Positions 1 to 64,000 of a stretch of DNA of 64,000 nt are shown here, piece after piece. Source of the DNA: an uncultured Persicobacter sp. (GTDB lineage Bacteria > Bacteroidota > Bacteroidia > Cytophagales > Cyclobacteriaceae); the NCBI GenBank assembly GCA_947498325.1, contig CANMKE010000008.1, positions 1-64,000 of the forward strand. Direction: 5' to 3'. How positions within the stretch are numbered: the first letter of the stretch is position 1; the number at the start of each line of letters is the position of its first letter. The position numbers were made by a program, and so were the translations under genes. A model generated the notes under the pieces. The model was given only the letters and a program-made list of their open reading frames with translations. It ran no database searches and had not been told where the DNA came from.

Positions 1-1
1 T

Positions 2-67
2 GCCAAATCTATCGGCTTCTTCTACCAGATTTTCAACAACCTCGAAGTTTTGGAAAACCACCTGTAA
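2..67 (+). CDS. 3' end of an unidentified gene (partial)
   Basis: The frame starting at base 2 is open up to a TAA at 65-67 and encodes the last 21 residues of a protein, ending in NNLEVLENHL. It is followed by a good intrinsic terminator at 132-161, which supports a real gene end here. The fragment is too short to assign a family. The gene starts outside the window. Confidence 0.6.
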   Translation, partial: AKSIGFFYQIFNNLEVLENHL

Positions 68-131
68 ACACCAGAAACAAAAGATCATAATCACCACACT
101 ACTTAAACAGTAGACACTTACCACACCCACG

Positions 132-161
132 AAGGCCGCACCAATAGGTGTGGCCTTTTTT
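132..161 (+). terminator. Rho-independent terminator
   Basis: An 11-bp stem (132-142 with 147-157, one G-U pair) closes an AATA loop and runs into a T tract to 161. It lies 65 bases after the partial gene at the window start and probably ends that transcript. Confidence 0.85.
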
Positions 162-790
162 ACGTCAGCATAAATACAAATGATGCTTTCATTTATTGAT
201 CGGTATTTATCTCAAATGTTTACCCTTTGATCGCATTAGTCTGAGAAGGATTTGCACAGAAATGGTAAGATGGGAATCGGTTTATCTATTTGAATTTTGG
301 GATGCCAAGAGCCGTTGGTCTACCAAAGCATGCTGATAATATTCTTGAAAAGCCCATTCATCGTTGAAACATCAAAGATCATGTAGAAATTCGGAGGGAT
401 CACAATATATTATTCAATAACCGAAATTTTCAAAGGAGAGGCCATCCATGGGTGAAATGCGCCATTAAATTAACTCGGGAGGGCAGTCTTAGTATCCCTC
501 ACTCGTGTCATCTCCTGTCTTAAATAAAATAACTATATGACTATTCTAATATTATGGACTTTATTATTTAAAATAAAAATGTTTTTAAAATAGGGGCTAC
601 GGATTACAAATCAGAAAATTTATTGCTTTTATCGTCTCAATGGCGTTTTGAGCTTGTTCTTTATGTATGATAACCTGTTTTTTGATGATAAAATGAGTTT
701 TTATGATTTATAAATAATTCAATATCATTGCAATGTGTTTAGCCGGCATATCCACACATTTCAACTTATGAAAATTTAAATTTTTTACTT
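162..790. other. Long leader / intergenic region before the first susC
   Basis: About 630 bases separate the terminator from the first susC. I see no credible gene with a start codon. A short open stretch at about 378-522 lacks an obvious start and matches nothing I recognise. The last 250 bases are very AT-rich and probably hold the susC promoter and a long 5' leader, but no promoter box was clear enough to place. The C-rich direct repeat found in the large locus downstream is not convincingly present. Confidence 0.4.
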
Positions 791-3700
791 ATGAACAAGT
801 GTTACCTTCCCCAGTTTGTTGGGGTATTTTTAGCAGTGTTTGTTCTGCTTGGGATCACCTTTGAGGCACAAGCTCAAAACCGAATTAGCGGTCGAGTGAT
901 TGACATCAATAATGGTGAAGCAATTATTGGTGCCAATATTATTGAAAAAGGAACGACCAACGGTGCGGTTACCGACCTGAACGGGTACTACGAATTAGTT
1001 GTATCTCCTGAAAGTCGGTTGATTTTTTCTTTTGTAGGCTATACTGCTATAGAGGAAACAGTGGGCAACCGGATGGTGATTGATATTGCTTTGAAAGAAG
1101 ATATTGAGACGCTCGAAGAGTTGGTAGTGGTTGGTTATGGTATTCAAAGGAAATCGGACCTGACGGGTTCAATTGCCTCGGTAAAAGCCAATGAGCTGAC
1201 CAAAACAGCGACACCAAATATTAACCAGGCCCTTCAAGGAAAAGTCGCCGGTGTGCAGGTTACCGCACAGTCGGGTTCCCCTGGCGCAGGAATGAACATC
1301 AATATTCGCGGTCTTGGGACGGTTAATGGCGGAGGACCATTATTTGTGATTGACGGGTTGCCCGTAACAGGTGATGCCTCTTTTTTGAACCCCAATGATA
1401 TTGAGTCTTTGGAAGTATTAAAAGATGCATCGGCCACGGCTATTTATGGTTCGCGAGGGGCCAATGGGGTGGTTTTAATTACTACTAAAAGTGGAAAAAA
1501 AGGAAAGAGTACGGTGAATTATAACACCTATGTGGGGGTTCAATCGGTATGGAATACCCTGGAGCTGACGTCTGCATCGGAATGGGCATTGCTTAAAAAT
1601 GAGGCGCGAAGGGCGGATGGATCGGTGGTTTTACCGGGCTTGGAAGATCCTGCAGCTTTGGGCGAAGGGACTGACTGGCAGAATGAGGTTTTCCGTTCGG
1701 CAATGATGATGAATCATCAGTTGAGTTTCAGTGGAGCCAATGAGCGATCAAGCTATTATATCTCCGGAGATTATATCGGCCAGGATGGGGTGATGGATGG
1801 CACAGATTTCCGTAGGCTATCATTGCGAACCAACGCCACCCATCAGGTGAAAGATTGGCTGAAAATTGGGTTGAATATGAACGTAGCGAACAGCAAGCGT
1901 AATATGGTGTTGGAGAACGACGAATTTGATGGTAATGCCCCTTTGAACGGTGCGATTACCCTGGATCCAGCAACGCCCGTTTATCGGGAAGATGGTTCAT
2001 TTGGATCTTCCACATTTTCAAATATTCGAAATCCGCGCGCCACAATTTTTTACAATAACAATACTGTAAGCGCCAATGATTTGGTAGGGAATATTTTTGG
2101 GGAAATAACTTTAGCCAAAGGGTTGGTCGCAAGATCCTCTGCTGGTTTGACTTACAATAATGGAACCCATGAGGTGTTTAACCCAAAATTCTTTGTTGCG
2201 AATTATCATCAGAATCAATCCAATAATTTGTCATTGAATAATTTCGAAAACTTCTCCTATACCTGGACAAATACGCTGAACTATATGTTCGACCTCAATG
2301 AAAAACATCAGTTTAATGTGCTGGTAGGCCAGGAAGTTCAGTTTGTTCAGAATAAAAGCATGATGGGTTTCATCTCCGGCATTCCTGATAAATATGCTAA
2401 ACATCCTACGCTTGAAAATGGGGACCCCACCACAGCAAAAGCCAATAGCTGGGAGCGAAGATATGGTCTGGTGTCCTATTTGAGTCGCCTGAATTATAAT
2501 TTCGATAATCGTTATTTGTTGACAGCCACCATGCGTGCCGATGGTTCTTCCCGTTTTGGGTCAAAAAAACCTTGGGGGTATTTCCCCTCTTTCGCTTTTG
2601 GATGGAACTTGCATAATGAACATTTTATGTCTTTGCCAACACAGGTGAGTATGCTGAAAGTTCGGGCAGGTTGGGGCCAAAATGGCAATCAAGATACTTC
2701 AGATGAATATTACCCTTACCTGACGCAAGTATCGACCCTACCGGCATATTCATTTGGGCAAGGGGATGGCATGATGAAGAACCCGGGCGCTGCGCCAATT
2801 GGTATCGGAAATAGTGAAATCAAATGGGAAACCACCACTACCCTAAATATTGGCCTTGATCTTGGCTTATTCGATGATCGACTGAATGTGAGTGGGGAGT
2901 ATTTTACCCGCGAGACTTCCGATATGCTGGTTCAATTACCTATCCCTGACCATGTAGGCATTGAGGCTGCGCCCTTCGTGAATGCAGGAGCGGTAAGAAA
3001 TGCAGGTTTTGAGTTTTCTGTTCAGTGGAGAGCGCAAAAAGAGGACTTCTCTTACAGCCTTGGGGCGAATGTAACAACGATAAAAAATGAGGTTACCAGT
3101 CTTGGAGAAGGCGGAGAACCGATTCTGTCCGGAAGCTTCCGAGGTATCGGTTATATTTCACGCACGGCCATCGGCCACCCGATTGGGGCGTTTTATGGGC
3201 ATAAAATGGTGGGTATTTTCCAGACTCAGGAGGAAATTGATGAATGGGGAGCACAGCAAAATGCCAAACCTGGGGATGTTAAATTTGCTAAGGATGAAAA
3301 TGGGGAACTTATTCAGGATTATATCGGTTCGCCACACCCGGACCTTTACCTGAATTTTAACGCTTCCTTTAGGTACAAGCAATTTGACCTTTCCATGAAC
3401 TTTCAGGGAACGGTAGGTAACGACATCTATAATGGAATTAGATATTATACCGAAGGAACAGGTTTTGGAAATTATAGCCGGAACATGTTGAACCGCTGGA
3501 CAGGGCCAGGCACCTCTAACGATGTCCCTCGTGTAACTGAAAATGGGGCACAGCAAAACCTCTATATTTCTGATCGATTTGTAGAAGACGGCTCTTACCT
3601 CAGACTCCAGAACCTGCAGTTCGGTTATACGCTGCCATCCAACTTGGTGAATCGTGCGGGACTCGAGAATGTACGCATTTACCTGTCTGGTCAGAATTTG

Positions 3701-3844
3701 TTTACCTTGACCAATTACAGCGGATTGGATCCGGAAATTGGTAGCCGAAGCACCAACCGTTCTGATGCCCTGGACATAGGAATTGACCGAGGGGTTTATC
3801 CGCAGGCAAGAATTTTTATGGTAGGCGCGAACATTAGTTTCTGA
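791..3844 (+). CDS. susC: SusC/RagA-type TonB-dependent outer-membrane transporter
   Basis: This 1017-residue protein imports oligosaccharides across the outer membrane using TonB energy. It starts with a signal peptide ending near AQAQN, followed by a carboxypeptidase-D regulatory-like domain (about residues 32-110), the SusC hallmark segment VVVGYGIQRKSDLTG, a plug domain containing ATAIYGSRGANGVV, and a long beta barrel ending in a terminal aromatic strand. Length is normal for the family. The SusD partner begins 19 bases downstream, giving the obligate pair. The substrate cannot be read from sequence; the GH3 gene nearby hints at a beta-glucoside, but the two are separated by an opposing gene. 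Confidence 0.95.
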   Translation: MNKCYLPQFVGVFLAVFVLLGITFEAQAQNRISGRVIDINNGEAIIGANIIEKGTTNGAVTDLNGYYELVVSPESRLIFSFVGYTAIEETVGNRMVIDIALKEDIETLEELVVVGYGIQRKSDLTGSIASVKANELTKTATPNINQALQGKVAGVQVTAQSGSPGAGMNINIRGLGTVNGGGPLFVIDGLPVTGDASFLNPNDIESLEVLKDASATAIYGSRGANGVVLITTKSGKKGKSTVNYNTYVGVQSVWNTLELTSASEWALLKNEARRADGSVVLPGLEDPAALGEGTDWQNEVFRSAMMMNHQLSFSGANERSSYYISGDYIGQDGVMDGTDFRRLSLRTNATHQVKDWLKIGLNMNVANSKRNMVLENDEFDGNAPLNGAITLDPATPVYREDGSFGSSTFSNIRNPRATIFYNNNTVSANDLVGNIFGEITLAKGLVARSSAGLTYNNGTHEVFNPKFFVANYHQNQSNNLSLNNFENFSYTWTNTLNYMFDLNEKHQFNVLVGQEVQFVQNKSMMGFISGIPDKYAKHPTLENGDPTTAKANSWERRYGLVSYLSRLNYNFDNRYLLTATMRADGSSRFGSKKPWGYFPSFAFGWNLHNEHFMSLPTQVSMLKVRAGWGQNGNQDTSDEYYPYLTQVSTLPAYSFGQGDGMMKNPGAAPIGIGNSEIKWETTTTLNIGLDLGLFDDRLNVSGEYFTRETSDMLVQLPIPDHVGIEAAPFVNAGAVRNAGFEFSVQWRAQKEDFSYSLGANVTTIKNEVTSLGEGGEPILSGSFRGIGYISRTAIGHPIGAFYGHKMVGIFQTQEEIDEWGAQQNAKPGDVKFAKDENGELIQDYIGSPHPDLYLNFNASFRYKQFDLSMNFQGTVGNDIYNGIRYYTEGTGFGNYSRNMLNRWTGPGTSNDVPRVTENGAQQNLYISDRFVEDGSYLRLQNLQFGYTLPSNLVNRAGLENVRIYLSGQNLFTLTNYSGLDPEIGSRSTNRSDALDIGIDRGVYPQARIFMVGANISF

Positions 3845-3863
3845 TTTTTTAAGCGAAAGAAAT

Positions 3864-5306
3864 ATGAATACAATATTTAAATATACCGGCATCCTGATGA
3901 TATTTTTAGGGATGATTTCCTGCCATGGTTTGCTGGATCAGGAGCCTATAGGACGAGTAGGCGCCGACGAATTTTTTGAAACCGAAGAAGATGCCATTTT
4001 GGCCGTTAATGCCGCTTATCAGCCGATGCAGTTTGAAGAAACCAAAGGTGCCTGGCACATGTGGTGGTTTTTCTCGGATATTCCTTCGGATGATGCCACC
4101 AAGGGAGGGGAGAATGAAGGTGATCAGGTAGGTGTTTACCATTTCGAAACCTTTCAAGCTGATCCTACCAACTTCCAGATTGTTGGTTTGTGGGCTGCCC
4201 TCTATCAAGGGATCTATCGGGCAAATGTGGTGCTGGATAATGTCCCCGGAGTGGAAATAGAGGAGCAAATGAAACACCGAATTTTAGCTGAAGCCCATTT
4301 TTTAAGAGCATTCTATTATTTTCGTTTGGTGAGAATTTTCGGTGGCGTTCCATTGGTGGATCATGTACTTGACCCTTCGGAATTCAAAATGGGACGAGCA
4401 AGCAAGGCGGAAATCTATGATTTGATTGAAGCAGACCTGACTTTTGCGAAAGAACACCTGCCGGTGAAATCAAGCTATGACCGCACCGAGCTGGGCCGGG
4501 CAACCAAAGGGGCGGCCTTGGCACTACTGTCGAAAGTGTATGTTTATGAACAAAATTGGCAGGGCGCCAAAAGTAACCTTGAGGCATTATTTTCCTTAGG
4601 AGAGTACAACTTGGACAGTGAATTTCAGCATATTTTTGCCAAAGATGGCGAGCACGGCGTAGAATCTATCTTTGAGATCAACCATACGCCTTCACCCGAT
4701 GGCTGGGGAAATGCCAATCAGGGAACAACGACACCGATATTCTGCGGTCCCCGTGCAGAAGGTGGATGGGGCTTTAATCAGGCAACTCAAAGCCTGGTGG
4801 ATGCTTTTGAACCGAATGATCCTCGTAAAAGAGCAACCATTACAGAACAGTATGAGCAACCTTTCGGCACTGGATTTTATGGTAAAAAATATACCTATAC
4901 CTGGGAGAGTGGCTATAAGCTTGAGGATATTGGCGATGCTCAATCCAATGGTGCTGTAAATGTACGTGTCATGCGTTTGGCGGATATGTACCTGTACTAT
5001 GCGGAGGCGGCTTACCATACGGGTGATGAGGCTACGGCACTGCAGTATGTCAATAAAGTCAGGGACCGCGTAGGGATGCCAGAGGTAAAAGCATCGGGTA
5101 CATCGGTTTTGGAGGCCATTTATCATGAAAGGCGTGTGGAGTTGGCTTTTGAAGGCAATCGCTTCTTTGATTTGGTGAGAACAGGGCGCGCAGCAAAAAT
5201 TTTGGAGGCCAATGGCTTCAAAGCTGGAAAGAGTGAACTTTTTCCAATTCCTGTAAATCAGATCGCGATCAGCGGCGGATTAATCACCCAAAACCCAAAC
5301 TATTGA
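3864..5306 (+). CDS. susD: SusD/RagB-type glycan-binding lipoprotein
   Basis: This 480-residue surface lipoprotein caps the SusC barrel and binds glycan. The N-terminus has a hydrophobic segment ending in a lipobox with Cys at about residue 20, followed by LLDQEPIG, the usual SusD opening. TPR-type helices follow, with the conserved HFLRAFYYFRLVRIFGG segment. The C-terminal part carries ERRVELAFEGNRFFDLVRTG, diagnostic of the family, and it ends in LITQNPNY, also typical. It sits 19 bases after susC and 17 bases before the PKD lipoprotein, so the three genes form one operon. Confidence 0.95.
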   Translation: MNTIFKYTGILMIFLGMISCHGLLDQEPIGRVGADEFFETEEDAILAVNAAYQPMQFEETKGAWHMWWFFSDIPSDDATKGGENEGDQVGVYHFETFQADPTNFQIVGLWAALYQGIYRANVVLDNVPGVEIEEQMKHRILAEAHFLRAFYYFRLVRIFGGVPLVDHVLDPSEFKMGRASKAEIYDLIEADLTFAKEHLPVKSSYDRTELGRATKGAALALLSKVYVYEQNWQGAKSNLEALFSLGEYNLDSEFQHIFAKDGEHGVESIFEINHTPSPDGWGNANQGTTTPIFCGPRAEGGWGFNQATQSLVDAFEPNDPRKRATITEQYEQPFGTGFYGKKYTYTWESGYKLEDIGDAQSNGAVNVRVMRLADMYLYYAEAAYHTGDEATALQYVNKVRDRVGMPEVKASGTSVLEAIYHERRVELAFEGNRFFDLVRTGRAAKILEANGFKAGKSELFPIPVNQIAISGGLITQNPNY

Positions 5307-5323
5307 TTTAAATTTTTTTGACG

Positions 5324-6244
5324 ATGAAAACGAATAAAATAGTATTTTTTATCTGGTTGCTAACAGCTTTTGGCTGTCAGCAATCAACAGAGGTCAACTG
5401 GGGGGAACTCCCAGCGCCAAGTTTCAAGGTGGAAAAGGTCGATGACAATACTGTCCGCTTGACCAATACCTCAACAGGGGGATTCCTGTACAGCTGGGAT
5501 TTTGGCAACTTGGAATTTCATACTTCCGATAACAGCACAGAGTCTTTTGAAGTAGGCTATGATTTTGCCGATGACTATCAAATTAAACTTACAGCTTCAG
5601 CAAAAGCCGGGGCGGTAACCACCACCCAAACTGTAACTATTGAGCATACCCTGCCAGAGATTTGTGAGGATGAAATACGGGCTAAACTATCCGGTGGATG
5701 CGATGGCGAAGGGCAAAAGACCTGGGTGTGGAGAAATGAGGTTGCCGGACATATCGGCGTTGGTGGAGATGAGGCAAATCCACCTTTCCCAGACTGGTGG
5801 GCCAATGAGCCCAATTCGGAGGATGCTTTGGTTTATGATGATGAGTTTATCTTTACCATCCGGGGGCAGTATATCCACGACAACAAAGGCATCAGTAAAT
5901 GCAATTGGTATGCTGCCAACGAATATTTAATCGGTGATCCGCGCACACCTTCCTTTACCGAGAAGGTTGGGCAATATCAAGATCCGATCATCCCTTTTGA
6001 TACTTCTGCCCCAACACGGTTCATTATTGAAGCCGCTGACCCTGCAGATGAGGACAACACGCTTGGTTTTCATACCATTACATTCTCTGCGGATAATTTC
6101 ATTGGGTTGTATAATGCGACAAGTGTATATTACATCGTAGAACTGACAGAAAATACCATGATGCTGCGTCATCGATATCTTGAGGTATGGGACGGACAGG
6201 AATCTACAGGTTGGAGATACCTGCAATTCAAGGTAAAAGAATAA
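5324..6244 (+). CDS. PKD-domain surface lipoprotein (SusE-position glycan-binding protein)
   Basis: This lipoprotein of about 306 residues is the third gene of the first sus operon. I chose the ATG at 5324 rather than the upstream TTG at 5318 because it directly precedes MKTNKIVFFIWLL and the lipobox Cys. A PKD-like beta-sandwich follows (about residues 35-105, containing YSWDFGNLE). The C-terminal half begins with a KTWVWRNEVAGHIGVG segment that resembles the second domain of other PKD-containing Sus-associated lipoproteins. By position it is probably an auxiliary surface glycan-binding protein; no enzymatic motif is visible. A hairpin at 6259-6299 follows. Confidence 0.75.
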   Translation: MKTNKIVFFIWLLTAFGCQQSTEVNWGELPAPSFKVEKVDDNTVRLTNTSTGGFLYSWDFGNLEFHTSDNSTESFEVGYDFADDYQIKLTASAKAGAVTTTQTVTIEHTLPEICEDEIRAKLSGGCDGEGQKTWVWRNEVAGHIGVGGDEANPPFPDWWANEPNSEDALVYDDEFIFTIRGQYIHDNKGISKCNWYAANEYLIGDPRTPSFTEKVGQYQDPIIPFDTSAPTRFIIEAADPADEDNTLGFHTITFSADNFIGLYNATSVYYIVELTENTMMLRHRYLEVWDGQESTGWRYLQFKVKE

Positions 6245-6258
6245 ACAAGAGGTAACGA

Positions 6259-6299
6259 TAAGCTTGATGGGAAGTGAAACGCTTACTTCCCTCAGCTTA
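6259..6299. terminator. Bidirectional hairpin between convergent genes
   Basis: GGGAAGT (6269-6275) pairs with ACTTCCC (6285-6291), extended by flanking imperfect AAGCT/AGCTT pairing. It lies between the PKD lipoprotein and the convergent receptor gene, whose stop codon is at 6297-6299, so it could end both transcripts. Confidence 0.65.
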
Positions 6300-8153
6300 A
6301 CTTTCTAATAAATAGGATTTAGGAGGATCCAGAATGTACATGGCCCAGCCAAGCGCGGGCTCTTGCAACTGATGCTTACTGAATAAAGCATCACGTTCTT
6401 TGACTTTTTTCTGAAACTTCCAGCACGTATTGGCATTGAGCGTGACCAGTTCACTCATCTTGGCTGAGGGCATTTGGAATTTATGGTGATAACTAAGGTA
6501 CAGCATATATAAGCCTTGCTGACAGCTAAAGTGCGCACGGAAGAAAAGGGTGTCTTTGGTCACGGATTCATTAAAACCACATTTGGTACAGCGCCTTGAC
6601 AAGCGTCCTTTGCCTACCGCAAATTTTTTGTTTCCGCACTTTTGGCATTTATAGCCTGAGGACCATTTTAGCTTTTCGATAAAGAGCAGAGAAGCCTCTT
6701 CGTCAGGGAACTTACGGCTGAAATCCTCATAGGAGAGGTCTATATCCAAAACATGTGCATCAGTAAGATCCTCAACATCAGCTTCAAGCTCGAGGTTGGC
6801 AGAATAGAGGAGTTGGTTCTTTTCCTCAATTTCGAGTGCATAGGTTTTCAGTTGCTGGTGCGCCAATTCAAGTTCATTGTTTCGAAGGGCAATGATCTGC
6901 TGTTGCTCACGAACTTTTTCAGTACGCTGAATCACTTTCTCGTTGATCACACGTTCATTTTCCTTCATTTGCCGAATAATCCGTCGTTGCGCCTTCTCCT
7001 TTTGTTGTTTTAAGATGCTGAACTTCAGACTCAGCCCCCAACTTAAAGCGGTAATCTCTATGAGCATCCCGATATTCAAGGCATAAGCATACCAAATCGT
7101 ATCGGTTGTAGCGATCCCCATTCGAGAGGAATTGATCAGTAAGCCGATCAGCATGAAAGTATAGCCAAAGACAAAGAACTTTCCGGGAAGGTAATTTTTC
7201 CTAACGGTATAAATTCCCATCAGGTATATCCAGCAAAAGGGTAAAAGATATAATGTGGCTTGCAAGGTGGGAGAGAGGAGTCCCTGCTCGCCAAAAATAT
7301 TTCCGATCACAGCCAATAGGCAGAGTATTTTTAACGGACTGAGCCACCCCTTTTTATAGATGAACGGTTTTAGAAAATTAACAGAATAAAAGGCGAATAC
7401 CACTAAAAATAGAATCCGTCTCGACTTGGCAAAGAGATCATTCAATAATGGGAATTTGTTCCATAACATTTGAAAGCCCAAGCCATCATCGTGCAGGGTC
7501 ATTAAGCATAACGAGGATACATATAACACAAAATATAAGTGAATAGGATCCTTTAAAGTGATGAATACAAATAGATTGTAAAAAATAAGGAAAAATATAA
7601 TACCATAAAATATGCCCAAGAATAAATACTCGGCAGTGATGTAGTGGATCAAAAATGCACTCGACCTGATCTTAAAAAACAGACCGATAGGATGATCAAA
7701 ATTTAACCTGATATAAATGGCGTCAGGCAATTGGCCTTCAAAATTTTTTATCGGATAAACAAAATTTTTATGATCAACTTCACGAACATCAAATATCTGA
7801 TCAAAACCACTGCTGGTAGAGCAAATGATGGTATCTGGGTATTGAAGGAAAAGTTGAATATCTGATATGTGGGGGTCAATGGCTTCCAAATACCATTGAT
7901 CTGCAGGGTTGAGCCGATCAGTGGGCTGGATTTTAAGATATATGTCCTGATCTACCCGCCGATGTAACTGATCCTTTTCAGTACACTTACGGAAAGGTAA
8001 TTGTGGAATTTGTGTATCACTAACTGGCCCATCTGGCGCAATATAAAACGATATATTTTTTGAGGTGTACACATATTCAATTCCTTTTCCAAATGTTTTT
8101 GAGTGACCTGAAAATAGGAATAGAAGAAAAATAATAGCGATAAAAAAACGCAT
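6297..8153 (-). CDS. 7TMR-DISM receptor fused to coiled coil and IS1595-type zinc-ribbon domain
   Basis: This is a 618-residue membrane protein. Residues 1-22 form a signal peptide. Residues 25-165 look like the extracellular beta-sandwich (7TMR-DISMED2 type) that binds ligands, often carbohydrates. Seven hydrophobic segments follow between about 172 and 380 (7TMR-DISM). Residues 380-465 are a charged coiled coil. In place of a kinase, cyclase or LytTR output, residues 475-590 resemble the N-terminal part of IS1595-family transposases: a zinc ribbon with Cys503, Cys506, Cys522 and Cys525, then a helical segment resembling their helix-turn-helix. The catalytic DDE domain is absent. It is transcribed divergently from the GH3 gene, 50 bases away, which suggests a membrane-bound regulator of the neighbouring PUL. 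That role is inference. Confidence 0.8.
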   Translation of the reverse strand: MRFFIAIIFLLFLFSGHSKTFGKGIEYVYTSKNISFYIAPDGPVSDTQIPQLPFRKCTEKDQLHRRVDQDIYLKIQPTDRLNPADQWYLEAIDPHISDIQLFLQYPDTIICSTSSGFDQIFDVREVDHKNFVYPIKNFEGQLPDAIYIRLNFDHPIGLFFKIRSSAFLIHYITAEYLFLGIFYGIIFFLIFYNLFVFITLKDPIHLYFVLYVSSLCLMTLHDDGLGFQMLWNKFPLLNDLFAKSRRILFLVVFAFYSVNFLKPFIYKKGWLSPLKILCLLAVIGNIFGEQGLLSPTLQATLYLLPFCWIYLMGIYTVRKNYLPGKFFVFGYTFMLIGLLINSSRMGIATTDTIWYAYALNIGMLIEITALSWGLSLKFSILKQQKEKAQRRIIRQMKENERVINEKVIQRTEKVREQQQIIALRNNELELAHQQLKTYALEIEEKNQLLYSANLELEADVEDLTDAHVLDIDLSYEDFSRKFPDEEASLLFIEKLKWSSGYKCQKCGNKKFAVGKGRLSRRCTKCGFNESVTKDTLFFRAHFSCQQGLYMLYLSYHHKFQMPSAKMSELVTLNANTCWKFQKKVKERDALFSKHQLQEPALGWAMYILDPPKSYLLES

Positions 8154-8203
8154 AGATTAAAAAATTGAAATTAATTTAATAATAGCAAAAGTAATAGATT
8201 GAT
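8154..8203. promoter_or_regulatory. Divergent promoter region between receptor and GH3
   Basis: Only 50 AT-rich bases separate the start codons of the receptor (minus strand) and the GH3 gene (plus strand). Both promoters must lie here or inside the neighbouring coding sequences. No clear boxes were identified. Confidence 0.45.
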
Positions 8204-10501
8204 ATGAGAAATTGGTTAATTGGATGTGGAATTTTAGTGGGGGCCGTCTTCTCGGAAGGAGCAATGGCACAACAGGAAACCACGGATATTGAGGCACTAA
8301 TTGCGGAAATGTCCATAGAGGAAAAAGCGGGACAAATGACTCAATTGTCCCTGGAGATTGTATCAAAAGGAGATGGGTATAATGTTCAGCGTCCACATGA
8401 ATTGGATATTGATAAACTGAAAAATGTTATTGTTGATCATCATGTTGGATCTATTCTGAATTGTGCCGGCGAGCCCCATACCCCGGCACGGTGGGCAGAA
8501 ATGATTGGGCAAATGCAGCAGTTGGCAACTCAACAAACCCGACTCGGAATTCCTTTACTTTATGGGATTGACGCCATTCACGGTACAAATTATACCAAAG
8601 GAGCCACTCTTTACCCTCAGGAAGTTGGACTCGCAGCAAGCTGGAACCCTGAATTGGTGGAGCAGGCGGCCGCCATGACTGCCTATGAAACGAGGGCTTC
8701 TTCCATTCCATGGACATTTAGCCCGGATGTGGATTTGGGAATTGACCCTCGATGGGCACGTATGTGGGAAGGCTTCGGTGAGGACCCCCATTTATCAGCA
8801 ACCATGGGTGTGGCAATGACCAAGGGTTTCGAAGGGGAAGACGTGAGTGCGCAGGATCGTGTGGCGGCTTGTTTAAAGCATTTTGTAGGTTATGGTGCAC
8901 CCCGAAGTGGGAAAGACCGTACGCCGGCATGGATTCCCGAGACCATGCTCAGAGAGCTATTTTTACCTCCTTTTCAGGCTGCAATAGATGCCGGGGCAAA
9001 GTCTATCATGATCAATTCAGGTGAGGTGAATGGTGTGCCGGTCCATGCTTCTTCCTGGTTGCTGACCGATGTTTTAAGAACGGAAATGGGCTTTGAGGGT
9101 GTTGTGGTAACGGACTGGTATGACATCTGGAATTTGGTGGAACGGCACCATATTGCTAAAGATCGCCGCGAGGCTGTGAAAATCTCTATCATGGCGGGTA
9201 TTGATATGTCAATGGTGCCGATGGACCTTGAGTTCACAGCTATCCTGATCGATCTGATTAAGACAAAAGAAATTCCTATGAGCAGGATTGATGACGCTGT
9301 TCGTAAGATTCTGATGATGAAAAAAGAGTTGGGTTTATTTGAAAAGCCAGTGATGAACCCTAAGGATTATCCATTATTTGGTAGTGAACAACACCGTCAG
9401 ATTGCAGAAAATGCTGCCCTGGAGTCCATTACTTTATTGAAAAACGATGCTGTGTTGCCATTGGATATAGGGCAGAAACTTTTGGTCGTGGGGCCCAACG
9501 GTAATAGCCTCCGCAGCATGAATGGTGGTTGGTCGTACACTTGGCAAGGAGAACAAACGGACGAATATGCCAAAGGGCATGATACCTTCTATGAAGCACT
9601 TAAAAGGTTAGGAGGCAATAAAAAGGTCGATTTTGAAGCTGGTGTTGCCTATGTTGAAGGAAAAGATTTTAAGCATGAGACCATGGAAAACATTGACCTT
9701 GTTAAGCAAAAAGCAGAAAAGGCAGATGTGATTATTTTGTGTTTAGGTGAGAATTCCTATACAGAAAAACCTGGAGATCTGGATGATCTGAATTTATCAG
9801 AACCACAGTTGGCCTTGGCAGAAGCAGTACTGAAAACACAGAAACCGGTAGTATTGGTACTAAATGAAGGCCGACCAAGGATTATCAGTAAAATTGCAGA
9901 CCGAGTAGATGCCGTGGTGCAAACCTACTTGCCAGGGAATGAAGGAGGAATAGCTTTGGCGAAATTGTTATTTGGACAGGAAAATTTCAGTGGAAAGTTA
10001 CCTTATACCTACCCCCGATACAGTAATGATCTGTTGCCATATTACCATAAATATTCAGAAGATTTAGCTCATAATGACGGAAACGTATATGAGGATCCAT
10101 TTTTTAATCCCCAATATGAATTCGGCTATGGGTTGAGTTACAGTACCTTCGGATATTCGAATTTACAAGTAGCACAATCACAGCTTAGTGCAGATGATCA
10201 ATTGGAAATAAGCATAAAAGTGACGAATACCGGTAAAATGGATGGAAAAGAAGTTGTTCAGCTTTACAGCAGCGATATATATGCTTCAGTAACGCCTTCT
10301 GTTAAACGTTTGCGTGCTTATAAAAAAATAGCCATCAAAGCGGGTGAAACCAAATCGGTAACGTTCAAGTTACCAATGAAAGACTTGGCTTTTGTGGGCC
10401 AAAATAACAAGTGGACTCTGGAGCCCGGAGAATTTAAAATTACGGTAGGTGATCAGGCCGTGATGATTAATTTAAAAGGACAGGTAACCACTTTACAGTA
10501 A
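8204..10501 (+). CDS. GH3 beta-glucosidase (BglX-like), periplasmic
   Basis: This 765-residue glycoside hydrolase family 3 enzyme releases terminal beta-linked sugars, most likely glucose. The signal peptide ends near AMAQQ. The (beta/alpha)8 domain has VGSILN, GIDAIHGTNY, GFGEDPHL and KHFVGYGAP motifs, and the nucleophile is Asp304 in VVVTDWYD. The second alpha/beta domain starts around ESITLLKND and contains the GENSYTE loop. A C-terminal fibronectin III-like domain follows the EFGYGLSY segment. The arrangement and motifs match BglX/ExoP-type beta-glucosidases more closely than xylosidases. It is a single gene with its own terminator at 10542 and lies next to the fusion receptor. Confidence 0.9.
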   Translation: MRNWLIGCGILVGAVFSEGAMAQQETTDIEALIAEMSIEEKAGQMTQLSLEIVSKGDGYNVQRPHELDIDKLKNVIVDHHVGSILNCAGEPHTPARWAEMIGQMQQLATQQTRLGIPLLYGIDAIHGTNYTKGATLYPQEVGLAASWNPELVEQAAAMTAYETRASSIPWTFSPDVDLGIDPRWARMWEGFGEDPHLSATMGVAMTKGFEGEDVSAQDRVAACLKHFVGYGAPRSGKDRTPAWIPETMLRELFLPPFQAAIDAGAKSIMINSGEVNGVPVHASSWLLTDVLRTEMGFEGVVVTDWYDIWNLVERHHIAKDRREAVKISIMAGIDMSMVPMDLEFTAILIDLIKTKEIPMSRIDDAVRKILMMKKELGLFEKPVMNPKDYPLFGSEQHRQIAENAALESITLLKNDAVLPLDIGQKLLVVGPNGNSLRSMNGGWSYTWQGEQTDEYAKGHDTFYEALKRLGGNKKVDFEAGVAYVEGKDFKHETMENIDLVKQKAEKADVIILCLGENSYTEKPGDLDDLNLSEPQLALAEAVLKTQKPVVLVLNEGRPRIISKIADRVDAVVQTYLPGNEGGIALAKLLFGQENFSGKLPYTYPRYSNDLLPYYHKYSEDLAHNDGNVYEDPFFNPQYEFGYGLSYSTFGYSNLQVAQSQLSADDQLEISIKVTNTGKMDGKEVVQLYSSDIYASVTPSVKRLRAYKKIAIKAGETKSVTFKLPMKDLAFVGQNNKWTLEPGEFKITVGDQAVMINLKGQVTTLQ

Positions 10502-10541
10502 AATCATTTCAGCCAAAATAACGGTGCTGTAGAGCATATTC

Positions 10542-10573
10542 AAGGACCTGACATTTATGTTGGGTCCTTTTTC
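10542..10573 (+). terminator. Rho-independent terminator after GH3
   Basis: AAGGACC (10542-10548) pairs with GGTCCTT (10563-10569), followed by a T run. It ends the single-gene GH3 transcript. Confidence 0.8.
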
Positions 10574-11042
10574 ATTGGAAAATTTTGTGACTGCAAGGCG
10601 TGGTGATAATCCTAAAAACACAGAAACGTTGAGCAAGTGACGAGACGAGCTTGCAAAATTATCCCTGTCCAAATTTGTTCAATTTAGACCTTGTAAACAC
10701 TACGGAATAAGAGAGCAACAGCGGTCAAGGTGCCAATTTCGAAGAGTTTGAAAATGGCTCATCAAAACATTCAAGCCAAGGAAATCATGAATTGTTGCAC
10801 AAGTTACATAAGCTGTATTTGCGATGTTCGTTGATCGATCATTTCTTGTAAGCTGTTAATCGCTACCCATTGTCCACTAACTATTTAAGAGGGTCGTCCA
10901 AACTTCCATTCCTGCCATTTCGGATCACGATAGTGTTCGGTGTAGGCTGTCTTTACAGCAATTTGGAGTAATCTCCCTCGAATCGTATCAGTTTATCAGG
11001 CAAATAGGTGTTCCTCTTCCCATTTCGGTTATACAAACCAAT
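10574..11042. other. Intergenic region with possible decayed coding sequence
   Basis: No intact gene is seen. On the minus strand, two open stretches in different frames, roughly 10890-10960 and 10960-11040, read like protein (for example AYTEHYRDPKWQEW before a stop). They may be the remains of one broken gene. I could not assign a family. The segment separates the first PUL from the large locus. Confidence 0.3.
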
Positions 11043-11080
11043 ACCCCCTCATTTTAAGTCATTTACCCCTGCCGTTTTTG
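11043..11080 (+). promoter_or_regulatory. C-rich 22-bp-period direct repeat, candidate HTCS operator (site 1)
   Basis: The left half ACCCCCTCATTTT (11043-11055) recurs as ACCCCTGCCGTTTTTG at 11065-11080, a period of 22 bases. The right half includes the CATTT-N-CCCC core shared with sites upstream of several other genes in this locus. The lyase gene starts at 11119. Confidence 0.6.
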
Positions 11081-11118
11081 CTTTTGATTTATAAATTCTA
11101 TGAACCAAAATAACTATT

Positions 11119-12690
11119 ATGACAATTTTTAAAATGACACTTCATGCCTTGGCTGGCATGCTGCTTTGCTGTGCATCGGTGTTGGCACAGCCAATAATTG
11201 ATGGGGAAGAGGCCTATATTATTTCCTCAGGAACAACATCAAACTTTGGGAAAGGTGCCTTAGTGGACAATGGGCAAACGATCGAAATTCATCGGGGGGG
11301 TGATTGGAATGGGGATGGTTTTGATGACCTTTTTCAATGGATTAGCGGTTACGCGCGAAAAGGAAATCACGCTGTGGGTTTGCAGTGCAATGCATCCTCA
11401 CGGCCAGGTGTTGGTAATCAGCGAAATGAGTATGTGATCAATAAGGACCTTCCTGTTTATGACGGATTCAAAGGTTATACTGGCTTTAGCTTTATGCTAA
11501 ACCCCAATGCCTGGGAGGCACCTGACGATTGGTTTGTGCTTTGGCAGTGGAAGCAGGCGCCAATTGTGGGTGAGGAAGGCCATGGGAATTTTCCGCTGGT
11601 AACGCTTTATTTTGAACAGGATGGCAGTAATGATATGTACCTGTATTCGAGGTATGGAGAGTACGGATGGACGGATACCAACAAGCCGCGAGGGCATAAG
11701 CGCACCATGGAAAATATTGAAGTAGGGGTTTGGTACGACGTGGTGGTCGGCATGACTTTCAATGCGACATCGTCTGAAGGCTGGGTGTATAGTTGGATAA
11801 AAAAGGCTTCTGAAACGGCGTATCGACAATACGGCCTGAAAGATATTTTGGTGGGCTACAGTAAACAGCCAAAAGTAATGGACTGGAATAAGTTCGGGAT
11901 TTACCGAGGGGCATCGCTGAAGCGCAATGGTGTTTATTTCGATGAGGTCAGGTATGGCGGCAGCTTTAATGAAGTGCGCATTCAGGATGAGATTTCGCCC
12001 CTTACTGATGGGGAATACTACATCAGCAGTAAAAATAGCACCACGCGGCTAATTGCCCCTTCCTGGGATGGTTTTAATGCCAGAATGAATACGGCAGGAA
12101 ACTTTTCCGATCAGAGGTGGACCGTTAAAAGTATCGGAGGGCAGCAATATACCCTTCAGAATGTAGGTACGGGCAGGTACCTTGAAGTGCCATACGCACG
12201 ATGTGGCACTGCCGAAAATGTAGCCTCCTGGACCTCGGCAAGTGGCAATCATCAAAAATGGTATATTGAGCCCGTGGGTGGTAGCTATCAGCTGAAGCCT
12301 GCCCATTGTACCAGTTTTTTTGCCAGCCGATTGAGTGATGCGAATGGGGCGAATATCGATTTACAGCGTAGTGTCGGCGATCTGCAATTATGGAATTTTA
12401 CCGCTACCTCGAATCTGCGAACCTCTGCCTTAGCATCGCTCGATCAAAAGCCGACGATTTATCCAAACCCTGCAAAATCGGGAGGTATTTTGCGAATTTA
12501 TGAGCCTCAAGAGGGCAGTTTTGAACGGGGAAATCTTTTCGATCTTTCGGGACGGCATCTCTATACTTTTGATCAATCACAAATTAAAAATTCGGTACTT
12601 GTACTGCCGCAAATATTGGAGTCGGGTACTTATTTACTTCTTTTGGAGGGAACACAGTTGACCAGAAAACAGGTGCTTCTTATTCATTAA
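11119..12690 (+). CDS. Secreted jelly-roll polysaccharide lyase with ricin-type and T9SS C-terminal domains
   Basis: This is a 523-residue extracellular enzyme predicted to cleave a uronic-acid polysaccharide by beta-elimination. The signal peptide ends near VLAQP. Residues about 30-290 form a beta jelly roll of the Pfam Polysacc_lyase (PF14099) kind, with GFSFMLNPNAW, DDWFVLWQWKQ and FGIYRGASL segments; lyase families such as PL20 and PL28 have comparable folds, but I cannot choose between families. Residues about 295-412 look like a ricin-type beta-trefoil lectin domain (LEVPYARCGTAENV). The last 75 residues (from about IYPNPAKSGG) are a type A T9SS sorting domain. It is a single gene between an operator-like repeat and a terminator. 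Confidence 0.8.
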   Translation: MTIFKMTLHALAGMLLCCASVLAQPIIDGEEAYIISSGTTSNFGKGALVDNGQTIEIHRGGDWNGDGFDDLFQWISGYARKGNHAVGLQCNASSRPGVGNQRNEYVINKDLPVYDGFKGYTGFSFMLNPNAWEAPDDWFVLWQWKQAPIVGEEGHGNFPLVTLYFEQDGSNDMYLYSRYGEYGWTDTNKPRGHKRTMENIEVGVWYDVVVGMTFNATSSEGWVYSWIKKASETAYRQYGLKDILVGYSKQPKVMDWNKFGIYRGASLKRNGVYFDEVRYGGSFNEVRIQDEISPLTDGEYYISSKNSTTRLIAPSWDGFNARMNTAGNFSDQRWTVKSIGGQQYTLQNVGTGRYLEVPYARCGTAENVASWTSASGNHQKWYIEPVGGSYQLKPAHCTSFFASRLSDANGANIDLQRSVGDLQLWNFTATSNLRTSALASLDQKPTIYPNPAKSGGILRIYEPQEGSFERGNLFDLSGRHLYTFDQSQIKNSVLVLPQILESGTYLLLLEGTQLTRKQVLLIH

Positions 12691-12715
12691 ATTGTAGGAG
12701 TGCATCATATCTCGG

Positions 12716-12737
12716 GGGCACCTTCGGGTGTCCTTTT
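12716..12737 (+). terminator. Rho-independent terminator after lyase
   Basis: GGGCACC (12716-12722) pairs with GGTGTCC (12727-12733) around a TTCG loop, followed by TTTT. It ends the lyase transcript. Confidence 0.8.
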
Positions 12738-12745
12738 CACTGCTT

Positions 12746-12798
12746 TGGGCCATTTGAGCCCATTTCACCCGTTATTTTACAAATATCCCCCTGTGATT
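12746..12798 (+). promoter_or_regulatory. Degenerate C-rich repeat upstream of GH105 (site 2, weak)
   Basis: CATTTCACCC (12761-12770) matches the right-half core of the other sites, and a second C-run, CCCCCTG, begins at 12787. Spacing is nearer 19-20 bases than 22, so this is a weaker match than sites 1, 3, 6 and 7. Confidence 0.35.
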
Positions 12799-12888
12799 AT
12801 CCGTGGGAAGACGGACTTTTGAGTATCAGTTTATATTACGGTGTACAACAGCCGCAGCTATTTTTTATAACATCAAATGGGAGTGTAT

Positions 12889-14043
12889 ATGAAGCGTGTA
12901 TTGACCCTTATTTTTTCTTTTTTTCTTTTTTCAAGCCTGTTCGCAAGCCAGCGAAAAAAAGCTTTCGAAATATCAAAATCTGAGGTATTACAAGCCTGCC
13001 AACGGGTAGCGGGCTGGCAGTTGGCACAACCTTTTGTGGGCGATCAATGGAACAACAACAAGCAAAACGACTGGATATATAGCACCTTCTGGACTGGACT
13101 CATAAAATTCCATCAGTATAAAAACAACGACGACTATCTGAAAGCCATGTTTCGAATGGGGCGATTGACCAACTGGGAGCCCATGGGCCGACCTTATGAT
13201 GCCAACATGCACCTGATCACCTATACACATTGCGAACTGTATGAAATTACTCAGGATCCTGCAATTATCGAAAAATCAATTTGGATGGCCAATATGCCCC
13301 TATTGAGATGGGTGGATGCCGATATGCACTTTGATGGAAACGACTACAAATATGAATGGTGGACCTGGTGCGATGCCTTATTTATGGCTCCACCAGCGTA
13401 TGCCCGCCTGGGTGCTCTGACGGCGGATAATAAATATTTCGACTATATGGATCAACAATGGTGGAATGTTTCTGACTACCTGTACAGTGCCACCGACAGT
13501 TTATATTTCAGGGATGATTCTTATTTTAGCAAGAAGAGTAAAAATGGACAGCCAGTGTTTTGGTCGAGGGGTAACGGCTGGGTACTCGGGGGCTTGTGCC
13601 TCGTGTTGGAACAATTGCCGAGCAATTACCCTAACCGCTATAAATATGAGCAACAATTTGTGGAGATGGTGACTAAAGTGGCTTCAATACAAACTGAGGA
13701 AGGTTTTTGGCCGACAAGCCTACTCGATCCTGAAGAATTTCCCCTTAAAGAAACCAGTGGCACTGCCTTTTTCTGTTATGCTATCGCCTGGGGGATAAAC
13801 CACGGTTACCTTGATCAGCATTCCTATATGCCTCAGCTCAACAAGGCATGGAAAAGCATTGCTGATGCTGTCCATCCCAATGGAATGCTTGGAAATGTGC
13901 AATTGGTTGGAGACTCCCCTGTGGGGGTCAGTAATAACGATACGGCACCTTACGGCCCAGGTGCTTTTTTGCTCGCAGGAGCAGAGCTCCTTAAACTCAT
14001 CGATAATAACAGCGAAAGAACAACCGGGCACACTGTCAAATAA
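12889..14043 (+). CDS. GH105-type unsaturated uronyl hydrolase, copy 1
   Basis: This protein of about 384 residues removes the 4,5-unsaturated uronic acid left by lyases at the non-reducing end. I start at the ATG at 12889 (MKRVLTLIFSFF, a signal peptide) rather than 12877; a GGGAG lies just upstream. The (alpha/alpha)6 barrel has the family motifs NWEPMGRPYDAN (Asp104), WTWCDALFMAPP (Asp162, the likely acid/base), FWSRGNGWVLGGL and TEEGFWPTSLLD. It is highly similar to the second copy at 44073. It heads an operon with the GH3 gene 23 bases downstream. The exact sugar removed is not fixed by the sequence. Confidence 0.88.
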   Translation: MKRVLTLIFSFFLFSSLFASQRKKAFEISKSEVLQACQRVAGWQLAQPFVGDQWNNNKQNDWIYSTFWTGLIKFHQYKNNDDYLKAMFRMGRLTNWEPMGRPYDANMHLITYTHCELYEITQDPAIIEKSIWMANMPLLRWVDADMHFDGNDYKYEWWTWCDALFMAPPAYARLGALTADNKYFDYMDQQWWNVSDYLYSATDSLYFRDDSYFSKKSKNGQPVFWSRGNGWVLGGLCLVLEQLPSNYPNRYKYEQQFVEMVTKVASIQTEEGFWPTSLLDPEEFPLKETSGTAFFCYAIAWGINHGYLDQHSYMPQLNKAWKSIADAVHPNGMLGNVQLVGDSPVGVSNNDTAPYGPGAFLLAGAELLKLIDNNSERTTGHTVK

Positions 14044-14066
14044 TTTTCTTTTTTTTTATCACGACC

Positions 14067-16271
14067 ATGAAGAGATTACTTTTTTTATTGCCGATATGGT
14101 GTTTTTCCTGCGGTATATCCAGCAACCAGACTGTCGATCAGGAAACGGAAGAACAAGTATGGACCAACCCCCATTTGCCGAATGAAGAAAGGGTTTCTCT
14201 GTTGATTGCTGAAATGACCATTGAAGAAAAAGCATCTCAGATGGTGAATGCAGCAAGCGAACTCAGTCGATTCAATATTCCTGAATATGAATGGTGGAAT
14301 GAAGCGCTGCATGGGCTGGCAAGAAGTGCTCGCGCAACGGTTTTTCCTCAGCCCATTGGTCTCGGAGCCACCTTCGATCCTGACCTGCTGCAGCGTATTG
14401 GTTCAGCGGTTGCTGATGAAGGCCGAGCGGTCTATAATCTCTCACAAAAAGTGGGTAACCGCCGACGATATAAGGGATTGACCTTTTGGTCGCCAAATGT
14501 GAATATATTCAGAGATGCCCGTTGGGGAAGAGGCCATGAAACCTACGGGGAAGATCCTTTTCTTGCGGGTCAGCTTGGCGCGGCTTATGTACGTGGGCTG
14601 CAGGGCGACCACCCCAAGTATTTGAAAGCAGCAGCCTGCGCTAAACATTTTGGGGTGCATAGCGGACCCGAAACAATGCGCTTTAATTTTGATGCGGTAG
14701 TTTCACCAAAAGATCTGTACGAAACTTACTTGCCCGCTTTTCAGTCGCTTGTCGATGCGAATGTTGAATCGGTGATGTGTGCCTACAATCAGGTCAATGG
14801 TGAACCGTGTTGTGGAAGCAGTTATTTTCTGAATGATCTACTGCGGAAGGAAATGGGCTTTAAAGGGCATGTGGTTACTGATTGTGGAGCCCTATTCAAC
14901 ATTCATCATAAGCAAAATTACACGGGCAATGACCTTGAAACCATACAGCTGGCGATCCGCAGTGGTGTAAACCTCAACTGTGGGGAAATTTATGCGCAAA
15001 TTCCTGAGGCTGTTGCACAGGGGTATATTACTGAAGCGGAAGTCGATCAATGTCTGAGCAGGTTATTACTCACCCGCTTTAAACTGGGGATGTTTGATCC
15101 TGAAGAACTGAACCCTTACAACCGCATAGACTCTACGGTCATCCACAGTGCCGCACATCAGGCACTTGCATTGGAAGCCGCTCAAAAGTCGATCGTTTTG
15201 CTGAAAAATAAAAACGGGATTCTGCCTTTGCAAAAATCCATTCCCTATGTTTTCGTTACCGGCCCCATGGCGGCGAATATTGATGTGCTGATCGGAAATT
15301 ACTATGGTATATCCGATAATATGGTTACTGTGCTCGAGGGGATTGCATCTAAAACTTCTGCTGCAAGTTCCATCAGGTATCAGCATGGAGTGCTCTTCAA
15401 CAGGTTCAATACCACCCCTTTGGGGCGCGGCGTTCATCGGGCGAAAGTGGCCGATGTAACCATTGCCGTGATGGGGATCAGCGGGATGATGGAGGGAGAA
15501 GACGGTGAAACAATTGCCTCGGAAACCAACGGCGACCGTGTATCGATTGAGTTGCCACCAAGCCAAATGGATTACCTGCGGAAAATGCGTAAATCCTGTG
15601 GTGATAAACCGCTCGTGGTGGTTTTTACAGGCGGAAGCCCTTTAAACATTGCCGAGGTAGAGGAGTTTGCTGATGCCATTGTTTATGCCTGGTACCCAGG
15701 GGAACAAGGCGGACAGGCGGTGGCAGATATCCTTTTTGGGGAGGTCAATCCTACAGGGAAATTACCCATGACTTTCCCGATGTCTGAGGCCCAAATTCCT
15801 GATTTTACGGATTATAGCCTGGAAGGCAGAACCTATAAGTACATGAAAGAAAAGCCACTTTATACTTTCGGTTATGGACTTACCTATGGCGAGCTAAAGT
15901 ATTCCGAGATCAGTATCGTCGAAAATACCCCGCAACAGTTCACGGCAAGTATTACCCTGACCAATCCCACGGATAAAACCGTGGATGATGTGATTCAGCT
16001 ATATACCGCCGTACCCCGAGCAGAGATCGCAAGCCCACAATCATCATTGCAGGGGGTTGAGCGAGTAAGTATTGGTGCCGGAGAACAGCAAAGACTGCAA
16101 TTTGAGATTTCAGCAGATATGATGTCTTATGTTGATCACGGTGGAAAAAAAAATCGCACAGATCAGTTGGTGGAAGTGTATATCGGCAACTGTTCCCCAT
16201 CTCAACGATCCAAAGAACTCGGTGGCATGTTTAGAAAATCTGTCATTGATTTGTCACCAAAAAGTATTTAA
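14067..16271 (+). CDS. GH3 beta-xylosidase-type lipoprotein
   Basis: This 734-residue family 3 glycosidase is probably anchored as a lipoprotein (Cys at about residue 12, PIWCFSCG, alternatively Cys15). The N-terminal domain has EYEWWNEALHGLAR, FWSPNVNIFRDARWGRG and ETYGEDPFL, which mark the beta-xylosidase/alpha-arabinosidase branch. The nucleophile is Asp272 in VVTDCGAL. The second domain starts near KSIVLLKNKNG, and a C-terminal fibronectin III-like domain follows FGYGLTY. It follows GH105 by 23 bases and is in the same operon. It would remove a terminal xylose- or arabinose-like sugar from oligosaccharides; other beta-glycosidase activities in this clade are possible. Confidence 0.88.
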   Translation: MKRLLFLLPIWCFSCGISSNQTVDQETEEQVWTNPHLPNEERVSLLIAEMTIEEKASQMVNAASELSRFNIPEYEWWNEALHGLARSARATVFPQPIGLGATFDPDLLQRIGSAVADEGRAVYNLSQKVGNRRRYKGLTFWSPNVNIFRDARWGRGHETYGEDPFLAGQLGAAYVRGLQGDHPKYLKAAACAKHFGVHSGPETMRFNFDAVVSPKDLYETYLPAFQSLVDANVESVMCAYNQVNGEPCCGSSYFLNDLLRKEMGFKGHVVTDCGALFNIHHKQNYTGNDLETIQLAIRSGVNLNCGEIYAQIPEAVAQGYITEAEVDQCLSRLLLTRFKLGMFDPEELNPYNRIDSTVIHSAAHQALALEAAQKSIVLLKNKNGILPLQKSIPYVFVTGPMAANIDVLIGNYYGISDNMVTVLEGIASKTSAASSIRYQHGVLFNRFNTTPLGRGVHRAKVADVTIAVMGISGMMEGEDGETIASETNGDRVSIELPPSQMDYLRKMRKSCGDKPLVVVFTGGSPLNIAEVEEFADAIVYAWYPGEQGGQAVADILFGEVNPTGKLPMTFPMSEAQIPDFTDYSLEGRTYKYMKEKPLYTFGYGLTYGELKYSEISIVENTPQQFTASITLTNPTDKTVDDVIQLYTAVPRAEIASPQSSLQGVERVSIGAGEQQRLQFEISADMMSYVDHGGKKNRTDQLVEVYIGNCSPSQRSKELGGMFRKSVIDLSPKSI

Positions 16272-16307
16272 AATTTCAGATCTTTTATTGCCAAATAAGA
16301 TCAACTT

Positions 16308-16330
16308 CCTGAGTGCCCTGTGCACTCAGG
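16308..16330 (+). terminator. Perfect hairpin inside the GH105-GH3-lyase operon
   Basis: CCTGAGTGC (16308-16316) pairs perfectly with GCACTCAGG (16322-16330), followed by a moderately T-rich stretch. It may be a partial terminator, or an mRNA-end stabiliser separating expression of GH3 from the lyase that follows 22 bases later. Confidence 0.6.
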
Positions 16331-16352
16331 ATACTTAAACTTTTCCTTTACT

Positions 16353-18752
16353 ATGAAAGTCGATCATTTTTTTGAATTTAGCCTGACGGTCATCCTTGGC
16401 CTATCATTGTTGGCCTGTAAGCCATGCCCCGAAGCGCCAGTAAAAGAAGCGTCATTTACGAGGCAGCAGACCAAGTTAACCATCCCCGTACCCCCTAAAA
16501 GTCGGCCACGGGTATTGGTCAATCCGGATAACCTTCCAGAGTGGAAAGCCAGATATAATGCCCCGGAAATGCAGGAATGGAAAGCCAAAATCATTGCCCA
16601 AGGCGCGAAGGTTGATCCTGGGTTCAGCAAAAAGGGAAAACCAAACTTGCACGCCTATCGCGCTATCGAATCCAATGCGCTGCAATACCTTGTGGACAAT
16701 AATCAGCAGGCAGGAAAAAAGGCCGTAACGATGATCCTTGAAGCCATGCCCGCCCTCAGTCCAGAAAATAAAAGGCATGTTGATGACCGACTCAATCATC
16801 GGTTTATTTATGCTGCCGCCATGGTTTATGATTGGTGTTATGATCTGATGAAAGATCAGGATCGCCAATTGCTCTATGACCATGCCCTACGACTTTTCAG
16901 GTTGTCGGAGTATGGTTGGCCTATGCGGGAGGGGCGTATCACCTATGTTACCAACCACTTTGGGGAAGAAAAAATCCCCAATGCGCTGGCTTTTGGCATG
17001 GCAGCTTATGAACTCAATCCAGAAATTTATGACGAGGTTACGGCACATCTTTATCACGGACTGATCCCCGCACGAAATGCTTTTTATCCCTCACATCGTC
17101 ATCATCAGGGATCAGCATATGGGATGGGCAGGTATGATTCCGAAATTCTTTCCACTTTTCTGCTGACCAATATGGGGGCCGAACGTCCTTATGTGGACGA
17201 TCAGGGCAAGGTGCTCTATCACACGCTATACAGCCGCAGACCCGATGGCGTGATCTTCAGTGAGGGCGATGATTTTAATCCTCATGTACTGTATCGGGCC
17301 AATGGCAGCGGGTATTTCGGACTGAGAGGTTTGATGATGGCCGCCAATGAATTTAAAGATCCTTACTTGCAGGATGAGGTCTATCGCTACCTGGATTTTC
17401 CTACGCAGTTTACACACATGGACGATGCGGCCCTGAATTTTATGTATTTCGATCATCAGCTTAAGCCCGAATCGGTGACTGCCTTGCCATTGACCAAATT
17501 TTTCAATTCCCCTTTGGCTTCGATGGTGGCGCGTACCGCATGGGGACTGAAGGAGGGGGTAGCTTCCAATGCGGTGGTGGCGACCATGAACATGAGTGAC
17601 TATTATTTTGGGAATCATGACCACCTTGATGCTGGACATTTCAATATCTATTATAAAGGTCCGCTAACGATCGACTCAGGCGCTTATGCCGAAAATGAAG
17701 ACGGTACAGGAAAGCATGGTGGAAATGCTGGCCACTGGAATAATTATTTCCGCAGATCAATTGCACATAATACGCTGTTGGTCCGTGACCCCGACCAGCC
17801 TTACCGTCCAGGTTCCATTTGGGATGCAAGTAATGAGGGTGGACAGGTGATTAATACTGGTGGCCCCATAGAACAGGAGAACGGTGGGGCACCGCTGACT
17901 TTCGAAGAAATTGAACAGGATGGCATACAGGTGAAACTTGAAGGGCATGATTTTGGGCCTGATAAAATTACCCCTGATTATTCATACCTGAAAGGTGATA
18001 TGGCAGCTGCCTATCATTACAACTATCTGAAGGTAAAGCCCAAAGTGGAAGAAGCCAAACGTTCTTTTGTTTTCCTGAACATGAAGCAGGAGCAGGTACC
18101 GGGGGTGTTGTTGGTTTTCGACAAGGTGATTGCCAGAAAAGCGTCTTTCCCGAAAACCTGGTTGATGCACTTTATTGAGGAGCCACAGGTAGAAGGAAAT
18201 GTAACCACCTTGCAGAAAGTAAAAGGGCGCTTGCCTTACAGTGGTAAATTGGTGAATACCACTATTTTACCAAAAATGGACAATCTTGAAATCAGTAAAA
18301 TCGGCGGTGAAGGTCAGGACTTCTATACAGAAAGTATTGATAAAAACTGGGCACTGAAAAAGAAAGAGGACATTGTCCGTTTTGAGGCCGGCCAATGGCG
18401 GATAGATGTAAAACCCAAAAAGTCGGCAAAACTGGACCGCTTTTTCAACCTTATTCAGGTAATGGATCAGGACAAGCAACCGCTGAGCTATCAATCCATA
18501 GAAAATGAAACACATATAGGTGTCCAGATTGCAGACCGGGTGGTGATGTTCGGTAAGGATGGCTATCGGATCGACCAATCTTTTAAACTTGAAATTCCTG
18601 TAGCCGCAAAACAACAGAAAATTCTGATAACAGATTTACAGGCTGGGCAGTGGAATGTCAACGGAGAAACCCATACTGTTACCGAAGAGGCCGGGACATT
18701 GTACTTGCAAGCTCCCGCAGGAACATTCACTTTCAGCCCAGTGGCGGCCTAA
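16353..18752 (+). CDS. Heparinase II/III-like polysaccharide lyase, lipoprotein, copy 1
   Basis: This protein of about 799 residues is predicted to cleave uronic-acid polysaccharides or oligosaccharides. The start at 16353 gives a lipoprotein signal (LGLSLLACKP); the upstream ATG at 16320 overlaps a hairpin. An N-terminal (alpha/alpha) toroid (about 50-380) contains YAAAMVYDWCYDLM, HHQGSAYGMGRYD and a Tyr/His-rich active-site region. The heparinase II/III-like beta-sandwich follows, with NHDHLDAGHFNIYYKGP and SYLKGDMAAAYHYNY. It resembles the second copy at 46649 over most of its length but lacks that protein's N-terminal module and sorting tail. Exact PL family and linkage are not determinable here. 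Confidence 0.82.
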   Translation: MKVDHFFEFSLTVILGLSLLACKPCPEAPVKEASFTRQQTKLTIPVPPKSRPRVLVNPDNLPEWKARYNAPEMQEWKAKIIAQGAKVDPGFSKKGKPNLHAYRAIESNALQYLVDNNQQAGKKAVTMILEAMPALSPENKRHVDDRLNHRFIYAAAMVYDWCYDLMKDQDRQLLYDHALRLFRLSEYGWPMREGRITYVTNHFGEEKIPNALAFGMAAYELNPEIYDEVTAHLYHGLIPARNAFYPSHRHHQGSAYGMGRYDSEILSTFLLTNMGAERPYVDDQGKVLYHTLYSRRPDGVIFSEGDDFNPHVLYRANGSGYFGLRGLMMAANEFKDPYLQDEVYRYLDFPTQFTHMDDAALNFMYFDHQLKPESVTALPLTKFFNSPLASMVARTAWGLKEGVASNAVVATMNMSDYYFGNHDHLDAGHFNIYYKGPLTIDSGAYAENEDGTGKHGGNAGHWNNYFRRSIAHNTLLVRDPDQPYRPGSIWDASNEGGQVINTGGPIEQENGGAPLTFEEIEQDGIQVKLEGHDFGPDKITPDYSYLKGDMAAAYHYNYLKVKPKVEEAKRSFVFLNMKQEQVPGVLLVFDKVIARKASFPKTWLMHFIEEPQVEGNVTTLQKVKGRLPYSGKLVNTTILPKMDNLEISKIGGEGQDFYTESIDKNWALKKKEDIVRFEAGQWRIDVKPKKSAKLDRFFNLIQVMDQDKQPLSYQSIENETHIGVQIADRVVMFGKDGYRIDQSFKLEIPVAAKQQKILITDLQAGQWNVNGETHTVTEEAGTLYLQAPAGTFTFSPVAA

Positions 18753-18778
18753 AAACTTTTTATTTTTTGGGGGTTCGA

Positions 18779-18810
18779 AGGACTGATGAACCACTCGGTT
18801 TGTCAGTCCT
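18779..18810 (+). terminator. Terminator hairpin between lyase and MGH1 gene
   Basis: AGGACTGA (18779-18786) pairs with TCAGTCCT (18803-18810), followed by CCTTT. It lies between the lyase and the next gene, which starts at 18835. Confidence 0.7.
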
Positions 18811-18834
18811 CCTTTACAATTAGATTATTCAAAA

Positions 18835-20067
18835 ATGGAAACACAAATAGACACTTTCTTTGATCAGCTTTCGCCCGCATATCAGGCAAGGCTCCTTCAG
18901 CGGGTAAAGCGCTCCAATGCTTTGATCCAACAACACGGCATTAAATTCTACAAAGATGCCGGGGAATTGCTGACGGGCTATGGTTATGGGGAATTTTATG
19001 ACTGGGATTTGTACTTCGAGAATCTATACCTTTCCTATTTTGGGGTCAGCAAGTTTTGTCGGACCAATCTCGAGGCTTTCCTCGATCAGCAACACCCCGA
19101 TGGGTTTGTGGAGCGAACCCTCAACATTGTACACCATCGTCCGACGGATCACTTTAAACCGTTTTTAGCACAAACCGCCCTGCTCGGAAGCAAGCAGACC
19201 GGAAGTTATAAATGGCTTATTGGCAGATATTATCAGCGGTTGAAAAAATATGTGGATCACTGGACATGGTTCAAGGATCATGATAAAAATGGTCTTTCGG
19301 TATGGCAGGGTGCCGGACATTCCGGTATGGATAATCAGTGGAGCAGATGCGGAGAGGATGATGCGCAAAATGTGGAAGGCGTGGACCTGAATTGCTATAT
19401 TTATATGGAGCTAAAGGCGATGGCTGAAATTTCGGCTGCAATTGGACTGGTGGATGAACAGAAAGATTTTCAGCAAAGGGCAGAACAGTTGGCGCGCAAT
19501 ATCAATGAACAGCTATGGGATGAAAACGATGGCTTTTACTACGACCGCAACGAGCAAACGGGGCATTGGGTAAAAGTACAATCTGTGGCGGCCTTCATTC
19601 CCCTTTGGGCGGGGATTGTTCCTGCTGACCGCGCAAAAAGACTCATTGAGGAGCATTTGCTGGATGAAAACAGATTTTGGCTGAACTACCCTGTGGCTAC
19701 CTATGCCAAAACGGAGCCCGATTATTATCAGAGTATTGAAGGAATAGAGTGTAACTGGCGTGGGCCGGCCTGGATCCCGACCAACTATATGATCATGCAT
19801 GGGCTGATGGATTATGGCTATTGGGAAGAAGCCCGGCAGCTGGCTGAACGCTCTTTTTCCATGGCAATTGAAGAAGAAGAAACCCGTGAATATTACAATG
19901 CAGAAACGGGAAATGGGGAAGGCCTGAATCCTTTCTGGGGGTGGAGCTGCCTGGCTTATTTTATGCCCTTGGAGTTTGATTTGCGCTATAACCCTTCAAG
20001 TATTCAAACGGAAAAGATTTTACCCATAGGTGAGCAACATTATAAAGTATCATTTGAAATCCTTTAA
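18835..20067 (+). CDS. Cytoplasmic MGH1/GH63-like glycoside hydrolase, copy 1
   Basis: This 410-residue protein has no signal peptide, so it should act in the cytoplasm. It is an (alpha/alpha)6-barrel enzyme of the MGH1-like/GH63 group. Visible motifs are GYGYGEFYDWDLYFEN near residue 45, HSGMDNQWSR (Asp as likely general acid, as in GH63 and glucosylglycerate hydrolases), CNWRGPAWIPTNYM, and REYYNAETGNGEG (Glu as likely base). Known relatives act on alpha-glucosides, alpha-mannosylglycerate or glucosylglycerate. Here its place among uronate enzymes suggests an imported oligosaccharide. It pairs with a homologue at 45308, and in both places a hairpin directly precedes the gene. Confidence 0.78.
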   Translation: METQIDTFFDQLSPAYQARLLQRVKRSNALIQQHGIKFYKDAGELLTGYGYGEFYDWDLYFENLYLSYFGVSKFCRTNLEAFLDQQHPDGFVERTLNIVHHRPTDHFKPFLAQTALLGSKQTGSYKWLIGRYYQRLKKYVDHWTWFKDHDKNGLSVWQGAGHSGMDNQWSRCGEDDAQNVEGVDLNCYIYMELKAMAEISAAIGLVDEQKDFQQRAEQLARNINEQLWDENDGFYYDRNEQTGHWVKVQSVAAFIPLWAGIVPADRAKRLIEEHLLDENRFWLNYPVATYAKTEPDYYQSIEGIECNWRGPAWIPTNYMIMHGLMDYGYWEEARQLAERSFSMAIEEEETREYYNAETGNGEGLNPFWGWSCLAYFMPLEFDLRYNPSSIQTEKILPIGEQHYKVSFEIL

Positions 20068-20090
20068 AGACCTTCCTGCCCAGTGAGGTT

Positions 20091-20130
20091 AAGGGTCGGG
20101 GTGGAGTTTTTCTTCACTTTCGGCCCTTTT
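20091..20130 (+). terminator. Rho-independent terminator after MGH1 copy 1
   Basis: AAGGGTCG (20091-20098) pairs with CGGCCCTT (20121-20128, one G-U pair), with further pairing inside around a TTTTT loop and a TTTT tail. It separates this gene from the transporter operon. Confidence 0.7.
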
Positions 20131-20136
20131 AACGTA

Positions 20137-20175
20137 TTACCCCTCATTTTTGAGCCATTTCGCCCGGAGTATTGC
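20137..20175 (+). promoter_or_regulatory. C-rich direct repeat, candidate HTCS operator (site 3)
   Basis: TTACCCCTCATTTTTG starts at 20137 and a second, degenerate half, TTCGCCCGGAGTATTG, starts about 22 bases later. The CATTT core is at 20156-20160. It lies about 50 bases before the transporter start at 20222. Confidence 0.55.
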
Positions 20176-20221
20176 AGGCGAAAATCCCTCTTTGCAATTG
20201 AGCAGGAAATTTTTTTATATT

Positions 20222-21586
20222 ATGAATACAGTTTTAGAGAAAAATATTGAACAGCAAGCCCAGCAAAAACCCACTTTGTCTTTTTGGCAAATATGGAATA
20301 TGAGCTTCGGATTTTTAGGCTTGCAATATGCCTTCGGTTTGCAGCAGGCCTTTATGAGTCCTATTTATCGATACCTCGGGGTGGATGAGGCCAACCTGCC
20401 CCTGCTGTGGCTTGCCGCACCGGTAACAGGGCTGATCATTCAGCCGATTATTGGCGCAATGAGTGACCGCACATGGTCGCAGAGATTCGGCAGGCGCCGA
20501 CCTTACTTCCTGATCGGTGCTGTGCTTTCAAGTATTTGCCTGTTGCTTATGCCCCATTCAAAAGCTTTGTGGATGGCTGCCAGCCTGATGTGGATTCTGG
20601 ACTCTTCGGTAAATATTTCCATGGAACCTTTCCGGGCATTTATTGCTGATAAATTACCTGAATCTCAGCGTTCGGTGGGTTTTTCTGTACAAACATTTTT
20701 CGTGGGTGCCGGGCAGATCCTGGCCACTTCCATGGCAACTGTACTGATTTGGCTTGGTTTTGAAATTTCTGAGGAGTCGACCACCTTGCAGCAAATTCCC
20801 GATTATGTAAAAATTCCATTTTATGTCGGGGCGACGGTCTGTATCGTTGCGGTGCTGATTACCGTCCTCACCACCAAGGAGGACCCTCCTGAAGATCTGG
20901 AGGCCTTTCGAAAAGAGAACGAGGGCAAGTCGGTACTGATGAGTGGTTTTGTGGAAATTGTTGAAGCAATCAAAACCATGCCCGCAACCATGCGACAGCT
21001 TTGGTGGGTGAAGTTTTTTACCTGGGCGGGGGTGCCGATGATGTTCTCTTATCTCGGGCTATCCATTGCCCGCCATGTATATGATGCCCCGGACCAAACC
21101 TTCGCCGGTTTTTCCGAAGGTATTAAGCTTGGCGGCCTGGCCATTACTGCCATGAACGTCGGTTGTATCATCGCTTCTTTTTTACTCTCCTTCGTGGCTG
21201 CAAAAATTGGCAGGCGACTCACCCATGCGGCAAGTTTATTCATCGGTGGTGGTGGGTTCATTTCGCTGTTATTTGTTTCCACTCCTGAAGGGGTGTTATC
21301 GGCCATGTTTTTTGTGGGCATTGCCTGGGCTTCTGCCCTTACCATGCCCTATGTCATGCTTTCGAGTGCTGTTCCAAAAGAAAAAATGGGGGTTTATATG
21401 GGACTTTTCAATACCTTTATTGTTATTCCAATGATGATCAGTATGGTGATGACCTGGTTCATTTATGAGACTGTGCTGGGGAGTGATCCACGCAATGCAC
21501 TTGTATTGGCGGGCATATTTTTCATCGTTGCCGCATTTTTTAATATTAGAGTTGATAAGCGCGCAGAGGGCACATCAGCTGAGTAG
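20222..21586 (+). CDS. GPH/SLC45-type sugar:cation symporter
   Basis: This inner-membrane transporter of about 454 residues has 12 predicted transmembrane segments. I choose the ATG at 20222 (MNTVLEKNIEQQ), because upstream codons from 20150 run through the operator-like repeat. The opening FWQIWNMSFGFLGLQYAFGLQ and the MSDRTWSQRFGRRRPYFLIG loop are typical of the SLC45/GPH-like MFS group that carries sucrose, maltose or related oligosaccharides with protons. It is the first gene of a three-gene unit with a lyase (18 bases later) and a DUF4861 protein, so it probably imports the di- or oligosaccharides these release. Confidence 0.85.
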   Translation: MNTVLEKNIEQQAQQKPTLSFWQIWNMSFGFLGLQYAFGLQQAFMSPIYRYLGVDEANLPLLWLAAPVTGLIIQPIIGAMSDRTWSQRFGRRRPYFLIGAVLSSICLLLMPHSKALWMAASLMWILDSSVNISMEPFRAFIADKLPESQRSVGFSVQTFFVGAGQILATSMATVLIWLGFEISEESTTLQQIPDYVKIPFYVGATVCIVAVLITVLTTKEDPPEDLEAFRKENEGKSVLMSGFVEIVEAIKTMPATMRQLWWVKFFTWAGVPMMFSYLGLSIARHVYDAPDQTFAGFSEGIKLGGLAITAMNVGCIIASFLLSFVAAKIGRRLTHAASLFIGGGGFISLLFVSTPEGVLSAMFFVGIAWASALTMPYVMLSSAVPKEKMGVYMGLFNTFIVIPMMISMVMTWFIYETVLGSDPRNALVLAGIFFIVAAFFNIRVDKRAEGTSAE

Positions 21587-21604
21587 AACGACCACTTTTT
21601 GATT

Positions 21605-23815
21605 ATGAAACGATTTTTTATCTTTTTATTTTGCCTATGGGCGCACCTGTCCTTAGGCCAAAAGCAACACCCTTTTTTAATTGTTCAGGAGGAGGATTTT
21701 CCCGTACTCAGGGAGAAAGCTGCTGTTGAGCCCTTTGTATCTATTAAAGCCCAGGCGGATCAGCACTGGAATGATGATTTCAAAATTCCCAACTGGAATA
21801 AAATGGCGCAGTTGCTGAGTCATAACACCTTACTTTATGCCTTGGAAGAAAATAAATCTGCAAGAAAAAAGTATAAGCAGCAGATAGTTAAAATTATCAA
21901 TAGGTGGGATGAAATGGTTCCTCATTTGGGGAAGGGACATTCTGGGGCGGTTTATGCTTCCAATGCCATGTTCAACTCCCTTTTGGCAATGGACATGATT
22001 TACAATGACCTGTCCAGCAAGGAAAGAAAACGTCTTGAACAGAAAATTGACACGGTCTATGAGTTTTTTCGCGTCAATCGAATGCCTGACGGAAACCATA
22101 TTTGGTGGGTTTTAAGCAGATTGGGGGTCATGTCGGTGTATAATATATATTATCAAGCGGAAGAGCAAAGTCAATTTTGGTCGAAGAAATACCAGCATCA
22201 CCTGATGGAAATTAGCATGAGCTCTGATGGGTCTTGGGTGCAAAGTCCTGGCTACGCACATGCTCGCATGACAGGCACAAGAACGGCAAAGGCCAATACA
22301 GTGGATGTTATTCAGGCTAATGGATATTTCGATTTTTATCATCATCCAAAGATGAAGCAATTCATGCTTTGGCTGAATACTTTTGCGCTCACCCCCTTTG
22401 GCAACATTCCCTCTTTTGGGGAAACGGGCTACAACAAGGCAAATATTGATGGTGGCGCCCTGTTTCATTTTATGGGCTGTTACGATGAACGAGCTGCACA
22501 AATGGGGAGGTGGCACAAACGTAAATTCCCTCTGGGAGAAAAGGCTTTGCTGAATGATTTTATCAACTATTCCTTGACACCAAAAAATGCCCCAGAACCC
22601 GCAATGCCTTCCTCACTGTTAATGGAAAACACCGGTGCTGCCCTGTGGGGGAAAACGGGTGATACTGAGGCATTACAAGGGATTTTGTATTCTCTGAAAC
22701 GAGATAACTGGGAGCCTGGAGGCTTTCATCATGCCAGCGAGGACGTCAATAGCATCGGAATTCAGGCGTATGGTGAATTTATGGTCATGAATTCTGGTAC
22801 AAACTATTACCCGTCATATCCCGGAAAAACGCCCGACGGCAATCGCTGGTATGAAGCCTGGATGCAAAATGTTTTACTGATCGGTGCTCGCAGGCATGAA
22901 ATACGCGGAGAAGGCGGCGGTCTTGTGGATGGACTGACAGGTGGGGAAATAGAGTTTGGAACCACCTCTTCCCGCGGGGCCTTCAAACAAGCTTTGCATG
23001 AGCGGTCACTGATTTTTGTTCATCAGAAGGAGAAGAGAAATTATGGTTATTTTGTCGTGGTCGATCAAGCGGACTTGTCATTTGTCAAAGACACTGTGTC
23101 GGTTATGATTCAGCCCAACACCAAATTCCAGACTACCACCACTTTGGAACCCCATCGAAAGTACAGTTCTCCCATTAATGGTTTACTGACTGATCAAGCC
23201 GATGGATCAGAAGCGGTGATTACCTATTTCGCAAGTGAACCCTTAGCGGTGAAGCAGGGAAAAAGCTGGAAAGGGGCTTTTCATCTCGGTGATCTTGCTT
23301 CGGATCATCTCGAGGCACAATTCCTTTCCGATTCCCTCGGGCAGGTTCGTTCAATGAGCCTTATTATTCCTACCGATCAAAAACATAAGGCGCCCGAAAT
23401 TCAGCCTATAAAAGGACAAAATATGCATGGGGTAATTTTACGCCACTATTCAGGACAGGAAGATATCAACATTATTTCAAATGAAATATCCCCTGCTCAC
23501 TACGATGGAAAATTATTCAAGGGACGCTCCCTGACTTGTCAATATTCAGCAGATCAGTCGATTAATCTAATGGCTATTTCCTGCCTTCAGCTGGAAGGCT
23601 GGCAGAATTGGAGTTTTGAGGCTGATGTACCGGTCAGTATATATGGCAATGATGAGCATTTGCAAATTAATGCGCCTAATGGGTTCAAAGGTAAGCTGAC
23701 CGTCAAAAACGGGACGCCAAAAGCAACGGAGGGTTGCGCTATTGAAAAAATTGCCAACAACACTTACAGGCTGTCTGCCCCGAAGGGGAATATAAATATT
23801 TTGATACAACCATAA
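21605..23815 (+). CDS. Heparinase II/III-type toroid polysaccharide lyase, periplasmic
   Basis: This protein of about 736 residues has a signal peptide ending near LSLGQK. The ATG at 21605 is preferred over the TTG at 21599. The N-terminal two fifths form an (alpha/alpha) toroid with MPDGNHIWWVLSRLG and DGSWVQSPGYAHARMTGT, where Asn, His, Tyr and Arg residues are arranged as in chondroitin/hyaluronan (PL8-type) and heparinase II/III-type lyases. Beta-sheet domains follow (REGMDN-like core replaced by SEDVNSIGIQAYGEFMVMNSG). It is clearly different from the two paired heparinase-like proteins of this locus. Family could be PL8-like or heparinase-like; linkage specificity is not readable. It is in an operon with the transporter and DUF4861 gene. 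Confidence 0.7.
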   Translation: MKRFFIFLFCLWAHLSLGQKQHPFLIVQEEDFPVLREKAAVEPFVSIKAQADQHWNDDFKIPNWNKMAQLLSHNTLLYALEENKSARKKYKQQIVKIINRWDEMVPHLGKGHSGAVYASNAMFNSLLAMDMIYNDLSSKERKRLEQKIDTVYEFFRVNRMPDGNHIWWVLSRLGVMSVYNIYYQAEEQSQFWSKKYQHHLMEISMSSDGSWVQSPGYAHARMTGTRTAKANTVDVIQANGYFDFYHHPKMKQFMLWLNTFALTPFGNIPSFGETGYNKANIDGGALFHFMGCYDERAAQMGRWHKRKFPLGEKALLNDFINYSLTPKNAPEPAMPSSLLMENTGAALWGKTGDTEALQGILYSLKRDNWEPGGFHHASEDVNSIGIQAYGEFMVMNSGTNYYPSYPGKTPDGNRWYEAWMQNVLLIGARRHEIRGEGGGLVDGLTGGEIEFGTTSSRGAFKQALHERSLIFVHQKEKRNYGYFVVVDQADLSFVKDTVSVMIQPNTKFQTTTTLEPHRKYSSPINGLLTDQADGSEAVITYFASEPLAVKQGKSWKGAFHLGDLASDHLEAQFLSDSLGQVRSMSLIIPTDQKHKAPEIQPIKGQNMHGVILRHYSGQEDINIISNEISPAHYDGKLFKGRSLTCQYSADQSINLMAISCLQLEGWQNWSFEADVPVSIYGNDEHLQINAPNGFKGKLTVKNGTPKATEGCAIEKIANNTYRLSAPKGNINILIQP

Positions 23816-23834
23816 CCACTTAGACCCAAAGACA

Positions 23835-25022
23835 ATGCTTAAAAATTTAACTCTTTTCCTGGTCTTGGCTGGCGTTCTAACTTACTGTACCCAGCAAGAA
23901 AAGCAAAAAAAAGTCATCATCGACAATGGGCTTGATTTCGACAGAATTCATGAAACCGTGTATATAAGTTTATCCTCCCTGGATATGGAAGCTGAGCAGG
24001 CACAGCAAATTGCCGTGCTCGATGATCTCGGGCGAAGGGTGGAGATTCAGCTTGTGGATCAGGAAAAAGATGGGCAACCAGATGGCTTTCTGTTTCAGCC
24101 TGAAGTGAAGGCGAAACAGTCTGCCACTTATTTTGTCAAGGTAATGACCGAAAAGTTATCCGCAACCGCGAGCCCAGTATGTTACAGTCGGTTTGTCCCT
24201 GAGAGAATCGATGATTACGCCTGGGAAAATGATCGGGTGGCCTTTCGGATGTATGGCCCAACGGCACAAAGAATGAAAGAAGAGGGTATTGATGGAGGGA
24301 TTATTTCAAGTGGTATAGACTGTTGGCTGAAAAAGGTGTCATATCCAATTATCAATAAATGGTATCTGGCCAATAAAACAACACCTGGGGCTTACCATAT
24401 CGATCATGGGGAGGGACTTGATGATTATCATGTGGGCATTAGCCGAGGCTGCGGTGGTTTGGCGGTCAAAGAAGGGGAGCAGTTCTTTTTGCCAGAAAAT
24501 TACTCTGCCTACAATACGCTATCTACCGGTAAAATCCGAACCGCATTCAATCTTGATTTTGCAGAGTTTAAAGTGGGCGACCGAATAGTTAAACTATCAA
24601 ATCATATTGAACTTGATAAGGGCAGTAATTTGTCAAAAATTGTGGTAGCGATCGACGATAGCCCTGCCGTGGCCGTTGGAATGGCCATTGGCGAAGAGCT
24701 TGGGGAAATAAAGGAAAACAAAGCAAAGGGATGGGTGAGCTATTGGCAAAAACATAACGGTAGTTTTTTGGCGACGGCAATACTTTGTAATCCAGATGAT
24801 TATCAAGGGCTTGAAGTGTTTCAGTCAGATATTAAGGATGAAAGTAATGTATATATTAATTTGAAAGTGAATAGTGGAAAGGTAACTTATTATTCAGGGT
24901 TTACCTGGACAAAAGCTGCGCAATTCAGTTCGAAAGCGGAATGGTACGAGTACCTAAATCAGGTATCGGATCAGCACACCAACCCATTACAGGTGAAAAT
25001 TGATCGGTCCAGTATTTTATGA
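23835..25022 (+). CDS. DUF4861 family lipoprotein
   Basis: This 395-residue protein has a lipoprotein signal (Cys at about residue 18, GVLTYCTQQ). The sequence fits the DUF4861 family, recognisable by the DNDR-like YAWENDRVAFRMYGP, YHIDHGEGLDDYHVG and SRGCGG segments and a beta-rich fold. Members are common in PULs for uronic-acid polysaccharides such as alginate, pectin and ulvan. I do not know of an established activity. The conserved Arg, Tyr, His and Asp residues would suit a carbohydrate-active enzyme. It follows the lyase by 19 bases and lies just before the HTCS gene, from which it is separated by 143 AT-rich bases. Confidence 0.75.
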   Translation: MLKNLTLFLVLAGVLTYCTQQEKQKKVIIDNGLDFDRIHETVYISLSSLDMEAEQAQQIAVLDDLGRRVEIQLVDQEKDGQPDGFLFQPEVKAKQSATYFVKVMTEKLSATASPVCYSRFVPERIDDYAWENDRVAFRMYGPTAQRMKEEGIDGGIISSGIDCWLKKVSYPIINKWYLANKTTPGAYHIDHGEGLDDYHVGISRGCGGLAVKEGEQFFLPENYSAYNTLSTGKIRTAFNLDFAEFKVGDRIVKLSNHIELDKGSNLSKIVVAIDDSPAVAVGMAIGEELGEIKENKAKGWVSYWQKHNGSFLATAILCNPDDYQGLEVFQSDIKDESNVYINLKVNSGKVTYYSGFTWTKAAQFSSKAEWYEYLNQVSDQHTNPLQVKIDRSSIL

Positions 25023-25165
25023 TTTTTTCATAAATTTTTTTAACTAAAAATTTAAAAATAGAAATTGCTTTTGTTGCTGAATTTGGGATAATTCACTATT
25101 TTAATTATTGAAATAGATGACTTTTTTTATCAACCTTCTTCATTTTTTATTTTTTTATTTAAAGT

Positions 25166-28100
25166 ATGTTAAACTTTTACCCCCAATTAAATAAATTTAT
25201 TTTAGCTGTTTTTATACTGTTTTCATGTCATTGTTCTGTTGCTTTTTCTAAAGAACATGACGAACGGTTTAAATTCAGAAATTATACCATTCAAAATGGG
25301 TTGTCAAGTTCATCGGTGACCTGTATTACTCAGGATAAAGATGGTTTTCTTTGGATAGGCACTGGCGATGGGCTCAATCGCTTTGACGGCTATGAATTTC
25401 ATAAGTATAGAACAAACAGCAAGGACTCCCTGAGTTTGATAAATAATAGGATTTATTCCATTTACATCTCTGATGCAAAGAGTATGTATGTAGGTACACG
25501 CGGAGGCCTCAATCGCTATTTGGGTGGCGATAAGTTTCAAAGAATCAGCTTTAAGGAGGATAAATCTGATCAAACCGATAACTATGTTTTCAGCATAAAG
25601 AAGTCATCTTCTGGTCGTTTGTGGTTGGCGACCTCGTCGGGTTTATATTTATATGATGAAAAAGAAGGTGTAAAAAAGCACTATAAACACCATGCCGGAG
25701 ACCCCAATAGCATTAATGATAATGCCGTTAAAGATGTGCTTGAAACCGAGGGGAAACTGTGGGTTGTAACCGATAAGGGGGTGGATCTTTTGGACCTTTC
25801 CTCAGGGAATATTGTGCATTACCGTTATGATTCTGGTATCCTTTCCAAATTCAAATTTAATAATATATCTACTATTAAAATGGACAACAGGAATGTTGTC
25901 TGGATCGGGCATTCCGGTGGATTGATGTACTTCAATCAGGCTACAGATCGCTTTGAATATTTGCGTGACCAAAAGACCAACGCCCCCCTAATTACTGAAC
26001 ACGTAAGAACGATTACTATTGATCGGGAAAATAACCTTTATGTGGGCACTTACATTGGACTCTGCTATGTCCCAGCGAATCGTAAAAGCCATACTTGGGT
26101 GGTGAATGATCCTCGTGATGAAAATAGTTTGAGTCAGAATTCAATACACTCCAGTTTCTTGGACAATGCCAATAATTTGTGGTTTGGTACCTGGGCGGGT
26201 GGGCTAAATTACTTCAATAGACACACGGCCGTTTTTAAAACTTACGGAGATAAAAGCGGGCTAAGTAATCCCGTTGTTGGGGCCATTCTTGAAGATTCAA
26301 AGGGGAATCTGTGGATTGGAACTGAAGGTGGCGGTTTAAATTATTTCGACCGAAATACCGAAACTTTTGAGGTGTTTCAGCATCAGCCTAATAAAGCGAA
26401 CTCCTTGAGTGGAAATAATGTGCAAGACATCAAAATTACCAAAAATCATCAGTTGGTCATCAGTACTTTTGGCAAAGGAGTCAATGTCATGAATCTGAAC
26501 AAAAAGTGGCAAGGTTTTACGACCTTCCATAACATTGAAATTAACGGTCAGTTGATTCCGCTGGACTGGGTTAACGCGCTGCACCTCTCTGAGCAAGACG
26601 AAATTTATATGGCTGTAACTGATATTGGATTATTACGATTAGATGAGGACCGTAAAAGTGGCATTTTGTTTCTTGACCAAAATGGTAATAATATCAATAT
26701 TCGAAGTATTCATCAAATAAATAATGGTGAAATTTATGTCGGTACGAAATACGGTGTGGGCAAGGTAAATTTTGAAACCAGCAGCATTGATATCCAGCCT
26801 TTCAAAGAATTTAATGCCCGTTTTAATTCTAATGTGCTGGGCATATACCAGGATGAAGATGGAGCGATTTGGGTCAGTACCGAGGAGCATGGCCTTTACC
26901 AAACGGATCAAAATTTTAATGTATTAAATCATTTCGATGAGGCCAATGGACTGTCCAACAATACAGTATATGGGGTGGTGGAAGATCGGATTGGGAATTT
27001 GTGGATCTCTACCCATCATGGTTTATTGCGCTGGAACAAACAGTTTAAAATTTTCGATTTCTTCGGAAGAACCAATGGCTTGGTCGCCAATGAGTTCAAT
27101 TTTAAGTCCTTGGCGAAATTAAGCACCGGTGAATTATTTTTTGGCGGTTTGGGTGGGTTCAATCTTTTTTATCCTTCGCAAGTACGAAAAAGTCAATTCA
27201 GTGCGCAGGTCGCCCTTACAAAATTTAAAATTAATGATAAGGTACAAGGCATTGGGGGGGAGAGTCCTCTTCAGCAGCCTCTTTGCAAGACGAAAGCCAT
27301 TACACTGAGTTATTTTCAGGCACCTTTCTCTTTTGAGTTTAGTGCCCTTGATTTTAGTCAACCTTCCCAAAATAGTTATAGTTATCAGCTTTTGGGGAAA
27401 AGTAAAGAATGGTTGCCTTTGGGACACCAAAGATCGGTGAGTTTTAAAGGGCTTCCAGCGGGGGAATATACACTCAATATTAAAGCAACCAATAGCGATG
27501 GCCTATGGAACGAAAGCCCCCTTTCTGTTCAGTTGGAGATCCTTCCAGCTCCCTGGCTGAGTTGGTGGGCATATTTAATTTATTTTTCGCTGACTGCAAC
27601 GATCATTTACATCATTTATAAATCGGTGATGGAAATGTTGGCCAACCGCAGGGCTTTACGAGAGCAACAGATAAAAAATGAAAAGCAAGAAGAACTGAAC
27701 CAGATGAAATTGCAGTTCTTTACTAATATGTCCCATGAACTGCGTACTCCACTGACGTTAATCTCAGGCCCACTGGAGAAACTTCTTGCGGATGGCAACC
27801 TTAATTCAGCATTGAAATCGGAGATTGAAAATATTCAAAAAAGTGCGGAAACACTGACCAAACGGGTTGATGAAATTATCAATTTCAGAAAGGATGATTT
27901 GGGTATGTTGAAAATCCGAACGAAAAAATTTGACTTCAGGCACTTTAGTAACGAGGTCTATTTATCGTTTAAAAGTCTGGCGGAAAGCCGTAGTATAAAA
28001 TATGAATTTATCTCTAATTTAAATCATAGCGACTTGTATTTTGATGCCGATAAGATGGAGATTATCCTTTACAATTTACTCTCCAATGCTTTCAAATTTG

Positions 28101-29275
28101 TAAATCGTGAGCATGGGCATATTTCGGTAGAAGTGGGGCATTATAATGAGCAAGAGGTATTTATCAAAATTTCTGATAATGGCATTGGGATCGCCGAGGC
28201 CTATCACGATAAAGTGTTTGAGAGATTCTTTCAGGTCGAAGATGAATTTACGAATGTAGGGAAAGGCGGGGGCATTGGTCTGGCCTTGACTAAAAGACTG
28301 GTAGACTTGCATTATGGCGATATTTTTGTAGAATCAAGAGCTGGGCATGGAGCGACTTTTACTGTGGTACTGAAGACAGGAAAATCGCATTTAAGCAAAG
28401 AAGAGGTGTGTACTGAGTCTATCAAATCTATTGATATTAATAATTATACTTCAGTATCCGAGGTGGTGAAAAAGCAAAATCGTAAAGTGAGCGAGAATGC
28501 ACCTGTATTGATGGTTGTTGAGGATAACGACGAAATTAGAAAATTTATTGTCAGTTGTTTCGATGACCAATATAAGATTGTAGAGGCGCAGGATGGTCAA
28601 CAGGCCTGGGAATTGGTTCAGAATACGATCCCCGACATTATTATTAGTGATGTAATGATGCCGAAAATGGACGGAATAGAATTTTGTACCAAACTGAAAA
28701 AAGATATTCGATGCAGTCACATCCCAATTGTTTTACTTACCGCACGAACCTCGTTACTGTATCAGAAAAATGGCCTTGAAGTGGGAGTTGATGATTACCT
28801 AACCAAACCCTTCACCCCCTCACTGCTTACCACACGAGTTAAGAATATTTTGCAGGCTCGCAGTAGGATGCATCAGTATTTTGTTCGAAATGAAAAGGTG
28901 AAACCCGAGGAAATTAAGATGACCTCCAAGGATGACGATTTCTTGAAAAAAGCCATTAAATGTGTGGAAGATAATATGTCGAACCCGGAGTTTAACGTTG
29001 AAATTTTCATGAAGGAAATTGGGGTAAGCAGATCACTTTTATTTCGAAAGTTGAAAAGTCTGACTGGGCAGTCCACCACAGAATTTATTCGCACCATCAG
29101 AATAAAGCGTGCTGGACAAATACTGAAACAGGACAGCTTACTTATTTCTGAAACGGCTTATGAAGTAGGCTTCAGCGACCTGAAGTACTTTCGGGAATGT
29201 TTCAAAAAATTTCATGGAATGTCACCTTCTGAATTTGTTGCACAGCACAAAGAGCAAATGAAAGAAGCAGTATAG
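25166..29275 (+). CDS. Hybrid two-component system regulator (HTCS)
   Basis: This 1369-residue one-piece sensor and transcription factor senses a glycan breakdown product in the periplasm. After a signal peptide, two seven-bladed propeller domains built from repeats like GLSSSSVTCITQDKDGFLWIGT cover about residues 30-690. A Y_Y_Y domain follows (about 710-800), then one transmembrane helix (about 805-825). The histidine kinase has phosphorylatable His857 in MSHELRTPLT and a GGIGLALTKRL ATP-binding box. The receiver domain has Asp1162 in IISDVMMPKMDG. The C-terminus is an AraC-type helix-turn-helix. All catalytic sites look intact. It is monocistronic, ended by a strong terminator, and is the obvious regulator of the surrounding locus. 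Confidence 0.96.
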   Translation: MLNFYPQLNKFILAVFILFSCHCSVAFSKEHDERFKFRNYTIQNGLSSSSVTCITQDKDGFLWIGTGDGLNRFDGYEFHKYRTNSKDSLSLINNRIYSIYISDAKSMYVGTRGGLNRYLGGDKFQRISFKEDKSDQTDNYVFSIKKSSSGRLWLATSSGLYLYDEKEGVKKHYKHHAGDPNSINDNAVKDVLETEGKLWVVTDKGVDLLDLSSGNIVHYRYDSGILSKFKFNNISTIKMDNRNVVWIGHSGGLMYFNQATDRFEYLRDQKTNAPLITEHVRTITIDRENNLYVGTYIGLCYVPANRKSHTWVVNDPRDENSLSQNSIHSSFLDNANNLWFGTWAGGLNYFNRHTAVFKTYGDKSGLSNPVVGAILEDSKGNLWIGTEGGGLNYFDRNTETFEVFQHQPNKANSLSGNNVQDIKITKNHQLVISTFGKGVNVMNLNKKWQGFTTFHNIEINGQLIPLDWVNALHLSEQDEIYMAVTDIGLLRLDEDRKSGILFLDQNGNNINIRSIHQINNGEIYVGTKYGVGKVNFETSSIDIQPFKEFNARFNSNVLGIYQDEDGAIWVSTEEHGLYQTDQNFNVLNHFDEANGLSNNTVYGVVEDRIGNLWISTHHGLLRWNKQFKIFDFFGRTNGLVANEFNFKSLAKLSTGELFFGGLGGFNLFYPSQVRKSQFSAQVALTKFKINDKVQGIGGESPLQQPLCKTKAITLSYFQAPFSFEFSALDFSQPSQNSYSYQLLGKSKEWLPLGHQRSVSFKGLPAGEYTLNIKATNSDGLWNESPLSVQLEILPAPWLSWWAYLIYFSLTATIIYIIYKSVMEMLANRRALREQQIKNEKQEELNQMKLQFFTNMSHELRTPLTLISGPLEKLLADGNLNSALKSEIENIQKSAETLTKRVDEIINFRKDDLGMLKIRTKKFDFRHFSNEVYLSFKSLAESRSIKYEFISNLNHSDLYFDADKMEIILYNLLSNAFKFVNREHGHISVEVGHYNEQEVFIKISDNGIGIAEAYHDKVFERFFQVEDEFTNVGKGGGIGLALTKRLVDLHYGDIFVESRAGHGATFTVVLKTGKSHLSKEEVCTESIKSIDINNYTSVSEVVKKQNRKVSENAPVLMVVEDNDEIRKFIVSCFDDQYKIVEAQDGQQAWELVQNTIPDIIISDVMMPKMDGIEFCTKLKKDIRCSHIPIVLLTARTSLLYQKNGLEVGVDDYLTKPFTPSLLTTRVKNILQARSRMHQYFVRNEKVKPEEIKMTSKDDDFLKKAIKCVEDNMSNPEFNVEIFMKEIGVSRSLLFRKLKSLTGQSTTEFIRTIRIKRAGQILKQDSLLISETAYEVGFSDLKYFRECFKKFHGMSPSEFVAQHKEQMKEAV

Positions 29276-29287
29276 CAAGAAGATTTT

Positions 29288-29314
29288 AAAGGAGGTCATT
29301 TAGACCTCCTTTTT
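29288..29314 (+). terminator. Strong Rho-independent terminator after HTCS
   Basis: AAAGGAGGTC (29288-29297) pairs perfectly with GACCTCCTTT (29303-29312) around an ATTTA loop, followed by T residues. Confidence 0.92.
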
Positions 29315-29323
29315 GACAAATAC

Positions 29324-29349
29324 CGCCCTGTGCTTTGGAGAAAACCCTG
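29324..29349 (+). promoter_or_regulatory. C-rich repeat upstream of GH88 (site 4, moderate)
   Basis: CGCCCTGTG at 29324 followed by ACCCTG at 29344 gives two C-runs about 21 bases apart, aligning with the CCCCCTGTG left half of the site at 43953. The CATTT core is not conserved. The GH88 gene starts at 29392. Confidence 0.4.
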
Positions 29350-29391
29350 TTACCTTGATGCTACAATTTTTTATTAATTCAGCATTAAGAC

Positions 29392-30699
29392 ATGAATACT
29401 CGACATCTATTTTTATTCGTGCTGTTGACCTGTGCCATCGGTTGCAGTACCAAAGAGACGACCAATTCCAGGGAGCACCATACAGACAGCTTTCAACAAC
29501 TACTTTCAGAAAACATATCGGTGGTAGAAAACAATTATCGAAATGTGCTTCAACAACCCATGGAGGTGGCAACCTTGCCCTATACCGTTGATGACGACGG
29601 TGCGTTGAAAACCGATCCAACGGATGGATGGGTAAGTGGTTTTTTTCCTGGGACACTCTGGTATTTATATGAACTTACAGGGAAAGAGGAATGGAAAAAT
29701 GAAGCGACCAAGTGGACAGAGAAATTGGATTCTATTCAGTATCTAAAAAGACATCATGATATCGGTTTCATGATTTATTGCAGTTATGGAAACGCCTACC
29801 GCCTGACACAGAATCAAGCTTATAAATCGGTGATTGCCAATGCAGCACAATCTCTTTCGACCCGCTTCAGTGAGCAGGTCAAGTGTTTCAGTTCGTGGCC
29901 AGAATACAAACCCTGGGGCAGTGAAATCACCTATGATTACCCAGTAATTATTGACAATATGATGAATCTGGAGCTGATGTATGAAGGGGCAAAGATTACG
30001 GGTGATTCCCTGTTCAGCGAAATGGCTACTACGCATGCAAAAACAACCATCAAAAACCATTTCAGAAAAGATTTTTCCTCTTACCATGTGGTGCTTTATG
30101 ATAAGAAAAATGGGCAGGTGCTGGATAAGAAAACCTGTCAGGGCTATGCAGATAACAGTAGTTGGGCGAGAGGGCAAGCGTGGGGCTTGTATGGTTACAC
30201 ACTTTGTTATAGGGAGACCAACGATCCTCAATTTTTAAGGCAGGCGGAGGCGATCGCCAATTTTATCATGACTAACGAGAACATTCCTTCGGATAGGGTA
30301 CCTTTTTGGGATTACAATATTCAGCAGGAGGGCTATGCTTCTGATTGGGCGACAGCCGATACGGATGTGTATCCTGGACAAAAAGATGTTTCGAGTGCGT
30401 CCATCACCGCTTCAGCTTTATTGGAGCTGAGTCAGTATTCTGACCAAGGGGGTACTTATAAAAATTACGCGCGAGAAATTATCGAAAGCCTATCCTCGGA
30501 AAAATATCGCTTTAAGGCCAACAAAAATAACTTTTTTCTACTCGATCAAAGTGTTGCAAGTGTTCCGCACGGTGCCTTGATAGGCAAGCCGCTAAACTAT
30601 GCCGATTATTACTTTCTTGAAGCACTTACCCGATACAAAAAGCTGGAGGAAGGGCACGACCTGATCCATTCCAATTTGTTGGTGGCAGAGCAGCTTTGA
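29392..30699 (+). CDS. GH88 unsaturated glucuronyl hydrolase, lipoprotein
   Basis: This 435-residue lipoprotein (lipobox AIGC, Cys18) hydrolyses 4,5-unsaturated glucuronic acid from lyase products by vinyl-ether hydration. The (alpha/alpha)6 barrel carries both conserved Asp sites: Asp123 in HHDIGFMIYCSYG and Asp188 in PVIIDNMMNLELM. DNSSWARGQAWGLYG and DVYPGQKDVSSASI are further family hallmarks. Length is slightly above the usual 380-400 because of the N-terminal extension. It stands alone between the HTCS terminator and its own terminator at 30781, preceded by an operator-like repeat. With the two GH105 genes it makes three unsaturated-uronate hydrolases in the locus. Confidence 0.93.
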   Translation: MNTRHLFLFVLLTCAIGCSTKETTNSREHHTDSFQQLLSENISVVENNYRNVLQQPMEVATLPYTVDDDGALKTDPTDGWVSGFFPGTLWYLYELTGKEEWKNEATKWTEKLDSIQYLKRHHDIGFMIYCSYGNAYRLTQNQAYKSVIANAAQSLSTRFSEQVKCFSSWPEYKPWGSEITYDYPVIIDNMMNLELMYEGAKITGDSLFSEMATTHAKTTIKNHFRKDFSSYHVVLYDKKNGQVLDKKTCQGYADNSSWARGQAWGLYGYTLCYRETNDPQFLRQAEAIANFIMTNENIPSDRVPFWDYNIQQEGYASDWATADTDVYPGQKDVSSASITASALLELSQYSDQGGTYKNYAREIIESLSSEKYRFKANKNNFFLLDQSVASVPHGALIGKPLNYADYYFLEALTRYKKLEEGHDLIHSNLLVAEQL

Positions 30700-30780
30700 T
30701 AATTTTACTGTGCGCAATTATTTGATTAAGAATAATATAATGATCACGAATTTAGGTTTCATTTATAATTAGTAGGTAGC

Positions 30781-30817
30781 GCTTCGGTCAGTTAAATATT
30801 GCTGATCGGAGCTTTTT
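30781..30817 (+). terminator. Rho-independent terminator after GH88
   Basis: GCTTCGGTCAG (30781-30791) pairs with CTGATCGGAGC (30802-30812, two G-U pairs), followed by TTTTTCTTTT. It shows that the open frame upstream of 30880 is leader, not coding. Confidence 0.82.
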
Positions 30818-30879
30818 CTTTTGCTCACGGTAACCCATTTATGCTGTATTTTATTCACCTATTTTTTAATTTCATCGAT

Positions 30880-32688
30880 ATGATTAATTATAAATCCGAG
30901 CTGTATCTGCTTATTTTTTGTATAGCATTTTCTACTTTTTCCTGTGCACCCATCAATTCAGCTCAGCAAAATTCAGGGGAAACGATCACCGCTAAAAAGT
31001 TAAAAATAGACCAGCCATTTCTAAATATTCCGTTATCGGTATATGAAAATCGACAGCACGATACTGTCCGAGTAATGATTGATGGGCAGCCGCTGTTTGA
31101 AGAGGCTATGACCTTTGCGGAAAATACGCCGCAATGGTGGAGTAGCGTAGATCTCAGCCCTTATTTAGGCAAAGAAATATCCCTGATGGGTTTACCAAAT
31201 TTTGTCCAAAAGCAGGTTTTTTTTAGCAATTCACCCAAAGAAAACCAACCCCTATATGAGGAGGAAAGTCGGCCTAAATTTCATTTTTCTTTCCGACAGG
31301 GTGTTTTAGGCGACCCAACCGCTAAGTTTTACTATGCCCCAGCAAAGGAATGGCATATGTTTTACATTTACAATCCGTTTAGAGGTCGGGAAATTGCCTG
31401 GGGACATGCAGTTTCCAAAGACCTGATTCATTGGGAAGAGAGAACGCCAATTTTTTCTTGTGGACACTACCTATATAATGGCACAGGCTTCGTTGATGTT
31501 CGGAACGATTTAGGCTTGAATACCGAAGAGCACCAGGCCATTGTCTTACTGCAATGTCAGAAGTTTCGCCCCTCAGGAACGTTTTCCTATATGATTAGTA
31601 TTGATGGAGGGATGACATTTCAAACTGGTGATGAGTTGGGGCTGAAACTCAACAGACCTGACCTGCCAAGCAACCCTTTGGTGGAAGGGTGGCACGATGC
31701 ACCAAGAATTTTTTGGAGCCAAGATCAGCAACGGTATGTATTATACCTTAAGCAAGGGCACCGTTTAGTGCATCAGTATTTCTCCACGGATCTTAAAAAG
31801 TGGGAGCAGGTCGAAGATGTCCCTGCGATCCCTGAATCTTTCACCTTCGAGGGGGACCCTGGAGAATTGGTAGAAATGTACCTTGATGATGATCCACAAA
31901 AAAAATACACCGTGGTAATGTATGGCTTGCATGGTTACATTGTGGGAAATTATACTGCAAAAGGTATGGTGAATTTGGAAGGGAAACCGATATCGAAGGA
32001 GGATATGATCCTGACGGCCCATTTTGGCTATCCAACAATCTTTCATAATGCCCTCGACCAGCGTGTGATTATGAATCAGAATCTTGGAAACAACGGGATG
32101 GGAGGAATTCCAAACTATGAAATAGATTATTTTCCTGATGTGTCCTTGCCTGTGGAGTTAAAATTAATCACCACAGAAAAAGGGCCAAGGTTGTCGTTTC
32201 TGCCAGTCAAAGAGCTCGCTCAGCTGTATGGCGACAAATGGAAATTTCAGACACTTTCGCTGAATAACGAAACTTTTGATTTATCAAATATTGAGGGGCA
32301 CAAACTGAAAATTTCTACCAAAGTAGCAATGGGTGATGCATCACAATTTGGGATTAAAATTTTTGGTTCTACGGTGATTTATGATGCCCGAAAGGGGATG
32401 CTGGCGGTCGACCCCTGGCGGGGGAAAATCAGTGAGACAACAAACCGTAAAACGCGTAGCATACAGCCTGATCAGGGGCAGTTGTCTTTTGATATTTATG
32501 TGGATGCAACCTCACTGGAAGTTTTTGCCAATCAGGGGCAGGTTTATATTCCGCATGGTCGCAGGGCATATTATAAAAATGAGCATCAGGGCATCCACTT
32601 GTTTGCCAATGGACAGGTGACCATCAAAGAACTTCAAGTCACGAAACTGAATTCCATTTGGGAAAATGCTTCGGCAGCCACCCTTTAG
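30880..32688 (+). CDS. Divergent GH32-like lipoprotein
   Basis: This protein of about 602 residues starts at the ATG at 30880, giving a lipoprotein signal (Cys13 to Cys22 region, FSTFSCAP); earlier in-frame starts overlap the terminator. Residues about 35-120 resemble the extra beta domain (DUF4980) of Bacteroidota levanases. The five-bladed propeller has family 32 layout (HMFYIYNPF, WGHAVSKDLIHWEE) and a C-terminal beta-sandwich ending LEVFANQGQVY. The three signature motifs are altered: WMNDPNG becomes GVLGDPTA (Asp145), RDP becomes WHDAPRIFW (Asp273), and the EC motif becomes FEGDPGELVEM (Glu324). The acidic residues persist, so it may be active, perhaps on another furanoside. A non-catalytic role is possible. 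Confidence 0.75.
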   Translation: MINYKSELYLLIFCIAFSTFSCAPINSAQQNSGETITAKKLKIDQPFLNIPLSVYENRQHDTVRVMIDGQPLFEEAMTFAENTPQWWSSVDLSPYLGKEISLMGLPNFVQKQVFFSNSPKENQPLYEEESRPKFHFSFRQGVLGDPTAKFYYAPAKEWHMFYIYNPFRGREIAWGHAVSKDLIHWEERTPIFSCGHYLYNGTGFVDVRNDLGLNTEEHQAIVLLQCQKFRPSGTFSYMISIDGGMTFQTGDELGLKLNRPDLPSNPLVEGWHDAPRIFWSQDQQRYVLYLKQGHRLVHQYFSTDLKKWEQVEDVPAIPESFTFEGDPGELVEMYLDDDPQKKYTVVMYGLHGYIVGNYTAKGMVNLEGKPISKEDMILTAHFGYPTIFHNALDQRVIMNQNLGNNGMGGIPNYEIDYFPDVSLPVELKLITTEKGPRLSFLPVKELAQLYGDKWKFQTLSLNNETFDLSNIEGHKLKISTKVAMGDASQFGIKIFGSTVIYDARKGMLAVDPWRGKISETTNRKTRSIQPDQGQLSFDIYVDATSLEVFANQGQVYIPHGRRAYYKNEHQGIHLFANGQVTIKELQVTKLNSIWENASAATL

Positions 32689-32691
32689 AGG

Positions 32692-33182
32692 AGCACTTTT
32701 GTTGCTATTGATCTGTTGAGGAAGTAGGTAAGAACGTTACCTTTTCCATTATTGTAAATGCTTTCACTGGAATATTTATAACAGAAAAACATAAGCGAGA
32801 ATTAGAGGAACAATCTGAAATCCTTGCCTCCTTGTTTACTTTTCAGCTTGCAGTGCCTGCGTCGAGAAGCATTAAAGCTTCAAGAGCAGGCACTTTTTTT
32901 AGGTGATTTTTTAGCAACACCACTCCTAAATCAAATTTTTAAACCGATGTAAAAGGAGGCTTTCGAATATTTTTATGCCCAAGTTTCTGGCGTTGGATGG
33001 AATGTCCCGACAAGAGCATTATCCTTATTTTCAATTGGCAGCAAATAATATTTTCGTCGGCCATCTGTTGAAGGTCCCCTTCACTAATCGTAGTGCTACG
33101 CTCTTCAAATAGCCCCTGACGACTCCTTATGCTCAAAACATTGACGTTCCGAATTTTATTTCAACAAGCCTTAATAAGACCA
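32692..33182. other. Intergenic region without an intact gene
   Basis: Between the GH32-like gene and the GH2 operator-like site I find a strong terminator but no complete gene. An open stretch at about 32708-32910 without a start codon, and another around 32950-33050, read somewhat like protein but match no family I know. They may be remnants or chance. Confidence 0.35.
32852..32900 (+). terminator. Rho-independent terminator
   Basis: AGTGCCTGC (32852-32860) pairs with GCAGGCACT (32886-32894), with a second internal stem GAAGC/GCTTC, followed by seven T residues. It terminates transcription from the GH32-like gene about 160 bases downstream of its stop. Confidence 0.88.
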
Positions 33183-33225
33183 ATAACCCCTCCCTTTTGA
33201 ACCATATCTACCGCATCAAATTGAC
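33183..33225 (+). promoter_or_regulatory. C-rich direct repeat, candidate HTCS operator (site 5)
   Basis: AACCCCTCCCTTTTG at 33185 and a degenerate second half (CTACCGCATCAAATTG) about 22 bases later, with CATATC in place of the CATTTC core at 33203. The GH2 gene, first of an eight-gene unit, starts at 33279. Confidence 0.45.
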
Positions 33226-33278
33226 TTATGCCCGTACCTTCAAATCAACATTTTTTGATTTCAGTTTAATTATTTCAG

Positions 33279-35753
33279 ATGATGAGGTCATTTTTTAATT
33301 TTTTCACCCTTTGCCTTTGTACCTTCTTCAGTACCGTCAGTTTGGCACAGGAAATGCCGATCAGGTCATTAGAATCCATCAATCAACAATGGCAGTTTCA
33401 CCTAATTTCGGTTGAAGACTCCTTGGGTATTGTATCGGTTTCAGACATTAAAGACTGGGAGGCGGTAAGTCTGCCGCACGACTGGGCAATTGCCGGGCCT
33501 TTTATCAAGGGCTCAAAAGGTCATACCGGTAAACTTGCCTGGAAAGGTCAGGCGTGGTATCAACGGCAATTAAATTTACCCGCTTTTAATATGGGGCAGC
33601 GGGCTTATTTAATTTTTGATGGGGTGATGGCAATGCCCAGCATCTATTTAAATGGACACTTGGTCGGAACATATGATTATGGGTACAATTCTTTTTATGT
33701 GGATATCACACCCTATTTAAATGAACAGGGGGGAAATCTTTTACAGGTGCATGTGGACACCCGAGCGCACGATAGCCGATGGTACCCAGGGGCAGGAATT
33801 TACCGAAAAGTACAATTACTGCTGACCAATGAAGTGCATATAGATATTTGGGGAACACAAATCAGTACACCAATTATCAAGCCTCATTATGCGGAGGTGA
33901 AAGTAAATACTGAAATAGTTAACAAATCGGGAAATCCTGTGAATGTTCAATTATTACATGAAATTATTGATCAGGAAGGGAGGACTGTTTCAGCTCAAAA
34001 AACTAAGGAACAAAACCTTGTTGGTAGCCATGCACTCATAGGAGAACGACTGACGGTCAGTCATCCTAAACTTTGGGGTACTGATATGCCCTATTTGTAT
34101 CAGCTCAAAACCACCGTTTTCACCAACGGCGATATTACAGATCAGAAGGTGAGCACCTTCGGTGTTCGGCAGGTGGAATTTACCGCTGAAAATGGTTTTA
34201 TATTAAATGGTGATCGTGTGCAGCTTAAAGGTGTGAATTTGCACCATGACCACGGCCCGCTCGGTGCGGCATTTTACCCTCGTGCGATGGAGCGTCAGCT
34301 TGAAATGATGAAAAAAATGGGGTGCAATGCCATCAGGACTTCCCACAACACCCCTGCACCAGAACTTCTTCAGCTATGCGATGAGATGGGGCTTTTGGTT
34401 TACAGCGAAATTTTTGATAAGTATGATGCCAAGGCAGATTTAGGCAGTCAGCAAAATTTTGAATCATTTGCAGAACGCACCATAAGAGATTTTGCACGGC
34501 GAGATCGCAACCATCCGAGCATCATCATTTGGAGTGTAGGAAATGAAATTGACCATGTCCAATGGGATACCTCCAACGGTTTTTATCAACTTAACTTTCT
34601 GGTTCAGGAGCTGAAAAAATATGACAGCAGCCGGCCTGTAACCTTGGCCTGTCATATCCCCGAAAGTGCAAAAATGCGGCACTTCGATTTGTACGATGTG
34701 CACTCCTGGAACTATGAACGTCGCTATGCATTGGCAAGGCAAATGGAGCCCACAAAATCAGTTATCATCAGCGAGTCTGCCTCAACATTAAGTACTCGTG
34801 GCTATTATGATTTTCCTGAAAAAGTTAAAAAATCTGTTTTTACCGATAGTATGCAGGTCAGCAGTTACGATTTGCATTGTCCGTGGTGGGCTGAAATTCC
34901 CGACGATGATTTTATGTGGCAACAAGAGGAACCTTATGTGGCGGGAGAATTTGTATGGACGGGCTTTGATTACCTTGGAGAACCCACGCCTTACGATGGC
35001 ACCTATTTTCAGTACGACTTGATGGAAGGTAACGAATCACTTGACACCCTTGAATCCTCCCGAAGCTCATACTTCGGAATTGTTGATTTGGTAGGTTTAC
35101 CCAAAGATCGATATTTTCTGTATCAATCTTATTGGAATAGTAAAGTAAATACTTTACATATTTTACCGCATTGGAATTGGCCCAATAGAATCAATAAGGC
35201 TACACCAATCTTTGTTTATACCAATGGCGATTGTGTTGAATTATTTCTGAATGGAAAATCATTGGGAAAAAAATGTAAAATTCCACAGGCTGATGATGCT
35301 AAAAGTCGCTTTCGATTAGTATGGGATCAGGTACCCTATACACCTGGGAAAATAACAGCAAAGGCCTATAGGGATGGACAGCTGATGGCAGAAAAAAGCA
35401 TGCACACTGCAGGGGAAATTTACCGCTTAAAGCTTACTCCAAACCGAAGTACCTTGTGTGCTGATGGCATGGACCTAAGTTATATCACAGTAGAAGCCAT
35501 TGACAAGGCTGGGAACCTATGCCCCTGGGCGAATAATTTGGTGGAAGTGGCACTTGAAGGTGATGCAAGCTTATTGGGCGTAGGAAATGGCAATCCGCAA
35601 TCAATGCACCCCTTTATAGCCTCAAATGTCCCGCTTTTTTATGGTAAAGCAATGTTAATTGTGAAGGCATCATCCTCAGAAAGTATAACAAAAGTACGTG
35701 TAACCTCTTCGGGTATTAAGGGAGATGTGGTGAGTATTAATGTAGGAAAATAG
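33279..35753 (+). CDS. GH2 beta-glycosidase
   Basis: This 824-residue enzyme has a signal peptide ending near VSLAQE. Domain order is the usual jelly-roll sugar-binding domain (LPHDWAIAGPF, DGVMAMPSIYLNG, HDSRWYPGAGIYR), immunoglobulin-like domain, (beta/alpha)8 barrel, then DUF4982-type and further beta domains. Catalytic residues are acid/base Glu423 in WSVGNEID and nucleophile Glu499 in IISESAS. RTSHNTPAPELLQLCDEMG confirms the family. The likely activity is a beta-galactosidase or beta-glucuronidase, but sequence does not decide. Two adjacent ATG codons (33279 and 33282) could start it. It is separated by 43 bases from the aldolase and so leads the catabolic operon. Confidence 0.92.
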   Translation: MMRSFFNFFTLCLCTFFSTVSLAQEMPIRSLESINQQWQFHLISVEDSLGIVSVSDIKDWEAVSLPHDWAIAGPFIKGSKGHTGKLAWKGQAWYQRQLNLPAFNMGQRAYLIFDGVMAMPSIYLNGHLVGTYDYGYNSFYVDITPYLNEQGGNLLQVHVDTRAHDSRWYPGAGIYRKVQLLLTNEVHIDIWGTQISTPIIKPHYAEVKVNTEIVNKSGNPVNVQLLHEIIDQEGRTVSAQKTKEQNLVGSHALIGERLTVSHPKLWGTDMPYLYQLKTTVFTNGDITDQKVSTFGVRQVEFTAENGFILNGDRVQLKGVNLHHDHGPLGAAFYPRAMERQLEMMKKMGCNAIRTSHNTPAPELLQLCDEMGLLVYSEIFDKYDAKADLGSQQNFESFAERTIRDFARRDRNHPSIIIWSVGNEIDHVQWDTSNGFYQLNFLVQELKKYDSSRPVTLACHIPESAKMRHFDLYDVHSWNYERRYALARQMEPTKSVIISESASTLSTRGYYDFPEKVKKSVFTDSMQVSSYDLHCPWWAEIPDDDFMWQQEEPYVAGEFVWTGFDYLGEPTPYDGTYFQYDLMEGNESLDTLESSRSSYFGIVDLVGLPKDRYFLYQSYWNSKVNTLHILPHWNWPNRINKATPIFVYTNGDCVELFLNGKSLGKKCKIPQADDAKSRFRLVWDQVPYTPGKITAKAYRDGQLMAEKSMHTAGEIYRLKLTPNRSTLCADGMDLSYITVEAIDKAGNLCPWANNLVEVALEGDASLLGVGNGNPQSMHPFIASNVPLFYGKAMLIVKASSSESITKVRVTSSGIKGDVVSINVGK

Positions 35754-35796
35754 ATGTAAGTTGAATTATTTTTTTTGATTATAAATATATACTATT

Positions 35797-36576
35797 ATGA
35801 AGAATATCAAGGATCGTGTTAGAGCAGGGGAGGCCGTTATCGGTACTTTTTTGAGTTTGGGAAATGCCATGACCACAGAAATTGTTGCTAAAGCTGGTTT
35901 CGATTGGGTATTGATAGATCTTGAGCATGGCATTGGCTCCGAAAAGGATGTTCTGCATCAGGTTCAGGCATTGGCAAGCACCGAGGTTGCCGCCGTTGTT
36001 CGGGTGGAAGGATATCAGCGACAACGTATACATAAGGTGCTGGACCTTGGCGTAAGTGGTATTATGTGTCCACATGTTGACAATGGAGCGCAGGCTACTG
36101 CCGTTACCAAAGCAATGCGTTATGCTCCTGAGGGAGAGCGGGGTGTTGCCAAGATGGTTCGGGCAACCAATTTCGGTGTTGATTTTATGGATTATCATGC
36201 CAATCAGGAAAAAAATCTACTGTGTGTGGTGCAGATAGAAACCGAGGAAGCATTACACCATCTGGATGAAATCGCTTCCAATGAGGAGGTAGATGTCCTG
36301 TTCATTGGACCAGCAGATTTGAGCATGGCCCTCGGGGTTTTCGGTCAGTTGGATCACCCGAAATTTTTGGAGGCAGAAGCAAAAATTTTAGCTGTGGCAA
36401 AGAAATACAACAAGGCCGTGGGATTTTTACTGTTCGATCCGAGCCATTATCAGAAATATTATGACAAAGGAGTACGCTTCTTTGCCTGCGGAACCGATGC
36501 CTTGTTCCTGAGTAACGGAGCCAAGACGGTGGCTGGAAAGTTAAATGAATTCAAGCAACTGGTAACCACCGTATAA
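35797..36576 (+). CDS. HpcH/HpaI family 2-keto-3-deoxy sugar-acid aldolase
   Basis: This 259-residue cytoplasmic class II aldolase cleaves 2-keto-3-deoxy acids into pyruvate and an aldehyde (tartronate semialdehyde, lactaldehyde or similar). The TIM-barrel motifs are visible: FDWVLIDLEHG with the catalytic His, VRVEG with the substrate-binding Arg region, GVSGIMCPHV, QIETEEAL with a metal-binding Glu, and FIGPADLSMALG with the metal-binding Asp. Relatives are GarL, RhmA and HpaI; the specific substrate is not readable. Its stop codon overlaps the transporter start (TAATG). The GarR-like reductase nearby points to tartronate semialdehyde as the aldehyde product. Confidence 0.9.
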   Translation: MKNIKDRVRAGEAVIGTFLSLGNAMTTEIVAKAGFDWVLIDLEHGIGSEKDVLHQVQALASTEVAAVVRVEGYQRQRIHKVLDLGVSGIMCPHVDNGAQATAVTKAMRYAPEGERGVAKMVRATNFGVDFMDYHANQEKNLLCVVQIETEEALHHLDEIASNEEVDVLFIGPADLSMALGVFGQLDHPKFLEAEAKILAVAKKYNKAVGFLLFDPSHYQKYYDKGVRFFACGTDALFLSNGAKTVAGKLNEFKQLVTTV

Positions 36577-37904
36577 TGGGCATCAAACAATCCGATAATT
36601 TTTTGAGATGGAGCACAATCGGATTACTCTTCATTGCGATGGTCAATGCCTATATTGACCGTGGGAACATGTCGATGGTTGCTCCTGTTTTGGCCGAGGA
36701 ATTAATGCTGACCTCTGCGCGTAAAGGGTATATTTTTTCGGCTTTTCTTTTTGGGTACGCATTAACGCAAATCCCGGCTGGCAGGCTCGTGGATCGTTTC
36801 GGCGTTCGGCGATCCTATACTTTTTTTTACTTTTTATGGGGGATTACTGCCGCCTTATTTGGACTTGCCAATGTGTTTTGGCACTTCATGACCCTGCGGG
36901 TGATATTGGGGGTTTGTGAGGCGGTATCTGGGCCAGCGAGTTTTAAGTTTATTGCAGCACATTTCAGTAAGAGCGAGCGGGGCTTGGCCTCAGGGGTATT
37001 TCTTGCAGGCACAAAAATTGGCCCCGCGATAGGGGCGGTTTTAGCCGCTTACCTCATTGAAGCTTTTGGCTGGAGAATGCTGTTTGTGCTGAGTGGTTTG
37101 GTGCCGCTATTATGGTTGTTGCCCTGGGAAATCCTGATGCGGAGGATCGAAAATCGAAAAGATGCTTTTGCTGTTTTTCAGGAAGGCCCCTCAGAGGAGT
37201 CAGTGTCTATCCCGTTAAGGGACATATTCAGCAGAGCAAAAACCTGGGGGATTTTCCTGGGCTACTTTTGCTATGGGTATGTATGGTATCTGTATATCAA
37301 TTGGTTACCAAGTTACCTTTATGACAGCCTCGGGCTGTCCATCAAAGAAACAGGTTGGTGGTCGGCTTATGCTTATGGGGGGCTTGCCATTGTTACGGTT
37401 TTGGCGGGTTTCATAGCCGACAAGCTCATCAGTAAAGGAAAAGAGGAGGGAACGGTTCGAAAGGGATTTGTCATCGCAGGTTTCCTTAGTGGTGCCGCGG
37501 TTATTTTTTTGCCTTTCACCACCAGCCATTCGCTCATTCTTGGCATTCTTATATTTGCTATCAGCGGTATGGGGCTTGCAACAGCAAACACCTGGTCGAT
37601 CATGCAGACGGTAGCTCCCTCAGGAACTGTCGGTACTTTTTCTGGCATTCAGAACTTTGGTGCGACCTCAGGAGGGGCCTTGGCGCCTATTATTGCGGGT
37701 TACTTGGTCGGCGATACGGGTTCTTACGGCATGGTATTCGTGATGGCGGGAATGATGATGGCAGTGGGGATTTTCAGCTATATCATACTAATAGGCAAGG
37801 TAGAGCCTATGATTTTTAAAAATACTAAATCTAAAAATAATGAAAACGATAGGATTCATAGGGTTGGGCATCATGGGGAAACCGATGTGCTTGAACCTCA
37901 TTAA
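36576..37904 (+). CDS. MFS transporter of the anion:cation symporter family (hexuronate/aldarate type)
   Basis: This inner-membrane protein of 442 residues has 12 predicted transmembrane helices and the ACS-family signature regions: AMVNAYIDRGNMSMVAP at the first helix and GPASFKFIAAHFSKSERGLASGVF after helix 4. Family members such as ExuT and GudP move hexuronates or aldarates with protons. It starts one base inside the aldolase stop codon. The C-terminal 21 residues are read through the first 65 bases of the next gene, an unusually long overlap. It probably imports the free uronic acid or derivative that the cassette degrades. Confidence 0.9.
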   Translation: MGIKQSDNFLRWSTIGLLFIAMVNAYIDRGNMSMVAPVLAEELMLTSARKGYIFSAFLFGYALTQIPAGRLVDRFGVRRSYTFFYFLWGITAALFGLANVFWHFMTLRVILGVCEAVSGPASFKFIAAHFSKSERGLASGVFLAGTKIGPAIGAVLAAYLIEAFGWRMLFVLSGLVPLLWLLPWEILMRRIENRKDAFAVFQEGPSEESVSIPLRDIFSRAKTWGIFLGYFCYGYVWYLYINWLPSYLYDSLGLSIKETGWWSAYAYGGLAIVTVLAGFIADKLISKGKEEGTVRKGFVIAGFLSGAAVIFLPFTTSHSLILGILIFAISGMGLATANTWSIMQTVAPSGTVGTFSGIQNFGATSGGALAPIIAGYLVGDTGSYGMVFVMAGMMMAVGIFSYIILIGKVEPMIFKNTKSKNNENDRIHRVGHHGETDVLEPH

Positions 37905-38703
37905 AGCAGGATACCACTTGGTTGTATTTGACCTCAATGAGAGCAGTGTAGCAACGGTTGTGAGCGCTGGCGCAGAAAGTGCCCCTTCTCCAAAAGCAGT
38001 GGCTGAGCAAGTGGAGATAATCATCAGCATTGTGCCAGACACCCCCCATGTGGAAGAAGTTTGTTTTGGTCCTCAGGGGCTGATTCATGGTCTTCGAGCA
38101 GGACAATTGTTCATTGATATGTCTACGATCAATGCTTCTACGGAGCAAAAAATCAGTGATGCTTTCCAGGCCAAAGGTTGCCTCACCCTTGATGCTCCCG
38201 TGTCTGGTGGGGAGCCTGGAGCGCAACAGGGGACTTTATCTATTATGGTGGGCGGTAGCGAAGAAGCCTACCAGCAGGCGGTTCCGCTGTTTGAAGTGCT
38301 GGGGAGCAAGGTAAGTTTGATCGGAGGACCTGGGGCGGGGCAAATCACCAAATCCTGTAATCAGATTGCCACTGCATTGGCTACTCAAGGGGTTATTGAA
38401 GCGCTTTCATTGGCAAAAAAAGCGGGTGTTGATCCGCACAAAGTGAGGGAGGCGATGCTTGGAGGTTTTGCTCAAAGTAAAGCGTTGGAGATCAGTGGGA
38501 AAAAAATGATCGATCGTGATTTTGCCCCAGGATTTATGGTAAAGTTGTACCGCAAGGATCTGGGAATTGGGCAACAGGTGGGGCGTGAACTCGCCGTTCC
38601 CTTGCCTGGTGCTTCGCTCGTTGCGACCGAAATGGACCACTTAATCGCAAAAGGTCAGGCTGAACAGGATTTCAGTGCATTGATCACTTTGTTTGACGCT
38701 TAA
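37840..38703 (+). CDS. GarR-like 2-hydroxy-3-oxopropionate (tartronate semialdehyde) reductase
   Basis: This 287-residue NAD(P)-dependent member of the beta-hydroxyacid dehydrogenase family has the Rossmann motif GFIGLGIMGKPM at the very N-terminus, FDLNES, the substrate-binding DAPVSGGEPGAQQGTLSIMVGG segment and the catalytic Lys region GAGQITKSCNQ. The likely reaction is reduction of tartronate semialdehyde to glycerate, the step after aldolase cleavage of 2-keto-3-deoxyglucarate. A 3-hydroxyisobutyrate-type or related substrate cannot be excluded. The start codon lies 65 bases before the transporter's stop. Confidence 0.88.
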   Translation: MKTIGFIGLGIMGKPMCLNLIKAGYHLVVFDLNESSVATVVSAGAESAPSPKAVAEQVEIIISIVPDTPHVEEVCFGPQGLIHGLRAGQLFIDMSTINASTEQKISDAFQAKGCLTLDAPVSGGEPGAQQGTLSIMVGGSEEAYQQAVPLFEVLGSKVSLIGGPGAGQITKSCNQIATALATQGVIEALSLAKKAGVDPHKVREAMLGGFAQSKALEISGKKMIDRDFAPGFMVKLYRKDLGIGQQVGRELAVPLPGASLVATEMDHLIAKGQAEQDFSALITLFDA

Positions 38704-38715
38704 TTTTTTTATCTC

Positions 38716-39693
38716 ATGGCAGGAATAAATATTAAACCAAAAGTTTTTGTATCAGAGCCTATCAATGAAAAGGGGCTGGCCTTACTCGAGGGACATGCCT
38801 CGTTCATTTTCGCCCCTGATACCACCAAAGAAACGGCCATCAAGCTCGTTGCCGATGCTGATGCCGCCATTTTAAGAGCCACCACCATTTTTGACCGATC
38901 AGTTATTGAGGCGGGAAAAAGGCTGAAGGTTATTGCCCGCACAGGCGTTGGTTATAACAATGTAGATCTCGAGGCAGCAGATGAGTGTGGAATTTATGTT
39001 TGTACCACACCTGGCACCAATAACAGAACGGTGGCCGAGCATACCATTGCTATGATTTTTGCCCTGGCCAAACAAGTCGGTATGATGGATTCGGCTGTCA
39101 GGGAAGGGCATTGGCTTAAACGCTTTTCTTCTCATCAGATCGACCTTCATCAGAAAATGCTCGGGCTGATAGGTATGGGCGCCATTGGGCAGTGTGTTGC
39201 ACAGATGGCCATTGGTATGGGCATGCAGGTGCAGGCTTTTGACCCTTACTATTCAGGAGGCGTCCCAGGGGTAATTCAAGTTGATGAGCTTGACCGTATT
39301 TTTGAGGCAAGTGATTTTCTGAGTCTGCACTGTCCTTCCACCCCGAAAACCAGACACCTAATAAATGCGGAAACGCTTGGCAGAATGAAACCTTCGGCCT
39401 ATTTAATCAATACCTCTCGCGGGGATCTGGTAAACGAACAGGACCTGACAACAGCGCTGCAAAAGGGGGTAATCCGTGGGGCGGCCATTGATGTTTTCAC
39501 ACAAGAACCACCGCTACCTTCAAGCCCGTTGTTGCAATTGCCGAATGTAATTGTTTCGCCTCATGTGGCAGGTTCAACGGTAGAATCCAATGAACGAATT
39601 GCCATGATGGCGGCTCAGGCGGTTAAAGATGTGCTTGACGATTTAATACCTAAAGCGGTAGTCAATGCTCCGAAATTAAAGGTACAGCCATGA
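38716..39693 (+). CDS. D-2-hydroxyacid dehydrogenase (SerA-like)
   Basis: This 325-residue NAD-dependent dehydrogenase has the family layout: substrate domain with ARTGVGYNNVDLEAADE, nucleotide domain with GLIGMGAIGQCV, the catalytic Arg in INTSRGDLVNE, Glu in FTQEPPLP and His in SPHVAGST. It lacks the ACT domain of many biosynthetic phosphoglycerate dehydrogenases, which suits a catabolic role. In this cassette it could oxidise or reduce a sugar-acid intermediate or an alpha-keto acid. It starts 12 bases after garR and overlaps the following gene by four bases (ATGA). Confidence 0.88.
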   Translation: MAGINIKPKVFVSEPINEKGLALLEGHASFIFAPDTTKETAIKLVADADAAILRATTIFDRSVIEAGKRLKVIARTGVGYNNVDLEAADECGIYVCTTPGTNNRTVAEHTIAMIFALAKQVGMMDSAVREGHWLKRFSSHQIDLHQKMLGLIGMGAIGQCVAQMAIGMGMQVQAFDPYYSGGVPGVIQVDELDRIFEASDFLSLHCPSTPKTRHLINAETLGRMKPSAYLINTSRGDLVNEQDLTTALQKGVIRGAAIDVFTQEPPLPSSPLLQLPNVIVSPHVAGSTVESNERIAMMAAQAVKDVLDDLIPKAVVNAPKLKVQP

Positions 39694-41018
39694 AAGAATT
39701 TATCAATATAGCATCCTATCAGGTTCCCGTTACCGCAACGGTAGATGTTTGTGTGGTTGGAGGCGGCCCAGCGGGACTTGCTGCCGCCATTGGTGCTTCC
39801 CGTGTCGGTTTGTCTGTGATGCTGATCGAGAAAAATGGCTATTGTGGTGGGGCAACCGTTTCAGGGCTCAGTGGCACAATCTGCGGACTTTATTCCAGTG
39901 GAGATCAGCCCGAACAGCTCGTTTTTGGCTTTGCTGATGAGATTTATCAGGCACTGAAAGCAAAAAATGGCGTTACCGCACCCGTTCCTTTTGGGAAAAC
40001 AGCACTGATCCCTCATGATACTTTCGTGTGGAAGGATGTTGCGGATGAGCTGCTTGCCGAGGCCCGTTGCGAGGTGTTGTACCATACCCAATTTCTCAAA
40101 GCAATAAAGGACCAGAAGGGAAATGTAAGCCACCTTCTCCTCCATGCGCCCGAAGGGCAAATGGCTGTGGCAACAAAATATGTGGTGGATGCTTCAGGCG
40201 ATGCCGCTGTTGTGGCCGATATGCAAGGGGCGACCTATATGGGAAATCAGGGCATTGTGCAAACCCCCACAATGATGTTCAAGATGGGTAATGTGGATAC
40301 TGATGCCTTTCTCAAAATATCCCCCGAGGCCATGTGCAAGGCAGTTGCCAAGGCCGACAAAAGTGGACGATACCGCTTGCCCCGCCATCATGTGTATTGT
40401 TTTGTGTTGCCCAATAGCCGAGAGGTGCTGTGTAACATGACGCGTATTACCTATCCCGATGGCCGCATTCCAGTGGGCATTTCCTCGAAGGATATGACTT
40501 TTGCTGAAGTGGAAGGAAGGCGGCAGGCGCGCGAGTACAGCCGTTTCCTTCAAGATACTTTTGATGCCTTTGGGGAGGCTTATCTGGTGGAAACGGGAAA
40601 TCAGGTGGGGATTCGACAGACACGGTCGATCAGGGGGAAAGCCTGCCTGCGGAATCATGATGTGATTCATGCGGTGAAATCGGAAAATGCCATCACCCAT
40701 TCTGCCTGGCCTATTGAGGCTCACGGGGCGGGTAAGCTTAAAATTGCCTACCTCGAAAATGACCATTATGATATCCCCTTTGAGGTGATGGTACCTGAAA
40801 AAGCAGCCAACGTTTTGGTGGCGGGCCGCGCCATCTGCGCCGAACATGAAGCCCTTGCCTCTGCACGGGTTACGGCTCAGTGTTTCGGTATGGGCTATGC
40901 TGCGGGGGCGGCTTTCGGGCTGGCCAAACAGGCGCATATCGACCTCGATGAACTGAGTGGGAAAATGGTCAATCAATGGATGAAAGAACAAAAACTTAAA
41001 GGATCTCATGAAAGGTAA
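39690..41018 (+). CDS. FAD-dependent oxidoreductase
   Basis: This 442-residue flavoprotein belongs to the PF12831-type FAD-dependent oxidoreductases. It has the dinucleotide-binding motif VCVVGGGPAGLAAAIGASR near the N-terminus, the second ribose-binding Glu in VMLIEKNGYCGG, and a C-terminal FAD motif LVAGRAICAEHEALASARV. No signal peptide is visible, so it acts in the cytoplasm. Family members are often found in sugar PULs with poorly known substrates. It overlaps the dehydrogenase by four bases and the dehydratase by eleven, so translation is probably coupled. A sugar-acid or sugar-alcohol oxidation is a reasonable but unproven role. Confidence 0.85.
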   Translation: MKEFINIASYQVPVTATVDVCVVGGGPAGLAAAIGASRVGLSVMLIEKNGYCGGATVSGLSGTICGLYSSGDQPEQLVFGFADEIYQALKAKNGVTAPVPFGKTALIPHDTFVWKDVADELLAEARCEVLYHTQFLKAIKDQKGNVSHLLLHAPEGQMAVATKYVVDASGDAAVVADMQGATYMGNQGIVQTPTMMFKMGNVDTDAFLKISPEAMCKAVAKADKSGRYRLPRHHVYCFVLPNSREVLCNMTRITYPDGRIPVGISSKDMTFAEVEGRRQAREYSRFLQDTFDAFGEAYLVETGNQVGIRQTRSIRGKACLRNHDVIHAVKSENAITHSAWPIEAHGAGKLKIAYLENDHYDIPFEVMVPEKAANVLVAGRAICAEHEALASARVTAQCFGMGYAAGAAFGLAKQAHIDLDELSGKMVNQWMKEQKLKGSHER

Positions 41019-42684
41019 TTATAGAAGTAATTTTGAAAAAGGAACTACCCGCTGGGCAGTACGTCGTGCCCAATGGTTGGCAATGGGCATAAAAGAAGAA
41101 GATTTTGACAAGCCAAAAATCGCCGTCATCAATTCCTCTTCGGGGCTGTCGGTTTGCTATCAGCACCTGGACGAAATGTCTGTTTTGGCACAACAAGCCA
41201 TTAGGGAAGCTGGCGCCCTGGCCTTTGAGGTCAATACCATTGCCCCTTCAGATTTTGTAACCTCCGCAGGAAAGAAAGCACGCTACCTGATGCCGACACG
41301 TGACCTGATGGTCAATGATATCGAAGTGATGATTGAAGGTGCCGTTTTGGATGGGATGCTGTTATTGTCCTCTTGCGATAAAACAACTCCCGCACACCTG
41401 ATGGCTGCCGCCCGCCTGAATGTTCCTTCCATTGTGGTGCCTTGTGGCTATCAGCTTGGGGGCCACTGCAATGGCAAGGATGTCGATATTGAGGAAGTGT
41501 ACAAAGGGGTAGGCTCGGTACTGACGGGTAAAATATCAGTAGATGACCTGACCAAATGGACTGGCTGCGCGATCAAAGGGCCAGGTGTTTGTGCGGGGCT
41601 GGCTACCGCCAATTCCATGCACTGCATGGCAGAAGCGATCGGGATGGCCTTACCACAAACCACGCCTGTAAGGGCAGGAAGCGACGCCCTGAAAAACAAT
41701 ATCCGTAAAGCGGGATCGAAGATAGTTTCGATGGTCGAGCAGGACCTCAAACCCCGAGATATCATGACCAAGGCGGCATTTGAAAACGCCGTGAAAGTCG
41801 CCATATCTATTGGCTGTTCTGTGAACACCGTTCGGCACCTTACGGCTGTTTCCGTAGAGGCGGAACTGGATATTGATGTGGTGGCCATGTTTGAAAAATA
41901 TGCTGAGGATTGCCACCAAATCACGCTGATCCGACCTAACGGGCCTCATCGGATCGAAGAATTTGACCGCGCAGGAGGTACCCACGCAGTACAGTACCGA
42001 TTAAAGGAAATGCTGAATACTGAGGTGATGACGGTGGATGGACGAAGGCTTAAATCCCAACTTGAAATGATGCCAGAGATCGACGAAAAGTTTATTCGCC
42101 CAGCGGATCAACCTTTCAGAAAAGAGCCCGGCCTGATGATCATCCGTGGGAATATCGCCCCTGCAGGTGCTATTGTGAAATTGTCCGCAGTAGAGGGGTC
42201 TTTCCGAGCATTTACGGGTAAAGCCAAAGTGTATGAGGATGAAGATGATGCATTGATACATCTGTCCAAAGGGAGCATCGTGGCAGGAGACATCATCATC
42301 CTCCGAATGATGGGCCCCGTCGGTGGCCCTGGGACTGTTTTTGCCTGTAGCTTCATGGCAGCACTTGCGGGTGCAGGCCTGGTTGATTCAGTGGCCGTGG
42401 TTACCGATGGCGAACTGTCGGGCCTAAACAAAGGCATAACCATCGGGCAGGTAATGCCAGAGGCGGCGCTCGGTGGTCCACTGGCGATTATTGAGGATGG
42501 CGATATGATTCATATTGATATGAATGCCAAAACGATCGATCTGAAAATTGACCCTTCAGTATATGACCAGCGCATGAGCGCATGGAAGCCCAAAGAACGG
42601 CAATTACCCAACAATTGGCTGAAGTTTTATGCTCAGAATGTGATGCCACTTGAACGGGGGGCTGTTTTCGGTAAGCGTGATTGA
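41008..42684 (+). CDS. IlvD/Edd family sugar-acid dehydratase
   Basis: This 558-residue iron-sulfur dehydratase would turn an aldonate or uronate-derived sugar acid into its 2-keto-3-deoxy form, the aldolase substrate. Candidate cluster ligands are Cys in SSGLSVCYQHLDEM, SSCDKTTPAHLMAA and GPGVCAGLATANSM. The C-terminal region has GPVGGPGT, TDGELSGLNKG and MPEAALGGPLA. The DGR-F-SGG motif of standard dihydroxyacid dehydratase is DGELSG here, which places it among the sugar-acid paralogues (arabinonate, xylonate, galactonate types) rather than valine biosynthesis. It overlaps the FAD gene by 11 bases. Confidence 0.88.
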   Translation: MKGNYRSNFEKGTTRWAVRRAQWLAMGIKEEDFDKPKIAVINSSSGLSVCYQHLDEMSVLAQQAIREAGALAFEVNTIAPSDFVTSAGKKARYLMPTRDLMVNDIEVMIEGAVLDGMLLLSSCDKTTPAHLMAAARLNVPSIVVPCGYQLGGHCNGKDVDIEEVYKGVGSVLTGKISVDDLTKWTGCAIKGPGVCAGLATANSMHCMAEAIGMALPQTTPVRAGSDALKNNIRKAGSKIVSMVEQDLKPRDIMTKAAFENAVKVAISIGCSVNTVRHLTAVSVEAELDIDVVAMFEKYAEDCHQITLIRPNGPHRIEEFDRAGGTHAVQYRLKEMLNTEVMTVDGRRLKSQLEMMPEIDEKFIRPADQPFRKEPGLMIIRGNIAPAGAIVKLSAVEGSFRAFTGKAKVYEDEDDALIHLSKGSIVAGDIIILRMMGPVGGPGTVFACSFMAALAGAGLVDSVAVVTDGELSGLNKGITIGQVMPEAALGGPLAIIEDGDMIHIDMNAKTIDLKIDPSVYDQRMSAWKPKERQLPNNWLKFYAQNVMPLERGAVFGKRD

Positions 42685-42716
42685 TCCCCTCTGAATACTC
42701 ATTAAAAAGTACCAAC

Positions 42717-43892
42717 ATGAAAATCGTTATAATTTTTTTTATTGCCATGATCTCCCTCATCACTACCACGGCTACGCATGCTGAAACACCAGAGCGGGTG
42801 ATTGTTTTTATGATTGATGGCCTGCACTGGAAAGCGCCTTCAAAATTGAATATGCCAAATTTCAACGCCCTGATACAGCAAGGGACCTATGTGGAAAAGT
42901 CTTATATGATTACGCCACATCACCCAACAGTGGGGGCCTACGGCGCTATGCACACTTCCTCATTTCCAAATCCGGTGTTGCAAGCAGGTACGCTGTTCAT
43001 CTCGGCTCAGGACCGCTTTTTACAGCAACAGTTCAGTCCGCAGCATCCTACGACATTTATCACCAATACCATCGCTTATACTTCGGTGAGTCGGGGATTT
43101 TCAACCATCATTCAGGATGGGGAATTAACAGACCGTGAGGTGGTACAGCAGGCGATTGAATTGCTCAATAAGAAGGATCAGAAATACATGCGGATCCATT
43201 TGCAAACCCCAGGTAACGAAGGGCGATACCTTTCCTACACCACTCCCAATAAGCCTTATTTCCGGAATATTTGGGGGAAGGGCTCTCCTTATGTGAAATG
43301 TGTGGAGCAGGCTGATGAGTTGCTTGGCGATTTAGTGGCGTACCTCAGGGAATCGGGGAAAATGAACAATACCCTGCTGATCGTTTCTTCAGATCAGGGG
43401 CAGGCAGAAATTGGGTGGCACCCCATGATTGACCAGGACAGCTGGGTAACACCCCTGGTCATGACAGGGCCGGGCATTGCAAAAAACAGAACCTTGCCTT
43501 ACTTCGAGCATACGGATATGAGCCCGACCATTGCCACCCTGATGGGCGTTGAGGCTCCAAGTAAAAATGGTGGAGCAGGAAAGTTTGTGAAGTATGTGCA
43601 GGAAGGGGTGGACATGAGTGATTTTTCTGATCCGCAGTTTATTAAAACGGTCAATGAGCAAATCAATACCTATAATTCTTTACGCTCCAAAATAATGCTT
43701 GCCGCAGAACAGGATCCGTATTATTCAAGCCTGATCTCCTTTCTTGAAAATGAATTACTTACCCCCGAGCCTTTTTACCATCAAGACAGATTCACCGAAT
43801 GGTACAAGGCAGGTACCACCGCACATTTGATTGAGGTCAATGAGCATATTCTTGAAGAAATGAGGAAGGAACTTAAAAATGCTCCCCTGTAG
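42717..43892 (+). CDS. Alkaline-phosphatase-superfamily (phosphodiesterase/sulfatase-fold) protein without formylglycine site
   Basis: This protein of about 391 residues starts best at the ATG at 42717, which gives a signal peptide (MKIVIIFFIAMISL...THAET); the frame is open from 42681. The fold is that of the alkaline phosphatase superfamily: MIDGLHW (metal Asp), SSDQGQAEIGWH and FEHTDMSPTIATLMGV. The formylglycine motif C-x-P-x-R is absent; TPHHPTVGAYG offers Thr as a possible nucleophile, as in nucleotide pyrophosphatases. It could hydrolyse a phosphoester or sulfate ester on the glycan, or be a carbohydrate-modifying enzyme of unknown type. It ends the catabolic operon, 32 bases after the dehydratase, but is exported, unlike its neighbours. 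Confidence 0.72.
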   Translation: MKIVIIFFIAMISLITTTATHAETPERVIVFMIDGLHWKAPSKLNMPNFNALIQQGTYVEKSYMITPHHPTVGAYGAMHTSSFPNPVLQAGTLFISAQDRFLQQQFSPQHPTTFITNTIAYTSVSRGFSTIIQDGELTDREVVQQAIELLNKKDQKYMRIHLQTPGNEGRYLSYTTPNKPYFRNIWGKGSPYVKCVEQADELLGDLVAYLRESGKMNNTLLIVSSDQGQAEIGWHPMIDQDSWVTPLVMTGPGIAKNRTLPYFEHTDMSPTIATLMGVEAPSKNGGAGKFVKYVQEGVDMSDFSDPQFIKTVNEQINTYNSLRSKIMLAAEQDPYYSSLISFLENELLTPEPFYHQDRFTEWYKAGTTAHLIEVNEHILEEMRKELKNAPL

Positions 43893-43950
43893 AAAGCGGT
43901 GAATTTTGGGAAACAGGGCCTGACGCACATTTAGGGCACACCGAGACCAT

Positions 43951-43990
43951 CTCCCCCTGTGTTTAGCCCATTTCCCCCCTTAATTTTTTT
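43951..43990 (+). promoter_or_regulatory. C-rich direct repeat, candidate HTCS operator (site 6)
   Basis: CCCCCTGTGTTT at 43953 is repeated as CCCCCTTAATTTT from about 43975, a period of about 22 bases, with the CATTTC core at 43969-43974. The GH105 copy 2 gene starts at 44073. This is one of the clearest sites. Confidence 0.6.
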
Positions 43991-44072
43991 ATTTTTTGTG
44001 TTGATTGACAATCGTTAATCGAGGGAAATACGCGCCGACAAGGCATCGATTTCCCATTAGATATTTATCAAT

Positions 44073-45215
44073 ATGTACAAATTCAGTTTTTCATTATTTT
44101 TAGTTTTCATCAGCTCCTTGCCTCTTTTTGCAGGACAAAATGGCAATGGGTTCAGTAAGAAAAAAATTAGCCGACAGGTCAATAAAGCCATTGAGTGGCA
44201 AGTGAATAAACCGTGGGTGGGCCAAAGCCGATGGAACGAAAATAAACGCTATGATTGGGTGGAAGGAACATTTTATGCTGGTCTTGCGGAATACTACAAA
44301 TATGCCAAAATCCCTGCTCACCTCGATGAGTTGCAGAAGGTGGCAGCCTCCTGCAATTGGGAACCCCGTGGCAGACCCTACGATGCCAATGAATATGTAA
44401 TGATCCAGGCATATAGCGACCTCTATGAGGTTACCAATGATTATAAGTACATCGATAAATCGGTATTTATGGCCAATATGCCACTGATAAAATACCTCGA
44501 CATTGATATGCGATTTGATGGTAACCCTTACTGGCAAACCAACTGGACGTGGTGTGATGCCCTTTTTATGGCGCCCCCAACTTATGCGCGCTTGGGAAAA
44601 GTGCTGGACAAAAAAGAATACTTCGACTTTATGGACAAAAACTGGTGGGCAACATCTGACTATTTGTACAGTCCTCAAGATAGCCTGTATTACCGTGACG
44701 ACACTTTCTTTCCTGAAAAGCAGCGTTCTGAAAGTGGACACAAAGTGTTTTGGTCAAGGGGTAATGGCTGGGTAATGGGCGGCCTGTGCAGGGTGCTCGA
44801 TTACCTCCCTGAAGATTACCCGAGCAGAAAAAAATATGAGCAGCAATTTATTGAAATGGCTCACCGACTGCTGACCCTGCAAACAGAAGAGGGGTTTTGG
44901 CCCACAAGCCTTCTGGATTACGATCAGTTCAACAGCAAAGAATCCAGCGGTACAGCTTTTTACTGTTATGCTTATGCCTGGGGAATCAATCAGGGCTTGC
45001 TGGATAAAGAAACCTTCTTGCCTGCGGTCAGGAAATCTTGGACGATGCTTGAAAATTGCCTGCATAAAAATGGCAAATTTGGCTACGTGCAACAGATTGG
45101 TGACCAGCCCGGTAATGCGCAATTTGAAGATGAGCAATCGTATGGAGTGGGCGCTTTTGTGTTGGCTGGCACCGAATTAATGCGGATGATTGACACCGGT
45201 AACGATTCGCTGTAA
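44073..45215 (+). CDS. GH105-type unsaturated uronyl hydrolase, copy 2
   Basis: This 380-residue homologue of the gene at 12889 has a signal peptide (LPLFAGQNG) and the same (alpha/alpha)6-barrel motifs: NWEPRGRPYDAN, WTWCDALFMAPPTYARLG, FWSRGNGWVMGGL and TEEGFWPTSLLD. It removes unsaturated uronic acid after lyase action. The strong similarity to copy 1 over the full length suggests duplication within the locus. It follows an operator-like repeat and is followed by a hairpin before the MGH1 gene. Whether the two copies differ in preference (glucuronyl, galacturonyl, sulfated neighbours) cannot be read. Confidence 0.88.
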   Translation: MYKFSFSLFLVFISSLPLFAGQNGNGFSKKKISRQVNKAIEWQVNKPWVGQSRWNENKRYDWVEGTFYAGLAEYYKYAKIPAHLDELQKVAASCNWEPRGRPYDANEYVMIQAYSDLYEVTNDYKYIDKSVFMANMPLIKYLDIDMRFDGNPYWQTNWTWCDALFMAPPTYARLGKVLDKKEYFDFMDKNWWATSDYLYSPQDSLYYRDDTFFPEKQRSESGHKVFWSRGNGWVMGGLCRVLDYLPEDYPSRKKYEQQFIEMAHRLLTLQTEEGFWPTSLLDYDQFNSKESSGTAFYCYAYAWGINQGLLDKETFLPAVRKSWTMLENCLHKNGKFGYVQQIGDQPGNAQFEDEQSYGVGAFVLAGTELMRMIDTGNDSL

Positions 45216-45233
45216 AACTTACTTGATTTTGAC

Positions 45234-45284
45234 AGGCGAGGGGATCTACTGTGGTTGATTTCTATTTCTTTGGCTCCCTCGCCT
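45234..45284 (+). terminator. Hairpin between GH105 copy 2 and MGH1 copy 2
   Basis: GGCGAGGG (45235-45242) pairs with CCCTCGCC (45276-45283), followed by a pyrimidine-rich tail. The loop is about 33 bases. It precedes the MGH1 gene, as a hairpin also does for copy 1. Confidence 0.6.
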
Positions 45285-45307
45285 TCTTTCTAATTTTTTA
45301 ATATACT

Positions 45308-46588
45308 ATGGATATAAATATTACTCAACTTGCCCAACGACTAAAAACCGACAACGAAAATATCCTTGACAAAGGCGTCATTTTTTTCCCTCCAGCCAAC
45401 GACGACCTCCTGACAGGCTATTGTTATGGAGAGTTTTACGATTGGGACCTGTACTTTGAAAACGTTTACCTTTCCTACTTTGGCGTCAGTCAATATTGTT
45501 TCGCTAATCTCAAGGCTTTTCTGGCCCGCCAACATGCTAACGGATTTGTGTCCCGCACCCTGATCGAGCCTCGCCCTTATCAGCATTTTAAGCCATTTTT
45601 AGCGCAGACGGCGCTTTTGGGTGCTCGACAGACAGATTTCTTGTGGCTCAATGAAGAAGTAAAGGCCGCAGCAAATACCGGCCCCACAGATGGGGGGATT
45701 ATGGACGAAAAAACGTATCAGGATGGTGGTTCTTATTACGACAGGCTGAAAAGCTATCTGCACCATTGGTTTTGGTACTTGGATTTCGACAAAAATGGCC
45801 TGCCTGTCTGGAACAGCTCAGACCACAGCGGTATGGACAATCAGTTTTCACGGGCTGGAACGTTCAATGCTTTTAAATACGAAGGGGTGGATTTGGCCTG
45901 TTATCTTTATCGGGAATTGGAGGCCATGAAAGTACTGGCCGAGCAATTGAACAAGCAGGAAGATCAGCAGTATTATCAGGAGCAGATCGACCAGTTGGCA
46001 AATAATATCAACAAGTATTTTTGGGATGAGGAAGAGGGCTTCTATTTCGATCGAAATGAACAAAATGGAGAATTGGTCAAAGTGAAATCCGTTGCAGGAT
46101 TTTTACCGCTCTTTATTGGTGTAGCCTCCAAAGAACAGGCCGACAGGCTTGTGGATGAACATTTGCTGAATCCTGAAGAATTTTGGATTAAATACCCTAT
46201 TCCCGCCTATTCAAAAACAGAACCCGACTTTGAGCCAACAGCACAGGACCATGGCTGTAACTGGCGCGGAACCACTTGGATACCGACCAATTACATGGTG
46301 TTTCATGGCTTGATAAAATACGGGTACCACAGTATAGCGAAACAGTTGTGCGAAAAAACGTTTGAGCTCGTTTTTGAGAAAAATAAATCCACCCGCGAAT
46401 ATTACAATGGACTGACTGGTGAGGGCTATGGACTGGATCCTTTTTGGGGATGGTCAACGCTGGCTTATATGATGCCACTTGAACTTGAAAAAAATTACTG
46501 CCCAATGGCCATCACTTCCGAACCGCTAACCGCTTATGGTTGCAGTACCTTTCAGCTCGATTTTCCAACAAAAAACTGTGAGGTCTAA
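45308..46588 (+). CDS. Cytoplasmic MGH1/GH63-like glycoside hydrolase, copy 2
   Basis: This 426-residue homologue of the gene at 18835 lacks a signal peptide. It shares GYCYGEFYDWDLYFENVYLS, HSGMDNQFSR (Asp, likely acid), CNWRGTTWIPTNYM and REYYNGLTGEGYG (Glu, likely base). It is slightly longer because of an insertion after the ALLGARQT segment (about residues 110-140). The family acts on alpha-linked sugars or sugar-glycerates. Its position beside GH105 and a lyase again suggests an imported product of the target polysaccharide. The gene precedes the lyase by 60 bases. Confidence 0.78.
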   Translation: MDINITQLAQRLKTDNENILDKGVIFFPPANDDLLTGYCYGEFYDWDLYFENVYLSYFGVSQYCFANLKAFLARQHANGFVSRTLIEPRPYQHFKPFLAQTALLGARQTDFLWLNEEVKAAANTGPTDGGIMDEKTYQDGGSYYDRLKSYLHHWFWYLDFDKNGLPVWNSSDHSGMDNQFSRAGTFNAFKYEGVDLACYLYRELEAMKVLAEQLNKQEDQQYYQEQIDQLANNINKYFWDEEEGFYFDRNEQNGELVKVKSVAGFLPLFIGVASKEQADRLVDEHLLNPEEFWIKYPIPAYSKTEPDFEPTAQDHGCNWRGTTWIPTNYMVFHGLIKYGYHSIAKQLCEKTFELVFEKNKSTREYYNGLTGEGYGLDPFWGWSTLAYMMPLELEKNYCPMAITSEPLTAYGCSTFQLDFPTKNCEV

Positions 46589-46648
46589 CCCTCAGGAATT
46601 TATCTTTTTTATATTGAATACATTTTTTACAACTAAGGGTAAACTATT

Positions 46649-49600
46649 ATGACTAAACCCCCTATCAACCAACAAAACAAAGCTTGCAGGCGCTTGCTTA
46701 TCGCCGGGCTTTTACTGACTTTTTTCTCCTTTTCTGTCAAGGCACAAGATCAGGAAAAGGTCGTATACTTTGAGGAGGATTTTGAAACTGACCTCATCAA
46801 CTGGAAAGCCAATATTATTGACGGATCGATTGATATTGTTGATAATGTGGATGGCGATGGTAAAGTGTTGCGCATGGTTTCTGCCAATGATGCCCAAAAT
46901 ACCCTGGCCACTTCGCTGCAGCTCCCCACCCCCAACGATGAAACCTTTTATATAGAATATGATTACAGAACAGCTTCTATTGATGGGAAATGGGATAACA
47001 TGCAAATCAATGGCGCTACTCCGGCAAGACTCCAGACCTCTTTACGCCAGAACACAGGAACCTATATTGTGCATGATAATGACATGAAACAGTCGGGCTC
47101 TCCTGCTGGTACAATTGCAGCCGATACCTGGTACCATATAAAGGTAACCGTAGACCCGGTGGCCAATACCGCACAAATGAGTATTGACGGCACCGATTAC
47201 GCCGCATTTACCTCTGGGCAGGACCTGAAAGGTTTCTCCACCTTTTTAATGAAAGTGCTGATTAGCAACACTTTTTATGTAGACAATTTTATCGTCTATA
47301 CTTATGGCGAGGAACTGCCTGAAGAAGCTGAGATTCCTCAGCCGCCGAGCGATCACCCACGGGTAATGTTGCGCCCTACGGATCTGCCGATGATCACCGA
47401 GCGATATAATGCAGCAAATATGTCTGCATTCAAGGACTTGCTGCTGAAAGACGAGGCCAAAGGGCTTGATTTTGATATTTCCGAAAAAGGAGTAATCTAT
47501 GATGCCTATTATCGGGAGTTGGAGGCTGCCGCCTTTTTGTATCTCCTTGACAAACAGGGTGCTTTAGCTAAAGGGGAAAAGGCCAAAAATGGTATTCTTA
47601 CTTACCTGCGAACTGCCCGACAGCTACAGGAAGGGAATCAGGATCGACAAATACACCGCGCTATTTTTACCGCGGCCTTTGTATATGACTGGTGCTATGA
47701 ATTGTTTACCGAAGCGGAAAAATTGGCCCTGATTGCAGATGTGAAAAGACTTGCCGCAACTACTGAGTATGGCTATCCAATGGTGGGGGATCAAAACAAT
47801 TACCTGATCAACCATTTTGGAGAAGAAAAAATCCCGCATATGTTGGGCTTTGGTATTGCCTGCTACGATGAGGATCCTACGATTTATGAACATATTGGTG
47901 GGCACCTTTACAACGGCCTGGTTCCTTCAAGAAATTTCTTCTATCCTTCGCATAAACACCATCAGGGAAGCGCCTATGGGATGGGACGTTACGAAATGGA
48001 AATCATGTCTACTTTCATCATGACAAGAATGGGCGCTGAACGGCCTTATATCGACGAGCAGCAAATGGTTCCTTACAGCCAAATGTATGCCCGCCGACCA
48101 GATGGAACCGTGATGACTGCTGGCGATGACTTTAATTATGATTTGCCTTCTACGAAACCTTATATTCAGATTGTCGGTGCTATGATGGCCGCCAATGAGT
48201 TTCAGGATGAATACATTCAGGATGAGGTTGAGCGTTATACTGAATTTATGGACTACTTTCAATCCATTAAACAGCCAGTTTTAATTATCCTTTCAAAAGA
48301 CCATAAACTGACCACCAAGTCCATCACCGACTTGCCGCTTACCAAGTATTTTAACTCTCCTAACAGTTCCATGATTGCCCGAACAGGCTGGGACCCAGTA
48401 GGCGGAAAAACTTCTGGTGTGGCTATGGCATTGATGAATCTCGGTGAATATCACTACAATAACCATGACCATTACGATGCGGGCCATTTTTCTTTATATT
48501 ATAAAGGGCCATTGGCCATGGATGCTGGCGCTTATGCCAACTCAGAAGAAGGACCAAAACACGGGGGGAAAAGTGGCCATTGGGCAAGTTTTTATACCCG
48601 AACCATTGCACACAACACCATTTTGGTGCGCGACCCCGACGAGCCATTTCAGATCGGAACTACCTGGGACGGTCAGAATGAAGGTGGGCAGCATGCCAAG
48701 GTATACCCGAAATCTTATAAAGACCTCGTTTCCGCAGGACGCCAGACTGAAGTGCTTGCCCATGAGTTCGGACCTTCAGAAATTGAGCCTGATTACAGCT
48801 ACCTTAAAGGTGATATGGCCAACGCCTACACCTATCCTGGTCGGGCGCCAAAAGTTTTGGAAGCCAAAAGATCCTTTGTGTTTTTGAACTTGAAAAATGA
48901 GCAGCATCCTGCCGCTTTATTGGTTTACGATAAGGTCACTTCGGGCGACAAAACCTTTAAGAAACGATGGATTTTACACTCAGATCCGCAGCCAGTGGTG
49001 AAGGGAAAGGCGACCACCATTACCCGCACCGACAATGGTTTTGGAGGCAAAATGGTCAACCATACTTTATTGCCTGCACTCGACAATACCGAATTCAATT
49101 TGGTAGGAGGGCCCGGTAAAGAATTCTGGACAGAAAGCGGCGGCAGAAACTGGGGACTTGAAGACGACAACGAGATTAAGCAACATGAGGCAGGAAGATG
49201 GCGCGTGGAGCTTTCCCCAAAACAGGAAGCCGATACCGATCACTTCCTGAATGTGATGCAGGTGATGGATGCCGAGGGAAATGTCTCGGAATTGGAATCC
49301 ACCTTACTTGAGTCTGATTCCCTGTTTGCGGTAGCAATTGCTGACCGGGTAGTGGCCTTCGCCAAAAGTGGCTTCAGGGAATCTAATCAGCGTCATTTCA
49401 AAATGAAATCATCCAATGAAACCATCAAGGTTTTAATCACTGACCTGAAAGAAGGGGAATACGATGTTTACGGGCCGACCCCACACAAAAGCCTGAAAGC
49501 CTCCGCCGAGGCGGGAACAATTTACTTCGAAGGAAAAGCAGGAAATTATATTATCGTTCGTGCAGGCGAAGAGCCTGAAGATATCCTGACTTCAACCACC

Positions 49601-49825
49601 CCCGTGGATCCATCGAGGGTATTTGCTTACCCGAATCCAGCGAATGGCAAATTGTACATTCAGGGAACACTCGAAAGGGTACAATTGCTCGATTTCAATG
49701 GTCAGCAGATGGATATTCAACAAATTGATCAAGAAATAGACATCAGTAAAGTTAAACCTGGGATGTATATCCTGACGGGTTATTCAGGTACGGGTGTTGT
49801 ATCTCAAAAAGTAATTATTCAGTAA
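46649..49825 (+). CDS. Secreted heparinase II/III-like lyase with N-terminal lectin-like module and T9SS tail, copy 2
   Basis: This is a 1058-residue extracellular enzyme. After the signal peptide (VKAQDQ), residues about 35-220 form a concanavalin/laminin-G-like sandwich beginning YFEEDFETDLINW and ending FYVDNFIVY. The lyase part runs from about RVMLRPTDLPM to GTIYFEGKAG (about 235-970), with AFVYDWCYELF, HHQGSAYGMGRYE, NHDHYDAGHFSLYYKGP and SYLKGDMANAYTYP, matching copy 1 at 16353. The last 75 residues (AYPNPANGK onward) are a type A T9SS sorting domain. So copy 2 is exported from the cell surface while copy 1 is a lipoprotein, suggesting an extracellular first cut and a cell-attached second one (inference). 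Confidence 0.83.
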   Translation: MTKPPINQQNKACRRLLIAGLLLTFFSFSVKAQDQEKVVYFEEDFETDLINWKANIIDGSIDIVDNVDGDGKVLRMVSANDAQNTLATSLQLPTPNDETFYIEYDYRTASIDGKWDNMQINGATPARLQTSLRQNTGTYIVHDNDMKQSGSPAGTIAADTWYHIKVTVDPVANTAQMSIDGTDYAAFTSGQDLKGFSTFLMKVLISNTFYVDNFIVYTYGEELPEEAEIPQPPSDHPRVMLRPTDLPMITERYNAANMSAFKDLLLKDEAKGLDFDISEKGVIYDAYYRELEAAAFLYLLDKQGALAKGEKAKNGILTYLRTARQLQEGNQDRQIHRAIFTAAFVYDWCYELFTEAEKLALIADVKRLAATTEYGYPMVGDQNNYLINHFGEEKIPHMLGFGIACYDEDPTIYEHIGGHLYNGLVPSRNFFYPSHKHHQGSAYGMGRYEMEIMSTFIMTRMGAERPYIDEQQMVPYSQMYARRPDGTVMTAGDDFNYDLPSTKPYIQIVGAMMAANEFQDEYIQDEVERYTEFMDYFQSIKQPVLIILSKDHKLTTKSITDLPLTKYFNSPNSSMIARTGWDPVGGKTSGVAMALMNLGEYHYNNHDHYDAGHFSLYYKGPLAMDAGAYANSEEGPKHGGKSGHWASFYTRTIAHNTILVRDPDEPFQIGTTWDGQNEGGQHAKVYPKSYKDLVSAGRQTEVLAHEFGPSEIEPDYSYLKGDMANAYTYPGRAPKVLEAKRSFVFLNLKNEQHPAALLVYDKVTSGDKTFKKRWILHSDPQPVVKGKATTITRTDNGFGGKMVNHTLLPALDNTEFNLVGGPGKEFWTESGGRNWGLEDDNEIKQHEAGRWRVELSPKQEADTDHFLNVMQVMDAEGNVSELESTLLESDSLFAVAIADRVVAFAKSGFRESNQRHFKMKSSNETIKVLITDLKEGEYDVYGPTPHKSLKASAEAGTIYFEGKAGNYIIVRAGEEPEDILTSTTPVDPSRVFAYPNPANGKLYIQGTLERVQLLDFNGQQMDIQQIDQEIDISKVKPGMYILTGYSGTGVVSQKVIIQ

Positions 49826-49831
49826 GCAGGT

Positions 49832-49853
49832 AGGGGATAAATTGCCCCTTTCT
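49832..49853 (+). terminator. Possible weak terminator after lyase copy 2
   Basis: AGGGG (49832-49836) can pair with CCCCT (49845-49849), followed by TTTCT. The stem is short, so confidence is low. Confidence 0.4.
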
Positions 49854-50174
49854 ACTCAAAAATAATTTTCCCCACAGGGCCAAACTGATCGACCGATCAT
49901 TGTTTTAGGGAATTCACGAGGGGGATATGTTGAAGGCTGAAATTCAGTTAAATAGACAAATAGCCCCCTCTTGTTTACATCATTTCCCCCCTGAATTGAT
50001 AGAATATAATATCAAATTAAGGTAATGATTCACTGAGCAGGAGTTAATCAAAACCGGTAAGTATGTGTTATATTGTACTTGCCATCTTTTTATTCTATTA
50101 CTAATATCAATCTGGATTGTGCTACCGAAAATAAGGGGCCAGTCAAAGATTTTTTAAACTAACTTATCACTATT
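49854..50174. other. Leader region of the second susC
   Basis: No gene is seen. It contains the operator-like repeat at 49962 and then about 175 AT-rich bases, probably promoter and 5' leader of the sus operon. A -7 or -33 box could not be placed with confidence. Confidence 0.4.
49962..50000 (+). promoter_or_regulatory. C-rich direct repeat, candidate HTCS operator (site 7)
   Basis: CCCCCTCTTGTTTA at 49964 is repeated as CCCCCTGAATTG from 49986-49987, a period of 22 bases, with the CATTTC core at 49981. It is about 175 bases before the susC start, farther than the other sites. Confidence 0.6.
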
Positions 50175-53100
50175 ATGAGAAAGTGTGTTACGAATTATCG
50201 CACAGGTCGTCTGTGCGTAATCCTCGCATTAATGCTCTTTGCGCACTTTGCCAATGCGCAATCATTAATCAAGGGAGTCGTTAAAGCAGATGATGGCACC
50301 GAACTTCCAGGGGTTAACATTATGATCAAGGGGTCCTCCAAAGGAGTGATTACCGATATGAAGGGGGCCTATAGTATCTCCGCGACCAAAGATCAAACAT
50401 TGATTTTTTCCTATATAGGTTTCCTCGATCAGGAAGTGCCTATTGGTAATCAAACGAAAATCGACATTCAGCTTCAGGCAGATGTAAAAGCACTCGATGA
50501 GGTGGTGGTAGTAGGGTATGGAGAGGTGAAGAAAAGTGACGCCACGGGAGCAATGGCTTCCATGACGCCCAAAGATTTCAACCCAGGGGTTGTTTTGGCG
50601 CCTGAGCAGATGATGCAGGGTAAAGTTGCCGGGGTAAACATCAGCCAGAATAGTGGGCAGCCAGGTATTGGATCAACGGTACGAATTCGTGGAACAAACT
50701 CGGTGAGCTTTAATAATGAGCCGATGTATGTGATTGATGGAGTTCCGGTGGCTTTCAGTGGTGGTTCCTTCGCCACAGGTGGTACTGAGGACCGTTCAAG
50801 CCGATCGGCCACCAACCCGCTAAATATGCTGAATCCTGCCGATATTGAGCGTATCGATGTCCTCAAAGATGCATCGGCAACGGCCATTTATGGTTCGCGG
50901 GCATCCAATGGGGTAATCCTGATTACCACCAAAAGAGCGAGTAAAGATGCCAAGCTGGAATACAATACCTACGTGGGAGCCTCGCAGATTCGTAAAAAGA
51001 TGCCGATTCTTTCTGCAACACAAATGCGAGATTTTGTAGCGCAAAATCCAGAGGCAGGAAAGAATTTCAATGATGGTGGAGCCGATGTAGATTGGCAGGA
51101 TGAAATTTTCAGAACAGGGGTCAGTCAATCACACAATATGGCTTACAGCGGTGGTTATGGAAACACTACTTTCCGTGCCTCGGTGGGTTATTCGAATCAG
51201 GAGGGAATCATTATTCAGTCGGATGTTGAAAACCTGAACTCCCGTATGAATCTTACCAGTGGCTTTTTCAATAATAAATTGAAAATTAATACCAATGTGG
51301 CCTATTCCATGGAGAACACCAACAGTGTGCCATTAATTGCCCATGCTGGTGGCGGCGGTCAGGGCGATGTTATTCGCGATGCCCTACGCGCCAACCCAAC
51401 CATTCCGGTAATGGCGCCGCTGGACGATAACGGTATTTCCACCAGTCCTTATGCCGGTGGGTACTCTTATATCCACCTCGATGTAATCAACCCTGTGGAG
51501 CAGGCCGTTTTGCATTCCGATGTGCTGGCTTCCAAGCGTTTCATTGGTAATATGGACGCAACATTGCAGCTCACCGAGCATTTTAGAGCCAAAGTTAATG
51601 TTGGGCTCACGGAGGAATATGCTGAAAAGAAAACTTACGTGCCGCTTACCAGCCGCCTCGGATATGAAAACGACGGTATGGCGAGCTTGCAGTCTCGTAA
51701 TAATAATAACAAAATTATTGAGTCCACTTTCCACTACGATCGCACCATTTTTGGTAGTCATAGCCTGAAAATTCTCGGGGGATATTCGTGGCAGGAATTT
51801 ACGAACACAGGCACACATATCCGTCGCTACGGTTTCATTGAAGATGCCAATGGTGCTGACGGTATCGGTGCCGGAGAAATTGTAAAAACCGCGGCAAGTT
51901 ATAAAAATGACAGCCGTATTATCTCCTTCTTTGGGCGTGTAAATTATGACATCAAGGATAAATACCTTATCACGGCCACAGTTCGCCGAGATGGTTCCAC
52001 GCGTTTTGCACAGAACAACAAATGGGGGTATTTCCCCTCGGCTGCTGTAGGGTGGAAAATTTCTGAGGAGAACTTCCTGAAAAATGTTTCCGCAGTGGAA
52101 TTACTAAAACTGAGAGCGGGTTATGGTATCACGGGTAATCAGGCGATTCCAAACTATGGTTCTCAGGCACTGATCAAAACTGGGGTAAACCTCAATCCTG
52201 AGTTTGGCTTGATTGCCAATGCATCGACTTTGCCTAATCCCGATTTACGTTGGGAATCTACAACCCAAATTAACTTTGGTCTGGATTATTCCTTCTTCGA
52301 AGGAAAACTTTCCGGTAGTGTGGATGCCTATAGCAAAAGCACCAACGACCTGATCCTGAGTTTTGTTGTTCCACCACCAACCGCTGTTCAGCGAAGACTT
52401 GAAAATGTGGGGGAGGTATCCAACAAAGGGGTGGAGATCAATATGAACTATACCATTTTCACCAATAAAAATTGGTCTGTGGATGTATATGGTAACTGGA
52501 GTAGAAACATCAACCGTGTGGAATCACTTTCCAAAGGGGCGCTGAGAACACCAGATTTCGGGATTTTAGGGTACACCGCGCCATCGCCATTGCAGCAGTC
52601 TCAGGTAGATATTATCAGAGTGGGTGAGCCACTTCGCTCTCTGTTCGGCTATGAGTTTATCGGTTTTGATGAGCATGGCAACGAGCGTTTTAAGGACATT
52701 AACGGCGATGGAAAAATTGATAGCGACGACCGGACCATCATTGGAAACGGACAGCCGGATTTCACCTATGGATTTGGAGCGAACACCTCTTTCAAAGGGC
52801 TTAGTCTGAGCTTCTTCTTCCGGGGTGTACAGGGGCAGGAAGTCCTGAACTCCACCCGTAACGATTTGGAGAATATCGCCTACCTGCCGGACTTCAATGC
52901 GCTGGATGCGGTGCTTACCAACGGTGCCGCAGGCCCTCCGAGCAGTCAGGTTTCCAGCCGATTTGTAGAAGATGCCTCTTTTCTTCGACTGGATAACATT
53001 ACCCTCGGTTATACATTCAATACCCAAAAATGGAGCTTTATCAGCAATTTGAATGTTTATGTTACAGGGCAAAATTTGTTTCTGATGACCAATTACACTG

Positions 53101-53189
53101 GTTTTGATCCAGAAATGCAAACGCATGTGGATTTCACCACTTACCCACGACCAAGAACATTAATGTTGGGTCTTAGAGCATCATTCTAA
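50175..53189 (+). CDS. susC: SusC/RagA-type TonB-dependent transporter of the large locus
   Basis: This 1004-residue outer-membrane transporter has a signal peptide ending near ANAQS, a carboxypeptidase-D regulatory-like domain (about 30-110), the SusC hallmark VVVGYGEVKKSDATGA, a plug with DASATAIYGSRASNGVILITT and a beta barrel ending in MLGLRASF. It should import oligosaccharides made by the surface lyases. The SusD partner begins 12 bases downstream. It differs clearly from the first SusC at 791, fitting a different substrate. The operator-like repeat upstream links it to the HTCS. Confidence 0.95.
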   Translation: MRKCVTNYRTGRLCVILALMLFAHFANAQSLIKGVVKADDGTELPGVNIMIKGSSKGVITDMKGAYSISATKDQTLIFSYIGFLDQEVPIGNQTKIDIQLQADVKALDEVVVVGYGEVKKSDATGAMASMTPKDFNPGVVLAPEQMMQGKVAGVNISQNSGQPGIGSTVRIRGTNSVSFNNEPMYVIDGVPVAFSGGSFATGGTEDRSSRSATNPLNMLNPADIERIDVLKDASATAIYGSRASNGVILITTKRASKDAKLEYNTYVGASQIRKKMPILSATQMRDFVAQNPEAGKNFNDGGADVDWQDEIFRTGVSQSHNMAYSGGYGNTTFRASVGYSNQEGIIIQSDVENLNSRMNLTSGFFNNKLKINTNVAYSMENTNSVPLIAHAGGGGQGDVIRDALRANPTIPVMAPLDDNGISTSPYAGGYSYIHLDVINPVEQAVLHSDVLASKRFIGNMDATLQLTEHFRAKVNVGLTEEYAEKKTYVPLTSRLGYENDGMASLQSRNNNNKIIESTFHYDRTIFGSHSLKILGGYSWQEFTNTGTHIRRYGFIEDANGADGIGAGEIVKTAASYKNDSRIISFFGRVNYDIKDKYLITATVRRDGSTRFAQNNKWGYFPSAAVGWKISEENFLKNVSAVELLKLRAGYGITGNQAIPNYGSQALIKTGVNLNPEFGLIANASTLPNPDLRWESTTQINFGLDYSFFEGKLSGSVDAYSKSTNDLILSFVVPPPTAVQRRLENVGEVSNKGVEINMNYTIFTNKNWSVDVYGNWSRNINRVESLSKGALRTPDFGILGYTAPSPLQQSQVDIIRVGEPLRSLFGYEFIGFDEHGNERFKDINGDGKIDSDDRTIIGNGQPDFTYGFGANTSFKGLSLSFFFRGVQGQEVLNSTRNDLENIAYLPDFNALDAVLTNGAAGPPSSQVSSRFVEDASFLRLDNITLGYTFNTQKWSFISNLNVYVTGQNLFLMTNYTGFDPEMQTHVDFTTYPRPRTLMLGLRASF

Positions 53190-53201
53190 TATTTTTTGAT
53201 T

Positions 53202-54752
53202 ATGAAAAAGTTTAATTTTTTATATAGAATCCTTTTCGCTTCATTGATCTTTTCAATGGCGTGTACCGATTTATCTGAGGTGCCGTACAATCACCTGTCT
53301 CCTGATAATTTCAACAAAACTAAAAAGCAGGTTGAGGCCACTGTCAAAGGGGTGTACGAATCGCTCGCTTCCCCTCACGATTGGCGCTACAGCTTCATGC
53401 ACGGAGATGTAAGTACCGATATGGGTATTATTCCCACTCGCGCCGGTGGGTGGAACAGTTCCGGAGAACGCAACTACCATGAGCATTCCTGGGATGCTGG
53501 AATGGAGTACAACCGTCGGGTTTACTACTTTTATTCCACCACAATAGGGAAGGCAAATTTTGGTATTGAGGTAATTCAGGACAAAGAAAAGTTCTATCAG
53601 GAGATTGCTGAATTAAGGTTCCTGAGGGCTTTTGCCTATTTGCAAATGATGGACCTTTTCGGCAATGTGCCGATCGTTACGACTGCTGTACAGGACCCTA
53701 ATGCCCTTGCCGGGAATGCGCCGCTTGAAGAACAGCGCGCAAAAGTTTTTCAATTTGTTGAAGAGGAGTTGCTGGCCGTTGCAGAGGAACTCCCTGCCAA
53801 GAAGGACGTGGACGCGGGTTACTATCCACGTGCCACACAGGAAACCGCATGGGGGTTTTTAGCGAAGCTTTACCTGAATGCAGAAGTGTACTCGGGGCAG
53901 GCTCGTTGGGCCGACTGTATTACCTATTGTGATAAAGTGATTGATTCTGGCGCCTTCTCCATTACTTCAGAATATGGCAGCTTATCCGAAGCGTTCCGTT
54001 ACGACAACCAGCGCTCCGAAGAGAATATCTTCACCAGTGTAAAATCAAGCCTCGCTGGGGGGCAGTCGAATGCCTTAATCTGTAATTCCCTGCAGATGCA
54101 AATTGAACTTTCCTGGAAATTGCAAATGCCTCAGAATGGGTGGGGAGGATTTTCAGTAATGAAATCCCACTATGACAAATATGATGAGGATGATTACCGC
54201 AGAAGTCTGATTCTTTACGGGCCGCAGTTTATGGACGACGGTACGCCATTATACAATGGTGCAAACCGAGACGGCAATGGCAAGCCGGAAAATGGTCAGT
54301 TTGAAATTACCGAAGTCTTTGACATCATGGACGCCGCTGCCAGCGAAGGACTGAAGAGCACCAAATATCAGGTGGACCCAGATCAAATGTCGGGTGGCGC
54401 AAGTAATGATGTGGTCATTCTTCGATATGCAGATATTTTACTGAGCAAGGCGGAAGCCCTGATCAGGCAGAATGGCATCGGTGCTGGTGATGACTTAATC
54501 AATCAGGTGCGTGCCCGAAATTTTGAAACACCGAAGCCACTGATTAATGCGGGTCTTGATGAAATCCTGCTCGAAAGGGAATTTGAGTTCTCTATTGAAG
54601 GGCACCGACGGACAGACCTGATCCGTTTTGGGAAGTTCATCAACCTGGATTACAAGTGGAAACAAAATAAGGATAGTTTTCGCAAACTATACCCCATTCC
54701 ATTGGATGAGGTGGACAGAAATATTAACCTATTCCAAAACCCTGGATATTAA
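53202..54752 (+). CDS. susD: SusD/RagB-type glycan-binding lipoprotein of the large locus
   Basis: This lipoprotein of about 516 residues has Cys21 after FASLIFSMA. The ATG at 53202 is preferred over the TTG at 53196. It has the usual N-terminal DLSEVPYNHLSPDNF, a helical TPR-like part with AELRFLRAFAYLQMMDLFG, and the C-terminal LEREFEFSIEGHRRTDLIRFGKF and NPGY end. It binds glycan at the cell surface over the SusC pore. The PKD lipoprotein follows in the same operon. Confidence 0.95.
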   Translation: MKKFNFLYRILFASLIFSMACTDLSEVPYNHLSPDNFNKTKKQVEATVKGVYESLASPHDWRYSFMHGDVSTDMGIIPTRAGGWNSSGERNYHEHSWDAGMEYNRRVYYFYSTTIGKANFGIEVIQDKEKFYQEIAELRFLRAFAYLQMMDLFGNVPIVTTAVQDPNALAGNAPLEEQRAKVFQFVEEELLAVAEELPAKKDVDAGYYPRATQETAWGFLAKLYLNAEVYSGQARWADCITYCDKVIDSGAFSITSEYGSLSEAFRYDNQRSEENIFTSVKSSLAGGQSNALICNSLQMQIELSWKLQMPQNGWGGFSVMKSHYDKYDEDDYRRSLILYGPQFMDDGTPLYNGANRDGNGKPENGQFEITEVFDIMDAAASEGLKSTKYQVDPDQMSGGASNDVVILRYADILLSKAEALIRQNGIGAGDDLINQVRARNFETPKPLINAGLDEILLEREFEFSIEGHRRTDLIRFGKFINLDYKWKQNKDSFRKLYPIPLDEVDRNINLFQNPGY

Positions 54753-54811
54753 TGTGTGTAGGGGAAAGCAATTTTCCCCGCATTTTCATTCATTTTTTAA
54801 CTTTGAAAACC

Positions 54812-56464
54812 ATGAAGTTACTTAGATATTTTTTACCTGTGTGCCTTTTAGTGTGCGGGATCTTCTCATGTTCTGAGCAGATAAATTATGATGATTACAA
54901 TACCGTGCCCATCATCGACTCCCTGCAATTTTCGCTGGTGGCAGATACCGAGGATCCGCTGAACCTTTTGGTGGATGTGAAAGCTAAAAATGCAGATTTC
55001 TACCTGATACAATTCGGTGATGGTACAGATACCATTGTCTCTGAAAATGGGGTGGCAAGCCATCAGTATGCCGAAGCCGGGAAGTATGACGTCTTCCTTC
55101 GGGCAGATACCGACGGCATGACCTATTTGCAGAAAATTCAGCCCGTAGGTGTGGCCATTATTGCTGATCTTGATTTTTCGGTTAAGCCTTCTGACAAAGA
55201 TCCAACAATTGTGGAGCTCCTGGCGACTTCTTCCGTGGCTGAAAAATACATTATTGACTGGGGCGATGAATCGGTAACCGAATCCGAAGATGGCAACGCA
55301 ACACATAAATACACTTTCGATGGTGATTACCTGGTGACGGTTACGGCACAGGCCGACAAATATATTGAGCAGACCTTGGTTAAAGGGGTTTCGGTTGTTG
55401 GGGGCCTGGAGTATATCTTCATTCATGATTTCGAAAATGATACGCATGGTTGGAATGGCGGAAGCCTCACTCAGGATGCAAACTGTGGATCTGGTGCATT
55501 GTTGATTGAGGGTAAAAATAGCAGCCAGGTAGATTTTGACCCAATTGCGGGAACGGTAAATATTGAGTGGGATTTCAGTGCTGAAAATGTAATGGGGACC
55601 TATTCGAGCTTTATGGTCAATCAGCCAGCAGATGGAAAAGATGGGCGTATTCAGATCAATATAAACAATGGACAATGGGATGTTAAATTCGGAAATGATA
55701 ACCTTTTTAAAGGGGGGACTGTCGAAAATAACACCTGCTATGCCATGAAAATTGCGATCGATCGTGAAACGAACAAATGGAAACTATTTGCAGATGGTAT
55801 TCAGCAGGGGGCCGACTTTGATGCCACTGGACTTGCTGATATTTTCAACCTGAAGCTGATTACTTTTGTAGAGGGTGACCCACAACAGAAATATTACCTG
55901 AACAATGCACGAATTTCCAAAATTGCTGGCGCCAAAACGGTTTACGTCAATGAGGACTTCGAAAATGGTGCCTCAAACTGGTCGAATGCCGCGGTTACCG
56001 CACAGGATCCGAACTGTGGAAGTAGTGCCATTTACCTTGCAGGGAAATCAGACGGGCATAAATTGGAATTCTCACCGATTTCCTCTTCTGTGACCATAGA
56101 ATACGATTTCAGTGTTTCCAATGTCGTTGGGACTTTCTCGAATTTATTGATCAATGATGGTTTCCCTGACCGCGAAGGACGGATTCAGCTGAATATTAAT
56201 GCTGGCCTGTGGGAATTCAAAATTGGAACGGAAGGAATCTACAAAGGTGGAACGGTGGAGAACAACAAATGCTACAACGTCAAGGTGGTGATCGACAAAG
56301 AAAATGAAACACTGAAATTCTTTGTGGATGGTATTCAGGAAGGCGGCGATTTTTCTACGGCAAACCTTAGGTCTACCGTAGATAATGTGAAGCTCATTAC
56401 TTTTGGTGAGGGTGACCCTGCACAGAACTTTTACGTGGACAACCTGAAAATCACAGAATTATAA
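54812..56464 (+). CDS. Surface glycan-binding lipoprotein: two PKD-like domains and two lectin-like repeats
   Basis: This protein of about 550 residues starts at the ATG at 54812 (MKLLRYFLPVCLLVCGIFSC, lipoprotein Cys20); the upstream frame from 54752 lacks a signal. Two PKD-like sandwiches follow (about 35-113 and 118-196). The C-terminal half is two copies of a module of about 170 residues (201-370 and 377-550), each starting with D/EDFENG-W, containing GRIQ-NIN-G-W-KG and GGTVENN-CY, and ending in YYLNNARIS or FYVDNLKIT. The module looks like a concanavalin/laminin-G-like sugar-binding sandwich and resembles the N-terminus of the lyase at 46649. Its likely role is glycan capture next to SusD. 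Confidence 0.8.
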   Translation: MKLLRYFLPVCLLVCGIFSCSEQINYDDYNTVPIIDSLQFSLVADTEDPLNLLVDVKAKNADFYLIQFGDGTDTIVSENGVASHQYAEAGKYDVFLRADTDGMTYLQKIQPVGVAIIADLDFSVKPSDKDPTIVELLATSSVAEKYIIDWGDESVTESEDGNATHKYTFDGDYLVTVTAQADKYIEQTLVKGVSVVGGLEYIFIHDFENDTHGWNGGSLTQDANCGSGALLIEGKNSSQVDFDPIAGTVNIEWDFSAENVMGTYSSFMVNQPADGKDGRIQININNGQWDVKFGNDNLFKGGTVENNTCYAMKIAIDRETNKWKLFADGIQQGADFDATGLADIFNLKLITFVEGDPQQKYYLNNARISKIAGAKTVYVNEDFENGASNWSNAAVTAQDPNCGSSAIYLAGKSDGHKLEFSPISSSVTIEYDFSVSNVVGTFSNLLINDGFPDREGRIQLNINAGLWEFKIGTEGIYKGGTVENNKCYNVKVVIDKENETLKFFVDGIQEGGDFSTANLRSTVDNVKLITFGEGDPAQNFYVDNLKITEL

Positions 56465-56476
56465 TTATTTAACAAC

Positions 56477-56512
56477 AGACTGTCGGGGCTTTTCCCCGAC
56501 GGTCTATTTATT
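56477..56512 (+). terminator. Strong hairpin between binding protein and sulfatase
   Basis: AGACTGTCGGGG (56477-56488) pairs with CCCCGACGGTCT (56494-56505, one T-G pair) around a CTTTT loop, followed by an A/T-rich tail with a T run. It probably ends most sus transcripts before the sulfatase gene at 56521. Confidence 0.85.
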
Positions 56513-56520
56513 TTTTTGAG

Positions 56521-58056
56521 ATGAAAAAGTGGTTCTATTTTTTAATCTTTTTTGCGGCAGTAAGCTGTACGCAAAAAACGAAAAAGCCCAATATTCTTTT
56601 CTGTATGTCGGACGATCAAACGTTTATGCATACCTCTTTTGCTGGTGCCGGGGAGTTGAAAACCCCCGCGTTTGATTTTTTAGCCAATGAAGGTGTTCAC
56701 TTTAACAATGCCTATTGTGCAGTTTCCTCATGTGCGCCATCGCGCGCAACAATCCTTACGGGTAAGGCCATGTGGAATTTGCAGGAAGGTGGACTTTTAT
56801 TTGGCGGATTGCCCAAAGAGCACGCCACATTACCTGCTATGCTTGCTGCTAACGGTTACCAAACCGCCTGGACAGGCAAAGGCTATGCGCCAGCTAATGA
56901 ACAGTCACCAAAATACCATCAGCAAGTGCTTGGAACGTCTTTTCATGAATTTAAGGGAGATTATCATGAGTCGCTGATGGACTGTGATTATGCCTCGAAT
57001 TTTGAGCAATTTATGCAACAAAGAGACGATCAGCAGCCTTTTTTCTTTTGGTATGGTGGCCATGAGCCTCACCGAATATACGAACGGGGGATTGGTAAAA
57101 AATCTGGCAAGAATATCAGCAGAATACAGGTGCCTGATTTTCTGCCCGACAATGATACCGTCAGGAATGATATTGCAGATTATTATTATGAAATTGAATG
57201 GTTTGACAGCCATTTGGCGCGAATGCTCAAAATACTGGAACAACAGGGCGAGCTTGAAAATACGATGATCATTGTTACCGCAGATAACGGAATGCCATTC
57301 CCCAGAGCCAAGGCAACCTGTTATGAATATGGCACCCATATGCCATTGGTGGTTTATTGGGGAGATAAAATCCCCAAGGGCAGAACCGTCGATGACTTTA
57401 TCAGCTTTATGGATTTTACGCCAACAATACTCGAGGCAGCGGGCATTGATATACCCGAAAATATAAGTGGAAAAAGTTTCCTTCAGCAATTGAAAAGTAA
57501 CCTTAACGGATTTATTGATCAGCAAAGAGATCAGGTGGTTACTGCATTGGAGCGCCATACTTATTGTCGGAAAGGGGGCCTTACCTATCCAATTCGAGCG
57601 ATCAGGAAAGGAGAGATGCTGTACATCCATAACTTTGAAAATTCCCGTTGGCCTGCAGGAGATACTGATTTTTATTCCCCTCACCAAGGCTATTATGGAG
57701 ATATTGATGCTGGTGCCACACGGTCCAATATGCTCGAACACCAAAATGATGATCATCAAAAAAAACTGTTTGAGGCTTCTTTTGGCAAACGGCCCACAGA
57801 GGAGTTGTTTAACATAATGCAAGATCCTGAAAACTTAAATAATCTTGCAGAAGTTGAAGAATACCAGGCCACAAAAGCTGAACTGAAAGAAGCGCTTTTC
57901 ACCTATCTGAAAGCGCATAATGATCCCAGAATCAATGGTGAATCTCCGTGGGAAGATATGCCCTATTATTTTGAAGGTTTTGATAAAAAACATCTTTTAC
58001 CCATTCCTCTACGAGATACATTACAGGAAAGTATTGCCCATTTGGAAGGACATTAG
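56521..58056 (+). CDS. Formylglycine-dependent sulfatase (S1 family), lipoprotein
   Basis: This 511-residue sulfatase removes sulfate esters or N-sulfates from the glycan in the periplasm. A lipoprotein signal (VSCTQ) is followed by KKPNILFCMSDDQTF with the calcium-binding Asp pair. The formylglycine site is Cys71 in VSSCAPSRATILTG, a full C-x-P-S-R motif. Further ligands are in VTADNGMPFPR and CYEYGTHMPLVVYWG. The general layout is like heparan N-sulfatase-type S1 enzymes, but subfamily is not certain. It needs a maturase encoded elsewhere. It is the only clear formylglycine sulfatase in the window, so the substrate seems lightly sulfated. Confidence 0.92.
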   Translation: MKKWFYFLIFFAAVSCTQKTKKPNILFCMSDDQTFMHTSFAGAGELKTPAFDFLANEGVHFNNAYCAVSSCAPSRATILTGKAMWNLQEGGLLFGGLPKEHATLPAMLAANGYQTAWTGKGYAPANEQSPKYHQQVLGTSFHEFKGDYHESLMDCDYASNFEQFMQQRDDQQPFFFWYGGHEPHRIYERGIGKKSGKNISRIQVPDFLPDNDTVRNDIADYYYEIEWFDSHLARMLKILEQQGELENTMIIVTADNGMPFPRAKATCYEYGTHMPLVVYWGDKIPKGRTVDDFISFMDFTPTILEAAGIDIPENISGKSFLQQLKSNLNGFIDQQRDQVVTALERHTYCRKGGLTYPIRAIRKGEMLYIHNFENSRWPAGDTDFYSPHQGYYGDIDAGATRSNMLEHQNDDHQKKLFEASFGKRPTEELFNIMQDPENLNNLAEVEEYQATKAELKEALFTYLKAHNDPRINGESPWEDMPYYFEGFDKKHLLPIPLRDTLQESIAHLEGH

Positions 58057-58132
58057 GCCAGTAGCACATTAGGGGTCAGTTTGAAAATATGCAAAGGCTG
58101 TTTGCTCATCTTTCTTCCTTGTGGTATTGCTC

Positions 58133-58359
58133 AGCTTGAGGGATACCTTCCACGGATATTCCTTTGAGCTCAATGAAGTTATCAATCAAAATAACTTGGA
58201 AAAAAACACATTTGGTACTTATGGGGTAGGCACCCGTTTAGGATGATGGATGGAATTTCAGCCTAAAAAATCATCGGAGGTTTCGGTGCTTCTACTCCTG
58301 TTCCTTCCTTCAACTACCTTATAGAAGGAGGCTGGCAATTTGGAAAATCGCAAGAATAA
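58133..58359 (+). pseudogene. Remnant of an outer-membrane beta-barrel-like gene (3' end)
   Basis: One frame from about 58133 reads ELNEVINQNNLEKNTFGTYG and GVGTRLG, then hits an in-frame TGA, and continues WMEFQPKK before losing sense. A second frame from about 58273 reads GGFGASTPVPSFNYLIEGG and WQFGKSQE before a TAA at 58357-58359. Together they look like the C-terminal strands of one barrel protein broken by a stop and a frameshift. No start is visible. The family is not assigned. Confidence 0.5.
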
Positions 58360-58391
58360 ATCATTTGTTTCATTCATTTTTTAAGATCAAC

Positions 58392-59972
58392 ATGGCATTA
58401 AGACTTTTCAATATATCAACCATAATCACCCTATCATTCCTGCTATTTTTTCTGAAAGCACAGGCACAAAATGGCAATCAACATCGCCCTTACACCGAAC
58501 AGTACCGTCCGCAGTTTCATTTTTCGCCGAAAAGCAAATGGCTCAACGATCCGAATGGAATGGTGTATTACAAAGGGGTGTATCACTTGTTTTATCAACA
58601 CTATCCCGATACCACAGTGTGGGGACCAATGCATTGGGGACATGCCACCAGTACCGATCTGGTTCACTGGAAGCATCAGCCGATTGCCCTGTTTCCCGAT
58701 CAGGAGGGCATGATTTTTTCTGGAAGTGTGGTTGTGGATCACGAAAACCTGTCAGGGCTCGGTACAGAAGATTCCCCGGCTTTGCTGGCTTTTTACACCA
58801 CTCACAATATCGATGAACTAAAAAAGGGGAGTATTGATTATGAAAATCAGGCCATGGCTTTTAGTCTTGATGATGGTCTTAGCTGGACCAAATACAACGA
58901 CAACAAGCCGATCATAAAAAACCCTGGGATCAAAGATTTTCGTGACCCGAAAGTTTCCTGGCATGCACCCACAAATCGGTGGATAATGGCCCTTGCAGTA
59001 AATGATCATATTGAATTTTGGAGTGCTTCTAATGGTATTGACTGGGTTAAGGAAAGTGATTTTGGAGCCGACAAAGGGCAGCACGGCCGTGTTTGGGAAT
59101 GCCCGGATCTTATAAAAATGAGAGTTGATGGCACGTCGCAGGAAAAGTATGTTTTATTGGTTAGTTTAGGTGCTGCACCTTTTGGGGGGAGTGGTACACA
59201 GTATTTTGTGGGGGATTTTGATGGTCATCAATTTATCGTTGACCCAAATTTTAATATGCCTGCATGGCTGGATTACGGGCGCGATAATTATGCTGGTGTA
59301 ACGTGGAGCAATACCCCTGAGGAGGAGCATTTGTTGATCGGGTGGATGAACAATTGGGATTATGCAAAAAAAATCCCCACCTCATCCTGGCGTGGTGCGA
59401 TGACGGTCCCCCGCAAGCTGAGCTTGCATGCTGTTGGAGAAAATTACCATTTGAAAAATGTCCCCATAAAGCCATTGGAAGCCCTCAGGACTGAGCTTCC
59501 TACCCTTAAAAAACTCAACCTGACGGCCCAAAAAAACACCGCTGTTCTTCAGGAAAATATTGATGGGGGAGCTTTTGAAGTAGCCCTGACCTTGAGGCAG
59601 ATTAATGCTGATTCGGTAAGTTTGGTCTTTTATAATGGTCAAGAGGAATCCTATATCATCAACTACGCCAATATCAATGGCTTACTTTCCGCTGATCGGT
59701 CGCAGAGTGGCAACACAGTGTTTGATCCCAAATTTTTGGGTGCCCGAACTCAAGCAAAACTCATCGGACAAAAAGAAATAAAGCTGCAAGTGTTGATTGA
59801 CTGGTCAAGTGTGGAGCTGTTCGCCAACGATGGGGAAGTCTCCATCACCAATCAGGTGTTTCCTTCCTCGCCTTTCAGCAATATCAAAGTCATTTCCCAT
59901 GGCGGCGATTGCACAGTCTCTGATATTTCCATTTACAGGCTTTCTTCCATCTGGGGAGCGGGTTATCAGTAA
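58392..59972 (+). CDS. GH32 fructan beta-fructosidase / levanase-type enzyme
   Basis: This protein of about 526 residues starts at the ATG at 58392 (signal peptide ending near KAQAQ). The five-bladed propeller has all three canonical GH32 motifs: nucleophile Asp53 in WLNDPNG, Asp185 in DFRDPK and acid/base Glu236 in WECPDL. A C-terminal beta-sandwich with SVELFANDGEVSITNQ follows. It should release fructose from levan, inulin or sucrose in the periplasm. The fructokinase and MFS transporters that follow fit this. It contrasts with the divergent GH32-like protein at 30880. Confidence 0.94.
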   Translation: MALRLFNISTIITLSFLLFFLKAQAQNGNQHRPYTEQYRPQFHFSPKSKWLNDPNGMVYYKGVYHLFYQHYPDTTVWGPMHWGHATSTDLVHWKHQPIALFPDQEGMIFSGSVVVDHENLSGLGTEDSPALLAFYTTHNIDELKKGSIDYENQAMAFSLDDGLSWTKYNDNKPIIKNPGIKDFRDPKVSWHAPTNRWIMALAVNDHIEFWSASNGIDWVKESDFGADKGQHGRVWECPDLIKMRVDGTSQEKYVLLVSLGAAPFGGSGTQYFVGDFDGHQFIVDPNFNMPAWLDYGRDNYAGVTWSNTPEEEHLLIGWMNNWDYAKKIPTSSWRGAMTVPRKLSLHAVGENYHLKNVPIKPLEALRTELPTLKKLNLTAQKNTAVLQENIDGGAFEVALTLRQINADSVSLVFYNGQEESYIINYANINGLLSADRSQSGNTVFDPKFLGARTQAKLIGQKEIKLQVLIDWSSVELFANDGEVSITNQVFPSSPFSNIKVISHGGDCTVSDISIYRLSSIWGAGYQ

Positions 59973-59994
59973 TTTTCATTAAGAGAATAGTATC

Positions 59995-61323
59995 ATGAAC
60001 AGATCATATCTTGTTTCCACAGTGCTCATTGCAGCACTTGGGGCTGTTTTATTCGGAATAAGCATGGGGGCCGTCGCGGGTGCAGCAACGCTTCTTGAAC
60101 ATCAATTTGGTGCCGACACGCTTGGGTTCACCGTCAGTATATTGGTGATTGGCTGCATGCTTGGTGCCTTTACCTTTGGCCCGCTCAGTGATAAAATTGG
60201 CCGAAAGCCCGCCATGATTATCCTTTCGCTAATGTTTGTCCTTTCCTTTGCTGGGCAGTTGTTGTGTGCCAATTCCCTTTGGCTTTTACGGCTCAGTCGA
60301 TTAATCGGCGGACTTGCGACGGGTGCCTGTTCGGTAGTCATTCCAACCTATATTAGTGAAATTTCCCCTGACGATATTCGGGGGAAAATGGGCTCAATGT
60401 TTCAGTTTGGGGTGGTGATAGGCATCATTATCGCATACGCTGTGGACTATTTTGTACAGGCTTATCCCATGGCTATTGGATTGATGCTTGGTCAGGGCCT
60501 GCCCTGGGCTGTTTTGTACTTTTTCCTTCTGATCATGCGTTTGCCAGAAAGCCCTCAGTGGTTGATTAACCAGGGGAGGGAACACGATGCACAGCAGGTT
60601 TTTAAAAAGATTTCTCCTCAGGGATTTCTCGAAAAACCGAAAACCAATGTGGACAATTCCTATACTTTTAAAAATTTGCTCCGCAGCAGAATGAAGTTCA
60701 TCTTATTGCTTGGGGTGTGTCTTGCTGCATTTCAGCAAATCACGGGCATTAATGCAGTCATTTTCTATGCCCCAAAGATTTTTGCTCAAATGGGAGCTGG
60801 GGAAGACGCATTGATCAGCGCCGTAATTATTGGATCTGTCAATTTTGTTTTCACCATCGTGGCCATTCCACTTGTGGATCGGCTGGGACGGAAACAGCTG
60901 TTAATCTGGGGGGGAGCGGGCATGAGTCTCACCCTGTCTTTTGTTACCTTCGCCTATGGTGATGCCTCCCAAAGCGTGGGCTTGCTTATCGCACTGATGG
61001 GCTATATCGCGTTTTTTGCCGCTACCTGGGGGCCTGTAATGTGGATTGTTACATCAGAATTGTATCCGACCAGGATCAGGGGAATGGCAATGTCGGTTTC
61101 TACAGCGGTAAGCTGGATGTGCACCATCGCCCTGGGGCAATTTTTCCCTACGCTTCTTGCCAATTTCGGAGGGGGCATTTTTGCGGCTTTCGGTTTAATC
61201 AGCGCAGTTGCAGCGGTGTTTACATTCGTGTATATTCCTGAAACCAAAGGGAAGAGCCTTCGGGAAATACAGCAGGAACTCCAACTTGAGTCGGCAGAAA
61301 AAGAACATTTTGAACAGGTATAA
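59995..61323 (+). CDS. MFS sugar porter (XylE/FucP-like group), probable fructose or hexose transporter
   Basis: This 442-residue inner-membrane protein has 12 predicted transmembrane helices and the sugar-porter family motifs: GPLSDKIGRKPAM after helix 2, PTYISEISPDDIRGKMGS, PESPQWLINQGR after helix 6, QQITGINAVIFYAPKIF in helix 7 and PETKGKSLREIQ at the C-terminus. It likely moves fructose or another hexose with protons. It lies 22 bases after GH32 and 11 bases before the fructokinase. Confidence 0.92.
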   Translation: MNRSYLVSTVLIAALGAVLFGISMGAVAGAATLLEHQFGADTLGFTVSILVIGCMLGAFTFGPLSDKIGRKPAMIILSLMFVLSFAGQLLCANSLWLLRLSRLIGGLATGACSVVIPTYISEISPDDIRGKMGSMFQFGVVIGIIIAYAVDYFVQAYPMAIGLMLGQGLPWAVLYFFLLIMRLPESPQWLINQGREHDAQQVFKKISPQGFLEKPKTNVDNSYTFKNLLRSRMKFILLLGVCLAAFQQITGINAVIFYAPKIFAQMGAGEDALISAVIIGSVNFVFTIVAIPLVDRLGRKQLLIWGGAGMSLTLSFVTFAYGDASQSVGLLIALMGYIAFFAATWGPVMWIVTSELYPTRIRGMAMSVSTAVSWMCTIALGQFFPTLLANFGGGIFAAFGLISAVAAVFTFVYIPETKGKSLREIQQELQLESAEKEHFEQV

Positions 61324-61334
61324 TTTTAAAGTAT

Positions 61335-62216
61335 ATGGCAAATCAATTTAAAATCGTTGGTATAGGAGAAATTTTGTGGGATATGCTTCCTGAAGGAAAG
61401 CAACTGGGCGGTGCTCCAGGAAATTTCGCCTATCATTGTCAGCAGCGAGGAGCTGAGGCTGTAGTTATTTCTGCTATTGGGCAGGATGAACTTGGAGCGG
61501 AAATTCTATCGGTGCTTGAGCAGAAACAAATGTCGCATCATTTCTGCAAGCATCAGCAATACCCGACGGGCACGGTAGGTGTAAGCCTTTCCGGCGATGG
61601 GATTCCCGCTTATAATATTCATGAGCAAGTAGCATGGGATTATATTTCGCCAGACGAAAAAACGATGAAGATTATTCGATCTGCGGATGCCATCTGTTTC
61701 GGAAGCCTTGCTCAAAGGACGGAGGGAAATCAGGAAAATATGGCGCAGATTTTAGGGGCAGCATCCCCAGCGGCATTAAAAGTTTTTGACATTAATCTTC
61801 GCCAACATTATTATGACAAGCAGGTTCTTGAACGCTCGCTACAAGCGGCAAACATATTAAAGCTGAACGATGAAGAACTTGTGATCATGCAAAAGTTGTT
61901 TGCGCTTGAAGAGCAGGAACAAGCTGGCCTATTGCAAATGATGGAACGCTACGAACTGAAATTAATAGCGCTGACCAAAGGCGCTGAAGGCTCGGTCTTA
62001 TACGATGGCGAGCAGTGGTCCACAATATCGTCGCCTAAAGTATCGGTTGTTGATACCATTGGCGCAGGAGATGCATTTACCGCCGCTATGGTGATGGGAT
62101 ACCTGTCTGGGAAACCGCTTAAAGTACTCCATCAGGAGGCAGTTAACCTGTCGGCATATGTGTGTACCCAGCAAGGAGCGACACCCAAAATCAGTGCTTC
62201 AGCGATTAATCAGTAG
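61335..62216 (+). CDS. PfkB-family fructokinase
   Basis: This 293-residue cytoplasmic kinase phosphorylates fructose. It has the PfkB N-terminal motif with GGAPGNFAYHCQQRGA, an aromatic-rich sugar-binding loop, NLRQHYYD, LKLNDEEL, and the C-terminal anion-hole/catalytic motif DTIGAGDAFTAAMVMG with the catalytic Asp. Length is normal. Its position between two sugar transporters and after GH32 makes fructose the most likely substrate; other ketoses are possible. Confidence 0.9.
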   Translation: MANQFKIVGIGEILWDMLPEGKQLGGAPGNFAYHCQQRGAEAVVISAIGQDELGAEILSVLEQKQMSHHFCKHQQYPTGTVGVSLSGDGIPAYNIHEQVAWDYISPDEKTMKIIRSADAICFGSLAQRTEGNQENMAQILGAASPAALKVFDINLRQHYYDKQVLERSLQAANILKLNDEELVIMQKLFALEEQEQAGLLQMMERYELKLIALTKGAEGSVLYDGEQWSTISSPKVSVVDTIGAGDAFTAAMVMGYLSGKPLKVLHQEAVNLSAYVCTQQGATPKISASAINQ

Positions 62217-62373
62217 AACAATTTGCTAAGCAACGTGGGCATTGCTGCTGGATGCTCTGCCCACCCATATTGATGGGGCAAAAAAGTCGTTGCCTGCATT
62301 CACTTCAACATTTTTTCGATTAATACTGAAAGGGGCTCCCCATTTTTTGACCACTGAACATCCACTAAATTTC

Positions 62374-63714
62374 ATGAAAAACACTTTTAATTATCGTCTT
62401 TGGGGCACCGCATTGGGTGCTGGGCTTGGTGGTATTTTATTTGGATTTGATGTTTCTGTAATTGCAGGAACCAATAGCCTGATGCAAGAGGAATTTGCCC
62501 TTACATCCGTTGCGTTGGCAACCACTGTTACCAGCGCATTTGTAGGGACACTGATAGGCATCCTGCTCTCAGGTTTTAGCAGTAAAAAATTTGGAAGAAG
62601 AGACAGCCTAAAGGGGGCTGCACTTTTTTTCCTCCTTTCTGCCATAGGTTGCGGGATCGCCTGGGATTGGTACAGCCTGGTGCTATTCAGGATAGTTGGC
62701 GGATTGGGTGTAGGCGCTGCCGCCGTCATGGGCCCTATGTATATTGCAGAAATCGCTCCGAAAGAACACCGTGGGCGCTTGGTCTGCTTCTATCAATTTA
62801 GCATTGTATTCGGAATTTTGTTGGCCTACATTTCCAATGCAGTTTTTGGGCAGTTGGGCTGGCCCTCGGCACTGGAATGGCGCATGAAATTTGCCTGCGA
62901 GGCCATACCCGCCTTGGCGTTTTTTGTGGCGCTGTATTTTATTCCGAGAAGCCCCCGCTGGTTAATTAGTCGGGGCTTAACTGCCGAAGCCCGAGACACC
63001 CTTCACTACCTTGGCGCTTCGGAAGTTCATTCACAATTAACGGACATCACCGCTTCAATTGATGAACAGTCAAAAAATCAGCAGGAATCGCTTTTTCAGC
63101 GAAAATATTTCAAGCCGCTAATTTTGGCATTTGCGGTTGGCCTGTTCAATAATCTCGCAGGCATCAACGGGATTTTATACTATATCAATACCATTTTTGA
63201 AAATGCTGGATTCTCAAAAACTTCAAGTGATTTACAGTCAGTAACTATCGGCTTGACCAATTTAATCTTTACGGTCTTGGCCATGTTTTTAATTGACCGG
63301 CTCGGTCGAAAAAAACTCCTGATGATTGGATCTGTAGGTCTGGCGCCCATATTATTTGCCATTGCAGGAATTTTTTACTTCGATGCCTACAAAAGCCAAT
63401 TACTGTTGCTGCTGATTTGCTATATCGCCTTTTTTGCCTTTTCTCAGGGGGCGGTGATCTGGGTGTATATCAGTGAAATTTTCCCCAACAGTATTCGTGA
63501 AAAAGGCCTGGCCCTCGGCAGTTTTTTTGCCTGGACCATGGGAACCGTCGTCGCCTGGATATTTCCTGTATTGACGGCGTTATCTCCTGCATTACCATTT
63601 GTTGTTTTTGGCATGAGCATGATCCTTCAGTTAATCATTGTTGCGCTGGTATTCCCAGAAACCAAAGGTGTTTCTTTAGAGGAAATTGCGCATAAACTCG
63701 GGCTCAGCCTATAA
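62374..63714 (+). CDS. MFS sugar porter, second copy in the fructan-type cluster
   Basis: This protein of about 446 residues begins best at the ATG at 62374 (MKNTFNYRLWGTALGAGLGG), as upstream in-frame codons from 62242 look non-coding. Motifs are GFDVSVIAGT in helix 1, SSKKFGRRDSLKGAA after helix 2, GPMYIAEIAPKEHRGRLV, PRSPRWLISRGL, NNLAGINGILYYINTIF in helix 7 and PETKGVSLEEIAHKLG at the end. It is a proton-linked monosaccharide carrier of the sugar-porter family and only moderately similar to its neighbour at 59995. It precedes a GH31-like gene. Confidence 0.9.
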   Translation: MKNTFNYRLWGTALGAGLGGILFGFDVSVIAGTNSLMQEEFALTSVALATTVTSAFVGTLIGILLSGFSSKKFGRRDSLKGAALFFLLSAIGCGIAWDWYSLVLFRIVGGLGVGAAAVMGPMYIAEIAPKEHRGRLVCFYQFSIVFGILLAYISNAVFGQLGWPSALEWRMKFACEAIPALAFFVALYFIPRSPRWLISRGLTAEARDTLHYLGASEVHSQLTDITASIDEQSKNQQESLFQRKYFKPLILAFAVGLFNNLAGINGILYYINTIFENAGFSKTSSDLQSVTIGLTNLIFTVLAMFLIDRLGRKKLLMIGSVGLAPILFAIAGIFYFDAYKSQLLLLLICYIAFFAFSQGAVIWVYISEIFPNSIREKGLALGSFFAWTMGTVVAWIFPVLTALSPALPFVVFGMSMILQLIIVALVFPETKGVSLEEIAHKLGLSL

Positions 63715-63741
63715 CTTTTTTATTTTACAACCTCCTTTTTT

Positions 63742-64000
63742 ATGAAAAGAATTGAGCAGCAAAACCATGCGCTGATTTGGAAAAAATATGATATGACTCT
63801 GCGTGTCGAGGCCTGGGGACCTGATGCTGTTCGGGTACGGGCAAGCAGGAACAAAGACTTTCAAAACAGGCATGATTTTTTAATCCCACCACCGCCAGCA
63901 ACGGCAGAAATCCATTGTAATACGGAGCATATCAGTGACATGGGCCTGGCAACGGGCATTACAGATCTTGATCGCCTTGGGGACAATATGGACGGGAAAA
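63742..64000 (+). CDS. Probable GH31 alpha-glycosidase, N-terminal fragment (runs off window)
   Basis: The ATG at 63742 opens a frame that continues past the window end. The 86 visible residues include MTLRVEAWGPDAVRVRAS, a pattern typical of the N-terminal beta-sandwich of family 31 alpha-glucosidases and alpha-xylosidases. No catalytic residues are in view. No signal peptide is seen, so the enzyme may be cytoplasmic. It follows the second sugar porter by 27 bases and is probably in the same operon. Confidence 0.6.
   Translation, partial: MKRIEQQNHALIWKKYDMTLRVEAWGPDAVRVRASRNKDFQNRHDFLIPPPPATAEIHCNTEHISDMGLATGITDLDRLGDNMDGK

Follow-up and report, generated by a model that had tools for sequence, protein, structure and literature searches.

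What does a membrane receptor do with the DNA-binding end of a transposase, and which DNA does it read? The question is raised by a gene in the window (the whole stretch of 64,000 nucleotides analysed here, from an uncultured Persicobacter sp.), which lies beside a small polysaccharide utilization locus (PUL). We hold, with good but not full confidence, that its product controls transcription of a beta-glucan PUL as a one-component regulator tethered to the membrane; DNA binding, ligand and the sign of the effect are inferred, and there are no expression data. The receptor and its surroundings comprise the following features.

6297-8153, minus strand: receptor gene, 618 aa, with a 7TMR-DISM sensor and a C-terminal IS1595-type zinc ribbon plus helix-turn-helix (HTH) (open reading frame, Pfam, AlphaFold2)
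7662-8078, minus strand: extracytoplasmic 7TMR-DISMED2 domain, residues 26-164, presumed to bind the ligand (PF07696 and a beta-rich model)
7014-7661, minus strand: seven-helix membrane region, residues 165-380 (PF07695 at 175-375 and model helices)
6762-7013, minus strand: continuous cytoplasmic helix, residues 381-464 (helix 353-464 in the model)
6576-6707, minus strand: IS1595-type zinc ribbon, residues 483-526, with Cys 503/506/522/525 (PF12760, Cys conservation)
6375-6524, minus strand: HTH-like three-helix bundle, residues 544-593 (model helices 544-556, 563-570 and 574-593)
541-790, plus strand: region upstream of susC, where an operator is expected by analogy and none was found (core score about 0)
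791-3844, plus strand: SusC/RagA TonB-dependent transporter, the presumed target (TIGR04056, 8.1e-275)
3864-5306, plus strand: SusD-family surface lipoprotein (PF07980, 4.3e-36)
5318-6244, plus strand: PKD-domain surface glycan-binding lipoprotein (PDB 7kv5 'PKD domain protein', 2.8e-16)
8204-10501, plus strand: GH3 beta-glucosidase-type enzyme, divergent from the receptor (PF00933, 1.4e-74)

The receptor reading frame opens with ATG. A preliminary description of this DNA, made from its letters alone, had read the protein as a receptor with an extracellular domain and seven helices, and here Pfam and AlphaFold2 agree. PF07696 (7TMR-DISMED2) matches residues 32-160 (1.6e-9; 38.2 bits against a cut-off of 22) and PF07695 (7TMR-DISM_7TM) residues 175-375 (6.2e-31; 108.4 bits against a cut-off of 29). 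The full-length model, with a mean pLDDT of 85.9, begins with a helix at 2-20, continues with the beta-rich ectodomain (26-164), and places membrane helices at 165-200, 203-223, 236-260, 271-289, 295-318, 322-346 and from 353 on, the last running unbroken to residue 464. The cytoplasmic part of that helix (381-464) is presumed to be a dimeric coiled coil or signalling helix, the coiled-coil reading being an inference. The pLDDT drops below 50 at 449-471, after which come the ribbon and three helices.

The C-terminus does resemble the IS1595 zinc-ribbon family, as had been proposed. PF12760 (Zn_ribbon_IS1595) is matched at residues 483-526 by hmmscan with 1.2e-4 and 22.4 bits, slightly below the curated cut-off of 25.4, and the same copy scores 27.2 bits, above that cut-off, in a six-frame scan of the whole genome. 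The pattern CxxC-x15-CxxC is found exactly where it was described, at C503, C506, C522 and C525. Modelled alone, the domain comes out as a ribbon with a three-helix bundle at a pLDDT of 90. Sensor and zinc ribbon-HTH occupy one chain, the HTH assignment itself having weak structural support: the best matches are to homeodomain-type three-helix folds (best Z 4.7, many tied, none at 5), Foldseek returned no match to the DNA-binding domain at E<=0.001, and a search of the PDB with that domain gave nothing significant (best E 0.032). The receptor-domain HMM covers the three-helix stretch in IS1595 transposases too, and the transposases align there. No DDE catalytic domain (PF12762) is matched by Pfam in the window protein at E<=0.1 or in 53 aligned family members at E<=0.01, so its reported absence holds. 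Pfam also finds no kinase, receiver or cyclase domain in the window protein, and the histidine kinase and receiver domains that define hybrid two-component sensors (HTCS) are matched neither there nor in the 53 members.

Judged by domain matches, the receptor-zinc ribbon fusion is a widespread protein family, present in several Bacteroidota families. Relatives from named genomes numbered 304, of which the best 80 were kept, and the fusion architecture is present in all of those 80. Within the window's own family, PF12760 occurs in 85 of 148 genomes, and at least 71 of the 148 carry it in a fusion-sized frame (597-715 aa); the receptor was present in 30/30 loci delivered by the search of these genomes (L004-L033). 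Across the phylum, PF12760 is matched in 47 of 395 genomes, and four families (f1, f2, f4 and f5) contribute frames of fusion size. Proteins combining PF07695 and PF07696 with PF12760, which the preliminary description had left to be looked for, are found throughout the 53 aligned fusions: at E<=0.01 the two sensor models match 53/53 and the ribbon model 52/53, and the NCBIfam model of IS1595 transposases matches seven at E<=1e-5. The architecture is more than chance, since each of the 80 named loci retained has it and these Pfam matches extend across the alignment. Both CxxC pairs are unvarying in all 53 sequences, the window's included, which rules out a chance zinc-binding motif.

A tree was computed from 72 rows of the DNA-binding domain, including 52 receptor domains and five proteins of genome G305, with one short protein (L126) left out. 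All 52 receptor domains fall on one side of a branch (100/99; 200 of 200 bootstrap trees) and are nested in the IS1595 transposases, which supports the proposal that a transposase DNA-binding domain had been recruited. The nearest neighbours of the receptor clade are the five G305 proteins, whose DDE domain, by alignment, is without its first two catalytic aspartates; next comes L127, with its catalytic residues intact, at a weakly supported fork (88/49). The window domain is among the most diverged (end branch 1.67). With few columns, a long window branch and a midpoint root as caveats, the tree suggests a single recruitment, perhaps from a donor lineage in which catalysis had already decayed. 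A recent IS insertion at the 3' end of the receptor gene, which was named as part of an outcome that would refute the proposal, is ruled out by the one clade running across families; nor is the fusion unique to this strain, since its family is present in several Bacteroidota families. The window's genome has PF12760 in three places at E<=0.001, all of them such fusions, and these are not an insertion sequence but diverged paralogues: the other two share 31 and 26% identity with the window copy.

The neighbourhood of the receptor is conserved as well, and the same architecture was indeed found beside PULs in other genomes. SusC is encoded in 69 of the 80 named loci, and in 64 it is the very next gene (+1) on the same strand. 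The usual order after the receptor is SusC, SusD, a Big_5/Laminin_G lipoprotein and a PF10091 enzyme (the susC-susD-lipoprotein-GH144 operon). Apart from these genes, no neighbour cluster recurs in more than 6 of the 80 loci (blastp clusters, not all of them annotated). A conserved susC/susD pair stands beside the receptor in most of the named loci and beside 3/3 fusions in the window's own genome; outside the window's family, fusions lie near SusC/SusD in all five genomes fetched. Because a member of the enzyme cluster, which matches solved 'putative glucoamylases', also matches the endo-beta-1,2-glucanase 5gzh (2.9e-145), most of the relatives' loci may be beta-1,2-glucan PULs.

In the window itself the adjacent small PUL and the divergent GH3 gene were confirmed, the latter 50 bp from the receptor (8154-8203). 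The best NCBIfam match of the GH3 protein is BglX, at 503.6 bits and under the cut-off of 666, and the PKD lipoprotein (5318-6244) is presumably SGBP-B-like, a name assigned from its position. All three fusions of this genome sit in SusC-SusD-PKD-GH3-type, beta-glucan-type PULs, which differ in their further enzymes: none beyond GH3 in the window, GH16 at C32, and GH5, GH2 and GH16 at C30. The PKD proteins match 7kv5 at 2.8e-16 in the window and 3.4e-27 at C32. On sequence grounds, the window copy is best read as a paralogue that has diverged, and its locus resembles 1,3-glucan PULs.

Gaps between receptor and susC were available from the 67 of 80 named loci with susC within 900 bp; 60 of these, after dereplication, were used for motif discovery, 63 were aligned on the site, and 66 entered the held-out test. 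Expectation-maximisation on the 60 gaps yielded a motif of 34 bp, for which the log-likelihood gain was 764 (60 starts), as against 180-184 in three shuffled sets (25 starts each). In most relatives the element, about 34 bp long and directional, has the consensus awCGtTTgAAaTCAATGTTTTTwttsCGnaAAAa. In the training data, its 24-bp core reaches at least 11 bits in 65 of 67 gaps, the exceptions being L101 and L069, whose called gap is just 105 bp; core windows at or above 11 bits number 94 in 17.7 kb of gaps, whereas the 987 kb of these loci that lie outside the gaps contain 11. When scored by two-fold hold-out, 59/66 gaps still reach 11 bits (random halves, with relatives on both sides).

The arrangement of the sites is equally regular. 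Of the non-overlapping sites, 89/91 face susC, and in 57 of 65 gaps the best one is located 130-200 bp ahead of that gene. Where a second site (at least 8 bits) is present, it lies 64-66 bp upstream of the best one in 31/33 cases; since 65 bp is about six helical turns, the two copies would, by inference, face nearly the same side of the DNA. A second sub-motif, CAAACGTTT / CGTTTGnAA, occurs near the cores. A sigma-type promoter string downstream of the site is a weak signal (7/63, with 2.5 expected by shuffling). Autoregulation of the receptor was considered and rejected, as a score of 11 bits is attained upstream of the receptor gene in just 2 of 80 cases. The ends of a congener's insertion sequence (three near-identical copies in G113, with inverted ends of the TAGAGGTCGGTAG type) are unlike the site.

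Does the site belong to the receptor? The short core pattern is too loose to say, with matches in 146/148 genomes and a reversed control that, by eye, also matched widely, and for this reason a 100-position model was built; of the 58 gaps that met its conditions, 55 went in, after L050, L092 and L109 had been excluded by hand. This tandem-site model, which uses sequence only, gives 24 matches at E<=1e-4 in the 148 whole genomes, some of which also supplied model sequences (for instance, G127 and G142 share coordinates with genomes of named loci). Twenty of the matches directly follow the 3' end of a receptor gene, and in one more, in G074, the distance from that end is 1.7 kb and the match stands before susC; two more are at unlinked susC operons, and the last (G031) is at no susC and is unexplained. 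The PF12760 domain is present in all the genomes behind the 24 matches. Genomes of such bacteria have many other susC genes, and the lack of matches at those argues that the site is not a generic susC promoter.

In three species, probably close kin (G036, G142 and Fulvivirga kasyanovii, G535), the receptor is unlinked and the site is found at a distant susC-susD-lipoprotein operon, scoring 20-27 bits with held-out matrices. The place of the site in G142 is the same as in the Fulvivirga sediminis genome; GH144 follows the distant operon in G142 and G535, and in G036 the sequence retrieved breaks off within the gene that comes next. Of nine genomes searched because their receptors were unlinked or their sites weak, three have a match to the model at E<=1e-3, against six without; in G540, which is among the three, the match is the linked site of another receptor in the same genome. 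Conversely, 63 genomes of the family are without the domain; GH144 is matched at E<=1e-40 in 19 of these, and of the 13 that were fetched, 11 encode SusC in the operon. None of these 11 receptor-less operons has a site at 11 bits (best 10.2), and one would pass if the cut-off were lowered to 9 bits. One of the 11, G015, is congeneric with G093 and G136, both of which have receptor and site. ECF/FecR systems, a sigma factor with its anti-sigma, are among PUL controls, and such genes are found at the receptor-less operons: FecR is encoded beside SusC in 7/11, with a sigma-70-type gene next to FecR in five. These proteins are unrelated to the receptor, however alike the operons. In the other four, the genes checked have no family (L284 and L296) or encode an AAA protein (L285) or a binding protein (L293), and no regulator was recognised among them.

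The divergence of the site also follows that of the receptor. Over 63 loci it tracks the DNA-binding domain with r 0.63, and the partial correlation is 0.26 given the receptor N-terminus (permutation p 0.001) and 0.62 given SusC, as opposed to a partial of -0.002 for SusC and site given the domain. The N-terminus tracks the site as well (r 0.61; partial 0.16 given the domain, p 0.003), as would be expected of another part of the same gene, and this signal is not specific to the DNA-binding part.

In the window the relatives' site was not found. The preliminary description had named the DNA between receptor and GH3 gene (8154-8203) as a place to test for binding, and this detail finds no support: the best operator-like core there scores -7.9, and the relatives' site lies upstream of susC. 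In the 790 bp upstream of the window's susC, the best core score is about 0. The site model gives no match at E<0.2 on positions 1-12000 of the window with filters off (best E 0.2), and neither the window's genome nor the sister genome has one at E<=0.05, so the target of the window copy is inferred by position alone. Upstream of the susC that belongs to the C30 paralogue, TGTTTTTTnGCG occurs twice with a spacing of 66 bp, the sole such pair in the genome. This pair is not detected by the site model at E<=0.05 and is suggestive only, as the pattern was written after the sequence had been seen.

The mechanism that we propose is a short relay on one polypeptide. The periplasmic DISMED2 domain would sense a glucan breakdown product, and the signal would travel through all seven membrane helices and on along the cytoplasmic helix, the part that probably keeps two chains together as a dimer. 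The IS1595-derived zinc ribbon and HTH would then bind DNA upstream of susC, with contacts inferred at each core, and the bound receptor would turn on the genes for transport and degradation. Ligand, dimer, binding and activation of susC are all inferences; same-face copies of the site would suit a pair of tethered dimers. The part of the original proposal that made the receptor a PUL regulator draws support from the conservation of gene order, from an operator-like site inherited together with the receptor, and from the comparison with operons where a different regulator stands in its place; its DNA binding remains inferred.

Four other readings can be set against this one. The site upstream of susC could belong to another, unlinked regulator, the receptor being merely co-inherited and acting by protein contacts, with its zinc ribbon-HTH not reading the site. 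There are no binding data for the receptor to contradict this, the sub-motif CAAACGTTT / CGTTTGnAA near the cores may be a separate operator, and the receptor N-terminus tracks site divergence too. We nevertheless think it unlikely: beyond the susC-GH144 genes no neighbour cluster is found in more than 6/80 loci, the DNA-binding domain tracks the site somewhat better than the N-terminus does, and the site comes and goes with the receptor (0/11 at 11 bits where the receptor is absent and the operon kept; kept in 3/3 where the receptor is elsewhere). That the conserved element is an RNA leader or attenuator and not a protein site is very improbable; its strong orientation to susC (89/91 sites) and its abundant T and A runs would fit, but RNAalifold predicts 0 pairs on 55 aligned site sequences and Rfam finds only tRNAs above thresholds in eight loci.

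The remaining two concern the protein. A signal-dependent cut in the flexible linker (about 449-471) might free the zinc ribbon-HTH as a soluble regulator, and the model does have a low-confidence stretch right before the DNA-binding domain. A tethered DNA-binding domain would need a flexible linker equally, and we give regulated proteolysis only a small chance. It departs from our preferred reading in the last step only. That the C-terminus is a functionless leftover of a transposon insertion can scarcely be entertained: its relation to IS1595 transposases would be accounted for, but not the four Cys and other residues invariant in 53/53, the one clade across several families, or the match to PF12760 that 52 of 53 still retain.

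Parts of this design have precedents. ChiS is a membrane-bound regulator of chitin use, and kinase and cyclase are other outputs of 7TMR-DISM receptors, with which the window protein shares the DISMED2 ectodomain, seven helices and cytoplasmic helix. According to the portions of the sources available, known outputs further include GGDEF (PMC5342196) and the ChiS domain (PMC8092284), and proteins joining a ChiS-family DNA-binding domain to 7TMR-DISM input exist (PMC8092284). The latter resemble the window receptor in kind and in their C-terminal DNA-binding domain, but they are from Proteobacteria, carry a cryptic HTH variant and not a transposase zinc ribbon plus HTH, and have no tie to SusCD operons that could be found in the part of PMC8092284 available. 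The nearest relatives of the DNA-binding domain itself are the IS1595-family transposases (PF12760 + PF12762), in which the zinc ribbon is followed by the same helical stretch; the window receptor differs in lacking DDE and in having the domain fused behind a receptor. HTCS and SusR-like proteins are PUL controls in Bacteroidota, and in Bacteroides 1,3-glucan PULs an HTCS regulates a syntenic core of TBDT, SGBP-A (SusD), SGBP-B and GH3 (both from PMC7157763). The gene core of the window is similar, with the receptor in the place of the HTCS; in contrast to HTCS, it has neither kinase nor receiver and would itself bind DNA. A literature search, from whose scope subscription papers were mostly excluded, found no paper combining 7TMR-DISM with a zinc ribbon and none combining it with polysaccharide utilization. 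Within those limits, a 7TMR-DISM receptor with a DNA-binding output is known, and no description was found of one whose output is transposase-derived, that occurs in Bacteroidota, and that is tied to SusCD.

Taken further, and with less assurance, we lean towards a new class of PUL regulator. A catalytically decayed transposase lineage would have given its DNA-binding half once to a seven-helix receptor, which would then have spread through the Bacteroidota as a tethered beta-glucan switch on tandem operators with a 65-bp spacing, either replacing ECF/FecR and HTCS control at the same operons or being replaced by it. The finding of one operon under two unrelated control types amounts to a natural swap experiment, and the predicted operator is precise enough for a direct test. 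It also offers a tree-resolved case in which the DNA-binding domain of a transposase became a sensory regulator, and relatives whose DDE domain has decayed may be intermediate steps. Which glycans a bacterium can eat is decided by its PULs; to the few controls known in Bacteroidota the receptor would add one that needs no kinase, and the prediction that follows is that some proteins recognisable just as 7TM signalling proteins are sugar sensors.

A further degradation cluster was recognized from profile matches within the window:

11119-18752, additional degradation cluster

It includes a polysaccharide lyase bearing a ricin lectin and a T9SS tail, a GH88, a GH3 (Xyl3A-like) and a lyase of the heparinase II type, the last of which scores 556 bits against the HepB model, below the cut-off of 600.

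The receptor-susC gaps of the named receptor loci (L034-L113) show another short element close to the cores of the operator-like site, as in L081, L082 and L097; it reads CAAACGTTT or CGTTTGnAA. Its position varies between groups of gaps, and it may be a site for another factor. At L036 and L046, the receptor gene adjoins a fumarase-type gene, identified by Pfam in L036 and by membership of the same cluster in L046. A genome search at E<=1e-3 returned no operator-like site in either genome, and the target of the receptor may be a different one in these two. Among receptor-less relatives (L286-L292), the GH144 operon encodes a SusC of 1120-1178 aa, about 100 aa longer, which is preceded by FecR, with a sigma-70-type gene adjoining FecR in five; we read these as one operon in which the regulator has been replaced.

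The zinc ribbon-HTH of the receptor also occurs in other settings. G113, a genome of the window's genus, carries an IS1595-family element in three near-identical copies (L154-L156) with TAGAGGTCGGTAG-type inverted ends, which apparently is still mobile or was until recently. Two short proteins extend hardly beyond the zinc ribbon-HTH:

L126:1194-1607, 137 aa
L128:1471-2028, 185 aa

SusC/SusD-like genes lie upstream of the latter (L167). The two may be soluble regulators or broken transposases.

A search of 395 genomes across the phylum located ten matching places in genome G305, eight of which were retrieved (L146-L153). The encoded proteins, diverged and of approximately 304-332 aa, join a zinc ribbon-HTH like that of the receptor to a DDE-like domain missing its first two aspartates. 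Their genes are dispersed, with a SusC gene some kb off in two cases, and inspection of the contexts (L158-L165) revealed no receptor-type locus around them. These proteins may be domesticated regulators and closely related to the receptor domain.
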